The notes beneath the pieces are model-generated. The model saw nothing but the letters and a program-made list of their open reading frames with translations, had not been told where the DNA came from and did not search any database. Below, piece by piece: positions 1 through 64,000 of a stretch of 64,000 nucleotides of DNA (position 1 is its first letter; each line of letters begins with the position of its first letter). Source of the stretch: Polytrichum commune (taxonomy: Eukaryota; Streptophyta; Polytrichopsida; Polytrichales; Polytrichaceae); assembly GCA_950295325.1 (NCBI GenBank), contig OX485807.1, positions 930,501 through 994,500 on the forward strand, read 5' to 3'. Both the position numbers and the translations under genes were made by a program.

Positions 1-277
1 TGGTGTAGGCTGGCGAAACAGTTGGGTTGTGATTTACTTGCAACAAGGGGCAAAAACCACTTGGGGCGTGGAAGTACATCTAGGACAGGAGGGTGCAGCA
101 AAGATTCCAACAACCAAACAAGTTGGTGGACAGACTGTGGCCACTCAACCAGATCTACTCAGTCCGAAGACGTCCAAGGGTAACTTGCCACTGCAAGTGT
201 AAGTCAAGCTGGAGGCAGAGCCACATACTTGTGTGTATGCACCTAGATCTAGCACGATCAGATTTTAGGTAATTGTG
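1..277 (+). other. Leader or 5' LTR remainder of the Ty3/gypsy element
   Basis: There is no convincing ORF here. Its position directly upstream of the gag start at 278 suggests untranslated leader, possibly with the end of the 5' LTR. No counterpart was recognised downstream of the element, so LTR identity is not shown. Confidence 0.4.
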
Positions 278-1900
278 ATGGCACGTGTACAAACTAGAAG
301 CATGACCAGACAGAGGGCTTTGGAGCTTCAGACGGATCCGCACATCTCATTTGCGAGTGATTCAGAACTGGAGAGGCCAATTAGCCATAGTAACTCAAGG
401 GAAACCACCCAACAAGTAGATGCCATGCATAGGGCATTGTTTCCAGAGTATGAAAATTATGGTAATCATCATATGTACGGCCGGTGGAGTGGGGACGCCC
501 GACCTCCGTCACCCGTCATAGGTGAAGACTTACCTGCTGGACCAGACGGCTTAACATCTCTTCAAGAAGACCATGTACAACAATCTGACCCACCAGGGTT
601 TGGAACGTCCAGTGACTTGCTGGAGCATTTACGACAAGAGTTTCCTGATTTCGTGGCATCCCGAAATCACGTCACATCCCAGTTTGGACGTCCCATAGGA
701 TCCATGGACCAGGACATTCCAACGGGCCAGGGAATACCATGGGCAACTGATGAGGCTGTTACTTATGAGGCGTTCAGCCCAAATGTTAACCAACATCAAC
801 CACCTGTCCGAAGACGTGTCACATTTATAAGGAGAGAACGAGAACCGGAATTATCTCCAGTGGTAGAAGTTTCATCTCCACTGGAAGATATTTCGCCTGA
901 TATTCCAACTAGTATCGCACGTCCTGAGTCACCCATGCCATGGAGGCCCACTCCAACATGCAATATGGGAGGTTGGCGCCCAACCACACCAAACATTCCA
1001 CGGTCATGGGGTGTCGCACCAAGCCCATGGGACGCTCCACGCCATGCAGCCCCGCCTTACAACAACGACGTGGGTATTGTGGATTTGTTCTCACAAATTA
1101 CTCTTGACAACCAGCCTAGTGCTGAGCAATTGTCTAGGCTGCCACCAACAACCGAACAGCGGAGCCAACGTCCGTGTCGGCATTGTCACAGCACGTTGCA
1201 CCGCAGTAGGCAATGTACTACCCAACCGACACAAATTTCCCAACTTGTTGCAGATAGACAACCGAGTTCATACTCTCAGCAACAACAAGATTACCTCACA
1301 CATAGTGTTCTACCTGTCCAATCACAAAGTATTGTTTTACCACCAAGGGAGCTGGTAGTGACGTCGGCCCAAACAGTTCATTCAGCTGTCCAACCTCTTG
1401 GCACCTATAGTCAAGGATGGGGGGTTGCCAACCACACCAACCTTCCAAGACATGAAGCTCAACCAAACCTGATTGATCGCCAGACAACACTGCTTCATGA
1501 CGTACCAGTTGGTCGCACAGGTCACACTCGTCACATTGCCATAAATGAAGCAATTGGGTACACAGGAGCAGCGGGAGGGATTAGTTTCAACGATATGACA
1601 GGGCAATTGGGAAGAATTGAACACACACATCCCCAAGAGCCCCAGGGACAGTGGAACCATAATGGATACCCATCACACATCGATAGACCAACGACACAAG
1701 CACCAACCATCCACACTGTAACGAGTGGTCGTCTGGCCTATGATTATGACCCCAGGACAACAAGAGTTCCGGTATCGAGCACGCATCAACCACGAACGTC
1801 CACATGGGTACCACCTTTGGTCACCGTCTCCCAGTTCCATCCAACAACGGGGGGACCGGTAGGGGATTATGCATCACATACCCCAATACGAGGTGGTTAG
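278..1900 (+). pseudogene. Gag N-terminal region of the Ty3/gypsy polyprotein, ends at in-frame TAG
   Basis: An open frame of about 540 codons, rich in Pro, Gln, Thr and Ser, with no recognisable domain. The ATG at 278 is the first Met of the frame. The sequence contains one CxxC...H...C-like cluster (RPCRHCHSTLHRSRQC, about residue 300) that resembles a zinc knuckle with altered spacing. It ends at TAG 1898-1900, and the same frame continues directly into a Pro/Gly- and Arg-rich stretch and then canonical gag. I read it as a long N-terminal gag extension. The TAG could be a decayed CAG codon. Confidence 0.6.
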
Positions 1901-3367
1901 TTACCACACCGACCCCCACATCGAACGTCCCGGCGTAGTCCCTCTCCAAGTGCAGGTTACCCAGGTGGTCCTCCAGGAGGAGCACCTCCAGGGCCCCCAG
2001 GAGGGGGAGGAAGTGATGACACAGATGACAATGAGGACGATGAACCAGTAATAGAATCCAGGAGACGAAGGTCAACAAGGAGGGCATCAAGACGGAGGAA
2101 GGAAGAGACAACTCCGACCATGGCACCTTGGCCATGGCCAGGATACTACCCACCAGGACCCCCACCAGCACCAATAGCTCCTCCAGCGAGGGTCAGTCCT
2201 AGTAAGTCAGGGATCAAGCTACCACTTCCGATATATGACCCCAAATCGGACCCAGACTCACACGTCCGTACTTTCAAAAAATGGGCATATACAATGGGGG
2301 AGACGGACGATGAGGCATTGATTAATTTATTCACATATTCCTTGCGGGAGAATGTGTCAGAGTGGAGTGAAAATTATGCCGATAGTCACCCACATTGTAC
2401 TTTGGATCAGCTGTTGGATGCATTTGCTAGGAGGTATAGAAAGGTGCAGACAGACATGCAGGCATATATGGCGTTGAGGGCCTTAAAAATGAGAGACACA
2501 GAGGACGTGGAAGCATATTACGAACGGTTGATCAAACTAGCGAATTGCCTGACGTACCGTCCAGATGATGAATGGTTAAACACATGTTTTAGGGCAGGCC
2601 TACCAGATTACCTACGAGTAGCCACAACTGGTATGGCCAAGAAAACATTGATCAGTTCAAAAGAATCGGCAATGGCTTGTGAAGAAAGTGTTTTTGACGC
2701 AAAAGGAAATCGAATTCCTTGGAGGGTGGGGGTGCAACCAGTAGAAACTACCAGTTCGGGTAATACGAGCCAACACATGAGACAAAAAGATTTGGATCCG
2801 TTGTGCTCATGTTGTGGTGGAAGAGGGCATAAAGCGGAAAATTGTTGGGGTAACCCGCAAAGTGCAAACTACCGACCCAACATGAAGAGGCCTTCACAAG
2901 CTACCGTACATGCTGTGGGGACAGAACAAGTCAGGCCTAGGTACAACCAGGACGACCAAAACAGGAATAGGTGGCCACCACCCAGACCAATTAATAGACC
3001 AAAATTTTGTTTCATATGTGGTAGTGTTGAACATTTAGCATTCCAATGTCCGTCCGGAGAGCAAGCTCGCCAACAGTTTGGGCAACACAAACGGACGGAC
3101 CAAGACCAACCATCCCCAAGACCGGACGTGACTATAGCCACTGTGGTTGCTGTAGTAACCAGAAGCAAAGCAAGGTTGGTACCGGAAGAAGTGGCGTTCC
3201 GCGAGAAAGAACCGTTGAAGGGTAAAGGTCACGATGAATGGAGACATGAGGAGGAGTTGAGGCATGGGTGCATCGAGGAGGTCCAACGTCTTCAAGAGTT
3301 GGAAAAACAAGAACTAGCCAAGAAGACGGAGCAAAAACGTGTACGGTTCCAGTTGGACGAAGGATAG
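1901..3367 (+). pseudogene. gag: Gag capsid and nucleocapsid with two CCHC knuckles
   Basis: After a Pro/Gly-rich linker, the capsid-type retrotrans_gag domain lies at about 2220-2690 (SDPDSHVRTFKKWAYTMGET, then the LDAFARRYRKVQTD block). Two canonical CX2CX4HX4C zinc knuckles follow at about 2810-2855 (CSCCGGRGHKAENC) and 3007-3050 (CFICGSVEHLAFQC). These bind genomic RNA in related elements. The tail is Lys/Glu-rich. Reading stops at TAG 3365-3367, and the protease region resumes in the same frame. Gag identification is firm. Whether the TAG is decay or a natural gag/pol suppressor stop cannot be told from one copy, but several similar stops elsewhere favour decay. Confidence 0.9.
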
Positions 3368-4122
3368 CAACATAATTTCTCCACCGAGTGGGCTGGATCA
3401 CCAAACATAAATCCTGACAGTCAAGACCGGCTGGAACCCAATGTGTTGGACACTGTAAACTACGAGGTGGGTGAAGGAGGTCCGGAAAATTTGGATGCAT
3501 CCTTTGCCTTGATTACAAATCAGGTATTGGAAAGTCGGTTCACATTAACCTTAGGTCAATTATTACAGTTAGCACCAGGGTTGAAAGACTTTATCATGAG
3601 GCAAGCTGTCCCATCCTGGATTCCGAAAACAACACCAACTCAGGCGTCCACGACCCCAACCAGCATGGTTGGTGCCATTGCAGTAGACTACACCATGCCA
3701 GTTATCACCATCAAAATTGCAAACAAATATATTTCAGACGTCCTAATCGACGGGGGAGCTGGTGTGAACATCCTCACCGACACTTTGAGGAAACATTTGG
3801 GATTGCCCAAACCAAAAGTAGCCACCTACAACATCAAGATGGCTGATCAGAGCACCACAATGCCAGTGGGACTATTGGAGAACATCAATATTGAAGTGGA
3901 AGGTATGCCTTATCAAGTCACATTTTCTGTAATGAGTTTGGCATCACATAACGATACCCCAGATTACTCCATATTGTTGGGTAGACCGTGGTTGGTAAAT
4001 GCCAAGGTGGTACATGATTGGGAAGGTGACCAGCTAGTAATCCAAGGACTGATGGGGAGTAGACGTGTGAAGGTGAATCGGAAACTACCAGGGGACACCC
4101 CCCGGCCTCAAGTCCTACTCAT
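3368..4122 (+). pseudogene. Retropepsin-like aspartic protease, cut by transposon insertion
   Basis: The active-site motif is VLIDGGAGVNILTD at about 3741-3782, a DGGAG variant of the D[ST]G triad seen in plant retropepsin-like proteins. The flap-side motif ILLGRPWL follows at about 3973-3996. The frame is the same as gag. The last codons before the insertion are CTA CTC AT. The transposon enters within codon ATG, and its target duplication TCAT spans 4119-4122. The apparent stop after LYSLN lies in transposon sequence and is not native to the protease. Confidence 0.88.
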
Positions 4123-4150
4123 AACACTATATTCGTTAAATTGAGACTTT
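4123..4150 (+). repeat. Left terminal inverted repeat of the 16.6-kb transposon
   Basis: 28 bp identical to the reverse complement of 20694-20721. TTGAGAC at 4141-4147 recurs just inside at about 4164-4170. The direct repeat TCAT lies immediately outside at 4119-4122. Confidence 0.95.
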
Positions 4151-4259
4151 TTGGGCATTTTGAGACATTCACATAAATAAGAACAAGGATAAATGGAACA
4201 CATATTGGAGAAAGTTGTAAGATGCGAACACTTTGAAGCAGGTGTTTAGACCAAGAACC

Positions 4260-4550
4260 CCATAAATAACTCATATTTGTGATGGTTTAGGGTGGGCAAT
4301 CCAAATCTTAGACCACATTTAAGGGGAAACCTTAAAACATTCATATTATTGCACACAAAATATTAGAGCTTGTATGAATATGGTTTAGGTAGGGCAATCC
4401 AAACCATAGATCTTATTGAAGGGTTAATATGTTAACCAATATAATATTGCATACAAAATATTCCAAACTCATATTTGTGATGGTTTAGGTAGGGCAATCC
4501 AAACCTTAGACCATATGGAAGGGGAAATCATGTCTAACTTGTATTATTGC
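4260..4550 (+). repeat. Left subterminal repeats of the transposon, three units of about 99 bp
   Basis: The block TGGTTTAGG(T/G)(A/T)GGGCAATCCAAA recurs at about 4283, 4381 and 4481, each followed by a diverged AGACC...AAGGGG segment. Subterminal repeats of this kind are commonly transposase-binding sites. That role is inferred here. Confidence 0.75.
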
Positions 4551-4708
4551 AAAAAAAAAACATACAAAGTGTGGCATGTAAAATGCATATCATGCTAACA
4601 CCACACATGCATTGGATAGTGCGACCCAAAATGTTCTTGCCTATGGCCCAAAACCCTACGCCTACTATGGCCTATCTAGCCTCGGAGACTACCTCTTTTT
4701 CTTTTGCT

Positions 4709-5495
4709 TCATTTTCTTTTGCTTTTTTTTTCTTTTGCCTCTTTTTCTTTTGCCTCTTTTTCTTTTGCTGCAGCTTCTTTTGCTCGCATTGCTTCAACAT
4801 TCCTGAAAATCTCCGCCCCGCGACTATAGCCATTCTTGGGGTGAACGCCATCAATAACACATTTTGTATTCCGTCGGCCGCCCGAATTATACGACGAAGA
4901 ATTCGAATACGATGAAGTGGACTGTCTTGCATTTCTGGTCATGGAGTAGAAACGCTCCAACTCGATGGACGCACTAGACCGCATAGGTTTACGGGTGGGA
5001 GCAACCTGCAACGCGTCAACGCAAGAACACATGTGTTAGTTTAGGGAGGAAGACCCAAACGTGTCACACATTCATTTTTTAAGTGCAAAATGATTGTAAT
5101 GCGCGGATAACCATGTTTTTTTTGGGGGGGGGGGGGTTCACCTTGTCACCAGGGGCGTTCCCGTCGGAGTTGGCGAGGAGGGGCAAGGCATCCCGCAAAG
5201 GAATAGGAAGGGTTCCACTCTTCGTAGGCCGAGCGTCCATCCGCAGCCGCCGTTGAGGTGTACTACTGCCGCCGGGCCGAGAGGGGGATGTCCGGACGCA
5301 TTTGCGATTTATGCCTTTGAGCGGTGACGGGGACGCAGATCGCCGGAAGATTTGCTTGGGTGGGGGGCTATCGACGACGCCGGCGTCAAGAGGCTCCTTG
5401 GAGTAGTCGATGGTTGACGCGGCGTCGTAAACGGTCTCGTAGAAGAAGCTCCCCAAGTCTGACTCGCTGACGACGTCAATCGAGGGCTCCAAACG
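4709..5495 (-). CDS. Two terminal exons of the cargo region, Lys/Glu-rich C-terminus
   Basis: Two open segments on the minus strand are joined by clean splice sites. Exon 5495-5142 starts after ...TGGCTCCAG and ends GGTGACAAG|GTGAAC. The intron is 5141-5006. The next exon starts at 5005 after GCGTTGCAG and runs to about 4709. Both junctions are phase 0. The first exon is Ser/Pro/Arg-rich and the second ends in repeated AKEKEAKEK, probably helical and charged. It could be the 3' end of the phosphatase gene just upstream, but the TGA at 5639 intervenes and I found no donor that joins them in phase. It may be a separate small gene. No known domain. Confidence 0.5.
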
Positions 5496-5638
5496 CTGGA
5501 GCCAAAATTGGAACAAAACAAAACCCAAGGAAAAGGGGGGAGATAGAGCGCGTGAAAATCAAGATACATATGAAGCGTAAATTACACAAAATGGGTAGGC
5601 GCATATACACACACACACATACAAACACACGTACTGTC

Positions 5639-6451
5639 TCAAATGAGCTTGTTAAATTTCGCGTGAGATAACAACTCTCTGTACAAATGGTCTCGTGGAT
5701 CCAAGTATCTCTCGCCTATGGGATTATTCCTAACAAAATTGTTTACGGGAAGTCCGCTTCCCCAGAGCGCCTGGAGGTATTTACTAAGGTCTAACAAAAA
5801 TCGGTCCCGGACCTTCTCGACCGTCCACGTAGGGCACACTATGAAGTTGGCCGTCGGGTTCAACATGTTCTTTGCGGCGCTGTCGTCCACCATGAGCGCG
5901 TTCTCGCGGGTGGGGCGGACGTCGTAGGGGACGCCTATCAAGGACGGTCGCTGGTCCCAAAAAATGGGCTTCAAGACCTTGAGGTATTGGGGGGAAGCGG
6001 GGTTGTTTGGTTTTTTGACGACTTTGCCGTCCTGTGTGTACAATATTCTACAGGCTTCCTGTGCTAGGACCATGCAGGGGGGCTCGATGCCCTTGAAGAT
6101 GAACTCCACGACCGCATTGGTGTTCTCGGCCGTCATGGAGCTCCACACGACCACCCACCATCGTTGTTGGGCGATCTGGAGGAAGGTCCGAAGCCACGGG
6201 CGGAGGTGAACTAGCTTGCTCTTTATGAACGTGGGCGGCCCGTCGTAATTAGCGTCCTCGGGCTTGCAAAAGGGCACTGTGGGGGCCCTAGGGCAATGAA
6301 CGCACTGCACGAGGACACCGTTCAGGTCTAACACCAGGAATCGTTTCTTCGGCAGCGGGGGCGGGGCGGGTAAAACTGGGGGCGCCGCCGCGCTGCCCTC
6401 TCCGCTCCTTGGGGAAGAGCGTCGGGGAGCCGCTACGCTATGCTCCGAGCC
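5639..6451 (-). CDS. FCP1/TIM50-like HAD phosphatase domain, cargo gene
   Basis: The exon opens at 6451 after an acceptor (TATCCGCAG) in phase 0 and runs to TGA 5641-5639, about 270 codons. A Ser/Pro/Ala-rich leader precedes the HAD motif I, FLVLDLNGVL, a DxNGV variant of DxDGT. Motif II VVVWSSM and the motif III/IV block LMVDDSAAKNML follow, in the spacing of FCP1-homology/TIM50-like plant proteins. These are phosphatases of the NLI-interacting factor family that usually act on phosphoserine. The first Asp is kept but the second is Asn, so catalysis is uncertain. The phase-0 acceptor at 6451 is compatible with direct splicing from the exon ending at 6954, which would fuse this domain to the ParB-like protein. 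Confidence 0.7.
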   Translation of the reverse strand, partial: GSEHSVAAPRRSSPRSGEGSAAAPPVLPAPPPLPKKRFLVLDLNGVLVQCVHCPRAPTVPFCKPEDANYDGPPTFIKSKLVHLRPWLRTFLQIAQQRWWVVVWSSMTAENTNAVVEFIFKGIEPPCMVLAQEACRILYTQDGKVVKKPNNPASPQYLKVLKPIFWDQRPSLIGVPYDVRPTRENALMVDDSAAKNMLNPTANFIVCPTWTVEKVRDRFLLDLSKYLQALWGSGLPVNNFVRNNPIGERYLDPRDHLYRELLSHAKFNKLI

Positions 6452-6721
6452 CTGCGGATACGAGCGAGAGAAAACGGGGGCGACTTATGTCATGCTATGT
6501 CCAAACGAAGCATTATGGAAACGAGCGTTCTCGGTGCAAACACAAAAGCATTTGATTCATTTTGGAGGGGGTGCAACAAGGGATACAAGGGATACAAGAG
6601 CATACAAAATACATTCAAACACAATATACAAGTATATAGGAGTCAAAAATGGTGATTATATTATATACAATGCTCTATGTACATCTTGATTGGGGGAGCC
6701 GCGTTGAACGATGCATTCAAA

Positions 6722-9700
6722 CTAGCCTACTTCTACATCTAGAAAAAATTGAAGAGACGGGCCGCCGTGATGAAGACTTCGTTGCAAAGCCGGGGGTAGG
6801 TGGACGAACGAATGGTCGCTGGGGGTGACGAAGGGCGCGAGTGCCGGGGGGGGCCTAAGTTCGTCCTAGCTAGGGGACACGACCAAGGCAAGAAGTCAAA
6901 GACCCAGGAAGTTTGGGTCGGCCGACCCAAACTGAGTGGGGTCAGTGCATTACCTCGCCTTGGTCGTGCCTTGACGACGTTGATGCCGGCATCGCGTGCG
7001 CTGCCCCACCTCTGTCACCGCCGCCTCCGACGACGCCGTCAGCCGCAACCTGCTCCTGCAAAGGCTGACTGTCAGGCCTTTGTCCCAACCCAACCTCCGC
7101 ATGCGCATCATGCATTGGTTCATCGACTGGGTTAGGAGTAGAGGTATCACCAGGCCCTTGCGGGCCTTCAACATCTAGCATAGGCTCGTCGACCGGGGTC
7201 TGATGGGGGACGGGGTTTGGGTCGGCCGACCCAAACCCTGCTGCTTGGCGAGGGTCGCTCTGCGACGCTGCAACGTCGGCACTGTTTGGGTCGGACGACC
7301 CAAACATGTGGGGGTCGTCCCGCTGGTGGTGTGGGGGCAAGAGGATGGGAGGCCGGAGCGGGGGGGGGGGGGGTGCCAACGAGCTGGACGCTCCGGGGAC
7401 GCGCCAAAGGTTTGGATCATCCACCTGCTGCACAGGCGCGTAAGGACGGGCGTGCGGCTGCAGCAAATCCGCGAAGCTGAAGGAATGCTCCAACGCCGGC
7501 CGCGGGCGGATATCCTGTGGAGGGAAGCCTGCGGGCAAGTGAGGGAATGAACTCGGGGGAGCCATCACCAATCCCTGCGCCAGCATGCCCTGGATCACTT
7601 GCGTGATGAGGTCCGCTTGGGACGGAGTTTGGGACATCGCCCTTTGCCGCTCCTGCTCCAACAGGAGAGCCCTCAACTCCGCGACTTCGTTGCGGACAGA
7701 GGGTTCCTCGGCGGCAGCCCTCTGCAGTCGCACACGCTGCTCCTCGTCTCGGAGCATTTTTGCGTTCGCCTCCTCCACGGTGAGGACCTCCGGTTTCACC
7801 CTCACATTCCCGGCGAACGCTCTGGGGGAGGCAGGATCAGACCTCAGCTTCTTGGCGAGTTCCATGTCGTCCTCGTCCTCGGAGCTTATTGCGATCGTCT
7901 CCTCCACCGCATAGTCCCCGTACAGCTTCTTCCCCTTCATCCTTCTACGCTCCCTGAAGGTGGCCGTCGCGTCCCTCGAGTACATATCCTTGGCGTCGTC
8001 CACCGTCAACGCGGGCACCAGCCTGCTCTGCGGCGTGGCAGGCCGCATGGCCTTCTTCCGCTGAGGGGCCTCGGATTCTTGAGTGAATCCTGTTGCCCCT
8101 TCCTCCACCTCCCCCTCCACTTTCTCTGCTTCCTCCTCCGCCTCCTCCTCGTCTTCCTCCCCCTCCTCCCCAACCCTGCCACCTGCTCCCATAGACGGAT
8201 TGCCCGGATGCAACCCGATGAGCGGCTCTGGCAATTGAACGGGGGCCCGCATGGCGAATTCACCCGGGTTGATTCGCCTCGCAATATCCAAAGGATTCTC
8301 GCCCCCCTCGACGATCTCTTCGACGTAGGATCCGGGTATCCAGTCGAGGATGTCCATTCTCTTGGCCAGCGCCTTTTGGGTCCTGTAGAATTGAACATCG
8401 GCATCCTCTACATAGGAGTAGATGTTCAACCCAGACATCTGCACAATCAAAATCAATACTATTAGTAACACCAAATGAACATATAATGGAAAATGACTTC
8501 CAAACAAAATAAGAATAGTTAGTTTGGGTCGCTCGACCCAAACTATGCATGGCCCTAGTTTGGGTCGCTCGACCCAAACTGTGCATGCCCCTAGTTTGGG
8601 TCGTTCGACCCAAACCGAACGTATAGGGACTTCTGGGTTTTCTGGTTACCATGGCTGCAAAAATCGGTTTGGACCCCCCGAAAACGTTGAAGATGCAGTC
8701 CCCTCTCTTCGTGAGGGTCCTCATCATCCGCAGGTAGAACTCCATGCGCAGCTCATCCGCGGGGTAGTTGGCGTACTTCGCCTCGTCATATAAGCTCCTG
8801 CTGGTACCCAACCCTTCTTGGACTTGGAAGAGCTTTTCCATCCTGGCTATGGGATGGTTTGGCACCTTAAGCAGCTCAGCTTTGTACACGAAGTACAAAC
8901 ACAGCACGTTGACGATCTTCGTCTTCTTGTCTTTCAGCGTGCTGTACGCCCCCTCCGCCGGTGCAGCAACGTAGTGAGATTTCGAGACGGCATACTCCGG
9001 CTGCAATTTGCGCACGATCTCGTAAACCTGCTCTGCCCTTCTGTCCTCGACAATCCAGAGCCAGACGTCGACCTCCCTGAATTTGGGGCTGGCGTAGTCC
9101 ACGAACTTCGACAAGAAAGGATCGTAAAAAGGGGTGCTCATAGTCCCCTCGAATGAGGCTCCAGGGATGTTCCTGAAGTCTATCATTCCGAAGGGGAAGC
9201 GGTCCCCGGCTCTAGTCCTGATCGCCTTCCTTGACTCAGAACCCGGCCAACCCTGGATCCTGAGAGGTTCGACAGTGACCATGTTGAATTGCGCATCGCC
9301 TTCGAAACTGACGATCTTCTTCTCCTTTATGAAGTTGGAGAAGGCCCGCACTGAGTGTTCGGGAAGCGCCCGGTTCCTCCCCCCCTTCACGAGCTTGGAT
9401 CTGAGGAAGTCGTCTCCCGCCTCCCTCATGAGTGCCGCCATGGACGCACTGGTAAACTTATATTCGGCTTTGAAGGCCCTCCAGTGCGCCTCGTCGACCT
9501 CTCCGTCCACGATGAGCTTCTTCTCTGGCACAAGCTTGTGCAGCTCCTGGACGATGGTCGTCTTCTTCTTCCTGTTCTCCGTCCATTCCTTCATTGTGTA
9601 GCATGAAGGGACGAAGATCTTGGGTTTGGTGAAGACGATCTTAGGGTGGACCCAGCATCTCTTCGCCGTCGTCTCCACGTGTAGGATGTGGGACGCCGCT

Positions 9701-11570
9701 TTTCCCATTTCTGTCTCGGAGAGACCTTGAAGCGCTCTAAAGAACTCCCTCACCAGAGGCTTCATTTGCTTGAAGCGCGTAGTCTGGTTGAAGAGCATGC
9801 CGGTGTCGGGGTCCATGAGGTCCCCCGTCTCGTGTTTTTCAAAAACACTCTTCCATCTTGCCCATACGGAATCGGACGCTGTGATCAAATAGATTTCTCC
9901 TCTCAGCTCGTTATACTTTTTCTGCTTGTGGCTAGCATTGTCGATCGATGAGAATTTATTGATCATTTGATATTTGAAGTCCTGCACAGGAAGACATTAG
10001 CACATGTTAGACAACACATAATGGAAAAACAAATGCAACAGCAGTTTGGGTCGAACGACCCAAACTATGAACCTGGCGAAAACATCTTAACAATTTCAGA
10101 GTTTGGGTCGACCGACCCAAACTATGAACCTGGGGACAATATCAAAATAATTTCAGAGTTTGGGTCGACCGACCCAAACTATCAACCTGGCGATGACAAC
10201 AAAACAATGTAGGAGTTTGGGTCGATCGACCCAAACATACTCACCTCCCATTTGGGGTTCTTGTCTTTAGCATTCTCCCTTTCCTTGGGAGGCCTTCCAT
10301 AAAACTCCCACACCTCCCTCGAGGCCATGATGTTTCTGATCCACGATGCCTGATAGGCCCTCTTTTTGTTCCCCATGTTGAAGAACCTGGAGATGTCGCT
10401 GAGGACCGTCTCGTTGTCCGACCAAACCACCAAAGCCTTCCAAACTTTTAGCTTCTCCTTCTGGTTGTTCGGGTCGTCCCACTCGGTCATCAGCTGGATT
10501 TTTTTCGAGGCCTCCACACTGTGCTGCCCGTCAATCAGCCAGAAGTCTCCTTTAGAGATTGCCGGCCACATCTCAGGCGTCGGCATTATTTTCAGCCCTT
10601 GTGGCATGACAACAATTGTCTGCCTGTCGTCCTTGAACTGCCCGCCCAAGATTTGAGCGACCATCCAGTCGACGTAGGCGTCCTCCTTGGCTCGGACGCA
10701 CTTCTCTGGTGGCGCAAGGTGGCACTGCGCAATGTTGACCTCGAATTTGAAGTCCCTGCCCATGAAGAAGCAGTGCAGGCATTTTGTCTCGAAGTTGTTG
10801 TTTATTTTTTGTATTTCGCCTGCATCCACCTCTTGGCCAGGCTTCGGCATCCGGAGCTCCGGGGAAACAGGCTCGTCAGTCATCCCCGATGACTCTCTTC
10901 CCCTCTTGGAAGGGGTCGTCTGACGGCTTCCTGATGGCGTTGGCGTCTCGCTGTCAGCCGGCGTTGTTGTAGTGCTCGTCCGTCTCGAGTCTGCAGGGAC
11001 CGCCCGCGGTTTCCTCACAGTTTGTGGTCTTGAGGACCCTGCGCCTTCTTCCGTCGTTGCCTTCCGCCTCACAGGCTACTGCGTCTTGGGTTTGCTTTGC
11101 AGCGCCTTGTTGAGAACCGTGATAGCCTGTTTTAACTTCGTGAACCTGCTCGCAACCTTCGTGTTCGTTACACTACCATCTATGAATATGGCCTCCGGTT
11201 TTATGGTTTCAGGGTCGACGCAAGTCTCCTTGGCGTACAGGGGGTCGAAGGGCTCGGAGAACTGGTGCATGAACATGTGGACGTTCTGCACGGCGGAGTT
11301 CTCCAGTATCACGTCTACGTAGTCCCCGAGAGACTGGACGGACGCAACCTCCCATCCCGTCAGCGTTGCCCAGGTGTGCTGCTCGTGGGTCCCCACCTTC
11401 ACCACGAATAGCAGCTTGAACATGGATGCCTTCACCACCTGAACGGACCATGCCAAAACGACGCCATCTTTTGGGACGTAAGAATCGTCCTGTGGAGTTT
11501 CATACTCCTGCCAAAGGTGGTCTGGCGCGAGCATGAACCACCTTTCACCTGGTCTCTTTTTAGGGGCCAT
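6722..11570 (-). CDS. Large multi-exon cargo gene with ParB-like DGQHS motif
   Basis: Exons on the minus strand, all joined in phase 0: 11570-10245, 9981-8650, 8438-6954 and, less surely, 6865-6722 ending at TAG. The introns 10244-9982, 8649-8439 and 6953-6866 have GT-AG ends. ATG 11570 follows a TTGCAG acceptor, so the start codon opens exon 2. The first coding exon holds FWLIDGQHSVEASKKI, similar to the ParB/sulfiredoxin-fold D-G-Q-H signature, followed by SRFFNMGNKKRAYQ. The second exon has no domain I recognise. The third is acidic and Pro-rich with a possible coiled coil. An in-frame TAG at 11078-11076 (after SKPKTQ) interrupts exon one, so this copy may be broken. An alternative last junction is 6954 to 6451, giving a fusion with the HAD phosphatase. 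Confidence 0.6.
6912..6931. repeat. 20-bp palindrome, single copy (centre GC)
   Basis: Perfect TTTGGGTCG-GC-CGACCCAAA, located in the proposed last intron of the cargo gene just after the exon ending at 6954. Confidence 0.95.
7216..7304. repeat. Two 20-bp palindromes inside a coding exon
   Basis: Perfect copies lie at 7216-7235 (centre GC) and 7285-7304 (centre GA), 69 bp apart. In the minus-strand cargo reading frame they translate as FGSADPN and FGSSDPN, so they sit in frame in the acidic/Pro-rich region. Confidence 0.93.
8523..8614. repeat. Palindrome array, 36-bp period, 3 copies, intronic
   Basis: Perfect copies start at 8523, 8559 and 8595 with centres CT, CT and TT. The unit includes an ATGCATG(G/C)CCC spacer. 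All lie within the 211-bp intron 8439-8649. Confidence 0.95.
10045..10235. repeat. Palindrome array, 57-bp period, 4 copies, intronic
   Basis: Perfect copies start at 10045, 10102, 10159 and 10216 with centres AA, AC, AC and AT, exactly 57 bp apart. All are inside the 263-bp intron 9982-10244, and the last ends 9 bp from the splice donor. Confidence 0.95.
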
Positions 11571-12657
11571 CTGCAATCCAAGAAATCGAAACTGTGAGTT
11601 TCGGTCGATCGACCCAAAGTATTGCAATGTGCATTTAACATTTGGAGGATTGACCCAAACATTTACTTAATTTTCAAAGTCGTTTTAAAAGATCTTTTAG
11701 ATTTTAAAGTGTGGTTTAGGTGGTCACCCTGTAATGTTTGGGTCGAGCGACCCAAACATGATGAGGCTGCAAATTTAGGTATCTCAACACATTCATTTCA
11801 GACTGCAATGTTTGGGTCGAACGACCCAAACAATTACTTAATTTTGGAAGTTCTTTTATATTTTACAATGTGGTTTAGTTCTTCTCCCTGTAATGTTTGG
11901 GTCGAGCGACCCAAATATGTTAGGCTGCAAATTTAGGTAGCTCAACCCATTCATTTCAGACTGCAATGTTTGGGTCGAACGACCCAAACAATTACTTAAT
12001 TTTCAAATTTCTCTTTTATTTTACAATGTGCTTTAGTTCTTCTCCCTGTAATGTTTGGGTCGACCGACCGAAACATGTTAGGTTGCAAATTTAGGTAGCT
12101 CAACCCAATCATTTCAGACTGCAATGTTTGGGTCGAACGACCCAAACATTCACTTAATTTTCAAAGTTCTTTTATATTTTACAATGTGGTTTAGTTCTTC
12201 TCCCTGTAATGTTTGGGTCGAGCGACCCAAACATGTTAGGCTGCAAATTTAGGTACCTCAACCCAGTCATTTCAGTCTGCAATGTTTGGGTCGAACGACC
12301 CAAACATTTACTTAATTTTTGAAGTTCTTTTATATTTTACAATGTGGTTTAGTTCTTCTCCCTGTAATGTTTGGGTCGAGCGACCCAAACATAATGAGGC
12401 TCCAATGTTTGGGTCGCTCGACCCAAACAAGAGGCTGCAATGTTTGGGTCGAACGACCCAAACATTTAGTTCATTTTAGGCTGCAATTCAAATATTTATT
12501 ATATTTTAATATGAGTTTGGGTCGTCTCCCCAAACTACTGTGTTTCCAGATGCATGTTTAATGCTTGGGCAACATATACAATGCTTATGCATTGTATATG
12601 TAACAGGAACCTAAAGGGAATGATGCAAATTGTGTGCACTGATGCAAATTGCTTACC
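11571..12657 (-). other. Probable 5'-UTR intron of the cargo gene, packed with palindromes
   Basis: A donor AAGACAAG|GTAAGC at 12657/12656 and the acceptor TTGCAG at 11571 define a 1,086-bp intron directly before ATG 11570. Sequence upstream of the donor on the minus strand has stops in all frames, as expected for a 5' UTR exon. The intron is AT-rich except for palindrome copies at 11599-12534. Confidence 0.55.
11599..12534. repeat. Palindrome array, composite 158-bp period, 10 perfect plus 4 imperfect copies
   Basis: Perfect copies start at 11737, 11811, 11896, 11969, 12127, 12212, 12285, 12370, 12408 and 12443. Single-mismatch copies lie at 11599 and 12054, and degraded ones at 11641 and 12516. 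Spacing alternates about 73 and 85 bp, and centres alternate AA and AG in most units (AC in the 12054 copy), so the amplified unit is 158 bp with two palindromes. The spacers share ATTTAGGTA(G/C)CTCAACCCA and TGTGGTTTAGTTCTTCTCCCTG motifs. Confidence 0.95.
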
Positions 12658-13316
12658 TTGTCTTTCAAACTCTTGAAAGCTGCTCTCACAATCTGCTTCT
12701 TACAACCAGACTCAGAAACTCTGTTGTGGCACTAAAGAACAACTCTCACAAAGATCTCAGAAACACAATGAATCTCTCAAGCACCCTAAAACTTTCTCAC
12801 AAACCCCCTGATTCTTGCAAACTCAGGCCTAATTTGAAAGACCTCTACCTTTCTATCACACTTGACCGTGCTCACTTCTACTCAACCTAAAATCACTCCA
12901 TGCATGAATTTTACAAAACAAGTAAGGAGTTCAACACAATAAACCGCTCCGAACTCACTCAAAGCTAACACTCTGGACCAAGAAGAGAGAATAAGAAGAG
13001 GAAGACAATAACACGAGGAATAGAATGAGAGAAGAGGAGGAGAAGCATCAGAGAGGAGGAGAGGAATGAAGGAGAAAGAAGAATGAAGGGAAGCGGCGCG
13101 ACCAAGACAAAAGCAAAAGGTGCGAGAGGAAGCGCTTGGCGCGGCGCTATGGAAAGCGGCGGCGGCGTTTCCAAGAGCGGCGCTTGGCGCGGAGGAAGAG
13201 AGGAAGAAAAAGAGAGAAAGAAAAAAGAGGAGGGGAGAGAAGGAGAGAGCGGAAGGGGTCACCCTAAACCCTCGAATCCGGGCCATTAGATTGCGCCGGG
13301 CCCATCAACGGCTCAG
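12658..13316 (-). other. Probable transcription start region of the cargo gene
   Basis: I see no protein gene here. The minus strand just before the donor at 12657 lacks an open frame and looks like 5' UTR. The 12990-13260 stretch is purine-rich (GAGGA/GAAAGA runs) on the plus strand. Open frames on both strands there are low-complexity and are not supported. Confidence 0.4.
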
Positions 13317-13385
13317 AAGCCTCGCGGGCCAACACCTTGCCAGGTGTCGACACCTCCTTGGTTTAGGTGGTTGCCCGCGAGGCTT
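13317..13385. repeat. Short inverted repeat with 13-bp GC-rich arms
   Basis: Arms AAGCCTCGCGGGC (13317-13329) and GCCCGCGAGGCTT (13373-13385) are perfect inverted copies around a 43-bp loop that itself contains GGTGTCGACACC. A role is not evident. Confidence 0.7.
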
Positions 13386-14040
13386 GTGGTGTTGACACCT
13401 GCCACCCTAGGGAGATTGCCTTCCTGGTTGTCCTTGCCCCTAGGTGCGGGACATAGGAGGGCCGGCGCCTCTCTTGGCCGCCCGGCCCCGGCCTTCTAAC
13501 CCGCTATTCATTAGCGGCAATTCAATACCAGTCAAAAACCTACGTGGACTAAGGTATTCCACAAAATTAACACCATCACCAACTCATATTTTAATGGTGT
13601 TCAATTGAATGATCACCCGTTGGAATTGATAACATCGTTGAATGTAGCCATTATCGTTTTGGTGTATGAATAATGAAATTTATGGAATCATATGAGAGTG
13701 TTACAAAGTCTAAGAGGAGTAAGTCATAATTATATTGCAATCCACAAAGGCAATTACACGGTGCAATAATATAAATATGGTAACCATTCACATGGTTAAC
13801 AGTTTAGGATTATGTATTGTAATTTATATGATGGTTGTTGGTAGAGGACAATGCTCTAGTCTATAATGGATACCCTAACAAGTAGCATTAGAGTGAACAT
13901 TAATATATGTACTTAGAAGTTCACATTTGAAGTACATGGGAGAAACAAATGATTACAAATGTATCTACTGCAACCCCATGGAGTTCACATATCATATGAA
14001 GTCATTTAAACATTCAGTTTGATGTTTGATGATGCCTGAA

Positions 14041-14068
14041 CCCTAAACCCTAAACCCTAAACCCTAAA
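14041..14068 (+). repeat. Interstitial plant telomere-type tract
   Basis: Four tandem CCCTAAA heptamers followed by a partial fifth. Plant-type telomere unit in C-strand orientation, too short to be a telomere. Confidence 0.85.
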
Positions 14069-14883
14069 CCTTATACAACACAAACCATAACTGGATGGCA
14101 CATAGGTCAAATGACATGGGCCTTGGTGCTTGTAGTTTCCAATACAAATGTATATTGTCATCACAACATCCTAATTCACAAACGTGAAAGATGGATGTGT
14201 GGTTTTTCACGAATGAACGCACTAAAGGAAATAAACGATATTGTGCTCACAAGTAGGTGATACAATATTAACCTATAACCTTGTCACCTGGTAAGAAAAG
14301 CATAAGAACTAGATTATAATGGATAGGATGTTGTTCATGTTAACATGTTATTTGGAATAGTGAAATATTATATATTAATTTAAAGTAGATTTCATGTTGT
14401 GAATGATATGAGGACATACCTTTTGAACTTTGCATGTTTTGCTCACACACATTGGTAGAGTTCAAGGGACTTCACGATAGGTTCAAACATCCTTGGAAGA
14501 TTGAACGTGCCAAATGTCATTTGTGGTTTAGGGTTCCATTAATGACTTCCACATAGGTACTAGGTTATTGTCACACTTGGAGTCTTGAGGATGAAGCAAT
14601 ATTGGGTGCACACATTACAACACAACATATGTTCTTTTAATTAGCAGAAATTGAAAGTTGGCCAAATTATTCAAGTTTGTCATGGCATTAATTATTTGTT
14701 TTCAAAATATAAGTCCTCATGTGAGAGTCTAAATAATAGCATTAACTATTATATTTAGTGACTTTTAGTATATGAAGTTTTATAATACATGCACATCTTT
14801 TGTCAATATATTGTTTGAAATATACCATAATGTTTGACTACAAGTAGAGTAAAACCCCTTAATAGATATAATCTTACATATTG

Positions 14884-15019
14884 TCATAGGGTTATTGGTA
14901 TTTAGTGTATGCGTTCATATGTAGTGTATCAAAACCTTTATATCCTTTTTAGTTATATGATAGTTAGTGTTTGATACACTTAAAACGAACGCATACACTT
15001 CCCATTACTAACCCTATGA
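14884..15019. repeat. Imperfect 136-bp hairpin, possible MITE remnant
   Basis: The outer arms TCATAGGGTTA and TAACCCTATGA pair. The inner blocks AGTGTATGCGTTC and GTGTATCAAA pair with TTTGATACAC and GAACGCATACACT. No clear target duplication was seen. Confidence 0.6.
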
Positions 15020-15641
15020 GAGTAAGTAACATTAAATGTAAACTCAAACACTAAATATCCACTATGGTGATATATGGAAGTTACATATAGGGATTTAGTA
15101 TTAGTAAGGATGTGAGAAAAATATACAACAATGATAAAAGGAGAAAGGAGATGGCAATAGGGAAGGTGGTGGTGTATTCATGTATAAAACTAATTATGAA
15201 AGAGTTGAAGAATAGTGTTGACCAAGTTAGGGTGGTAACAACTTTAAATATATGTTGAATTATTCATTTGGTGGTTGGGGCAACGAAGAGCCAAGCTAAA
15301 TATACATTCTCTATTATTGACAAGAAGCGGGAAATTGAGTCAGAAGGTTTGAATTAACATCCAAAGGAGACCAGGTGGGAAAGGCATCCAAAGAGGATGC
15401 CCAAAGCGGAGGCGGGTAGTATAAAGAGCCCAACCCCCCCAAATGCTGGTTCTTTCTTTCATGTCCCAATCCTGAGATTGCTGCAAGCTCTCTAAGTTGG
15501 AGCTGTAATACACGGTTTGTATACGCTTCCATTCATGAGCAACTAATTACAACAAGCATCTATGAGTTCAGTTGTCCCAAATAGGTTATAAATAGATTAA
15601 TAGAGCATCACCCGAATAAATAGGCGGATTTTGCGGAATTG

Positions 15642-16910
15642 TTTGGGTCGGTCGACCCAAACCCAGCCTTACAGTGTGGGTGCTCTCTGTATTGAGCCAG
15701 AACCCATCCTGCCTCAAGGTTTGGGTCGATCGACCCAAACCCAGCCCTACAGTGTGGGTGCTCACTGTTGTGAGCCTGAACCCATCTTGCCTCATGGTTT
15801 GGGTCGATCGACCCAAACCCAGCCCTACAGTGTGGGTGCTCACTGTTGTGAGCCTGAACCCATCCTGCCTCATGGTTTGGGTCGGTCGACCCAAACCCAG
15901 CCTTACAGTGTGGGTGCTCTCTGTTGTGAGCCTGAACCCATCCTGCCTCATGGTTTGGGTCGATCGACCCAAACCCAGCCCTACAGTGTGGGTGCTCTCT
16001 GTTGTGAGCCTGAACCCATCCTGCCTCATGGTTTGGGTCGATCGACCCAAACCCAGCCCTACAGTGTGGGTGCTCTCTGTTGTGAGCCTGAACCCATCCT
16101 GCCTCATGGTTTGGGTCGATCGACCCAAACCCAGCCCTACAGTGTGGGTGCTCTCTGTTGTGAGCCTGAACCCATCCTGCCTCATGGTTTGGGTCGATCG
16201 ACCCAAACCCAGCCCTACAGTGTGGGTGCTCTCTGTTGTGAGCCTGAACCCATCCTGCCTCATGGTTTGGGTCGATCGACCCAAACCCAACCCTACAGTG
16301 TGGGTGCTCTCTGTTGTGAGCCTGAACCCATCCTGCCTCATGGTTTGGGTCGATCGACCCAAACCCAGCCCTACAGTGTGGGTGCTCACTGTTCTGAACT
16401 TGAACCCATCCTGCCTCATGGTTTGGGTCGGTCGACCCAAACCCAACCTTACAGTGTGGGTGCTCTTTGTTGTGAGCCTGAACCCATCCTGCCTCAAGGT
16501 TTGGGTCGATCGACCCAAACCCAGCCCTACAGTGTGGGTGCTCATTGTTGTGAGCCTGAACCCATCCTGCCTCATGGTTTGGGTCGATCGACCCAAACCT
16601 AGCCCTACACTGTGGGTGCTCACTGTTGTGAGCCTGAACCCATCCTGCAAAAAGGTTTGGGTCGCTCGACCCAAACCCAGCCCTCTAAGTGTGGGTGCTC
16701 CCTGTCGTGACCCAAAACCCATTCTGCCAAAAGGTTTGGGTCGCTCGACCCAAACCCAGCCCCTAAGTGTGGATGCTGTCTGTAGTGAGCCTAAACCCAT
16801 CCTGCCAGAAGGTTTGGGTCGCTCGACCCAAATCCAGCGCCTAAGTGTGGGTGCTCTCTGTATTGAGCCTGAACCCATCCTCCCAAAAGGTTTGGGTCGC
16901 TCGACCCAAA
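15642..16910. repeat. Palindrome array, 78-bp period, 17 copies
   Basis: Seventeen perfect palindromes start at 15642 and then every 78 bp (one step of 79 bp) to 16891. Centres are GT, AT or CT, with CT only in the last four. The spacer reads roughly CCAGCCCTACAGTGTGGGTGCTC...GAACCCATCCTGCCTCATGG. As 78 is divisible by three, long frames stay open on both strands (over 400 codons). These are repeat artefacts. The array lies just upstream of the transposase gene and between the two divergent transcription units. Confidence 0.97.
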
Positions 16911-17124
16911 CCCAGCCTCTAAGTGTGGTTGGGATCTGGGTGCCGGTGTGGCCACTGGCCTTCCGAAACCTTTACAAGCCCAATGGCATAGCAGTCATAT
17001 GAACTTATATGAGCACTGAGTATTTGCAATTTTGTTTATATATGATGGTTTTTTTGTTCTTCGATTTGAACCTACAATTTTTGTGATTTTAAGACAATGT
17101 TCAATGTTCATGTGTGTAGGCAGA

Positions 17125-20100
17125 ATGGATGGGTTTAGTGAAATAGGGGATTGGTCATCTGATGACATGGCCACTTGGCCATCTGCATCTGATGATGACC
17201 TAGACATTGTCGGGGAGGCTACTATGGCTGACAGTGCGGATGAAGATCATTTGGATTTACCTTCGTCTTCCGTACCGCAGTGTCCCATTGTTGAATGTAC
17301 GGGACTTTCAAGGGCTTCGTGGGTGAATTTGGAGGTGATACTTCTTAACGATAGTGGAGTTGTTGTGGCGGAGGGGATTTGCCGTAACACCCATCCGCAA
17401 GATTGCATTGATGAAAACCCGCTTGGCACTGAGGACGTTGGGGTTGTCATATTGGAGTCGGTCGTTCATTCCGAGGTGGATCCCACTCATAGGTTCTCCC
17501 TCCGCAGGTGGCCATTGAGGAATGTCACAATTGATGGAGTTAGCTTGCGTGAACATGAGCAACGACACATGCAAATCGAAAAGGAGGTGCAATCAAACAT
17601 GCGGCCGCGCAAGGGTCAAAGAAAGTACGATACATTGGCACGTCCTGCTCCGTCTGCAACTGATTGTAAACGTCAAAGGTTGCTCGGGGAGGATTCCATT
17701 AGAGAAGTTGCCACAAAGGATTGTTGTGTGCATCGTTGTTGCCAATTGTTTCCAAGGGATAAATTGAAGGTCATCCGCGAAGAAATGTGGCTTGGAGATT
17801 TCCGTCTAAGATCCACAAGAAAACTTGATGTCCATAGGGCGATACATGTGAATGGGACGGGTCGCAAGGTCATCACCATTGAAAGCATAGACGTGTGTTG
17901 TAAGGCATGGTACACCATTCACGGTGTGTCGAAATCGGACTTTTATAGACAAGCTGCTTATGCCAAGGAAGGCCGCCGGTCCCGTCACCATGGTAACGTG
18001 GGTTTAAAGAAGCCTAGGGAAGCAACAAGGCAAGCAACGGCCACTCTAGCAACCATCATTGTCCCTCTTGCCGATGCAATGCCGCACAAAACACGCACAC
18101 TCACAACCGGTGAAAAGGTTGTGGAGAAAGTTCTTCCCACAGGCACAAAATGGAAAGACATATTGTTGGACGTTAATGCAGTTGGCGAGAAGATTGGGTT
18201 GGAGCCAATTTCATTGTCAAAATTGAGTGCAATCAAGAAACAAAACTTTAGCGAATACATTACAAAAAGACGAGGGGACAAATTTGCCAGGTGCTCTAAT
18301 TGCGAGAAGTTGAAGCGCCTCCGGGATGCACACACGATGGGCACCGAGTCATATGCAGCGCATCAATTGAACTATTTCAAGCACGTAAACATGCAAGAGG
18401 CACACCGTAATGATTACTACACAAATAGAGCTTTGTCCATCTCCAGGCCCTTGGAGGTTCTTACGGTCATCCATGACAAAATGGACCATGCCAAAACAGC
18501 CTCCCCATGTTTTGCAAATCGAATCAAGGCCACGGATGGGTTTTTCAAGTTGCCTGTATCGGTTACAGGTGAACTTCGAAACAATGTCATGACATACCCT
18601 AAATGTTGTTGTATTTTATTCCGTGATGTACTGGAGAACATGGATTCCTTCATAATGGTTTATTCATACATAGATGCTAATCACGTTGGGTTGGCATTGC
18701 AGGAATGATTGCACATGGACACGGTGATGTCAAATTTGCTCATTATGCTCTTGATTTGTATCCAGCGGATTCAAACCACACGATAGGATCATTTGCAAGG
18801 CTTTTACGTGATTTAGAGAAACCACCAGCCTATTCTTCAGGATTGTTATTTGAGAACACGGGTTCAACACCTTTATATGAAGCGGTGTTGGATGGAAAAG
18901 ATGTATGCTTGCATTCGTTGCCCGAGCCACCCAATGAACCCGTGATTGCCAAGAAGTTGCCTCCAACTTTGCGTGTCCAATTGGACAATTGTGCCAAGGA
19001 CAATAAAAGCAGATATGTATTTGCATATTGGTCGTTGTTGGTTGCGAAAGGCATTTTCAAGGAGGTTTTTGTGTCCTTCCTATTGGTAGGCCACACGCAC
19101 GATGATATTGATGCATCTTTTGGGCGGTGGAGCATGAAGTTGCGGGAGGAGGATTTCCCTACAATTCCATTATTGATGAAGTCGTACATGGATTTGGAGA
19201 ACGTTCCCGTCATCCCCCATATGATTGAGGAGGTGCCAGACTTCAAGGCATTTATAGAACCTTATATTCGAAGTGGAGCTCACCGATTGATCGGGCATAC
19301 GAAGGCACAACAATTCCGCTTCTATATGCGTGACGATGGTGTCCCGGCCATGCAATACAAGTTGTTGTGCACGTCACAAGACTGGAGCCCGCCGGAGGGT
19401 CTTCTTGTGTGGCGCGTGGATGCGGATGGAAAGACCATGTTACCGGATGGGGAGCCTAGGCCTTGTAAGCCAATAGCCATGAAGAATTTGGAGGATATTT
19501 TGAAAGGTATATCAGGCTTCATACAATATTGGGAGAGTTTGAAAATAGCGGATGTTGGCGGATCATGTTGGCATCGTTATGGGAGTTGGATACATTATTG
19601 GACACGTGTTCGTGCCGCCTTGGCAGACCTCCACCAAGATAGCCCTCATACTTTGAGGCATGGATTTTGGCCACAAACACGAGTCGATGTACAAGCTTCA
19701 GAGCCTAGTCTTTTGGGAAATGGAGAGGTTCGAGAGGAGTTTGATGTGGACGACCATTACGTGGGGCCTGCTAGTAGTCGTCCCCCACCATCTTTCCGCA
19801 TTGCAGTGGATTGTCATGAAGGTTATATGCTCATTTTGCGTCCTGGAGACGAGACATATGCGAAGCCAGTGTGGGTGGCAAGAGCTTTGTCCAATCCCAA
19901 TTTTGTAACTTCCAGCCCTCATTTTCGACAAATACAAGTGGAGTACTATCGACCGACAGCAAGGAATGAAGATGTGATTCGGCATTATACAGGCTGGGAT
20001 ACAAACCCTAACTTTCGGTGGAAGGTGGATTCTGAGCACGGTCCATCTTGGGTAGATACAGATTCCATATTCATAGCATGGAAACCACGGAAACACCATA

Positions 20101-20189
20101 GTGGATCAGTGTCCATCCCTCAAAAGTACATAACTTTTGCAAAAGACAACCTTGCTCGGATTGCAGAAGAAGCAACCCACGTTGAATGA
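17125..20189 (+). CDS. DUF7869-like putative DDD transposase, one intron, intact
   Basis: Exons 17125-18568 and 18703-20189 are joined across a 134-bp GT-AG intron (18569-18702, branch-like TGCTAAT near the 3' end), giving a 976-residue protein. Splicing yields ...LPVSVTG|MIAHGHGD and removes an apparent frame change. Residues 180-320 hold the Cys/His and FYRQAAYAKEGR block typical of this family. The presumed RNase H-fold catalytic Asps are in IHDKMDHAK (D451/D454), QLDNCAKDN (D576) and GHTHDDIDASF (D615/D616/D618). The start at 17125 (MDGFSEIG) directly follows a GTAGGCAG acceptor-like site, so an upstream 5' UTR exon is possible. Being the only intact transposase-like gene between the TIRs, it is the likely mobilising enzyme. 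The DUF7869 assignment is from memory of motifs. Confidence 0.8.
18569..18702 (+). other. Intron in the transposase gene
   Basis: ACAG|GTGAAC donor and TTGGCATTGCAG|GA acceptor, with TGCTAAT 18-24 bp inside the acceptor. It splits codon GGA after its first base and restores phase between the two halves of the gene. Confidence 0.85.
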
Positions 20190-20693
20190 GAAGTTGGTAG
20201 GATTGTGTTAGCATGATTATAGTTTAATACGTAATTATAGCAATATAAATTACACATATGTGTGCTCTTCAAAATTGGGGCAGAGTTTGGGTAGAACTTA
20301 CGAATACTATATTGTTTGGAGTTGGATGAATATCCATTTACTATATTTCAAGCTGCAATTGAAGTTCATCTTATTATTATGCTTGGGACTATATTCTCGA
20401 ATGAAGAAACATGCATTTATTACATGCACTTTGTATGTTGCAATGTCTATATTCTATTGAACATGCTTATAATAGAAATCATTTTATATATATTTTTGGG
20501 TGAAACTTGTTTGAAGTGCTCTACCCAATGTGTTTTTGTTGATGAAGTTGGTGTCGAGTGCTCTACCATATGTGCTTATGTCCGCACATCATAGATTTGG
20601 GATATTAGAACATATAATATAATTGAGATTGTTGACAATATAGTTTCGGGCCTCTTCAAGTTCTTTGATCCATATATTAATTTGAGACTAGAG
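20190..20693 (+). other. 3' flank and right subterminal region of the transposon
   Basis: AT-rich, without a supportable gene. It contains two GAAGT-TGGTGTCGAGTGCTCTACC-like short repeats (about 20514 and 20550) and likely holds the transposase polyadenylation region. Confidence 0.5.
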
Positions 20694-20721
20694 AAAGTCT
20701 CAATTTAACGAATATAGTGTT
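20694..20721 (-). repeat. Right terminal inverted repeat of the 16.6-kb transposon
   Basis: 28 bp identical in reverse complement to 4123-4150, followed by TCAT at 20722-20725. A further TTGAGAC lies just inside at about 20681-20687, in opposite orientation relative to the terminal copy. Confidence 0.95.
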
Positions 20722-20725
20722 TCAT

Positions 20726-21341
20726 GTATGATTGGCAAAATGGGTTGACGGACGAAGAAGAGGACAGATTGTTTGTATCAGAACCAGATTTACTTCCGGT
20801 AGCCACTGTGACTATCCTTGAATTGCCACTACCAGAACATGGCGTGACGGAAGAGGAGTTGGACGTCCAAAGATTGATCGCTGATGAACATGATACTACC
20901 AAAGAACTTGGAAAGAATCATGCTGGTAGCAAATGAGATGCAGATAATCCAAAGAGAAATGTCCAAACCAACAATATTGTGGACCATCACCTCTTAGTTG
21001 GTCATGTTCCATTTGGTCATATCCCAACTGGAAGCCAAGATGACCTGAATACACCGACTGGTACTGTCCCGAATAATGAAGGCATGGACGACTCACTAGA
21101 TGGGGTGTCGCGGCGTTCCACACCTCGTAGCTCAATAGGAGGGGATGTCACTGCAGAAGCAGCCCTTGCCAAACCAGTGAGTGTGGGGCAACCCTTGGAC
21201 GTCCCGCCCAAGGTGGATAAGCCAAAGGATTATCCAGACAACTTCTACCAGTTCACAGAGGGAGATGTACTGGTGGATGAACAACCAGCACGGGAGAAAG
21301 TGAAAGACATGAAGGTGGCTGGTTGGACGTTGCCAGAGTAG
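20726..21341 (+). pseudogene. Protease-RT linker of the Ty3/gypsy polyprotein
   Basis: This segment continues the protease frame exactly: CTC AT from the left flank joins G TAT GAT TGG here, giving LLMYDWQNG. It is acidic, has no catalytic motif and carries two in-frame stops, TGA at 20934-20936 and TAG at 21339-21341. The RT frame continues directly after the second. Such linkers are usual between the protease and RT of plant Ty3 elements. Confidence 0.8.
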
Positions 21342-24300
21342 GAGCAGATTAAAAAGGTGAATTTGGGCACAGAGATGGAACCGAAGCATGTGAAGGTCAA
21401 TGCCAAGTTGCCTGAAAAGCTTGATAAAGAATTACTCGAGTTATTGAAGAAGTTTAAGGGAGTCTTTGCGTGGTCCCTCAAGGATTTGAAGCAAATACCG
21501 GCACAATTTGCAACACACAAAATTGACTTGGACCCAACCATTCCACCAGCTCATCAAACCAGGTATAGGATGAACCCAAACTATGCCAAGGTTGTGAAAG
21601 AGGAGTTGGACAAGTTGATTGCAGCCGGCCTAATTCAGCAAGTGGACGAGGCTAGTTGGTTATCACCAATTGTGGTGGTACCAAAGAAAAATGGCAAGTT
21701 GAGGATATGTATTGACTACCGAAAACTCAATTCGGCCACTAAAAAGGACCCATACCCTCTACCGTTCCAGGAAGGAGTTTTAGACGCTGTAGCTGGGTGG
21801 GCCATCTATACTTTTATAGATGGGTACTCTGGATACTACCAGATATTGGTTTGGTGGATGGACCGTTACAAGACTGCGTTCATCACAGAATGGGGTGCGT
21901 ACGTCTGGCTGGTCATGCCGTTTGGACTGATAAATGGACCAGCTACATACCAAAAAATGGTGAACAAGGCATTCCGGGAGTACTTGGACAAATTCATGAA
22001 ACTATTCTTGGATGATTTTAGCATCTATAGTGACATGGACAGCCACTTGGAGAAGTTGGAACTTGTATTTGAGAAATGTCTTGAATATGGCATAAGCATC
22101 AACCCAGAGAAGAGTGCATTCATGGTGACGTCCGGGTCATTACTGGGACATATTGTACGTGAGGCTGGAAAGTTCCCTGATCCAACCAAAATTGCCGCCA
22201 TAGTCAACATGCCACGCCCTACCTGCCTAGTTGAAGTACAACGGTTCATGGGGGTAGCACAATTTTTGCGCATCTACATCAAGGACTTGGCGAAGATCAT
22301 GGCACCCATCACCAGACTGACTAGGAAGTCCGACACGTTTGTATGGACGGATGAATGTGAGGCGGCTATGGAACTCGTCAAGGAGAAGTACACCAACGCA
22401 CCCATATTTATTTCCCCAAAGTGGGATTTGGAGTTTCATGTCCATACGGATGCCTCTAACATTGCTCTCGGAGTGATGTTAGCCCAAAACGTTACAGGGA
22501 AGGCAGACCAGCCCATTGCATACGCGTCCAGATTACTCAACTCGGCAGAGAAGAATTACACAACCACGGAACGAGAAGCTTTAGCCATGGTGTATGCGTT
22601 AAATAAGTTTAGACACTACCTCCTAGGCAACAAATTTGTTTTTTATGTGGATCATATGGCACTGGTACACTTGGTCAACAAACAACAAGTGTCTGGACGG
22701 ATTGCTAGATGGTTACTGTTGTTTTTGGAATACGATTTCACAGTGGTATACAAACCAGGGCGGTCCCATGTCATGGCAGACGCACTATCACGGTTGCCAA
22801 ATGGTGAGGCAGCTACAGGAGTCCAAGACCAAACCTCGGACGCATCATTATTTTCAGTGACAGGAGTGTGGTATGAGGACGTAGAAAAGTTTTTGCGGAC
22901 GGGGATTGCACCATCCAACCTAAGCAAGGATCAAAAGAGGAGGTTGTTTTTGAAAAGCATTCCCTATAGTCTAATTGAAAACCAACTGTACAAAAAATGT
23001 GTTGACCAGGTGGTGAGACGCTGTGTCTACCCGGGGGAGGTATCTACCATACTCCATGAGATGCATAACCAGCCAGGGGGAGGACATTTTTCAACAGCCA
23101 TCACAGTGAAGAAGATATTACAAGGAGGGTATTGGTGGCCAACCTTACATGCAGACACAATGCATTGGTGTAAAGCATGCGACAAATGTCAACGAACGGG
23201 AGGATTACCGGGAACAGGGCAAGCCATCCTTACCCTGGACGTACCAGCTGAACCGTTTATGAAATGGGGATTGGATTTTGTGGGCCCCATCAAACCAGTG
23301 GCTCGGTATACATCAAACAAATACATCTTGGTAGCCATGGATTACGCAACAAAGTGGGTCGAAGCACGAGCGCTTCGGACAAATACGGCTGTAGTCACAG
23401 CTCGTTTTATTTACGAGTGCATTTTAACCAGGTTTGGGTGTCCGATGGTGTTAGTAAGTGACCAAGGGGGTCACTTCATCAATGATGTGATGAAAACGCT
23501 GACAGAGCATTTCCTATTACAACACCGGACGTCCACCCCGTACTACCCCCAAGGAAATGGACAGGCCGAGTCCACAAACAAGGTGTTGACCAACTTGTTG
23601 ACCAACTTGTTGACCAAGTTGGTAAATGATAAACGGACGGATTGGGATGAACACATCCACACAGCTTTATTTTCTTACCGGACGGCCTATAAGGTGAATA
23701 CTCACCACACTCCATTTGAACTTGTTTATGGTCTAACCCCGTTGATGCCTACTGAATATATAGTGCCAACCAGCCGTACGTCCAACCTCGTAGATTTCAA
23801 CCAAATCCGAGTGTTGCATGCAAGATTACAAGAATTGGAGCATCTTGACGAAACTCGGAGATTGGCCCAAGATTTTTCAGAAGCGGCACAAGAACAGAGG
23901 TCCAATTGGGCAGCAGGGAAATTCAAGACAAAGGAGTTCAACATTGGTGATCACGTGCTATGGTTTCCCAAAGGACAGAAGACAAAACCAGGGAAATTCA
24001 AGAGCAGATGGTATGGGCCTTACAAAGTACAATACAAGCTGCCGAACAATACGGTGCTTTTAGTTTCAATGGAGCATTTTGAACCCAACCCCTTCTTAGT
24101 AAACATCAATAAATTGAAGCCTTATTATTTTTTAGAAGAGGTGAACCAACATCGGGAGGATTTCATGTCCCCTTTACACCAGCAGACTTCTGAATCACAA
24201 GACGGGATGAAGCCAAATTCAATAGAAGCTAGTACCGCAAGGCGTAGCCCCAGTGTGAATGTCCACATCATCAACACCACTTACATTTCCACACCTAGTT

Positions 24301-24497
24301 CACCTACAAAGGGTCCTACCAGTTCAGGGAAACTTCCCACTAATCACGGGACCTACCAATCCAAACCACTCGACCTACCAATCCAAAAGGCAACCCGGTG
24401 GCCGTCCTCGGCCAACTTGGTCGTAGAACTAGTCAAGGCGGTAAAGTCCACGTCCACCGACTACCTATTATACCCACCGTCCCAAAAATCAATCTGA
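21342..24497 (+). pseudogene. pol: Pol: reverse transcriptase, RNase H and integrase
   Basis: RT spans about 21600-22270: [30 protein letters not shown] and the catalytic FLDDFS (Y/FxDD) at about 22006-22023. RNase H follows with [12 protein letters not shown] (about 22450), [13 protein letters not shown] and FYVDH. Integrase has an HHCC-type finger (H...[11 protein letters not shown], about 23050-23210) and a D,D,E core: [15 protein letters not shown] and GQAEST. A GPYKV C-terminal block follows and no chromodomain was seen. A 15-nt motif is triplicated at about 23584-23626 ([11 protein letters not shown]). The three enzymes look intact. Only the upstream stops and the terminal TGA at 24495-24497 prevent full-length translation. 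That TGA falls inside a 99-bp repeat whose sister unit has CGA at this position. Confidence 0.93.
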
Positions 24498-24720
24498 TTG
24501 CCGCTCCCGGCCAACTTGGTGATAGAACTGGTCAAGGCGGTAAAGTCCACGTCCACCGACTACCTATTATACCCACCGTCCCAAAAGTCAATCCGATTGC
24601 CGCTCCCGGCCAACTTGGTTGTGGAACCGGTCAAGGCGGCTAAGTCCACGTCCACCTACTACTTATTGAACCCACCGTCCAAAAAGTCAAACCGGTTGCC
24701 GCTCTTGGCCACCTTAGTCT
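24400..24720 (+). repeat. 99-bp coding minisatellite at the pol 3' end
   Basis: Four units of 99 bp (33 codons) are anchored by GCCAACTTGG or close variants at 24411, 24510, 24609 and 24708. Translated units read roughly [20 protein letters not shown]. The first unit carries TGA at 24495-24497 where the second has CGA and the third CGG. Confidence 0.85.
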
Positions 24721-27700
24721 TGGACTCAATCGGCCTACTCCGGACCTCTTCACACGGATTTGGATGTTTCCAACTCCACTCAACTCTCGATGACCCCCCT
24801 GTCTTGAGAGCCAAGAGGATTCATTTTTTCTTGAGACAATTTTTTTTTGAGACACCAAACTCACGATCGGAGACATTGTTGGTGGAGGGAGAAGGAGTGC
24901 GGAGCAAAGATGATGGTTGGGAGTGGTGGAGCGATTTGAACATGGTGAGGACGAGGACAATTTTGGATGTGGAGGACGTGGTGAGGACGAGGACGATTCT
25001 GGAGGTGGAGGAGGTGGTGAGGACGAGGACGATTCTGGAGATGGAGGACGTGGTGAGGACGAGGACGATTCTGGAGGTGGAGGACGTGGTGAGGACGAGG
25101 ACGATTCTGGACGTGAAGGACGTGGTGAGGACAAGGACAATCCTATATGTGGAGGACGTTGTAAGGACATGGATAATTCTGGAGGTGGAAAGGTATAACA
25201 TTAGCTTTAACGAAGTATGGGCATATTGTTCACCACAACTTGAGATAAACGGGTCATTTGGTTCTCCTCTCAACCATTTTCAGAGGTTTCTCACCTCAAT
25301 TATTAACAGTAGTCTACAACATCCTATACCAAATGTTCTTTGTAGTTTCATGCGTATCACACCCCATCTAGTTCACCCTAGAAAAAATAAGGACGGATTA
25401 CAAGAACCACAAGGTGGTATAGTAGCCATTCCTAGGCCTTTAGGCTCAAGGATGGTTAGACGCAAGCACACAGGTGGTGACAAAATGCGGCAACAACTTG
25501 GACGTACCAGTCCATCTCGAGCCCCTCTCGGAGGAAATACGTGGATGGTTATCCCAACCTGGAAGTCCTTTACGTCCGTATTTAAGTGGCAAGACCTTGA
25601 TGATACAGAGTGGGCGAACAAAGTTGGACTTCAACCTGTCTTCTCCACAAACTGGACTCGCGTGGTGCCGCGGAAAAAATTGTTAAAGGAGTTTGTTGTT
25701 GGTGTCCGCGTGTTGGGTCCGGAACGCATTGTCGTACTCATTCGCGGACGAGAGCTAATCTACACCGCCGAAAACATCGCGCAGATTCTCAGGTTTCCCC
25801 ATATCTCCCTTGATGCTACTCCTACACCTATGATTAACCTCTCGCAACAGGAATGGGACATAGAAATTTCTGAATATTTTTCACCGGACGAGTGGAATGA
25901 AGATCAGTCCGGGTATCCAGTTAGGGACGCCCTTGGACGTTGGTCATCCAGGTTTAGAGCAATCAATGAGGTGATCCGAATGCGTAAGAAACACTCTTAC
26001 ATTGGGCGTCAACTCCTTGCGGAAACATTGACGTCACATTACAAACCACCCTTCAATTGGGCAGCAACATTGCTAGCATATATTGAGAAAGAGTTAAACA
26101 ATATTCAAAAAGGGCGCATAAAATACTCTTTTTTAGGGCAATGGATTGAACTCTTACTCCGCGATGTTTTCCCACCGACTGAAGATGATGATGACGATGA
26201 ACTGGCGGACGTCTCTGACCAGGGACGTCCGTCCAGTACCGCCGCATCTGATCAACCTCGAGACGAGGATGCTCAGTCCAGTGCCGATACGCAACAGGTA
26301 CCGACGATACAGAGGGCTCGACAACATAGAAATCCAAAAAGGGCACAAGTGGATGGAGAAGTGCGGTCGCAACCACCTAAACGACGTAGGTTGGTACAAC
26401 TTAGCCAACTACCCGTCCACCTCCAAGTACCACATCGGATGTTCACACGTCAAGCAGCACGTGCGGAGATCCCACAGAGGCCACCGATTCATTATCTGAT
26501 GTCTTCACCATCGTTGGAGCATTCCGATGAACAAGCCGCAGCAATGCCAACGGGAGTGGCACGTACTACCGCAGGTATGGTCCTTCCAACCAGCCCACTA
26601 GAGGGCGAAATGGCCCCATCCCCTCTTGGCCAACCTAATGCGCAACCAGATGATGAGGGATTTATAGTTCAACCTAGTCAAGATAGGACATGGATAGCCC
26701 CAGACCCTCAAATAGATCGGGCTATATCACCGTCTCACGATGTAGAGGCAGGACCTGGGATCACTCGTCTAGGGTCGGGCAGTCCCCAACCAGTTGCACC
26801 GGATGACCCAGTGGTTGGACAGAGCTCACGCTCTAGTAGCAACCCAATGGACGAATCGATATTGCGCAGCTCTCCACCAAAGATATTCAACCCCTGGCCA
26901 CATCCAACGTACAATTTGCAAGCCTTAGTGGCTGCAGTGTCACAAGCTGCAGGTGACACAGAGCAAAACCTTGGGATGGCCAAGCAATGGAAATGGCATC
27001 TTGACCTCACTCAACAAGAACTCACTCGGTCGAAGTCAAGAGCAGGATGTTTGCGGCGAGAGAGAGACGCGATGCGAAAAGAAAACCAGACCCTGCAGAC
27101 GGCCTTAGTAGAATCGGCCAACAAGGCCAGAGAGGAGAAGATCAAGGTTGAGCAGGAGGTTGAGGCATTACGGGAAGCATCTGCCAAACTCGCCTATGAC
27201 CTCGAGCACTTACGAGTAGAACTGGTTCTGAACCAAATACGGACCAGTCCAACTCAAGATGCTAGAAGTAATTTAGCTTTGACAGAGCAGATTGCAACCT
27301 TAACCTTAGAGTTGAATGTCAAAAAAATGGACGTCCAAGTTGCTCTAAATGAAGGGGACGCACTCCGTAGCCAACTTCAAGTGGCAGATTATACGGCACG
27401 GGCTAGGGAGAGTGAATGGACAATAGAAAAAACTGAACTCTTGGGACAATTACTAAAGGTCCGTCAACAACTTGCGACGGCAACCAGCCAAGCACGTCCG
27501 CCAAGTCAATCCGACGTCCACAACGAAGTTGTTAACCTCAAGGGAGAATTGGACAAGGTTATCAGGGAACGAGATGAAGCCATGGCTGTAGCTACAACTC
27601 AAGCTCGGAACAAAGCACGATTGGCTGACTATGAGGCAATGCAATGTGAAGTAATCGCCGCTAAGGCCCTTCTGGATGCTTTTAAGAAGAAAAACCCGTC

Positions 27701-28178
27701 ATTGGACCCGTCCAACTTCCAGGCACTCTAGTCAAAACTGGATGTACACATTCAGGAGATATTTGAGGCTTACCAACGCGATGAAGCAACTTACCGCCGA
27801 CAATTGCAACGAGTCGACAAGGCATACCCTCATTTTATTTATTGGAGTGATCTGGAGGATAGTAGAGACCAAGACACCCCTCTTTCTGGACACGGTAATA
27901 GGACGTCCCTACTAACTGGAAGTCCGTCCTCACGTCCTCACCTACCAGGTACTCCGAATTCCCGTCGGCCATCCGCAAGCAGTCCTTCCACTCGTGTTCA
28001 ACTCCCTGGTAGCCCGTCTTCACGATTACGACCAACTGGTAGCCCGACGTCACAACACCTACCAGTTCATGATTTGACACCACAGGATGGCCAGCCTCAA
28101 CGGACGTCACAAGAACTAATGACGGCAATCGCATCCATCTCCCTCTCAGACCCCCATGGCAAGCGGCCAGTAAACTAG
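24498..28178 (+). pseudogene. Polyprotein 3' extension: unidentified domain, coiled coil, Ser/Pro-rich tail
   Basis: The frame continues in phase from pol. After the 99-bp repeats and a 36-bp repeat block comes a globular-looking region at about 25190-26170 (WANKVGLQPVF, VVPRKKLLKEF, IYTAENIAQILRFP). I do not recognise it with confidence. An acidic/Arg-rich linker follows, then a long coiled coil at about 26920-27700 (heptad-like E/K/L/A pattern). An in-frame TAG at 27729-27731 precedes a further 149 codons with repeated SPSSR/TGSPTS motifs, ending at TAG 28176-28178. It resembles the extra 3' ORF of some large plant retroelements, here fused in frame. Function unknown. Confidence 0.65.
24945..25196 (+). 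repeat. 36-bp coding minisatellite, 7 units
   Basis: Seven units of 36 bp encode the 12-aa motif VRTRTILEVEDV with small changes. The period is a multiple of three, so the frame stays open. The antisense reading frames are open for the same reason and are not genes. Confidence 0.85.
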
Positions 28179-28479
28179 CTGGTAGAGCACAAAAATGTTT
28201 GCAGGGTTGTCTATCGCGACGTCATGACGGTGTCATGCCGTCATGTCAGGTCGTGTCATGACGGACCCCTCCGTCACGACACAATAGGGTCCACGTAGGG
28301 TCAACATAGGGGGAATGGACTAGGGTGGGTAAAATACTTACCTTCTTGCCAAGGTGGCGTCCTATGTGGCAGAAAACGCCGACGTGGATGTGCATATTTC
28401 CCTTGCCAAGTAAACCATTTTGCCATTGTGTTTAGGGTTCTGTTAAAATCAAAGTAGAAAAATATGACTAAGGAGGGTG
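28179..28479 (+). other. Retroelement 3' flank, possible start of 3' LTR
   Basis: No gene. GACGTCATGACGGTGTCATGCCGTCATG and CGTGTCATGACGG at 28217-28265 form overlapping inverted repeats. A purine run near 28308 followed by TGGACTAGGG is a candidate PPT/LTR boundary, not confirmed by any second copy. Confidence 0.35.
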
Positions 28480-29085
28480 TGGGGCGGCCGGGGGCGGACG
28501 GGAGAGGGGGGCGGTGCGGACGGCGGAGGGGGGTGGAGCGGACGGACAGGGGAGGGGGGTGGTGCGGACGGACGGGGGGTGGATCGGACGGGGGTGGGGC
28601 GGACGGAGGGGGGTGGAGCGGACGGGGGAGGGGGTGGAGCGGACGGGGGTGGGGGTTGAGCGGACGGGGGTGGGGCGGAAGGGGGTTGGGAACGGGGGGG
28701 AGAACGCTGGAGCGGACGGGGGAACGCGGGGGCGGACGGGGGGAACGCGGAGGGCTCCGTCCGCCCCAAGTTCCCTCACGTCCGCCCCACGTTCCCCCGC
28801 CGTGCGTTCACGTTCCCACCCGTTTCCTAACATCCGCACCCGTTCCCCCCCCAATCCGCGCCCGTTCCCCCCCAGTCCGCACCCGTTCCCTTCCCGTCCG
28901 CCCCGCGTTCCCTTCCCGTCCGCCCACGTTCCCCTCCCGTCCGCCCCATGTTCCCTCCCGTCCGCGTTACGTTCCCCTCCCGTCCGCCCCATGTTCCCGT
29001 ACATTCCCTCCCGTCCGCGCTCCGTTCCCTTCCGTCCGCCCGAGTTCCCCTCCGTCCGCCCCCGCGTTCCCACGTTCCCCATACG
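28480..29085. repeat. GC-rich minisatellite with a strand switch, upstream of the kinase unit
   Basis: From 28480 to about 28760 the plus strand repeats GCGGACGGGGG-type units. From about 28765 to 29085 the same family appears inverted as CGTCCGCCCC...GTTCCC. It therefore forms a large imperfect inverted repeat. Related units make up 35320-37560. Open frames across it on both strands are low-complexity artefacts. Confidence 0.85.
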
Positions 29086-29147
29086 TCCTTTTCGTGCCCC
29101 ATGTCAAATCCGACCGGGATCCCATAATGATTGTGCTCCCCTTTGCC

Positions 29148-29155
29148 TATATAAA
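29148..29155 (+). promoter_or_regulatory. TATA box of the kinase unit
   Basis: TATATAAA about 210 bp upstream of the first ATG of the kinase frame, right after the GC-rich repeat. The position fits a core promoter, with start of transcription expected near 29180. Confidence 0.65.
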
Positions 29156-29360
29156 GCCGTGGGGTTTTAGTTCCCCTCACTTTCCTCTCCTCCCACCACA
29201 AAGGGACCCGAGACCTTGTTGCCGTCCCAAGGACAGCGGCACCGCGCGGGTCTCAGGGGGTTTGGGAGGGCAGGGCAAATTGTGGGGGAACCCTCGCAAT
29301 TTTTTTTCCAGATTCACGCACTCATTTCTACATTCACTCACTCACGCGGTTTTTTTCACG

Positions 29361-31277
29361 ATGGAGGGGGAGGACATTGCTCCTTACCAAGACGAGGATT
29401 CGAGGCTGCACCGTGCTTGGCTCCAAAGCACTGCACTTGCGCATACTGGAGAGGGTACGGGAAGCGAGGCCGGAAGTGGAAGCACTGCAGCACGTCCCCC
29501 ACGTCCAGATCCTTTTCGGTTTGACGAAGAGTTCTTTGCAGTTGGCCATTCAGGAGGCAACCAAACACGTGGAAGCCGTGGAACACGTGGGAGTCGGGGA
29601 AACAGTGGACATAGAGGGAGAACAGGAAGGGGACCAAGCTCAGGCAGTTCCACCGATATAAATGCAGCCACTCATGGAGAGTCCGTGCCACCACGATCTC
29701 CGACACGGCGGACATCAAGACCGGAGAGCCCTGCACGTGATGTACCTCAGGGTTCGGAGCATGGTGAAAGACGGGGACAAAAACGCCCAGCAATTTCGGA
29801 AGAGACGGAGGAGGGGTCCGGGGTTTCAGGTTCGCAATCAAGGAAAAGGAAAAATAGAGGCAAACGCGACCCGCGGATCGATGAGGCTCGAAACCATTGT
29901 AGGGTCGTGCTGTTGGAGTGGTTTAGAAATAACAGCATGGTTTATTTGGAAAAAAAATACCTCAATGATGGTACAAAGGGGTTGGATTTGGTGAGGAACG
30001 ATTTGATTCTTATTCTCACGGAAGCCACGGCTGGAGCGGAGTTTGAAGATGCTAGGGGCATGAGCGATTGGGGCACCTGGATTGAACAACAAGCCGTGGA
30101 AGCAATCTACAATCCAACAATGGCATATGATGCTGTGCATCCTAGCGAGGGAAGTAGTAGTGGCAGGAAGTCTGAGCTGTACATGAAGCTAGAGAATTGG
30201 AAAAGAGGCGTAATAGCAGCAAAAGGAACATCCGCCCGCAACCTTCCCATTTTTATTGACAGGCAGATGGCAGACAACATTGCCACTCAGGGCCGGCAGG
30301 GTGTCATATGGTTGCCTAGGAATGCGGAGATCAAAGCCTTGGATAAGGAAATCTTCCAAGGGACCTTCGGAGTGGTGCGGAAAGTCGCAATTCATGGAGC
30401 ATCATTCATCCCTAGCTAGATAGAGTGGGCTGGGAAGACCATGAAGGCCACGAATAGTTTGGAGAATCGAAAGGAACGTTCAGTTGAAGCATTGGCGTGT
30501 CCAGTAGATCATCCTGGGGTAATCAAGCTACAATACCTCAATATGAAAACATACGAATCCTATTCGATGTGGTGGAATGGAGGCTCCTTGAAAAACATGA
30601 GGATCTATGACTTCAGCGTTCCGGAAACCCACGAGCGCACAATCCTTCACATGCATGGGCCAGACTTTGAAGCACGGAAACGGTTGGTTGTATATCGAAG
30701 GCATCGAGCTTATTTGGCATGGGCTCTAATGTGCATTGTGGATGTAGTGCACAAGCATGACGTGTTGCACAATGACCTTAATCCCAACAATGTCATGCTG
30801 CATTTCCCACAAGACCGTGAGAACACGGTTTACATTGGTGTGTGTGATTGGGGCATGGCATCCTGGGGAGGTGAAGACGCACCCTCCAACTATGGAAAAG
30901 ATTCAGTGGATGAGATGAACAAGCACAAAGCAAAATACAACTGTGCTGGTCTAGAATTATTCCATGTACGAGGGCAGCGTGGAACATCCACCTCTCCGGT
31001 GAGGATGGCTCGGAAACATAGGCACACGTTTCTATCGGAGTCCTTCTCAGTGGGTGCTTTGGCAAAGAAGATTTATGCCAGGGATGCGACTTCCCCCTTG
31101 TTTCAGCTAAACAGTGATCCAAATGGCTTGAATATGCGGTTTGAGTTAGCATTGGATTCATTGACGAAGACCAATCCAGCAGAAAGGTCAACCATCACAC
31201 ACGTAGTGAACATTTTGAAGTCCCCTCCATACAACATGGTTAACCCGACAATGTGCTTCCGTGACACTGCAAAATAG
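29361..31277 (+). pseudogene. Protein-kinase-like gene interrupted by one in-frame TAG
   Basis: ATG 29361 (MEGEDIAPYQ) opens a Gly/Ser/Arg-rich N-terminus, then a KRKNRGKR basic patch. A helical domain follows, then a Gly-loop (GTFGVVRKVAI, about 30367-30399). TAG at 30417-30419 follows, and the same frame continues with WAGKTMKA (candidate VAIK lysine), HKHDVLHNDLNPNNVMLHF (catalytic loop, HND in place of HRD) and GVCDWGMASW (DWG in place of DFG). Both catalytic aspartates are present. The frame ends at TAG 31277. A single stop splitting the N-lobe argues for a recently decayed gene. A C-to-T change of CAG is one explanation, and an unrecognised intron is another. Confidence 0.75.
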
Positions 31278-31415
31278 ATTTTTTTTGTTTTTTTTGCAGC
31301 AATTTTGAATCATACCAATTTTGTAACCGTTGGAGATGTAAATAAAGCCATCATTTTTTCATACAAAACTTGTATATTGTATGAGGTTTATGGATCTTAG
31401 TGCAATGTTCATACT

Positions 31416-31640
31416 CACTAGAAGAAATCTTGTCCATTTCAACCGAGGCCATCGCGACTCGTGCACCCAAAAAATGCATAAACAAATCAATTTGTTGGCA
31501 CCCGGAAGGTACCCGTGGTGTACCCATGGAGGGTGCCCCCCCGGTTGCCAACCAAATTGATTTGTTTATGCATTTTTTGGGTGCGAGTTGTGATGGCCTA
31601 GTCGCAAGGCCGGTTGAAATGGACAAGATTTCTTCTAGTG
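31416..31640. mobile_element. CACTA-type foldback MITE, 225 bp, target duplication ACT
   Basis: The ends are CACTAGAAGAAATCTTGTCC and its inverse, and the arms pair over about 90 bp on each side. The 3-bp duplication ACT flanks it (31413-31415 and 31641-31643). A CACTA terminus plus a 3-bp duplication is the CACTA superfamily signature. It lies just after the kinase unit's AATAAA-containing 3' end. Confidence 0.88.
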
Positions 31641-34292
31641 ACTCCATGAGGCCTTTGCTCCATAATCGAGAAGAAGTCTATGGGAGGCTAACCAAGGTTC
31701 TCGCCTCTCGTGAGGCCACATCCTTCTTTCACATCGTTGTTATCACATCCATGTGCTAAGTTCAAGTTAACTATAGTTGTTTGTGATATGTCTTGAAAAA
31801 ATGCAGTTACCTATATTTATTCTAATTTTGGTATGCCACAAAATGTAGTCAACTATAGTTATATCTAGTTAACTAAAGTTGAGCACAATATTACAATAGT
31901 TATATCGGTTGTACACGTGATCCAAAACATCTCTAAATGTTATCTTTCTTCTACTCCCCACATATTGCACACTATAAATGTTAAACGTGTTAACAGTTAA
32001 CAAAATGATACTCCCTTCTTTGTAAATCTGACTCTATAAACTTTAACGGATGAAATACAACCATAATATGGATGATAAAAACTACACATCCAGTTACATT
32101 GATTCATATTCACTCGTGATTTGTAAACTTGATATTGAATAAAGTTTTGATTGGGTGTGCAATTTTATGAATGGTATTCTCTCACAAGGAATCTTCACAA
32201 TTGCTTATATTTATATTTATATAATTCACAATCACTTTTTTTTGGAAGTTTGGACATATTCTTGGCCGTCCAAGTTGAGAGGCCGTGCGATTGAGTGGCC
32301 CAACTTTGTTGATAGTCCAAAGAAATGAACTGAAAATAGCCAAGAAAATATAGTAAGGGTAGCCTTAGTTGGGCATAGTGTGAAGCCTCCAAAGGCCAAG
32401 CGCAAAGTCCAAACCTTTGGCCATGAACTCCCACGGCCTCTCGGCTTGGATGGCCAAAATGTGAAGCCTCCAAAGGCCAATCCCAAAGTCCAAACTCAAA
32501 GGAGCATGCCACTTTATTCCTTGCTCAAAATAACCCCTCCAATCTAATGGCCAAGATCTTGTCAATGATTGATTATTTTAATGAAAAAAAAGTTCGGCCT
32601 CTCGACGGAAGTTTGGATTGAGCATTTTGCTATACCCAATCTTTGCTCGAGAGGCCGAACTCTTGGCGCCATAACTTCCTAAAAGTGTTGCCACCTAGGC
32701 TCTTTTGGAGACCACGTCCTTTGGACTTCGCCCTCTAGTGTGAAGGCCGAGAGGACGGACTTTGGGCATTTCAGCATTTTCATTGGTCCAAATGTTGAAC
32801 CTCTCAAAGTTTGGCCATATTGTGAACCGGCCCTTATATTTGCAATACATGTCTTATTCTTTTTTTGGCACAAATTGAAAATTCAAATTCAAAATACAAC
32901 CAACCCAGCCGAAACAGCGCAGCCTAAGTGGAAATCTAGAAATAATGCTCATTTGAGGCCTATCCTTCCAAGTAGGGACTAAGTTGCTACGGGTCACAAT
33001 AATACCTTTGACCCCCCAAATCAAATCAAATTTGTTAAGAATGTCATGGTAGGCCACGTCCGGGGCTTTTTCCAAGTCCCTAAGCATCTGTTTCCATTCA
33101 ATCCTCCCATACTCTGATTTGTAATGCATGTCATAAAAGCTAATGCAATTATTGTTTTGAAGTCTACCATCAAATGATATGTAAGATCGTATGTTCACTT
33201 GTGGTTGGTTCTTTTTATGTACCAGTTTAAGCCAATACTAAAATAAAATAAACCTTATTCTATAAAATCTAGTGACACTACCATACAAGTTAGTAGAGAT
33301 GTTGTATATTTTTTTAAATTATTCTATATATTTACATAACTACAACTTATAATTTTGTGAAGAATAATACATAATACAACAAAGTTCAAATCAATACCTC
33401 TTTTGTGCACTCACATATACTCATACGGATTTAGTATAGTGCACCCCCCCCAAATGATGACTAATGTGGGCCACATTAAATTTAAGCCCACACCAAATCC
33501 CTAGTTTAATATCAATGTGGACCATATTAATTTGCTTTTCTAGAATGTTCTAATTTGTGTAAGGTGTTGGTAAGATATCTTTATGAAGCCTATAGGAACT
33601 CGGGGGATGCACTCTACATTATGTTTGAGAATCACGTGCGTTCATGACCCCTTCTAAAAACCCCAATGTATACCATAAGTTATATGTCTAAGTAGAGATT
33701 GTGCCAACTTGAAGTAGTCCTCGCGATTTGCGAACGTTTAACTTTCGTTGTAGGCATCGTAAAAAAAAGCGGGTGGGTTCGTTGGAAAGCTGGAAACCTA
33801 AATCCTCAAACCATGTATGGAAACACTTCTACATGAGTGTGAGAACAAAACAACGGCACATATGTGGTAGCAATTTGGAATGACGTTTAGGGGTTTAGGG
33901 TTTAGGGTTTATGAACCACAAAGGTTGAAGCACAAATATGTGAATTGTCGAATGAAAGGGCAAGGGGATGCGTGTGGGTTGTGAAACCATACGAACCACT
34001 AAGGTTGAAGCTCAAATATGTGAATTGTTGAATGAAAGGACAACCCATCAAATATAAAAGCTTCAAAGAGGTTTCCAATGCGGGTGTCGGGGGACTTTTT
34101 CAAAAAGTGCAACTAACTTTTTGACTTCACCAACTTTCTTTTTATTCCTATTGTGTTGTCTTTATCCTACCAACGAGAATTGGATGCTCTACATCTTGGA
34201 TTACATCAAATATTGTATATTTCATAAAGTCCTTTGAGCTCAATATATAAGTAGAGCATTTAGACTCATACATATAACGAGGGTAGAGTATC
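31641..34292. other. Noncoding, repeat-containing stretch
   Basis: No supportable gene. It includes an imperfect direct duplication about 81 bp apart (AAGCCTCCAAAGGCCAA...AAAGTCCAAAC near 32382 and 32463), several GAGAGGCCG motifs at 32275-32760, and a TTTAGGG tract at 33886-33911. Confidence 0.5.
33886..33911 (+). repeat. Short TTTAGGG tract
   Basis: Three to four TTTAGGG units, one with an extra G. Interstitial telomere-type repeat. Confidence 0.75.
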
Positions 34293-34853
34293 ATGGATAG
34301 GATGGGAGAGAAGAGAGACATGTTTGAGGGTCTAGGATGTGATGAGGAGATAGAAAATTTAGGTGAACCCGATATTCCATTCAATCCATCATCCGAGCGT
34401 GAGAGAGATGAGAGAAGTGCTAGGGATCGATTTCGTAATGAGTATCTCATGACTCCCTTCTTACAATCTACACAAGCTTGGAGGATGAGGGCGGAGGAGG
34501 ACCAACGACGATATGCGGACAACTTTGACATCGATGCGGTGGAGAATGACAACACAGAATGCGTGGGTGGAGATCTAAATGATCTGATTGATTTGTGTGC
34601 GGATATTTTGGAGAAGCCCGAGGATGTGGATGTGGAGGAGACTTCAATCGACATTGAAGATGTCAAGGTAGCGGGAGAATCTTCAAGGACTTTGCCTTTT
34701 CGTAAGAAGAGGAGAGGATTATCGCCTCATCGGCTACCATTGAAGGAACGGATGAAAGACCGAACGATTAGCTATGTTGATTTACTTCGACCGAATCCTC
34801 TCCCAAAAATGGACCCTCGACGGAAGCCACAAGCATCTACGAGGTTGCCATGA
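34293..34853 (+). CDS. Unrecognised 186-aa protein, repeated in this window
   Basis: ATG 34293 to TGA 34853. It is a charged, probably largely disordered protein. Landmarks are MGEKRDMFEGLG at the N-terminus, LMTPFLQSTQAWRMR in the middle, and GESSRTLPFRKKRRGLSPHR with SYVDLLRP near the C-terminus. A broken homologue lies at 46668-47211 on the other strand with the same three blocks. Its repetition suggests a transposon-associated protein. I do not recognise the family. The RKKRR patch could be a nuclear localisation signal. Confidence 0.6.
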   Translation: MDRMGEKRDMFEGLGCDEEIENLGEPDIPFNPSSERERDERSARDRFRNEYLMTPFLQSTQAWRMRAEEDQRRYADNFDIDAVENDNTECVGGDLNDLIDLCADILEKPEDVDVEETSIDIEDVKVAGESSRTLPFRKKRRGLSPHRLPLKERMKDRTISYVDLLRPNPLPKMDPRRKPQASTRLP

Positions 34854-35319
34854 CGGAAGTCAAGTCGACGGAATGAAGTGGAATATTAAATCGTGCATGG
34901 TTTGTTCATGTATGTGATTTATAAAGGGCATTTGTACCGTCGTCGCAATAATAAAGTCATTACTTGTGCATCGTTGTCTCCATAGGGGTGATAATTTGTT
35001 GGTCATCATACTACATTGGTTACTTTGTTGCTTGAGGGATCCTTCATTAGTTTTGTGTGGATAAGTACACCGGTAATGATATTTAGTGTCACATATATTA
35101 TTTGCGAAGGGCCTAAGTTAGATGGGGTGCGGATGGGAGGACGCAGGAATGTGCAGTACAAATATTATTGCATATTCATGTAGAGGACTTCATTACCTAT
35201 CCATGGATACCAAGAACTCATTTTTTGGACTTCATATGAATTTTTGAGAGCCAAAAAACCGAGACTATGTCCAAACTTCCAAAAAAAGTTAAAAAATGCA
35301 GATTCAAAGGAACTCGGGA
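34854..35319. other. Noncoding flank with a dispersed 55-65-nt repeat
   Basis: 35222-35286 (TGGACTTCATATGAATTTTTG ... CCGAGACTATGTCCAAAC) matches the reverse complement of about 51797-51861. No gene seen. Confidence 0.55.
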
Positions 35320-37560
35320 GCGGACGTATGGGAACGCTAGAGCGGACGCAGGGGAACTCTAAAGCGGACGTAGGGGAACATGGGGCGGACTTATAGGAAC
35401 GTTGGAGCGGATGTAAGGGAATATGGAGCGGACGGGGGGGAGCGGAAGGGGGGGGAGCGGACGGGGGGAACGCGGGAGCGGACTGAGGGGAGCGGACGTA
35501 GGGAACGAGGGGGCGGACTTAGGGAACGAGGGGCGGACGTAGGGAACGGGTGCGGACGGGGGCGGGAACGGGTGCGGACTGGGGGGGAACGGGCGCGGAA
35601 GGGAGGGAACGGGTGCGGACTGGGAGGAACGCGGGGGCGGACGTAGGGGAACGGGTGCGGACTGGCGGGGAACGGGCGCGGACGGGAGGGAACGGGTGCG
35701 GACTGGGAGGAACGCGGGGGCGGACGTAGGGGAACGGGTGCGGACTGGCGGGGAACGGGCGCGGACGGGAGGGAACAGGTGCGGACTGGGGCGAACGCGG
35801 GCGCGGACGTAGGGGAACGGGTGCGGACTGGCGGGGAACGTGCGCGGACGGGAGGGAACGGGTGCGGACTGGCGGGGAACGTGCGCGGACGGGAGGGAAC
35901 GGGTGCGGGTGCGGACTGGCGGGGAACGGGCGCGGACGGGAGGGAACAGGTGCGGACAGGGGGGAACGCGGGCGCGGACGTAGGGGAACGGGTGCGGACG
36001 TAGGGGAACGGGTGCGGACTGTCGGGGAACGTGCGCGGACGGGAGGGAACGGGTGCGGACTGGGGGGGAGCGCGGGGGGCGGACGTAGGGGAACGGGTGC
36101 GGACTGGCGGGGAACGGGCGCGGACGGGAGGGAACAGGTGCGGACAGGGGGGAACGCGGGCGCGGACGTAGGGGAACGGGTGCGGACGTAGGGGAACGGG
36201 TGCGGACTGTCGGGGAACGTGCGCGGACGGGAGGGAACGGGTGCGGACTGGGGGGGAGCGCGGGGGGCGGACGTAGGGGAACGGGTGCGGACTGGCGGGG
36301 AACGGGCGCGGACGGGAGGGAACAGGTGCGGACAGGGGGGAACGCGGGCGCGGACGTAGGGGAACGGGTGCGGACGTAGGGGAACGGGTGCGGACTGTCG
36401 GGGAACGGGCGCGGAAGGGAGGGAACGGGTGCGGACTGGGAGGAACGCGGGGGCGGACGTAGGGGAACGGGTGCGGACTGGCGGGGAACGGGCGCGGACG
36501 GGAGGGAACAGGTGCGGACAGGGGGGAACGCGGGCGCGGACGTAGGGGAACGGGTGCGGACGTAGGGGAACGGGTGCGGACTGTCGGGGAACGTGCGCGG
36601 ACGGGAGGGAACGGGTGCGGACTGGGGGGGAGCGCGGGGGGCGGACGTAGGGGAACGGGTGCGGACTGGCGGGGAACGGGCGCGGACGGGAGGGAACAGG
36701 TGCGGACAGGGGGGAACGCGGGCGCGGACGTAGGGGAACGGGTGCGGACGTAGGGGAACGGGTGCGGACTGTCGGGGAACGTGCGCGGACGGGAGGGAAC
36801 GGGTGCGGACTGGGGGGGAGCGCGGGGGGCGGACGTAGGGGAACGGGTGCGGACTGGCGGGGAACGGGCGCGGACGGGAGGGAACAGGTGCGGACAGGGG
36901 GGAACGCGGGCGCGGACGTAGGGGAACGGGTGCGGACGTAGGGGAACGGGTGCGGACTGTCGGGGAACGGGCGCGGAAGGGAGGGAACGGGTGCGGACTG
37001 GGAGGAACGCGGGGGCGGACGTAGGGGAACGGGTGCGGACTGGCGGGGAACGGGCGCGGACGGGAGGGAACGGGTGCGGACTGGGAGGAACGCGGGGGCG
37101 GACGTAGGGGAACGGGTGCGGACTGGCGGGGAACGGGCGCGGACGGGAGGGAACAGGTGCGGACTGGGGCGAACGCGGGCGCGGACGTAGGGGAACGGGT
37201 GCGGACTGGCGGGGAACGTGCGCGGACGGGAGGGAACGGGTGCGGACTGGGGGGGAGCGCGGGGGGCGGACGTAGGGGAACGGGTGCGGACTGGCGGGGA
37301 ACGGGCGCGGACGGGAGGGAACAGGTGCGGACAGGGGGGAACGCGGGCGCGGACGTAGGGGAACGGGTGCGGACGTAGGGGAACGGGTGCGGACTGTCGG
37401 GGAACGTGCGCGGACGGGAGGGAACGGGTGCGGACTGGGGGGGAGCGCGGGGGGCGGACGTAGGGAACGGGTGCGGACGGGGGCGGGAACGGGTGCGGAC
37501 TGGGAGGGGAACGGGCGCGGACGGGAGGGAACGAGTGCGAACAGGGTGGGAAGGGGGAGC
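35320..37560. repeat. GC-rich minisatellite with higher-order units of about 185 bp
   Basis: Short units of the type GCGGACGTAGGGGAACGGGT and GCGGACGGGAGGGAAC are organised into larger repeats. For example, GGGGGGAGCGCGGGGGGCGG recurs near 36063, 36248, 36624, 36810, 37245 and 37438. The plus strand is strongly G-rich. Minus-strand frames of about 700 codons (Pro/Arg/Ser repeats) are artefacts. Confidence 0.93.
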
Positions 37561-37571
37561 GGATGGAGGGG

Positions 37572-37579
37572 TATATAAG
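37572..37579 (+). promoter_or_regulatory. TATA box of the RING unit
   Basis: TATATAAG immediately after the GC-rich minisatellite and about 460 bp upstream of ATG 38041, in the same arrangement as at 29148. A 5' UTR intron between them is likely but not resolved. Confidence 0.6.
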
Positions 37580-38040
37580 TGGACCACTTACATACCCCAC
37601 TCCACTCCTTGTGGGCGCCCGGACGACCCTCCTCTACTACAGAGTGCGGGGTTTAGCGGGGTGCTCGGAGGAGTTAAGGATCCCTTTTTGGGATCTTTTT
37701 ATACTTTTTTTACTGACCTGTTTGTGGGTGTGATCCACGTGGACCCGTTCCCTTGTGACGTGGCATATTGCCTTTTTGGCATATTCCTTGTGACGCGCCC
37801 AGTCAACTGGCCTCTGCGTGAGCGCTGGTAGCGGGGTGCTCGAAGGGTGTGCTGAATTTTTGTACTTTAATTTTTAACGACATTTTTGAACTAATTCCAC
37901 AGCAACACTATTTTGAAGTGTATGCTTGGATGTTTTGTAGCACTATTATGAAGTGCAATTAGTAATTTAAATATTAGAGTTCTAGATTAGAATTAGAAAC
38001 TACAATTTGGGTGGATCCGGCAAGTGAAGGATTTCCAGAC

Positions 38041-40290
38041 ATGGCAAGTGGGGGATCAGGTTGTCACAGATCACATGTACGCAAGGCCGCTGGGTTGGAG
38101 TGGGATGTTTATGATGACAACACCCAAAAAGCCAGGGCAGGTTGGGAGAATGTACCACAACCGTGGTCAGTGAAGACTGCAATACAGTACGTGGGCTTCC
38201 CTCACTTTGATCGGTTGTGGCCAAGACCTTGTCACGAGCGACATTGCAAGGCCATCAGTACGAGTTATATACAGCTTGATGACGTGGAGGCAAAATGGAG
38301 ATTCCTAACGATACTTAGAAGTATCTCCAATTTGGATAGATGGCCCAAGAGTGCAATTCCAAAGTCGGTGGCGTGTATGATGTATGCGGAGCACGTGTTG
38401 CGAGTTAGGGTGGATTGGTCAAGTTTGGCTACCGTGCATGGTCAAAAATTTGGGGGTATTGGAATTGCATTCACTAAATGCACAGTTCCAGATATTCCAT
38501 ATACTCCCGTTCCGGAGTGGTTCAGGAGGAATCCTCGACTAGTGGACGAGCCTGGGGCCCCAATTCCAGAGGGTCGGGAACCAAAAAAACCACGTAATCG
38601 TAAACGACCAGCCAATGACGTGGAGATGGCCATCGAGGAGGCGTTTGAGCATATGGATGAGGGCACGGAGGCAAATGTCGAGGTCAACAACCTGATCAAC
38701 GACGTGGTTAACGAGGTCCTAGACGAGGTAAACCTTAGTGAACATGGAGCGGACCCGACGGAGAGCAGAATGGAGGAATTGCGTAAGCAACATGCGTTGG
38801 AAATTTGTGAGTATAAAACGATGATTTTCGAGTTGGAAAATCGAGTTGCAACACTTACGATGGGGGAGGCTAGCAGTTCAAGTAGTACACCGATTAACCT
38901 TTAGTCTTTGGAAGCAGAGAGGGACGCAGCTTTACAGGAGGCCAAGATTGCAAAGTCACAAGCTCTGGAGGTATGTATGAGGAATGAAGTAATGCGAGGA
39001 AAGATGGAGGCTTTGCAAAAGGAGGTGGTGGACATGCAACAACAACTTCAAGTGGTCAATGAAGTGGTTGTTGATCATGAAGCCAAGATTGGCGGACTGG
39101 AGGAGCAGAATGCAAGGTTGAAGAAATTTCTGTTGGATGCGATTGTGGAGCGCAAAAATATGAGGACAAGCACATTGCTTGCTATGGCCAAGGCTCATCA
39201 ATTTGAAGCTGAGTTTGAGAGCATCCAGAAAGAATGGAACAGCAATCAGAGAATGCGGAACATGATGCTCACGTCATGGCCAGAAGATGAGCAGATGTAC
39301 CCTAGTAGGTGGGATAGGGATAATGAGTGGACAATGCCAAGCGGGAGCATCGATTGGCGTCAAGTGACCGACCCAGATCACCATTGGGATGTGACCCAAG
39401 TACATGAATATCCATTCCGCATGAGGGATGAGTTGTTATGGCCAAATCCACATACAATGGTCTTCGACGGAACCGCATGTGCGATTTGCCAATGTCCATT
39501 TGGCCCAGAGGGATGCTATCAAGTTGGATCATGTGGGGCCCAATTCCATCCACAATGTCTAATAGGGAATATGATCAAGAAACGCCAATGTCCTCATTGC
39601 AGATCACCCTTCCACCCTCGTTTGTACCTCCAATTTGGCCTTCGGGATTACATGCCTAACGACTGGGTATTAAAGCCATGGGACTTTCCCTTCGATTTTC
39701 AAGAGTTTGATGGGGAGAATGTTGAGTGGAGTTGGTTATACAATTGTGCCAAGGTTGAGCTATGGCACGAGAACAGAGATGGCGACTGGACACGGAATGC
39801 ACGTCAAATTTTGTATGTTGCAGACGAGTTGTATCCCAACAAGCCCCCCGATCATGGCTTGAAAAAAAATTTGTACCAAATTCTTGAATGGCATTGGGAT
39901 TCAACCAGCAGACAATTAAAGAAAGGCATTCATCCTCCTTGGTACAATGCAGCAGGTCTCGAATCAGTATCGGAGCATGATTTGGAAGAAGATGCAGATG
40001 ACATGCCTACAGAACGGGATCCGAGATATGAATTGCAGTTAGAGGTGGGGTACCACAAGAACAGGTTGCAGTTGGCTGCAATTGATGCATTCTTGCATAG
40101 AGTTGCGGATGATGCGGTATTGAGATGGGTAAATGGTGGGCCTAGACCACGTAATGCCGTTCCATTGTGTCCTGGTAGTCGTCCATACCTCACCCGTGGA
40201 ACAACGCGAAGCATAGAAGCGGGAGAATCATCACGAGTACAACGAGGATCTACTTCAGTTAGAATAGACCTCGATTCAGATTCGGATTAG
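38041..40290 (+). pseudogene. Coiled-coil/RING-finger protein interrupted by one in-frame TAG
   Basis: ATG 38041 (MASGGSGCHRSH) opens a frame to TAG 38902-38904 and continues in phase to 40290. The order is an N-terminal globular region with no match I know, a basic KKPRNRKR patch and an acidic helix. A long coiled coil (about 38760-39260) follows, with the TAG in its middle. Next comes a RING-type zinc finger at about 39475-39610 (CAICQCPF ... CGAQFHPQCL ... CPHC). A long C-terminal domain ends in a Ser/Asp tail. RING fingers usually recruit E2 ubiquitin-conjugating enzymes. The single stop within a smooth coiled coil points to a decayed codon. Confidence 0.7.
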
Positions 40291-40989
40291 GCATTTTTGT
40301 ACCATGTTTAGGAAGTTGTATAGGAACGGATGAAGACTTTGGACACAATGAACATATTTCATGTTCAAAGTATATGTAATATAAAGAGGATTTACCGACA
40401 AGTTGTCATTTCTAAGATCGTGTAAAAGATAGCATATGGATGCCACATGTTTTAATGTTATTCGAAACTTTTAAAAACTTACTTGAATATTAGTAATTCA
40501 TATGATAGTCTAACCAAAAGTACTATTGACTATATAGTCAATATTGAATACCACATAAAGATATAATTATATAAAACGGATAGAAAGGTCCTCAAAAAAA
40601 GGATGTCACCAACGAAGCATGTACAATCGAGCAATAGAGGATTGCAATATTTATAAAAGCATATTCTTTAAGAAGCTCAATAAATAAACATAAAACTCCA
40701 TTCACAGTAAGAATTATACAAAATAGTAATTAATAAAGGCATAACATATTATTGGAGATTAATTGCAATGCTAAGTTGACAACCATATTGTATTTTTAAA
40801 ATTTTAAAAAACATGCAATAAATAATTTTATTACTATAATAAAATGTTACAACTTCGAAGGTAACGTTCGCTTTGTGGTCTAAATGTCTTACCGAAGGCC
40901 CTAAGGTTGTAACTTGTATCAATTTTGACGTAAGTAATAAAATATGGGAGTACGTGGGAGCACCGAAATACCACATTTGTGCAAAACCA
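40291..40989. other. AT-rich spacer
   Basis: No supportable gene. It is the likely 3' UTR of the RING unit up to about 40400 and then AT-rich sequence to the end of the hAT relic. Confidence 0.5.
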
Positions 40990-42993
40990 TTACGTTCGAA
41001 TCCGTACTGTGGGATCATTTGCTTCGACACATCTTGGGTCCTCTTCAGACTCATCTGTGCTGCAATCATCATCCGTTTGGGGAGTCGCGCTCCGAAGATG
41101 CAACTCTCGGTCACGTTGTGAGAAAATTATCTTCTTGGTCGGCCGGGAGCCCTCTGCATCCTGTATGCCATTTTCATCTAGATGTGGTCTACCCTCATCT
41201 TCATTGTAGTCTTCAGCAGTAAACGGAAGCGATCTTCCCTGATACCTCTTCCTAGTACGTTTGACACCTCTCGTAGTTCTCTGACGCCCTCCACCCGTAC
41301 CACGACTTGAGTGCACTTCATCTCTACTTCCATCTATAAAAACATCCCCCGTTGTACTTCCGCCTCCAACTCCAAGGCCACCTGTTCCATTGGATTGACT
41401 GTGTGGAAGTGAAACTGATGCGGATGGAATTGCAATTGGTATGTTCTCAACAACATGTCGACGAACAGATTGACGACGTGGCGCCTCTGTAGTAACATTT
41501 CTTGAAACATTGTGTATAGCAACCAAAGTAGCACCCACCGCAGTTGCACGTGAAACACCCAATCTAGAAGTATTGGCAATACTTCGAGTGAGAGGACGAC
41601 GTTGACCTTGTGCATGCACTTGCACCGTAGAGGTTGATGCAGTTCTTTGAAGAGCACGGAATCGAGTTGTAGGTATTTCAGGAACATTGGGCGTTTGATC
41701 TTCTATACGATGGTTGGATATGAGGGAGGCGTCCATGGATTCAGAATGTACTCGGGCTGGAAGTGGATCCTGTTGAACGTGCGTTGGCTCATTTGCGGGT
41801 AGTACATTGTCACCTTCACCAAAAGAAAGAGAATCGCTCCGAGGTTGCAAGGAATCTACTTCAATTCCTACATTCTCACTTGCCCCCATAGCAACATTAT
41901 GGGCAGGGCGAAACCCTTGTCCAGTGTGGAGAGTTTTAAAAGGCGGTCCTCCAATAGACCCCTCATGATCGTCATGCATTCCGTCGTTATGTTGGGGGAC
42001 ATCCGGTTCATCAAAATCAAACACCCCAAGGTTTCCATCACTACCATTGCCATCCTCATCTTCTGAATCATGATTCTCGGAATCGAGGTCATCCAAATCA
42101 AAGTCGATATCATCAACATTGTTGTCATCATCATTTCCGGCCCTATCATTTGGATCCACGTCATCTTCGTTGTCATCTTCTTCGTCAAGGTCATCGTCAG
42201 AATGGACCTCATTCAATTCGTACCATTGCGCAGGTCTTGGGCCCCTCCGATGTCGAATGAGCCTACTATTGGTATATATGTAGACGAGGTCCTCGGCACG
42301 ACTATGCTTCAAGCGATTGCGACTCTTGTTGTGAACATATGAGTACATGCTCCTATTGCGTTCACATGCGGATGCGGAACATACTTGTGCAAGGATACGT
42401 CTTGCTATTGTTTGGAGGGCTTTAGCTCCACCTCCCATTGCATCCCACCATTCATGGAGAGGTGCGGCATGCACGCTCGGGTCAGTAGAATCAGCAAAAG
42501 GCCCTCGATTTTCAAGGAAATCTTGGTACTGGTGGAGGATTTGGACATAAGTGTCCTCATCTTAAGCAAGCCTGCGAAGAACTCGATTTAGGATTGTCCT
42601 CGAATTCTCATCCTCATGGAGTGGGGCCCAACCACGTAGAAGCGGATTTAACATCGCTCCAGCCCAATGTAGATCATTCAACATCAACCTCCATCTATTT
42701 TGAAACGTTAGCATAGCATTTGCAGCAAGCTCAGGGCTTAAGCGAAATGGAGGTTTACTGAATCCACGAATATGGGTTTGTAAATCATGCATAACCCTCC
42801 AAGCCATTCCCATTGCAGGCGCCTTGCCATCAAATACACGAAGAGCTTTAACAACCGGGATCACCATATACAAGAAATTTTCGCACGTGTTCCAGAATCC
42901 ATCAGAACGTATAAAGCTTCGCACAGCAGAGCCCTTCATGTAAGAGGTGCGAGATCTCCTCCTCATATCACGCATTAAAGATACCCTAGTCAC
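40990..42993 (-). pseudogene. hAT transposase relic, C-terminal part
   Basis: The minus-strand frame contains the hAT C-terminal dimerisation signature: HEWWDAMGGGAKALQTIARR, ILAQVCSASACERNRSMY, and SRNRLKHSRAEDLVYIYTN. Upstream it has hAT-like helices (FIRSDGFWNTCENFLYMVIP). After HATC comes an acidic Asp/Asn-rich tail of over 300 residues, unusually long. In-frame TAA at 42564-42562 breaks the frame. The N-terminal catalytic part and BED finger are missing beyond 42993, where unrelated sequence begins, so it is truncated. TIRs were not found. Confidence 0.82.
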
Positions 42994-43041
42994 CGCCCTT
43001 TTTTTTGTGATCCTAAGTTCTATCCAAGCCCTCCAAAGTTA

Positions 43042-43227
43042 TGGCGGCTCCCTTCATACGCAAATGACGTTGCCAATGAATTAGCGGAAGGTTCATATCG
43101 TACATTTAGACCTAAGGAGTTGATGCTAAGCGGTATAGAGTATGTTGATTTAGAAGTTGTTGAGTCTGAGGATGAAGGATCTTCAGATGCAGATAGTGTT
43201 AAGGTAGAATTTAGCACTATGTTTTAA
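43042..43227 (+). pseudogene. Short C-terminal coding fragment
   Basis: An open stretch of about 61 codons (RLPSYANDVANELAEG ... acidic tail) ends at TAA 43225-43227 with no start. It looks like the 3' end of a transposon ORF cut off at the junction with the hAT relic. Family not recognised. Confidence 0.4.
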
Positions 43228-45552
43228 GTTGTCAAAAATTGACTAGTTGGTCACAAATTGTCAAAAGGGCAAAAAATGCTAGTTTACTAGTTGACGTCAA
43301 ATTTGCCCTTGATGCAAAAATATTAGAACGTCCACTAGTTGGTTTTTAGTATTTTACTACTGAATGGTCTATTCAGTAGTAGTAAATGTTTGGGGTTAGT
43401 AACTTAGGTAATCAAAAAATGACTTGTAGGTCCAAAGCTATTAAAATGGCATTGGGAGTCTTTTACTAGTTGATTGTTTTTTAGGACCTCAGTGTGCCAG
43501 CTGGTCATGAACTGGACAGAGGGCAGGAACGCGTCAGGACAGCTAGTTGCAGTGTTTTGACAGGGTGGCAACCTACCAAGTTGATACACCTAATGATAGT
43601 TGTTTTGAAGTATATAAGGATGGTCCTGGAGCCTTTTGGGCTCTCTTAGTACACATATGCGGAGAGGACTTAGACCCTTAGAGAAGATATGTATGTTTGT
43701 GAGTTTTTAGATCTAGACGTGTGGCAATCTGGAAGTGTATTGCAGTCAGAACAAAACCACAGTCCTGGAAAAACAAGCAATAAAGTGTTGAAAGGGAGAT
43801 TTGATGAGTAGATTCATTGTGTGTGTTTTCCTATCACTACCCTATTTGGAAGCTAGGATAGTCTTAGTGTTGACAAGACAGAGGAGTTGAATGTGTTATT
43901 GAGAATGTGCATTGGACAACTTGTGAGGTAGTTCCAAGGAATGCATTCGAAAGTAGAAAGGGTGGGTATGCACGGACGTGACGCTTATGGGAGGACGTCC
44001 AGAGCAAGTAGTTAGAATGACCTAAGAAATGCACCATAAGTGGGTAGAAGGTTAGAGAGGTCAGATCCGGACTTGGTTTGCGAAAATCACCTCTAGAAGT
44101 GGCCGGATCTGACTAAAAACGTGAGCTGGTCGAAAATATGAAAGTGGTCAGAATGGCCCGAAAACTATACTGTAGGTTGGTAGGAGGTTAGAGATGGCAG
44201 ATCCAAGCTTATATTGTGGAAACGACCTCCGTAAGTTGGCTGATCGGGCCAAAAACGTGAGCTGGTAGGTAGTGTCCAGGGCATGTTTCAAGCCTTAAAC
44301 GGAATTTGTAGGGGATTGTACGTCAAAGGAGATGTCCAGGGATGAGGAACTAGCTTGGGAGGTGTTTGTGCAAGGCTTGGACGTGACTAGCGGCGAACTA
44401 GTTAATGGAGCAAGGAAGGAGTGCGAAAATCCATTAACAGATAGTACAGATTCTAAAGTCTCTATAGCATTATCTGATAATTGTGATTTCGATTATATGT
44501 CTTAGTAGAATTTTGTGTCTTATTGCTTGCATAATAATATATTTTTGCATTTGATTGTTAATTGTCCGTTTAGTGCGGTAATCTTCATGGTTTTCCTTAT
44601 ACAGTGAATTATATTTTGTAATGCCTTCTTACACTCTTACCCTAAACCCTCCTTGCACTCTATTATTCAATAAGACATAGAGGTAAACTACCTCATTATC
44701 CACCATAGCATCATCCATGTAACAAAATTCAAAACAAAACCCAAACAAGATAAAGAAATGTAGTTGTAAAAATATAGATCAAAACATAAAACAAAGACTA
44801 AGGAAAACTAAACCGAAAAACTAAACCAAAAAATTAAAGATGATAAGTATAGAATATCAATACGTTGTTTAGAATTACAAAAAATAAGAAGATAGACTGG
44901 AAGAAGAATGGAAGAATAAAAAAATGAGAAGATAGAATGGAAGAAGAATGCAATAACCCAAAAAAGGCTTGTGCATAAAATATGGACATCATCCTATGTT
45001 TAATGTTCAAATCAAACATCAAACCCCAAGAAATCCGAGGCCATATCCAAAGTGGCCACTCCCACATGAAATCTGAACCACTTGGCATGCCGAGACTCAA
45101 CCTTAAACCAATGATTTGATGTCAAATTTATGGAGTCAGGTTGAATGTAGCTAAACATGAAACCCAAACATGGCATGCCTACATTCAATCTGAAACCATA
45201 AACTTGACCTCAAATCAAACAGCATACCCCAAGGCCAACAGACCTCGGATCCGAAGCCTTCTGCAAAGTAGCCCCTCCACTTGAAATGCCGAGACCCACC
45301 CTGAAACCACCAACTTTAAACACAATCAGAATTTAGGGGCTCAAGCCATGAGGCCTCGGGTCCGAGGCCTTCTCCCAGTGGGACTTAATCCACCTCAAAT
45401 GACAACCTGTAACCATCCGAGACCCATTCCCAACCTACAAACCTTATAAGAGAAGGTGCAAGCAAATACAGTATAGGTTCCTCAACCACGATTATAGGTT
45501 CTTTTTGTCAATAAATATTTCAAAAGTTAGCTCTACACCGCGGTCATAGGGC
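43228..45552. other. Noncoding; TATA-like site and an internal duplication
   Basis: No gene. TATATAAG lies at 43611-43618. An imperfect tandem duplication of about 130 bp covers about 44010-44270 (GGTTAGAGA-GG/TG-CAGATCC ... AAAACGTGAGCTGG). The part at 43230-44600 could be LTR-derived, but no matching ends were established. 44660-45550 is AT-rich without signal. Confidence 0.4.
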
Positions 45553-45758
45553 ATGTTCCACCACACAAAATTTCAATATTCTAGAAAACTTACCGCTCAC
45601 CGCTCGCAAAATAGTTTTTCCCCTCTCTTTGGCATATTGCCCGCATACCCCATACCTCAGGAAAGTCTTGTTGGGCTAATCATGCTGGCACGAAGAAGAA
45701 GTGCACCGCAAGAATCATCACCAATAATAAGAGCATCCCTGCACCGACCTACACCGGT

Positions 45759-46496
45759 ATGTGGCATCATTACACACTCCAAGTGGAGAAGCGAATGGAA
45801 TTCGTCTTTTGCCCAGATGACATCGAGCGTTGTGTAAAGGGCCCTCGTCGGAAATGGGTCATGCCGTTCTCTGCTGATGATCAAAAACCTCCTATTCTCC
45901 CAATATGGCCCGTCAAAATTGGGACCAACCTCACCCGCTCGGAGATCTTTGCGCTTGAGAACGCAGGTTTTCAACTCCCACCAAAGGAGCGCATTATACC
46001 AACTCGACTCTTCACCAATTCCGCTCCCCCACTGGATATGTCTGGAATCCGTATTCCAGACAACCCAGACTTCATCCCTCCGACAAGATTGTCCAAGGTT
46101 GTTCAACGATCCACCAGCGCACCTTCGGCAAAGCAGAGGCAGATGGTTGCCTCTGCTGAAGCTATGCATGGTACTGTTATGAAGTTAACAATGATCCCTC
46201 AACCGGGATTTGGTTGCATTATCACTCTGCAGTCCAAGGCAGAACCGCAACCCCCCATCTACCAAGTGACATTGAGTTCTCTTCCAGAGTGCAATTGCGC
46301 ATTCTTCTTGGATATGATTTCCAAGTTCGGCCGCAAACGAAATCCTTATCTGAATTGTAAGCATCTCTATTACATCTTCATCAAGGTTTCTAATTTGGAT
46401 CCTGAAGTGAATTTGTTCATTCACACCCCGACCTTTAGCTTCAATGAAGTCAAACTCATCCTCGAAGGGGGTCTTTTGACACATTCTACTTCCTAG
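45759..46496 (+). CDS. Putative SWIM-type zinc-finger protein
   Basis: ATG 45759 to TAG 46496, 245 codons. The C-terminal half has ECNCAFFLDMISKF followed by YLNCKHLYYIFIKV, i.e. CxC...CxH, the SWIM pattern often found in MULE-related transposases and in plant SWIM proteins. The N-terminal half is Pro-rich and unrecognised. It may be an exon of a longer gene, as the sequence upstream to 45553 is also open. A transposon origin is likely from context but unproven. Confidence 0.5.
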   Translation: MWHHYTLQVEKRMEFVFCPDDIERCVKGPRRKWVMPFSADDQKPPILPIWPVKIGTNLTRSEIFALENAGFQLPPKERIIPTRLFTNSAPPLDMSGIRIPDNPDFIPPTRLSKVVQRSTSAPSAKQRQMVASAEAMHGTVMKLTMIPQPGFGCIITLQSKAEPQPPIYQVTLSSLPECNCAFFLDMISKFGRKRNPYLNCKHLYYIFIKVSNLDPEVNLFIHTPTFSFNEVKLILEGGLLTHSTS

Positions 46497-46667
46497 AATT
46501 CATCTCAGCCTACCAATACATTGTGTCCTACTAGATGTGCCAATTGTGAACATCATGTAAACTCATAATTGTTTGCTATAATAAATAAAATAAAATGCAT
46601 TGTTTTTATTCCCTTCAAGATCTTTTATTACAATACGGACTTGTGTCGAGCATGCCTACTATGTCTA

Positions 46668-47211
46668 TCAACTATACTTCCGTGTTTTCATCCTCCTACA
46701 TGCTTCGGACTTCTTTTCGTCGTCCCTTCTTGATGGAGGTGGACCCGGTCGAAGCAAATCAACGTACGAAACCGTTTTATCTCTCATTCGATCCTTCAAT
46801 GGACGACGATGCGGTGATAATCCTCTCATTCTATCGCGAAACGACAAAGACCTCGAAGATTCGCCTACCATCTTGACTTCATGCTCCGTGTCGATTGCCT
46901 TGTCTTCATTCAAATTAGCCGCATCATTTGCCTCACTATTCATGCACTTTGTTTTCTCCTTCTCCTATACATCACCTTGCCTTTTATCTTTTTTTTGCAT
47001 ATCGTTTCTGCTCCTCCTGCATTCTCCACCTCCATGCTTGTATGGACTGTGAAAATGGAGTGAGCTCGTAGTCATCACTATGTTGATTTTTTGCACCTAT
47101 GTCATGTTCCGACGATGTATTAAAGGGAACATGGGGATCTCCTAGACTTCTAATATCTTTCTCCCATCCTAGGCCAGCAAACATGTCTCTATCCTCTCCC
47201 ATTGTGTGCAT
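46668..47211 (-). pseudogene. Broken copy of the 186-aa protein at 34293
   Basis: The minus strand shows the same blocks in two pieces. 47211-46984 has MGEDRDMFAGLG and LTPFSQSIQAWRWR, then a stop. 46943-46668 has GESSRSLSFRDRMRGLSPHR and SYVDLLRP. The middle is shortened and the pieces are out of frame, so this copy is disabled. Confidence 0.7.
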
Positions 47212-48360
47212 ATGTCTCTACATCCGTATTGGATGCGAGTATAACTTATGTCCTCATTTATATACAGCTGAAGATAATATCACAAACAATAATTGTTGGA
47301 GTCCAAGCTCTAGAGTTGACTCACACATAGGACAACGACAAAATTGATGGAATAAAAACGAAGCAAGTTGATCGCCCTTTGTATTTTGATTGACTCATTC
47401 TTCAATTATACCAACCTCCATATAATTATTTTCATTCGTTCTTTCTTGGTTCATCATTGGTTCTATCATATACTTTTCTGTTTTATCTTAATTTTATCTC
47501 TTCCCGATTTCCAAATGTAATGAGACCCTTTCAAATTCAGGGCCTTTTGATTTATTTTTGGACCTAAATATTCCACGGAAATAGGTCATAATTTTATACT
47601 ATTTGTAGGAGAATCGGGAATATATTGAGAATATTTGATTTTTTTAATACTTCTAAATTTGGTATGAGAAGTTTACTAAATTTAATTCCTTTCCGCTCTC
47701 CGCTCTCCACATCTCCGCTCTCTGCTCTACGCTCACATAGCTGTGTCGTCCGTGATATTAGGGAGTGTTGTGGTTAAATGTGTAGTGGTTGATGAAGCAA
47801 GAGTAAGGTCCTTGGATTTAAATGTTTGAATTAGAACATGCTCTTGTTGGTTTAGGAATTGAGGGCTTAGTGGATAGGATGAGGTCCTACTAGGTAGGAA
47901 AAGATTAGGAGGTTGTGGTCTTGGGTGCACCTTCCTTCACTCCTATCCTCTCACCCTCCTCCTCATTTTCCCCTTCACCTCTCACCCTCCTCCTATTTAA
48001 TCCTCATTTTTTTTTTTTTTTTTTTTTTCTTCTTGCTTCCTTGGCACCTCATGTGGTGTAAGTGTGGGTGTTTGTGGAGCAAGAAAGGTGCACGTAGGGG
48101 TGCAAGGTTTTAAGGTGGAGAGCCAAGGCCAACTAGTTTTTAAGTTAGCTTTACATTGTTTAGATGTGGCATTTTTATTCAAGGCATTTAGTGATAAGTG
48201 TTTAGTTCATAGTGTTCATTTTATAGTGTTTAGAATTATAATAGTTAGATTTATAGTAGTTAGATCTATCATATTGAGATCTATAGTATTTAGATTATAA
48301 TGTAGAATTAGCAGCATGTAATTTGTTAGTTTAGCGTTTAGTCTGAAATATGTGTTGAAG

Positions 48361-48650
48361 ATCAGCTGGGTTAGAGGACCAGCTGGGTTTTAGTTTGAAG
48401 CCTGTGGTGAAGACCAGCTGGATTAGGACCAGCTGGGTTTTAGTTTGAAGTCTGTGTTGAAGACTAGTTGGGTTAGGACCAGCTGGGTTTTAGTTTGAAG
48501 CCTGTGTTGAAGACCAGCTGGGTTAGGACCAGCTGGGTTTAGTTTGAAGTCTGTGGTGAAGACCAGCTGGGGTAGGACCAGCTGGGTTTGAAGACCAGCT
48601 GGGATTAGTTTGAAGTCGGTGTTGAAGACCAGTTGGGTTAAAATTAGAAG
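48361..48650 (+). repeat. GACCAGCTGGGTT minisatellite within the LTR
   Basis: The core (GA)CCAGCTGGG(T/A)T(T/A) recurs about ten times with TTTGAAG(T/C)C(T/G)GTG(T/G)TGAA spacers. A looser GCTGGGTTAGGCTAA variant occupies the equivalent part of LTR copy 3 (about 56270-56800). Confidence 0.8.
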
Positions 48651-48812
48651 GCTGGGTTAAATTAAGCTAGCTGGGATTAGGCTAGTTGGTTTAGGGACAA
48701 CATTAAGGTGTGAACTTGGGAAGGAGTGTGATGAGCTTGTGGAAGAGGGAGCGAGGGTAAGTGAGGTAAGTGTTTTTTTTTAAAACACTTGTATCCAAGA
48801 CTTGTGTGCCTC

Positions 48813-48992
48813 ATGGAATCAACAAGCCATAGCTTCAACGAAGTAACGAGCACTAGTGAAGAATCATCAGCTAGGACCAAGGTTTCAAGAGGACGATCCT
48901 TGAGGGCATGTGTAGCCAAGGCTGTGGGGTGGACCCTTGAGAAGGCCAAGGATTTACCTATTCAAGAGGATCACATTAATAAAGCATCATGA
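48813..48992 (+). CDS. 59-aa small ORF inside LTR, copy 1
   Basis: ATG 48813 to TGA 48992. It shares MESTS at the start and SLRACVAKAVGWTLEKAK in the middle with copies at 51592-51425 and 57036-57203. Its conservation across divergent LTR copies is the only sign that it is coding. Function unknown. Confidence 0.45.
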   Translation: MESTSHSFNEVTSTSEESSARTKVSRGRSLRACVAKAVGWTLEKAKDLPIQEDHINKAS

Positions 48993-49132
48993 CTTGAAGT
49001 AAGTTGTGAGCTTATTGATGTGGAACTTACATTCCATGGTACTACGAGTTGTAATATCACACATGTGATTCCCAAAACCATCACCCGGACTAGGACGCTT
49101 AAGGGTGGTGAGTTTGGCCTCACAGGTTTGCG

Positions 49133-50978
49133 TTGGAAGAAAGGAACATACGACTAGGACTTGCTCTAGACGATGTGAATCCGTTCTCAAACCAATCCCT
49201 AAGTCACTCCACTTGGCCAGTTGTGCTACTGAACTACAATCTGCCACCATGGTTGGTGACAAAGTGGTTTTTCTTAAGGTTGGCCCTTCTCATTCTTGGG
49301 AAAGAGAGCGTGACATCTGAAAACGTGGACGTGTACCTTGCTCCTTTGATTGAGGAGTTGAAGCAACTTTGGGAAGGCATTGATGCAATAGATGCATCTA
49401 CGGAGAGTGTGAATAGGAATTTCACGTTAAAGGCCATCCTCATGTGGTGCATTCATGACTTTCCGGCATATGGATTAGTGTCAGGGCAAGTTACAAAGGG
49501 GTACAGAGGGTGCACCGAATGCGGTCCTAGTGTAACAACCCGACGTTCTGCTGGGTTAACGAAGAATGTATATTTAGGACATCGTCGTTTCTTGAACCGA
49601 ACCCATCCATATCGAAGATTTCAGAGAGCATTTGATGGATCACAAGAGACCCGTCCACCACCAAGACAACTAAGTGGCCGTGACATAGTCCGTTATGCGA
49701 TGAGGAGAGAAAACTGGTTGGCTGACTCCCCACGAAACAGACCAGGAGGGGTTAACGATCCAGTACATGACACAGGCGTGAAGAGATTGTCTGCATTATT
49801 TGCACTTCCATATTGGCAGGTGAGTGTATAGATTTAAACTCTTTGTCATACCCTCACGGCTTAATATAAGACTAACAATAGTCAAAGGATAACTGAGAGC
49901 TTTGGAGATTGGTTTGGAGGACTACCGGCAGTCAAATTATAGTCACATCCATGCAAAGTTGACTACAGTCAAATATGATTGACTACACATAGTCAATGCT
50001 AATATAATAGTGTATACTATATGATGACCAAGAGTACAGATATAATTCCACTAATGGGAGCCATTGTTTGTATGCAGTCTCTTACAATAAGGCATGTGCT
50101 CGATGCAATGCACTGTGAAAAGAACTTATGTGAGAACATCATGAAGACAATTTGGGGTTTAAAGGATAACCTCAAAGTACGGATGGATCTAGCGGAAGCA
50201 AACATTAGGCCGGAATTGCACGCAGTTTCTGGTGGTGCTGAGGGAACGCTGTTGATACCAAGAGCTCCGTATATTCTATCAAGAGCAGAGAAGGTTGTGT
50301 TTACAAATATCATCCGTGCATTGAAGACTCCTAGCAATTACGTGGGCCAACTGTCTAAAAGAATTACAGAAGATGGAGAGTTACGAGGAATGAAGAGTCA
50401 TGACTACCTCATTCTAATGCAACAAATCTTGCCATTGTGCTTACGAACGCTCTTACCAAAGGATGTCCGAATTGCCATTATTCGGATATGCCGAGTTTTT
50501 GCCCCTTTGTGCGTAAAGTTGGTGGACCCTTCAAGCATGACTGATTTGTTCAATGAGACAGCTGTGACTATGTGTATGTTGTAAAGGGTCTTACCACCAG
50601 CATTCTTTGATGTCATGTCCCACTTGCCTATTCATTTGGTACAACAATTAGACATTTGCGGACCAGTGCACACCCGGTGGAGTACCCAATGGAACAGTAC
50701 CTGAAAACTCTGAAAGGATACGTGCGTCTTCGAAGCAATCCTGAAGGCTCTGTGGCACAGGCTACATTATGGATGAAGCAATGGGGTTTTATACTGAATA
50801 TATGCAACATTATTGTGAAAGTGAGCGTCGTGTGTGGGACGACAAAGAAGAACCTGCAATGAATAGCGAGGTCATAGAAGGAAATGGGCGGCATAGGTTG
50901 TTGCCAGACGAACTACGTTTTTGGATACATGAATTTATGCTGAACAATGCGGAGCCATTGCAAGTTTACAGAGAATAA
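49133..50978 (+). pseudogene. CACTA TNP2-type transposase, 5'-truncated and frameshifted
   Basis: Exon 49133-49819 encodes NIRLGLALDDVNPF, LWEGIDAID and LMWCIHDFPAYGLVSGQVTK, typical of Transposase_21. A 258-bp GT-AG intron (49820-50077) joins LPYWQ|SLTIRHVLDAMHCEKNL in phase 0. TAA at 50582-50584 then interrupts before LPPAFFDVMSHLPIHL, the DUF4218 region, which continues through at least two frameshifts to VYRE, stop near 50978. The 5' part is cut off where LTR copy 1 ends at 49124. Clearly a dead CACTA element. Confidence 0.88.
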
Positions 50979-51282
50979 ATCCACGTACTTTGTGTTGTTG
51001 CTCCTGTGACTTCATTGTTAACTAGTAATGATAGTCATAAGCATTCATAATGTAACTAAATGCAGTACTAGATATGCTTCGTATGACTAAATGGAGTCAT
51101 CATTGCTATTTGGATGACTATTTTCAGTCATTGCATTTTTAAGCTGTAATTATAGTGTCGTGGTATTTGAAGTAATTAATGACACCAAAATGTGAATGTG
51201 TGGTGTAGACGGTACGCTGCAGAAATGACCCGAAGGAAGAAATCAAGGAAAGACATGCGACGTCAACAGCGGGGTAGGAGAT

Positions 51283-52511
51283 TGTCACCAAAAATTCCCC
51301 ACCCTTCGATTTCGTCCTAGCCCGAGTGGAAAAGTTATAATGACACGTAGAAAATCCTTCCTCGGTAATTCAATGTATGATTCCAATATACCCTTGAAAT
51401 ATACACAACTTGACTAATCCCACACTATGTCATCTTATATTCCTTAACTTCGGGTAAGGTCACATCCTTAGCCTTCTCCAATGTCCACCCGGCCGCCTTG
51501 GCTACGCCTGCCTTCAATGATTTTTCTCGTGTGAATCGAGTCCTCACCGTTGATTCCACACTACTGCACAAACCTTCGCTTGTTGATTCCATGAAGCACA
51601 TAAGTTTAAGTATTAACAAATACTTGTGTAACTTATGGTGGCCTCTCCTTTACAGGCCTTCACATTCCATTACTAAGTTCAACCTCAATGGTCAATCACC
51701 AATACATTCAAAAGTTACACACACCCCTTCCTACCTAATGAATCCAACACTTTAAGTCTAAACATCATAAGTAAAAAACTATAAGAGTATGTCACTAGTT
51801 TTTGGAAGTTTGGACATAGTCTCGGTTTTTTGGCTCTCAAAAATTCATATGAAGTCCAACAAAACTAAATGCTCCAATAAGAGACTTTGCACATCCGCAT
51901 AAGTATAAGGCTAATCAATGTAAATCCAAGTATTTAAACAAAGCCATAAATTGAACTTTAAATCATTCACGCCCAACTATTACTAACAAGAGGTCAAACC
52001 CTCTTCAAGGCCAACTAGCCTTGGCTCCTAACCTTACACCCATGCACACACACGTGCTCCTATCTTGCTTCCCACGCATCCACACTTATAACACGTGGGG
52101 TGCCAAGGAGCACGAAGGAAAGAGAGGATGAATGAGGGAAGAACGAGGTCTTAAATAATGAGTTTGAGGAGGTGAGCACCCTCAAGGCTCACGATAAGCC
52201 TTCGAGATCTCCTCCTACTTTGTAGGCTCTCATCTTATCTCCTAAGCCTTCCTCCCTCAAACGATCAACAAAGATCCTAATTCAAATATTTAACTATCCT
52301 TGGCTTTCTACCTACCACACTTTCCACCAAGGTCATGTCCTCACACTATTAAACTTATTCAATCCACTCCACACAAGCCTAATGCTTAAATTTAGCTTTC
52401 TTCAAGCTTCACTCTTTTTATATTTTTATGAATAGTCATAAATCATAAAAACATCACTTGTAACGTTTTACAAGTGTTAACAACACATGTGGGCATCATT
52501 TTGGGCTCACA
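51283..52511 (-). mobile_element. Solo LTR, 1,229 bp, target duplication GAGAT
   Basis: In minus orientation it begins TGTGAGCCCAAAATGATGCCC and ends TTTTTGGTGACA, i.e. TG...CA. The 5-bp duplication GAGAT is at 51278-51282 and 52512-52516. It matches LTR copy 3 in opposite orientation. It contains the 55-aa small ORF (51592-51425) and the dispersed 35222-type segment near 51797-51861. Confidence 0.93.
51425..51592 (-). CDS. 55-aa small ORF inside LTR, copy 2
   Basis: ATG 51592 to stop 51425. MESTSEG at the start, SLKAGVAKAAGWTLEKAK in the middle and ending KMT, as in copy 3. Intact despite location in a solo LTR. Confidence 0.45.
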   Translation of the reverse strand: MESTSEGLCSSVESTVRTRFTREKSLKAGVAKAAGWTLEKAKDVTLPEVKEYKMT

Positions 52512-53295
52512 GAGATTGGAGTACCCAAGCAGCATGGAAGAGGAGGCCTTCACAACCTGGTTTCCTGTTGTAGTGCAAGATGAGATTAACCAAGGGGCTG
52601 ATGTATTCATGGATGTTCAAGCATTGCTAATGCCACCCTCAAGGAACGCCAAGTCCTACAAGTTAATTTATGCGTACGGCAACCACATAAGGGTTCGTAG
52701 CGTAGAATCAAACATGAATACATGTGATAGTGGTGTGGCAGCTACCTTTTTGCAAGCATGTCGTGCGAGCAACAGTTCTAGAAATTTACGGACATCAAAT
52801 TTAGAATACATAGGATGGGTGGAAGAAATAATAGGGGTAGACTATAGAGAGTTTGAGCTGATAGTTTTGTATTGCACATGGGTGAGAGCTAACCTCCGGG
52901 GCGTCGGAGCAACAATGAAACGTGACGACTACGGTTTCACATTAATCAAATTCGATCGTGTCATCCCGTATTCAGCAGACTCATTTGCATTTCCCCTCCA
53001 TGTGCAACAAGTCTTTTTTGTGGACGATGTGGAGAATCCCGAATGGAAAGTTGTGTTGAGGAAAGAAGCTCGAGGTGCAAGAGTGGCGTCTACATCTGGG
53101 AGAAGACCTGAAACACTCAGTTTAGTTCTAGGCAGAGATGAAGACTACCGTGGATTGAGATCTAATATTTTAAACAAAGATGTGCAACATGGCTCACCGG
53201 TGCTAGAAGGTTGCACAGTACTAGAAGCTGAGGACGTTCATGTAGCACTGCAAGAAAGAGAGGAAGAGCCAGATTACAATGAAGAGAGATTATAG

Positions 53296-53543
53296 TGTGG
53301 TCTTTTGAGACGTCGACTGATGTAGTCAACGTTGACTAAAACTAGTCAAATTGGACACCAAGGTCGTACCCAATGAGTAAATTTTGTTCCCGAAGCTGGT
53401 CCCCTCGAGGTCCTCTTATTTTTTACTACAACTTGACTGGGAATCTTCTGGGAATCTATTTTAACTAGTTGTAGTCATCATGTGACTAGTTAGTCTAGTT
53501 CGGTCAACTTGCTGGAGTCAAAAAAACTTGTTTTTGGCATAGT
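53296..53543 (+). other. 3' flank of the CACTA relic with TAGTCA-type motifs
   Basis: GTAGTCAACGTTGACTAAAACTAGTCAAA and CTAGTTGTAGTCATCATGTGACTAGTTAGTCTAG form clustered direct and inverted TAGTC/GACTA motifs. They resemble CACTA subterminal repeats. The terminal CACTA was not located. Confidence 0.5.
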
Positions 53544-53715
53544 GAGCTTGCCTCGGAATCAAACCAGCAGCCTCTATGCCGCTACCGAGCTTGCCTCGGA
53601 ATCAAACCAACAGCCTCTGCGCTACCGAGCTTGCCTCGGAATCAAACCACCACCAGCCTCAATGCGCTACCGAGCTTGCCTCGGAATCAAACCAACAACC
53701 TCTATGCCGCTACCT
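53544..53715 (-). repeat. 40-45-bp minisatellite with tRNA B-box-like motif
   Basis: GAGCTTGCCTCGGAATCAAACCA starts at 53544, 53587, 53627 and 53672. On the minus strand each unit reads GGTTTGATTCCGAGG, close to the RNA polymerase III B box (GGTTCGANTCC). No complete cloverleaf was found, so it is not called a tRNA. Confidence 0.6.
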
Positions 53716-53739
53716 CCCAGCTCATTGAGCTCCTCCCCG

Positions 53740-54123
53740 CTCAACTAAAAAGAGAGCCACACACAAAAACCCAAGAGGGCTTAACCCCTCACCTCTCTCC
53801 TACTTAGTAGGTACTTAGTAGGACCTCATCTTATCCACTAAACCCTCACCCCCTAAACCAACAAGATAGGTCCCAATTCAAACACTTAAATCCAAGGCCC
53901 TTCCCCTTGCTTCATCAAACACCACTCACTTAACTAAAACACCTCCCTAATGCCACTAAGCTTCTAATTAACCACACAAAATAAGCCTAAGACCTAAAAC
54001 ATAACTCCACACCAAGCCTCACTCTTTTTAATACTTTTAGTTGTTTCAATAACGACTTCAAATGCAATTCTAAGTAAATTCTAAACATAAAACAAATATG
54101 AGCAACCATTTTGGGCTCATACA
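53740..54123 (-). mobile_element. Truncated LTR fragment of the same family
   Basis: In minus orientation it begins TGTATGAGCCCAAAATGGTTG at 54123 and runs to about 53740. It matches LTR copy 1 (47740-47930) over the GATGAGGTCCTACTA and TTGGATTTAA regions. The other end was not found. Confidence 0.65.
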
Positions 54124-54445
54124 TCGTCCTCCCATTCAAATGTAATTTTGTGAAATCAAATTTTTTTTTACATTGAGCTGAAGAATTCCAAAGATTGGAA
54201 TGTTGACACTTGCACAAGGATCAAAGGATCCACAAGAAAACGAGCTTGATCAATAGTGAATTGTCCACCATTCCAACAACCATACCAAAAAATTTTTACT
54301 AATTTTTTGTTGTTTTGTGTTGACTATAAATCAAAGATAAAAAATCTCAGGATAACTCTCAATCTTGGGTATCATTTTTGAATCAAAATTTTATTAAAAA
54401 ATTTCCAACCTTCCATACTTTCTCCCAAATTTGGTCTTGCAAATG
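54124..54445. other. Spacer between LTR copies
   Basis: AT-rich, no gene or repeat recognised. Confidence 0.4.
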
Positions 54446-55019
54446 TGTGAGCCCAAAATGATGCCCACATGTATTGTTAACACTTGTAAAACATTACAAA
54501 TGGTGTTTTTATGATTTATGACTATTCACAAAATATAAAAAGAGTGAAGCTTGAAGAAAGCTATGTTTAAGTATTAGGCTTGTGTGGAGTGGATTGAATA
54601 AGTTTAGTAGTGAGTGTAGTAGGTGGAGAACCAACGGTAGTTAAATATTTGAATTAGGATCTATGTTGATCGTTTGAGGGAGGAAGGCTTAGGAGATAAG
54701 ATGAGAGCCTACAAAGTAGGAGAGGATTACGAAGGCTTATCGTGAGCCTTGAGGGTGCTCACCTCTTCAAACTCACTATATAAGTCCTCATTCTTCCCTC
54801 ACTCTTCGTCTCTTTCCTTCGTGCTCCTTGGCACCCCACGTGTTATAAGTTTGGATGTGTGGGAAGCAAGATAAGAGCACGTGTGTGTGCAAGGTCTTGA
54901 GGTTAAGTACCAAGACTAGTTAGCCTTGGAGTGGCTTGACCTCTTGTTAGGAGTAGACTTGGGATTGGAGCATTTAGAATTTAAATTCATAGTGATCATT
55001 GGTTTCCTTGTAGGCATAT

Positions 55020-55991
55020 TGTCGCAACCCTTGCTAGCCCCCCTTGACAATCTTGCCAATTTTCAATTCTAGCAAAGGTTACGAGTGCTAACCCTTCGCA
55101 TTCCACCATGCTAATGGATAGCTCCTCTTACCCCGGACCAATAGTTCATAGGAGGGAACCAACCCTCCTACTTTGCTTTCGGGACTCACTCCTTAATCGG
55201 TAACCCATTTCCCCAATGTGGACTTCCATCCATGGAAGTCCAATCCTATGTTGATCATCGCGTTGCCGGAGCAACACTACAACAACCCGAAGCATACTAG
55301 GCAACTATGGCCTCACAATAGGCCAAAGCCCATGGAGGCCTTGCCGTTCGGCCTCAGGTGGGTGAGGCCACACCACCTCACCCATATAAGCCTCTAGGAC
55401 TTCACGCGGGGCCCCTACCCCACCGTCAACCAACCTCTTGTCTCTCCACCAAGAGTTGGGGCCAAGTGGACATTTTCCTTTAGCTGCTGGGCCTAGAGCC
55501 CCCCAGCAGCTTCAGACCATCATAACTTCCTTGTATGATGTCTGATCATAACAACTAACCACTCCATCTTCATCAACGCTTCACGTAGATGCCGATGGAC
55601 TCCTCACTTGCCCCATTCGGGCAAGTATTGAGGAAGTTATGCCTGTTTGAACCTTGGCAGTCCCGGGAATCACTCCCAGGCACTGCTGTACCAGGGCGCT
55701 GTCCCGGGACAGCGCCCCACTCAAATGGCCATAACTCCTAGCTCACACCTCCAATTGAGGTGTTCTTGAGCATTCTAGAATCACCACGCCATGAGCTACG
55801 CATAGCTTATGGCCTTACCCTTGTGCCTCCTAGTCTCCGTGGGTGGGAGGCGTTCCCAACGCCCGGGCCCTCACCCACACTAGGATCACTTGGGCCCTCT
55901 CACCAACGGCGCCACAAGTCCCGGGTGTCACTCCGGGGTCCCCCTTGTGCCCATGGTGTTTCGGGCACTCCTCATGGAGAGGTGCGTGACA
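55020..55991 (+). mobile_element. Nested solo LTR of another family, 972 bp, target duplication CATAT
   Basis: The ends TGTCGCAACCC ... GTGCGTGACA form a short TGTC...GACA inverted pair. CATAT flanks it at 55015-55019 and 55992-55996. GC-rich compared with the surrounding LTR. No coding capacity. Confidence 0.85.
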
Positions 55992-57035
55992 CATATGGTG
56001 TCTACACTTATAATCATTTAGACTTGCAAAGTGACATTTATGAAATATTGGAGCACTTGGTTGTGGTGAACTTGTAAGTTATATTCTATGACATAATTGA
56101 CACACTTAGTTTGTGGGACTTACTAGGTTTGTGAAACTTGCAAATTGATGTTTAATAAATCGGAGTACTTAGTTTTTTAGTAGTTGGTCGAAGATACTTC
56201 TGTCTCGGTTGAGAGGCTGTTGGTTCGGTTGCAATGGCTGAGAATCTCGGGGTTTTAATTTGATTAGGCTGTGGGTTAAGTTAGCTGGGTTAATTTAGTT
56301 GGGTTAGGCTAATTAATTGGGTGTTAGGAGATCTAGGTTAGGCTAAGTGGGTCATGTCAGCTGGGTTAGGCTCATTAGTTGTAAGGTTAAACTAGCTAAG
56401 TTGGATTAAGTGAAGTAGATTAGCAGGGTTAGGCTAATCAATCTATGATTTAGTCCAACCAGGTAGACTAATTAAGTTGTGGATTAGACCGACTGGTTGG
56501 CTAATTAATCAGTGGCTAAGTTACAATCAGTGTGGAGGCTGTTGGTTTGGCTACAGAGGCTGCTGTCTCGGTTGAGAGGCCGCTGGGTTGGCAACAGAGG
56601 CTGCTGGTTTGGCTATAGGTCTGCTGTATCGGTTGAGAGGCTGCTGGTTTGGCTACAGAGGCTGCTGTCTCGGTTGAGAGGCTGCTGGTTCAGTTGCAAG
56701 GGCTGAGGGTCTCGGGGTATAGTCTGATTAGGCTGTGGGTTAGGTTAGCGGGGTTAATTCATTTGGGTTAGGCTCATTCCTCGATGGGTTAGGACGTCTA
56801 GGTTAGGCTAGGCGGGGATTAGATTAATCGGATGATGCTAAGCTGGATTAGTCTAGGGGGTACTTAAACTAGAATTAATCAATAGCTTAGTCGAGCAAGT
56901 AGATTCCTTGGTCCAACTCATTGATTATTCGTTACATTAAAAGGTTGAATTCAAGAAGGGATTGTAACAGCTTGCGAAGGGAAGGCTACGATAAAGCTAT
57001 ACTAGTATTTTTGAATACTTAAACTTATGAGCTTC

Positions 57036-57203
57036 ATGGAATCAACAAGCAAGGTGTCATATACCAGCGAGGAATCAACGGCTAGTACTAGATTCAGACG
57101 AGGAATATCTCTGAAGGCGTGTGTAGCTAAGGCGGCCGGGTGGACTTTGGAGAAAACTAAGAATGCAACCTTGCCCGAAATCAAAGATAATAAAATGACA
57201 TAA
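57036..57203 (+). CDS. 55-aa small ORF inside LTR, copy 3
   Basis: ATG 57036 to TAA 57203. MESTSKVSYTSEEST start, SLKACVAKAAGWTLEKTK core and KMT end. Same length and ending as copy 2, which is on the other strand of a separate insertion. Confidence 0.45.
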   Translation: MESTSKVSYTSEESTASTRFRRGISLKACVAKAAGWTLEKTKNATLPEIKDNKMT

Positions 57204-57372
57204 TGAGGATTAACTCGGAAGTTCACAAAGAGTGAATGGTTTATGTATATTCCAAAGGTGTATTGGAATTATACGTTGAACTACCGAGGAGGAAGTTATC
57301 ACGTGTCATTTCAACATTCCACACTCGGACTAGGACGAAATCGAAGGGTGGGGAACTTTGGGTGACAAAATG

Positions 57373-59082
57373 GGATGAAATATTGAGGGTATTAATTAAA
57401 GATTATTTTAGATGGATTGGGGTATATGGTCCAATATGGATACCAACCCCCCAAAATGAGGCTTTGTAAAAACAATGCAAGGTAGCAAACAAATGCGGTC
57501 CTAGGTAAAACCAACTATCAACTATTCCGTTGGTTTAAATTCCTAGGGCCATATTTTGAAAGTTGACTTATTTGACCATCAAAATCTTTAGGAATAATAA
57601 TCTCACAAGAAATCGGTTTGTGACCCAACATTTCGGATTAACAATTTTGATCTTGGTAATTCTATATATTTAGCTTTAAGTTTAATTTTATTTACTTCAC
57701 AATCTCTTAGTAGTGCCCCAAACATTTACAAGTCCAATATCCCACGAGGATTTTTTTGTTGACAAATTTCTTCGAATTGGCTCTCATTGATTTAATAAAT
57801 TATTTTTATGTGATGAGTTGAAGTTTACGAACTTATTTTGACATTTGGTCAATAGTGTTCTCATATCCTATTGAACTTAATTTTTCCAAATGGATTTGGA
57901 TAATCCAAAAGGTCTATATTTAAAATGATAACTAGGTATACTTCTCTTTCTATCAACCCTCCATTTTTGGTTGAATTCATAAATAGAACATGTGTTTACA
58001 ACTCTAGACATTGGTCCTTTTGCAATTTTCAGTTTGAACTACTACTTTAGATTTATGAATCACAAGAAAAAAATTGTCCCTTAGTTATTCTCCTTTTGTA
58101 ATTTAAATTTCTCTCTCAAAATTATACTCTATCAAGTTTTCCTAACACACTTACATGTCTAGATTTGAATCAACCAAAGCCTTCTACGGCAATGGCATTA
58201 TTATGTAGTTAGCATTTTGAATATGACAAAAAACTAGGAAACAATAGGGGAAAACCTACAAGATGTTATGTATATTATATAGGTTTTTCATATAAGTTTT
58301 ATTAGGACAATCATATGATCATTTCAAGTTAGTTCAAGATTTTGAGTTACAAGTTGTTCTTTTTACCAAAAAAATCAAATTTATTCAACCAAAATAAAAA
58401 TAAAAATAAAAATATGTATATAAAAATATGTGTTTATGATAGTCATTCAACCTCATAGTATTTTATAGGTAATAGCTCAGTAGTGGATTCATTTTAAATA
58501 GACCATATTGTTAAGGATTTGATTGATTCTTTAATTGATTAATGTTATTGTGGTGGTAAATAAAGGTTAGGAAATAAGTGATTTGGTCAATTGAAGAACT
58601 TTAGAATGGATATTAGCTTAGTAAGTAAAATCCTAAACCAATGAATATGAAAGAATAATTAAAGAATTTCTTAGGATTGACTAAGTTGAAGTCAAATAAC
58701 AAATGATAGATAAGGATGTGACTTGGGGAAATAAGACTTAAGAATTTCAAGCAACGCGGAAAAGCATAAAGACTTAAAAAAAGTATTACATCAGAATTTG
58801 AAGACCCTTAGAAACTAAGGAACTTAATGAGAATTTACAAGGTTGAAGACATATATGACTCCAAAAGAATTTATTGGATTTATATAAAAGACATGAAAAA
58901 ATTATGTTTCGAGCCATCATAAGAGGAGAAAATTTTAGTTACCATCAAGTAGTCCAAATCACTGTACTTGATATTAAACTTGCATATCCACATCATAAAG
59001 GAGCATCATGCAATGCTAGATCTAGAGGAATTCTGAATCACAGGAGCTCTACCATATTCTCACACCCTTTCAAGCAAAACTT
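57373..59082. other. AT-rich 3' flank of the NLR gene
   Basis: No supportable gene. Near 59083 the minus strand still shows a degenerate LRR fragment (KFCLKGCENMVELL) after the stop, so the LRR array once reached to about 59033. Confidence 0.5.
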
Positions 59083-62000
59083 CTACAACGTTGCCAACTT
59101 GGTGAATGAGTCCGGCATCTCCACCAATCTCACACAATTCGTCAAATTTAAATATTCCAATGCATGCAAATTGCCAAACTCCACGGGTAGCTCTACCAAA
59201 TTCTTACAACCTTTCAACCAAAGCATCTTCAAAGTTGCCAACTTGGTGAATGAGTCCGGCACCTTCTCCAATCTCACACAATTCTCCAAATTTAAATATT
59301 CCAATGCATGCAAATTGCCAAACTCCACGGGTAGCTCTACCAAATTCTCACAACCTTTCAACCCAAGATGCTTCAAAGTTGCCAACTTGGTGAATGAGTC
59401 CGGCACCTTCTCCAATCTCACACAATTCTCCAAATCTAAATATTCCAATGCATGCAAATTGCCAAACTCCACGGGTAGCTCTACCAAATTCTCACAACCT
59501 TTCAACCAAAGCTTCTTCGAAGTTGCCAACTTGGTGAATGAGTCCGGCACCTTCTCCAATCTCACACAATTCTCCATATCTAAATATTCCAATGCATGCA
59601 AATTGCCAAACTCCACGGGTAGCTCTACCAAATTCTCACAACCTTTCAACCAAAGCTTCTTCAAAGTTGCCAACTTGGTGAATGAGTCCGGCACCTTCTC
59701 CAATCTCACACAATTCTCCATATCTAAATATTCCAATGCATGCAAATTGCCAAAGTTCACGGGTAGCTCTACCAAATTCTCACAACCTTTCAAACAAAGC
59801 TTCTTCAAAGTTGCCAACTTGGTGAATGAGTCCCGCATCTCCTCCAATCTCACACAATTTGTCAAATCTAAGATTTCCAATGCATGCAAATCGCCAAATT
59901 CCACGGGTAGCTCTAACAAATTCTCACACCCATTAAAACGCATATCCTTCAAAGCTGCCAACTTGGTGAATGACTCCGGCACCTTCTCCAATCTCACACA
60001 ATTCTCCAAATCTAAGGTTTCCAATGCATGCAAATTGCCAAACTCCACGGGCAGCTCTACCAAATTCTCACACCCATTAAAACACATATCCTTCAAAGTT
60101 GCCAACTTGGTGAATGAGTCCGGCACCTTCTCCAATCTCACACAATTCTCCAAATCTAAATATTCCAATGCATGCAAATTGCCAAACTCCATGGGTAGCT
60201 CTACCAAATTCTCACAACCTTTCAACCAAAGCTTCTTCAAAGTTGCCAACTTGGTGAATGAGTCCGGCACCTTCTCCAATCTCACACAATTCTCCATATC
60301 TAAATATTCCAATGCATGCAAATTGCCAAACTCCACGGGTAGCTCTACCAAATTCTCACAACCTGTGAACGAAAGCTCCTCCAAAGTTGCCAACCTGGTG
60401 AATGAGTCCGGCACCGTCTCCAATCTCACACAATTCTCCAAATTTAAATATTCCAATGCATGCAAATTGCCAAACTCCACGGGTAGCTCTACCAAATTCT
60501 CACACCCATTAAAACGCATATCCTTCAAAGCTGCCAACTTGGTGAATGACTCCGGCACCTTCTCCAATCTCACACAATTCTCCAAATCTAAGGTTTCCAA
60601 TGCATGCAAATTGCCAAACTCCACGGGCAGCTCTACCAAATTCTCACAACCTTTCAACCAAAGCTTCTTCAAAGTTGCCAACTTGGTGAATGAGTCCGGC
60701 ACCTTCTCCAATCTCACACAATTCTCCAAATTTAAATATTCCAATGCATGCAAATTGCCAAACTCCACGGGTAGCTCTACCAAATTCTTACAACCTTTCA
60801 ACCAAAGCATCTTCAAAGTTGCCAACTTGGTGAATGAGTCCGGCACCTTCTCCAATCTCACACAATTCTCCAAATTTAAACATTCCAATGCATGCAAATT
60901 GCCAAACTCCACGGGTAGCTCTACCAAATTCTCACAACCTTTCAACCCAAGATGCTTCAAAGTTGCCAACTTGGTGAATGAGTCCGGCACCTTCTCCAAT
61001 CTCACACAATTCTCCAAATCTAAATATTCCAATGCATGCAAATTGCCAAACTCCACGGGTAGCTCTACCAAATTCTCACACCCATTAAAACGCATATCCT
61101 TCAAAGTTGCCAACTTGGTGAATGACTCCGGCACCTTCTCCAATCTCACACAATTCTCCAAATCTAAATATTCCAATGCATGCAAATTGCCAAACTCCAC
61201 GGGTAGCTCTACCAAATTCTCACAACCTTTCAACCAAAGCTCCTTCAAAGTTGCCAACTTGGTGAATGAGTCCGGCACCGTCTCCAATCTCACACAATTC
61301 TCCAAATCTAAGGTTTCCAAGGCATGCAAATTGCCAAACTCCACGGGTAGCTCTACCAAATTCTCACAACCTTTCAACCAAAGCTCCTTCAAAGTTGCCA
61401 ACTTGGTGAATGAGTCCGGCACCGTCTCCAATCTCACACAATTCTCCAAATCTAAGGTTTCCAAGGCATGCAAATTGCCAAACTCCACGGGTAGCTCTAC
61501 CAAATTCTCACAACCTTTCAACCCAAGATGCTTCAAAGTTGCCAACTTGGTGAATGAGTCCGGCACCGTCTCCAATCTCACACAATTCTCCAAATCTAAG
61601 GTTTCCAATGCATGCAAATTGCCAAACTCCACGGGAAGCTGTACCAAATTCTTACAACCTTTCAACCCAAGATGCTTCAAAGTTGCCAACTTGGTGAATG
61701 AGTCCGGCACCTTCTCCAATCTCACACAATTCTCCAAATCTAAATATTCCAATGCATGCAAATTGCCAAACTCCATGGGTAGCTCTACCAAATTCTCACA
61801 ACCTTTCAACCAAAGCTTCTTCAAAGTTGCCAACTTGGTGAATGAGTCCGGCATCTCCTCCAATCTCACACAATTCGTCAAATCTAAGATTTCCAATGCA
61901 TGCAAATTGCCAAACTCCACGGGTAGCTCTACCAAATTCTCACACCCATTAAAACCCATATCCTTCAAAGTTGCCAACTTGGTGAATGACTCCGGCACCT

Positions 62001-62680
62001 TCTCCAATCTCACACAATTCTCCAAATCTAAATATTCCAATGCATGCAAATTGCCAAACTCCACGGGTACCTCTACCAAATTCTCACAACCTTTCAACCA
62101 AAGCATCTTCAAAGTTGCCAACTTGGTGAATGAGTCCGGCACCTTCTCCAATCTCACACAATTCTCCAAATTTAAATATTCCAATGCATGCAAATTGCCA
62201 AACTCCACGGGTAGCTCTACCAAATTCTCACAACCTTTCAACCCAAGATGCTTCAAAGTTGCCAACTTGGTGAATGAGTCCGGCACCTTCTCCAATCTCA
62301 CACAATTCTCCAAATCTAAATATTCCAATGCATGCAAATTGCCAAACTCCATGGGTAGCTCTACCAAATTCTCACAACCTTTCAACGAAAGGTTCTTCAA
62401 AGTTGCCAACTTGGTGAATGAGTCCGGCACCTTCTCCAATCTCACACAATTCCCCAAATTTAAATATTCCAATGCATGCAAATTGCCAAACTCCACGGGT
62501 AGCTCTACCAAATTCTCACAACCTTTCAACCAAAGCTTCTTCAAAGTTGCCAACTTGGTGAATGAGTCCGGCATCTCCTCCAATCTCACACAATTCGTCA
62601 AATCTAAGATTTCCAATGCATGCAAATTGCCAAACTCCACGGGTAGCTCTATCAAATTCGCACATCCACCCAAATGAAGT
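59083..62680 (-). repeat. LRR-coding tandem array, 25 units of exactly 144 bp
   Basis: The marker GCCAACTTGG (or a one-base variant) recurs from 59093 to 62549 with 24 intervals totalling 3,456 bp, i.e. exactly 144 bp each with no net length change. The plus strand is open across the whole array (over 1,200 codons) only because 144 is divisible by three. Confidence 0.93.
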
Positions 62681-64000
62681 GTCTTCAATTTTTCCAAGTT
62701 GATGAATGAATTTGGGAGCTCCTTCAAGCACTCACAATTCTTGAATCCTATAAATGCAAGATTGGGCAAATTGCCAAAGTCTTGTGGTAAGATTTGCAAA
62801 TTTTTACAATCTGCAAATTGAACTTTTTGGAGGTTTTGCATTTCATTAAAGTGATTGGGTAATGAACACAAATACGGATGATTTTTTATTTCAAGTACAC
62901 GTATATGTTGGAGATTTCTATTGTTTATGATACACCATAGGTCATTTTCATGACAATTGTTGTGATTGATGTGTTGTGCATATTGTGTAAAATCTATGAG
63001 CAACCACTTCAAACTTTTGGAGAGTTTGAGAATCTCTAGGATGGTGTGCAAATCTGTAAAATCGTAAAAGTGCAAATAACAAATATTGTGTAGCTCAATC
63101 AAGGGGATGTCAATAATTTTCCTCAAAATATCGTCCGTTTGAAAGCCATTGAAAAATATGCCCCTCATCTTTTTCAAATCTTTTGTCTGCATGCATTGAC
63201 AACAAGAAATGTATTTAGTCTTATTCAATGAATCTAGCCTTGCATTACATAGAGTCATACCAAGTATTATCACTAACAATATGATGGGATGATGTTCTAA
63301 TACCTTTTGCATATAAACATTTATGGCGTTGGAGTTCAAAAATCGAGTTCCACAAAATTCGTCGTCCTTCTCAACAATCATACGCCCCATGTCGCGCAAT
63401 TGGTCATGGATTTGGACCACATCATCAAGGTAATTGGTTTGTAGCAATGATTTTTCTTTCAAAGCTTCAAAGACTTCCTTAGTGAATTGGGAAACATGAA
63501 TAACTTCTTGCATTGACATGCCCTTAGGAAAGGAAATGGACTCGCAGAAAAAAAAACATATGTCCAAAAACAAGTTTTTCTCGGCAGGGGACTGCAATCC
63601 ATCAAAGCTAATCTTTAACCGCTTCCACAAGTCATCATCCTTATCATCACCATCCAAAGGTCGTGCCTTTTGTAATCGTTGCAAGGTTTGTTCCCATACT
63701 CGTAATCTGTCTTGCTCATACAAATATGAACCTGTGACCTTTAAGCTCAAAGGAAGTCCTTTACAATAGTCAATAATCTTTTCAGCCACTTGATGCAAGT
63801 GAGGGGAACAAGGATTTTGATTCCTAAAGGCGTGTCTATAGAAAAGTTTTGTTGCATCAACTTTATGTAGATAATGAATCCTATAAAGTTGCATTTCCTT
63901 CGTCCAATCGTTCAAGACTGTCTCATCTCGAGTTGTCACAATTATCTTGTTGGTAGTTGTGTTATCCACTGTTGTCAATTTCATCAATGATGAGATTTGG
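59083..64000 (-). CDS. TNL-like NBS-LRR disease-resistance gene, 5' end outside window
   Basis: The minus-strand frame enters at the right edge and stops at TAG 59085-59083. NB-ARC motifs in order are KIIVTTRDETVL (RNBS-B), GLPLSLKVTGSYL (GLPL), FLDICFFF (RNBS-D, TIR-NBS-LRR type) and IHDQLRDMGRMIV (MHD). The P-loop and any TIR domain lie beyond 64000. After a likely in-frame intron (63303-63187) come irregular LRRs and then 25 nearly identical 48-residue double-LRR units (GCENLVELPVEFGNLHALEYL, NCVRLEKVPDSFTKLATLK pattern). The terminal TAG sits where other units have AAG, cutting the last repeat. NLRs sense pathogen effectors. The ligand is unknown. Confidence 0.88.
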   Translation of the reverse strand, partial: QISSLMKLTTVDNTTTNKIIVTTRDETVLNDWTKEMQLYRIHYLHKVDATKLFYRHAFRNQNPCSPHLHQVAEKIIDYCKGLPLSLKVTGSYLYEQDRLRVWEQTLQRLQKARPLDGDDKDDDLWKRLKISFDGLQSPAEKNLFLDICFFFCESISFPKGMSMQEVIHVSQFTKEVFEALKEKSLLQTNYLDDVVQIHDQLRDMGRMIVEKDDEFCGTRFLNSNAINVYMQKVLEHHPIILLVIILGMTLCNARLDSLNKTKYISCCQCMQTKDLKKMRGIFFNGFQTDDILRKIIDIPLIELHNICYLHFYDFTDLHTILEILKLSKSLKWLLIDFTQYAQHINHNNCHENDLWCIINNRNLQHIRVLEIKNHPYLCSLPNHFNEMQNLQKVQFADCKNLQILPQDFGNLPNLAFIGFKNCECLKELPNSFINLEKLKTLHLGGCANLIELPVEFGNLHALEILDLTNCVRLEEMPDSFTKLATLKKLWLKGCENLVELPVEFGNLHALEYLNLGNCVRLEKVPDSFTKLATLKNLSLKGCENLVELPMEFGNLHALEYLDLENCVRLEKVPDSFTKLATLKHLGLKGCENLVELPVEFGNLHALEYLNLENCVRLEKVPDSFTKLATLKMLWLKGCENLVEVPVEFGNLHALEYLDLENCVRLEKVPESFTKLATLKDMGFNGCENLVELPVEFGNLHALEILDLTNCVRLEEMPDSFTKLATLKKLWLKGCENLVELPMEFGNLHALEYLDLENCVRLEKVPDSFTKLATLKHLGLKGCKNLVQLPVEFGNLHALETLDLENCVRLETVPDSFTKLATLKHLGLKGCENLVELPVEFGNLHALETLDLENCVRLETVPDSFTKLATLKELWLKGCENLVELPVEFGNLHALETLDLENCVRLETVPDSFTKLATLKELWLKGCENLVELPVEFGNLHALEYLDLENCVRLEKVPESFTKLATLKDMRFNGCENLVELPVEFGNLHALEYLDLENCVRLEKVPDSFTKLATLKHLGLKGCENLVELPVEFGNLHALECLNLENCVRLEKVPDSFTKLATLKMLWLKGCKNLVELPVEFGNLHALEYLNLENCVRLEKVPDSFTKLATLKKLWLKGCENLVELPVEFGNLHALETLDLENCVRLEKVPESFTKLAALKDMRFNGCENLVELPVEFGNLHALEYLNLENCVRLETVPDSFTRLATLEELSFTGCENLVELPVEFGNLHALEYLDMENCVRLEKVPDSFTKLATLKKLWLKGCENLVELPMEFGNLHALEYLDLENCVRLEKVPDSFTKLATLKDMCFNGCENLVELPVEFGNLHALETLDLENCVRLEKVPESFTKLAALKDMRFNGCENLLELPVEFGDLHALEILDLTNCVRLEEMRDSFTKLATLKKLCLKGCENLVELPVNFGNLHALEYLDMENCVRLEKVPDSFTKLATLKKLWLKGCENLVELPVEFGNLHALEYLDMENCVRLEKVPDSFTKLATSKKLWLKGCENLVELPVEFGNLHALEYLDLENCVRLEKVPDSFTKLATLKHLGLKGCENLVELPVEFGNLHALEYLNLENCVRLEKVPDSFTKLATLKMLWLKGCKNLVELPVEFGNLHALEYLNLTNCVRLVEMPDSFTKLATL
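63187..63303 (-). other. Probable in-frame intron between NB-ARC and LRR
   Basis: Donor CAAAAG|GTATTAG and acceptor CATGCAG|ACAAAAG enclose 117 bp (39 codons) with no stop. Removing it joins NAINVYMQK to TKDLKKMRGI, as in plant TNLs, which usually have an intron here. The retained peptide is hydrophobic and does not resemble NLR sequence. Confidence 0.65.

What the first reader, a model, noticed from the sequence alone, without database searches (positions are those of the whole stretch)
6912..16910. A 20-bp palindrome family with invariant 9-bp arms and variable 2-bp centre
TTTGGGTCG-NN-CGACCCAAA occurs 37 times perfectly (plus two single-mismatch and two degraded copies), and I found it only inside the 16.6-kb transposon. 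Centres seen are AT, GC, AC, GT, AA, TT, AG, CT and GA. No pyrimidine-purine step (CA, TG, TA, CG) occurs. Arms held constant while the spacer drifts is what a site bound by a symmetric protein dimer would show. A self-propagating micro-palindrome is the other reading.
Basis: partly seen in the sequence, partly recalled or inferred. Interest (0 to 1): 0.92.

Follow-up and report, generated by a model that had tools for sequence, protein, structure and literature searches.

The report
Transposon palindrome arrays beside ParB-like genes
Thousands of copies of a 22-letter DNA palindrome sit inside two jumping-gene families of a plant-like genome, and related jumping genes carry different palindromes next to a bacterial-type DNA-binding gene, which suggests that each element carries both a self-recognition protein and the sites it binds.

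Summary
In detail: 37 perfect and 2 one-mismatch copies in the window. Genome-wide there are 9731 perfect copies (reversed control 0), in at least two element families. Family A is the window's element (28-bp inverted ends; 4-bp target duplication in 11 of 11 copies examined). Family B is different. The arms are really 10 bp: GTTTGGGTCG-NN-CGACCCAAAC. Pyrimidine-purine centres are about 11-fold depleted, not absent (38 of 9731). In nine A copies the palindromes recur in the same places (upstream arrays, introns of one gene) while spacer DNA changes.

Family B and relatives carry an exon whose predicted fold resembles the ParB N-domain, followed in the loci read by methyltransferase-like exons. 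Of 25 such loci, 12 have a perfect palindrome array upstream (0 of 19 control chunks). About ten palindromes occur, mostly one per protein clade. Best reading: binding sites for a symmetric dimer, most likely the element's own ParB-methyltransferase protein, used for self-recognition, probably against silencing, like VANC in Arabidopsis VANDAL elements. Binding is untested, and family A's protein shares only a DGQH motif with the others. Such accessory proteins are in print for algal transposons; my searches listed no report of their sites.

The parts
4123..20721 (.). Family A DNA transposon, 16.6 kb, inserted in an LTR-retrotransposon coding region
   Evidence: 28-bp perfect inverted ends; 4-bp duplication in 11 of 11 copies examined incl. 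this one; 1030 plus-strand and 1031 minus-strand end matches genome-wide with up to 3 mismatches
4123..4150 (+). left terminal inverted repeat
20694..20721 (-). right terminal inverted repeat
4119..4122 (+). target-site duplication TCAT, left copy
20722..20725 (+). target-site duplication TCAT, right copy
15642..16910 (.). array of 17 palindromes, 78-bp period, directly upstream of the transposase gene
11599..12462 (.). 12 palindromes upstream of the left (minus-strand) gene, 11 of them in an array of 158-bp period
10045..10235 (.). array of 4 palindromes in intron 1 of the left gene, 57-bp period
   Evidence: intron 9982-10244 inferred from splice consensus
8523..8614 (.). array of 3 palindromes in intron 2 of the left gene, 36-bp period
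   Evidence: intron 8439-8649 inferred from splice consensus
6912..7304 (.). 3 palindromes in and just after exon 4; the two inside the frame read FGS-A/S-DPN
10245..11570 (-). exons 1-2 of the left gene, with the DGQH motif; this copy has an in-frame stop at 11076-11078 that many copies lack (open frames near 494 aa)
8650..9981 (-). exon 3 of the left gene, ending in a methyltransferase-motif-I-like stretch (GDCIFNVFGGSKPIFAAM, likeness by eye); no family hit
6942..8438 (-). exon 4 of the left gene, proline- and acid-rich
17032..20189 (+). transposase gene in two overlapping frames; the second hits Pfam DUF7869, the first nothing
   Evidence: E 8.2e-41
5639..6334 (-). NIF-type (NLI-interacting-factor-like) phosphatase exon carried by the element
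   Evidence: E 6.1e-13

Best explanation
The palindromes are arrayed binding sites for a symmetric protein dimer. The most likely binder is the protein that the element encodes on the strand opposite its transposase: a ParB-type DNA-binding domain joined to a degenerate N6/N4 DNA-methyltransferase-like domain. By loading on sites in the upstream arrays and introns of its own genes, the protein tells its own element from other DNA and keeps it expressed, or marks it, against host silencing. Tandem duplication multiplies sites, spacers drift, arms are kept by selection, and protein and palindrome change together as families diverge. SHOWN here: the sites, their places, spacer change, other palindromes in other clades, a ParB-like predicted fold of the exon in family B and its relatives. 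INFERRED: that this protein binds them, that family A's DGQH protein is of the same kind, that the methyltransferase exons belong to the same gene, and the anti-silencing role.
For: 9731 perfect genomic copies, reversed control 0. Same compartments in the nine family A copies read (window; L001-L003 as one; L010-L016), with different spacers: between the window and L010 the exons are 77% identical, but intron 1 without its palindromes aligns no better than shuffled (score 8 against 8 +/- 4), although it holds 4 and 6 palindromes. Predicted fold of the family B/C exon (pLDDT 83.7): the top 14 rows are ParB, Noc, KorB and PadC, best Z 8.8 over 94 residues, rmsd 2.2. Upstream of that exon 12 of 25 loci hold a perfect palindrome family of 3 or more copies; 0 of 19 window chunks do, though 11 of those 19 hold some tandem array; no shuffle exceeded 1. 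Because an array copies whatever its unit holds, I also computed the chance of a palindrome of that arm length in one unit: at most 0.04 per array, 0.10 summed over the 12. Palindrome kinds follow the protein tree: 10 changes for 10 labels (least possible 9), shuffled mean 16.2, 0 of 200 as low. In one relative (L044+L036+L042) the palindrome fills the upstream region and an inferred intron. Genome searches for two of the other palindromes gave 2064 and 997 copies, reversed controls 0; of the places printed, four of six GTGTCTCGG clusters lie around or within 2 kb of a ParB exon of the matching clade, and one of two CCCTCTCGG arrays does. Downstream exons of family B match Pfam N6_N4_Mtase at E 5.2e-4.
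Against: No binding data exist. Sites and gene sit on one element, so they would co-segregate without any binding. The scan looked for palindromes, so the symmetry of what it found is partly by construction. Some related loci have tandem arrays without a palindrome (L029, L030, near the L020 clade; L017), and 9 of 25 show no convincing palindrome array in the DNA read. Profile comparison of family A's DGQH protein with the ParB exons aligned only 15 residues (P 0.053); full-length comparison gave nothing significant; A's model is useless (pLDDT 32). A Z of 8.8 is modest, and Foldseek alone gave E 0.018. Family A and young family B share one palindrome although their proteins are not detectably alike. 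The methyltransferase exons show no clear DPPY-type motif by eye and score below Pfam's cut-off (B 20.5 against 26.7; C 12.6; A none). For a bacterial ParB-methylase only non-specific nicking is reported (PMC5512222, passage).
Confidence: 0.6

Rival explanations
1. The palindromes are bound by the transposase (or another DNA-binding protein of the element) and serve transposition, like subterminal repeats of other cut-and-paste elements.
For: The largest array in the window lies next to the transposase gene (15642-16910); arrays flank genes in both families.
Against: The sites are not subterminal: in the window the nearest element end is 2.8 kb away, and 7 are in introns and 2 in an exon frame of the other gene. 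None of the eight family B region ORFs scanned hits DUF7869, yet B has the palindrome; B's transposase is not identified.
Confidence: 0.15
2. A host nuclear factor binds the palindromes and the elements have captured its site to be transcribed.
For: Two different element families share one palindrome; sites lie upstream of genes.
Against: About ten different palindromes occur, mostly one per clade of the element's own protein. One host factor would favour one site in all.
Confidence: 0.1
3. A self-propagating micro-palindrome: a 20-22 bp unit that copies itself into new places by hairpin or repair-based insertion, with no role for the element.
For: Copies occur in introns, upstream regions and a coding exon; a branch of family B has the palindrome (6 of 10 B copies examined) and the four more diverged copies lack it in the 3.1-3.2 kb read.
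Against: Of 14 clusters that I placed on C1:1-7.86 Mb from the partial printed listings, 13 belong to family A or B and one single site lies 10 kb from an A end; a free unit should be found elsewhere too. Copies sit in arrays of fixed period with their spacers, as tandem duplication makes. Other clades have other palindromes.
Confidence: 0.07
4. The palindromes act in RNA: hairpins in introns and leaders that control splicing or feed small-RNA production.
For: Several arrays are in introns.
Against: The 2-base centre is too short for a hairpin loop, so the innermost pair must open; the largest arrays lie upstream of genes. RNA folding was not tested.
Confidence: 0.05

Closest known systems
ParB-methyltransferase accessory proteins of algal transposons (Sola1-1_Ec32 of Ectocarpus, PMC12477816; abstract and passages seen; it cites Iyer 2011 and Petroll 2025, which I did not see)
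   Same: A large DNA transposon carrying, on the strand opposite its transposase, a gene for a ParB-like domain plus an N4/N6 DNA methyltransferase domain. The authors suggest that such proteins may bind and modify their own transposon.
   Different: Here candidate binding sites are seen: palindrome arrays, mostly clade-specific, upstream of and inside the gene. The methyltransferase parts look degenerate. For the window's own family the ParB identity rests on a motif.
VANC anti-silencing proteins of VANDAL elements in Arabidopsis (PMC5735166, PMC10398659; passages seen)
   Same: Short motifs in tandem repeats of non-coding regions, in introns of element genes and upstream of another; repeats expand and diverge quickly; different VANC proteins have different motifs; the VANC6 motif also occurs in an unrelated element (AT9TSD1).
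   Different: VANC motifs are shorter and arrayed in one orientation; the word palindrome does not occur in PMC5735166. Here sites are palindromes of 16-26 bp and more beside a ParB-like exon; the passages seen mention no ParB. Loss of methylation is untested here.
Bacterial ParB-parS, Noc and KorB systems (PDB 7bm8, 7ol9, 8qa9 among the fold matches)
   Same: ParB N-domain fold next to palindromic sites present in several copies (parS facts recalled).
   Different: Eukaryotic transposon, no known partition context, long arrays. CTP binding and a helix-turn-helix were not tested.
Bacterial ParB-methylase Bce_0392 (cited in PMC5512222; passage seen)
   Same: ParB domain fused to a DNA adenine methylase.
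   Different: Reported activity there is non-specific nicking; no palindrome arrays are mentioned in the passages seen.
Subterminal repeat arrays of plant cut-and-paste transposons (En/Spm, Ac; recalled)
   Same: Repeated short sites bound by an element protein.
   Different: Sites here lie upstream of genes, in introns and in an exon, not at the ends.

Membership tests
ParB/sulfiredoxin fold (exon of family B and relatives) | ParB N-domain fold with a G-x-(H/R)-R signature | tested here: met
   Model pLDDT 83.7; best 14 rows ParB/Noc/KorB/PadC, Z 8.8 to 6.9 (the tool warns that a Z near 8 alone is modest); G, H and R of (E/D)GNHR invariant in 15 sequences; PHROG ParB-like partition family hit by 6 of 15, weakly (best E 0.075). 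Foldseek E 0.018; no Pfam, NCBIfam or PDB sequence hit to ParB.
ParB/sulfiredoxin fold (DGQH protein of family A, the window's element) | same fold | tested here: inconclusive
   Motif DGQH present; hhalign P 0.053 over 15 residues; model pLDDT 32; no Pfam, PHROG or PDB sequence hit of note.
ParB-methyltransferase transposon accessory proteins | ParB domain and N4/N6 DNA methyltransferase domain in one gene | tested here: inconclusive
   Family B downstream exons, joined by me, hit PF01555 at 5.2e-4, below cut-off; relative C 0.14; A none. One continuous gene is inferred from exon order, not from a transcript.
ParB-methyltransferase transposon accessory proteins | gene on the strand opposite the transposase of a large DNA transposon | tested here: met
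   Family A only: left gene minus, transposase plus, 16.6 kb, inverted ends and 4-bp duplication. B's ends and transposase were not settled.
VANC-type sequence-specific anti-silencing | family-specific motif in tandem repeats of non-coding regions of the element | tested here: met
   not for 9 of 25 relatives
VANC-type sequence-specific anti-silencing | encoded protein binds the motif and removes DNA methylation in trans | not testable with these tools
   needs EMSA/ChIP and bisulfite data
Sola superfamily (assignment recalled) | 4-bp target-site duplication | tested here: met
   11 of 11 copies examined; a 4-bp duplication alone does not define the superfamily
Sola superfamily (assignment recalled) | Sola-type transposase | not tested
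   only DUF7869 found; no Sola model was tried
ParB-parS partition system | ParA partner and partition function | not tested
   no ParA search was made; function cannot be tested here

The most novel reading that the evidence does not exclude
A eukaryotic counterpart of ParB-parS: transposons that carry a nucleotide-switched ParB clamp, which loads at clade-specific palindromes in the element's upstream regions and introns and spreads along it to mark the element as self against silencing; and a second family (B) that captured another family's palindrome and so exploits its protein.
Probability: 0.25. Interest if true: 0.93.

Novelty: new variant of a known kind. Interest (0 to 1): 0.84.

Why it matters
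The accessory ParB-methyltransferase proteins of algal transposons are in print with a suggested role; the passages that I saw name no binding site. This genome supplies candidate sites, thousands of them, in about ten sequence kinds, with the candidate proteins beside most of those that I placed. That makes the question how a transposon recognises itself directly testable, and gives a natural series for reading how a ParB-type protein could change its DNA specificity. It would be a palindrome-based counterpart to the VANC system.

Tried and rejected
Pfam, NCBIfam and PDB sequence searches with the ParB exons, and Pfam and PDB searches with family A's protein, gave no convincing hit. Structure of family A's protein: pLDDT 32, not used. 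hhalign of full-length A against B/C: nothing significant. Relatives of the ParB exon in viral contigs and prokaryote genomes: none confirmed. PDB sequence search with B's methyltransferase region: none. Compensatory changes inside the A-type palindrome: 0 of 18 copies with two or more mismatches in A, 1 of 8 in B, so the symmetric change is seen between clades and in L028, hardly within the A-type. CpG decay: 18 of 54 single changes in family A (15 of them CpG-type transitions) fall on the 4 CpG bases of 18, and CpG is only mildly depleted in the window (0.72); I draw no conclusion. The 4611 match (3 mismatches) is not counted as a site. Organism: not identified; 408 Mb, mostly in seven large contigs as far as the listings show, and internal CCTAAAC repeats suggest a plant; a moss with seven chromosomes is a recalled guess, not confirmed by the one paper search that ran for it. 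Papers: the listings of searches (12 of 35 shown; 3 of 3; 10 of 79; 6 of 6; 3 of 3; 1 of 1) showed no report that links palindrome arrays to ParB-methyltransferase transposon proteins; most subscription papers are not in the library, and the two cited by PMC12477816 were not sought by id. DUF7869: 0 papers.
Full report
WHAT IS THERE. The window holds 37 perfect copies of TTTGGGTCG-NN-CGACCCAAA, two with one mismatch and one weak match (three mismatches, 4611); shuffled sequence gives 0.05. The 39 lie inside a 16.6-kb element with perfect 28-bp inverted ends (4123-4150 and 20694-20721). The end sequence is matched 1030 times on the plus and 1031 times on the minus strand of the genome with up to 3 mismatches, so about 1000 copies, shortened and broken ones included. 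In 11 of 11 copies examined, the window's included, 4 bp are duplicated on both sides. The element (family A) carries a transposase gene on the plus strand (17032-20189; its second frame hits Pfam DUF7869, E 8e-41) and, on the minus strand, a four-exon gene with the motif DGQH. The splice sites are my inference from the sequence.

WHERE THE SITES ARE. The 39 sites fall into five groups: 17 upstream of the transposase, 12 upstream of the DGQH gene, 4 in its first intron, 3 in its second, 3 in or just after exon 4. Of the 39, 35 are units of four tandem arrays with periods of 78, 158, 57 and 36 bp. In seven further copies (central 10 kb each) and one more read as 18 kb, palindromes recur upstream of both genes and in both introns (for L010 and L011 intron 2 is placed by distance only), but periods and spacers differ. 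Intron 1 is the clearest case. Between the window and L010 the exons are 77% identical, yet intron 1 without palindromes aligns no better than after shuffling (8 against 8 +/- 4), and still holds 4 and 6 palindromes. Other pairs keep weak similarity outside the palindromes (window-L016 24 against 9 +/- 4, window-L012 18 against 7 +/- 5, L010-L016 21 against 0 +/- 5; intron 2 window-L016 8 against 2 +/- 5, window-L012 9 against 2 +/- 3), and closer copies are alike. So the palindrome persists while much of what surrounds it is replaced.

THE MOTIF. In the 276 family A and 66 family B instances (up to 3 mismatches in the 18 arm positions) the base just outside the 9-bp arm is G/C in 96% and 94%; the commonest base one further out reaches 49% and 63%. 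The outer base played no part in the selection, so the arms are 10 bp and the site 22 bp. Genome-wide there are 9731 perfect copies and 13500 with up to 2 mismatches; the reversed pattern gives 0 and 1. Pyrimidine-purine centres number 38, those printed all CA/TG. A pyrimidine comes first in 2038 (plus) and 2053 (minus), so independence predicts about 430. Part of the deficit may be history: no single change from a central AT gives that class. In other palindromes of this genome TA, TG and CA centres do occur, so the rule belongs to this palindrome.

A SECOND FAMILY. On the first 7.86 Mb of contig C1 I placed 14 clusters of the palindrome from the printed, partial listings: eight in family B (two of them, at 438 and 463 kb, may be parts of one copy), five in family A, and one single site 10 kb from an A end. 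Family B (L004-L009, L045-L048) has the sites in 32-bp arrays. Beside them, upstream of one gene, it has copies of another palindrome, TGTGCG-TTAA-CGCACA, mostly in arrays. That second palindrome is in 10 of 10 B copies examined, once only in L006. The A-type is in 6, those with 87-99% identity to the query, and absent from the 3.1-3.2 kb read of four with 83, 81, 73 and 65%. None of nine A copies has the TGTGCG type. The simplest reading is that a younger branch of B acquired A's palindrome.

THE GENE BESIDE THE ARRAYS. The B gene begins with an exon carrying WDGNHR (L009 59-493). Each search for its relatives in this genome finds 1187-1280 candidates, of which the tool scores 150. An alignment of 15 (A1) gave a model with pLDDT 83.7. 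Its best 14 structural matches are ParB, Noc, KorB or PadC (Z 8.8 to 6.9, the best over 94 residues at 2.2 angstrom); serine kinase and sulfiredoxin, of the same superfamily, follow. A Z of 8.8 is modest by the tool's own note, and Foldseek alone is weaker (E 0.018, sulfiredoxin first); the case rests on the unmixed list and the (E/D)GNHR motif. Downstream exons of B match Pfam N6_N4_Mtase at E 5.2e-4 over most of the domain, under the curated cut-off; a relative gives 0.14 and family A nothing. A's third exon ends in a stretch that resembles methyltransferase motif I, by eye only. A's DGQH region and A1 align over 15 residues around the motif (P 0.053), and a full-length comparison finds nothing. 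That A's protein is of this class is therefore a hypothesis.

OTHER CLADES, OTHER PALINDROMES. I read the DNA upstream of 25 relatives of the B exon, chosen to spread over identity. In 12 of 25 a perfect palindrome family (arms of 8 or more) recurs 3-12 times within 2.3 kb; 0 of 19 equal chunks of the window outside the element do, and no shuffle exceeded 1. One of the 12, L021, counts for an inverted repeat (CAATGAAG) that need not be the site. An array multiplies whatever its unit holds, so the fair null is the chance of so long a palindrome in one unit: at most 0.04 per array, 0.10 summed over the 12; 18 of 25 loci and 11 of 19 control chunks hold some tandem array. With imperfect palindromes four more loci have repeated ones (L022, L023, L033, L040). 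Nine show none that convinces (L017, L018, L024, L029, L030, L032, L034, L035, L041), though L017, L018, L029 and L030 have tandem arrays. The kinds are GGGGTTTCGG-ta-CCGAAACCCC (L019, L031), GTGTCTCGG-tc-CCGAGACAC (L020, L025-L027), GGTTTCGG-ga-CCGAAACC and GGGTTCGG-ga-CCGAACCC (L028), CCCTCTCGG-aa-CCGAGAGGG (L036, L038), GAGGCCTCGG-at-CCGAGGCCTC (L037), CTGTCGG-at-CCGACAG (L039), GAGTCTCGG-tt (imperfect, L021, L033), GGGTGCCGT-aa (one mismatch, L040), TGTGCGTT (L022, L023, B). Most arms end in CGG about a 2-bp centre. L028 holds both forms of one arm change and one-sided intermediates. On the protein tree the ten labels (one of them 'none') need 10 changes, least possible 9, shuffled mean 16.2, 0 of 200 as low. 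Near copies inflate this, and physical linkage alone would make a label follow the gene; the telling point is that the sequence changes while arraying, place and palindromic form are kept. One relative read over 17 kb has its palindrome 23 + 14 times upstream and 17 times downstream of the exon, 14 of these in an inferred intron.

REVERSE TEST. Searching the genome for two of these palindromes gave 2064 and 997 copies (reversed controls 0). Of the six GTGTCTCGG clusters printed, all on C1, four surround or lie within 2 kb of an exon of that protein clade (10.93, 15.22, 18.38 and 19.86 Mb); two do not (0.47 Mb with TA centres, and one single site at 10.99 Mb). Of the CCCTCTCGG places printed, one array (16.46 Mb) surrounds an exon 90% identical to the clade's; a second array (24.59 Mb) and two single sites have none among the 150 scored.

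HOW IT PROBABLY WORKS. Symmetric arms about a 2-bp centre, kept while much else drifts, point to a symmetric dimer. A ParB-type domain beside arrays of palindromes makes the encoded protein the first candidate. The layout, arrays in introns of one element gene and upstream of another, family-specific motifs, tandem expansion, and a motif shared with an unrelated element, is that reported for VANC proteins, which bind their motifs and remove DNA methylation from their own VANDAL elements (PMC5735166 and PMC10398659, passages seen). For Ectocarpus a ParB-methyltransferase gene opposite the transposase of a 21.5-kb Sola1 element is reported, with the suggestion that such proteins may bind and modify their own transposon and with mention of green and red algal cases (PMC12477816, abstract and passages seen). 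A bacterial ParB-methylase is reported to nick DNA without sequence preference (PMC5512222, passage seen), which is against simple specificity in the ParB domain alone. I join these: a ParB-type self-recognition protein with its sites. Chance that the palindromes are dimer-binding sites: about 0.85; that the ParB-type protein is the binder: about 0.6; that the effect is anti-silencing: about 0.4.

WHAT IS NOT SHOWN. No binding, no methylation, no transcript. Family A's protein is unassigned. B's ends and transposase are not defined. Statements about clusters rest on the first places printed per search.

Noticed in passing
window 2120-4144 and 20722-24497: Family A is inserted in the coding region of an LTR retrotransposon; gag/protease-like and polymerase ORFs lie on either side, with a 4-bp duplication TCAT at the insertion.
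   Followed up: partly
window 14035-14070: Five CCTAAAC units, the plant-type telomere repeat, inside the transposon.
   Followed up: no
window 4268-4527: A 98-bp tandem repeat near the left end with an imperfect palindrome-like GGTTTAGGTAGGGCAATCCAAACC, a possible second site type.
   Followed up: no
window 5639-6334: A NIF-type phosphatase exon carried by the transposon.
   Followed up: no
window 7216-7235 and 7285-7304: Two palindromes lie in the coding frame of exon 4 and encode FGS-A/S-DPN.
   Followed up: partly
G000 C3:10616103, C3:10699878, C3:10783720: Three copies of the DGQH exon with the same score and stop counts, each about 83.8 kb apart, look like a tandem segmental duplication.
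   Followed up: no
G000 C4:41-59 Mb: Many of the scored ParB-exon relatives of the L036 clade lie on this part of contig C4.
   Followed up: no
G000 C1:468608-471946: A cluster of GTGTCTCGG palindromes with TA centres and about 138-bp period, not matched to a listed ParB exon.
   Followed up: no
L007 1505-3728 (minus): A family B gene of unknown family, with A-type palindromes just past its last exon read (no Pfam hit of note).
   Followed up: partly
L029 1-2124, L030 1128-2181 (oriented with the gene): Tandem arrays of about 156-160 bp upstream of ParB exons near the L020 clade, without a palindrome by my scans; they may hold another kind of site.
   Followed up: no
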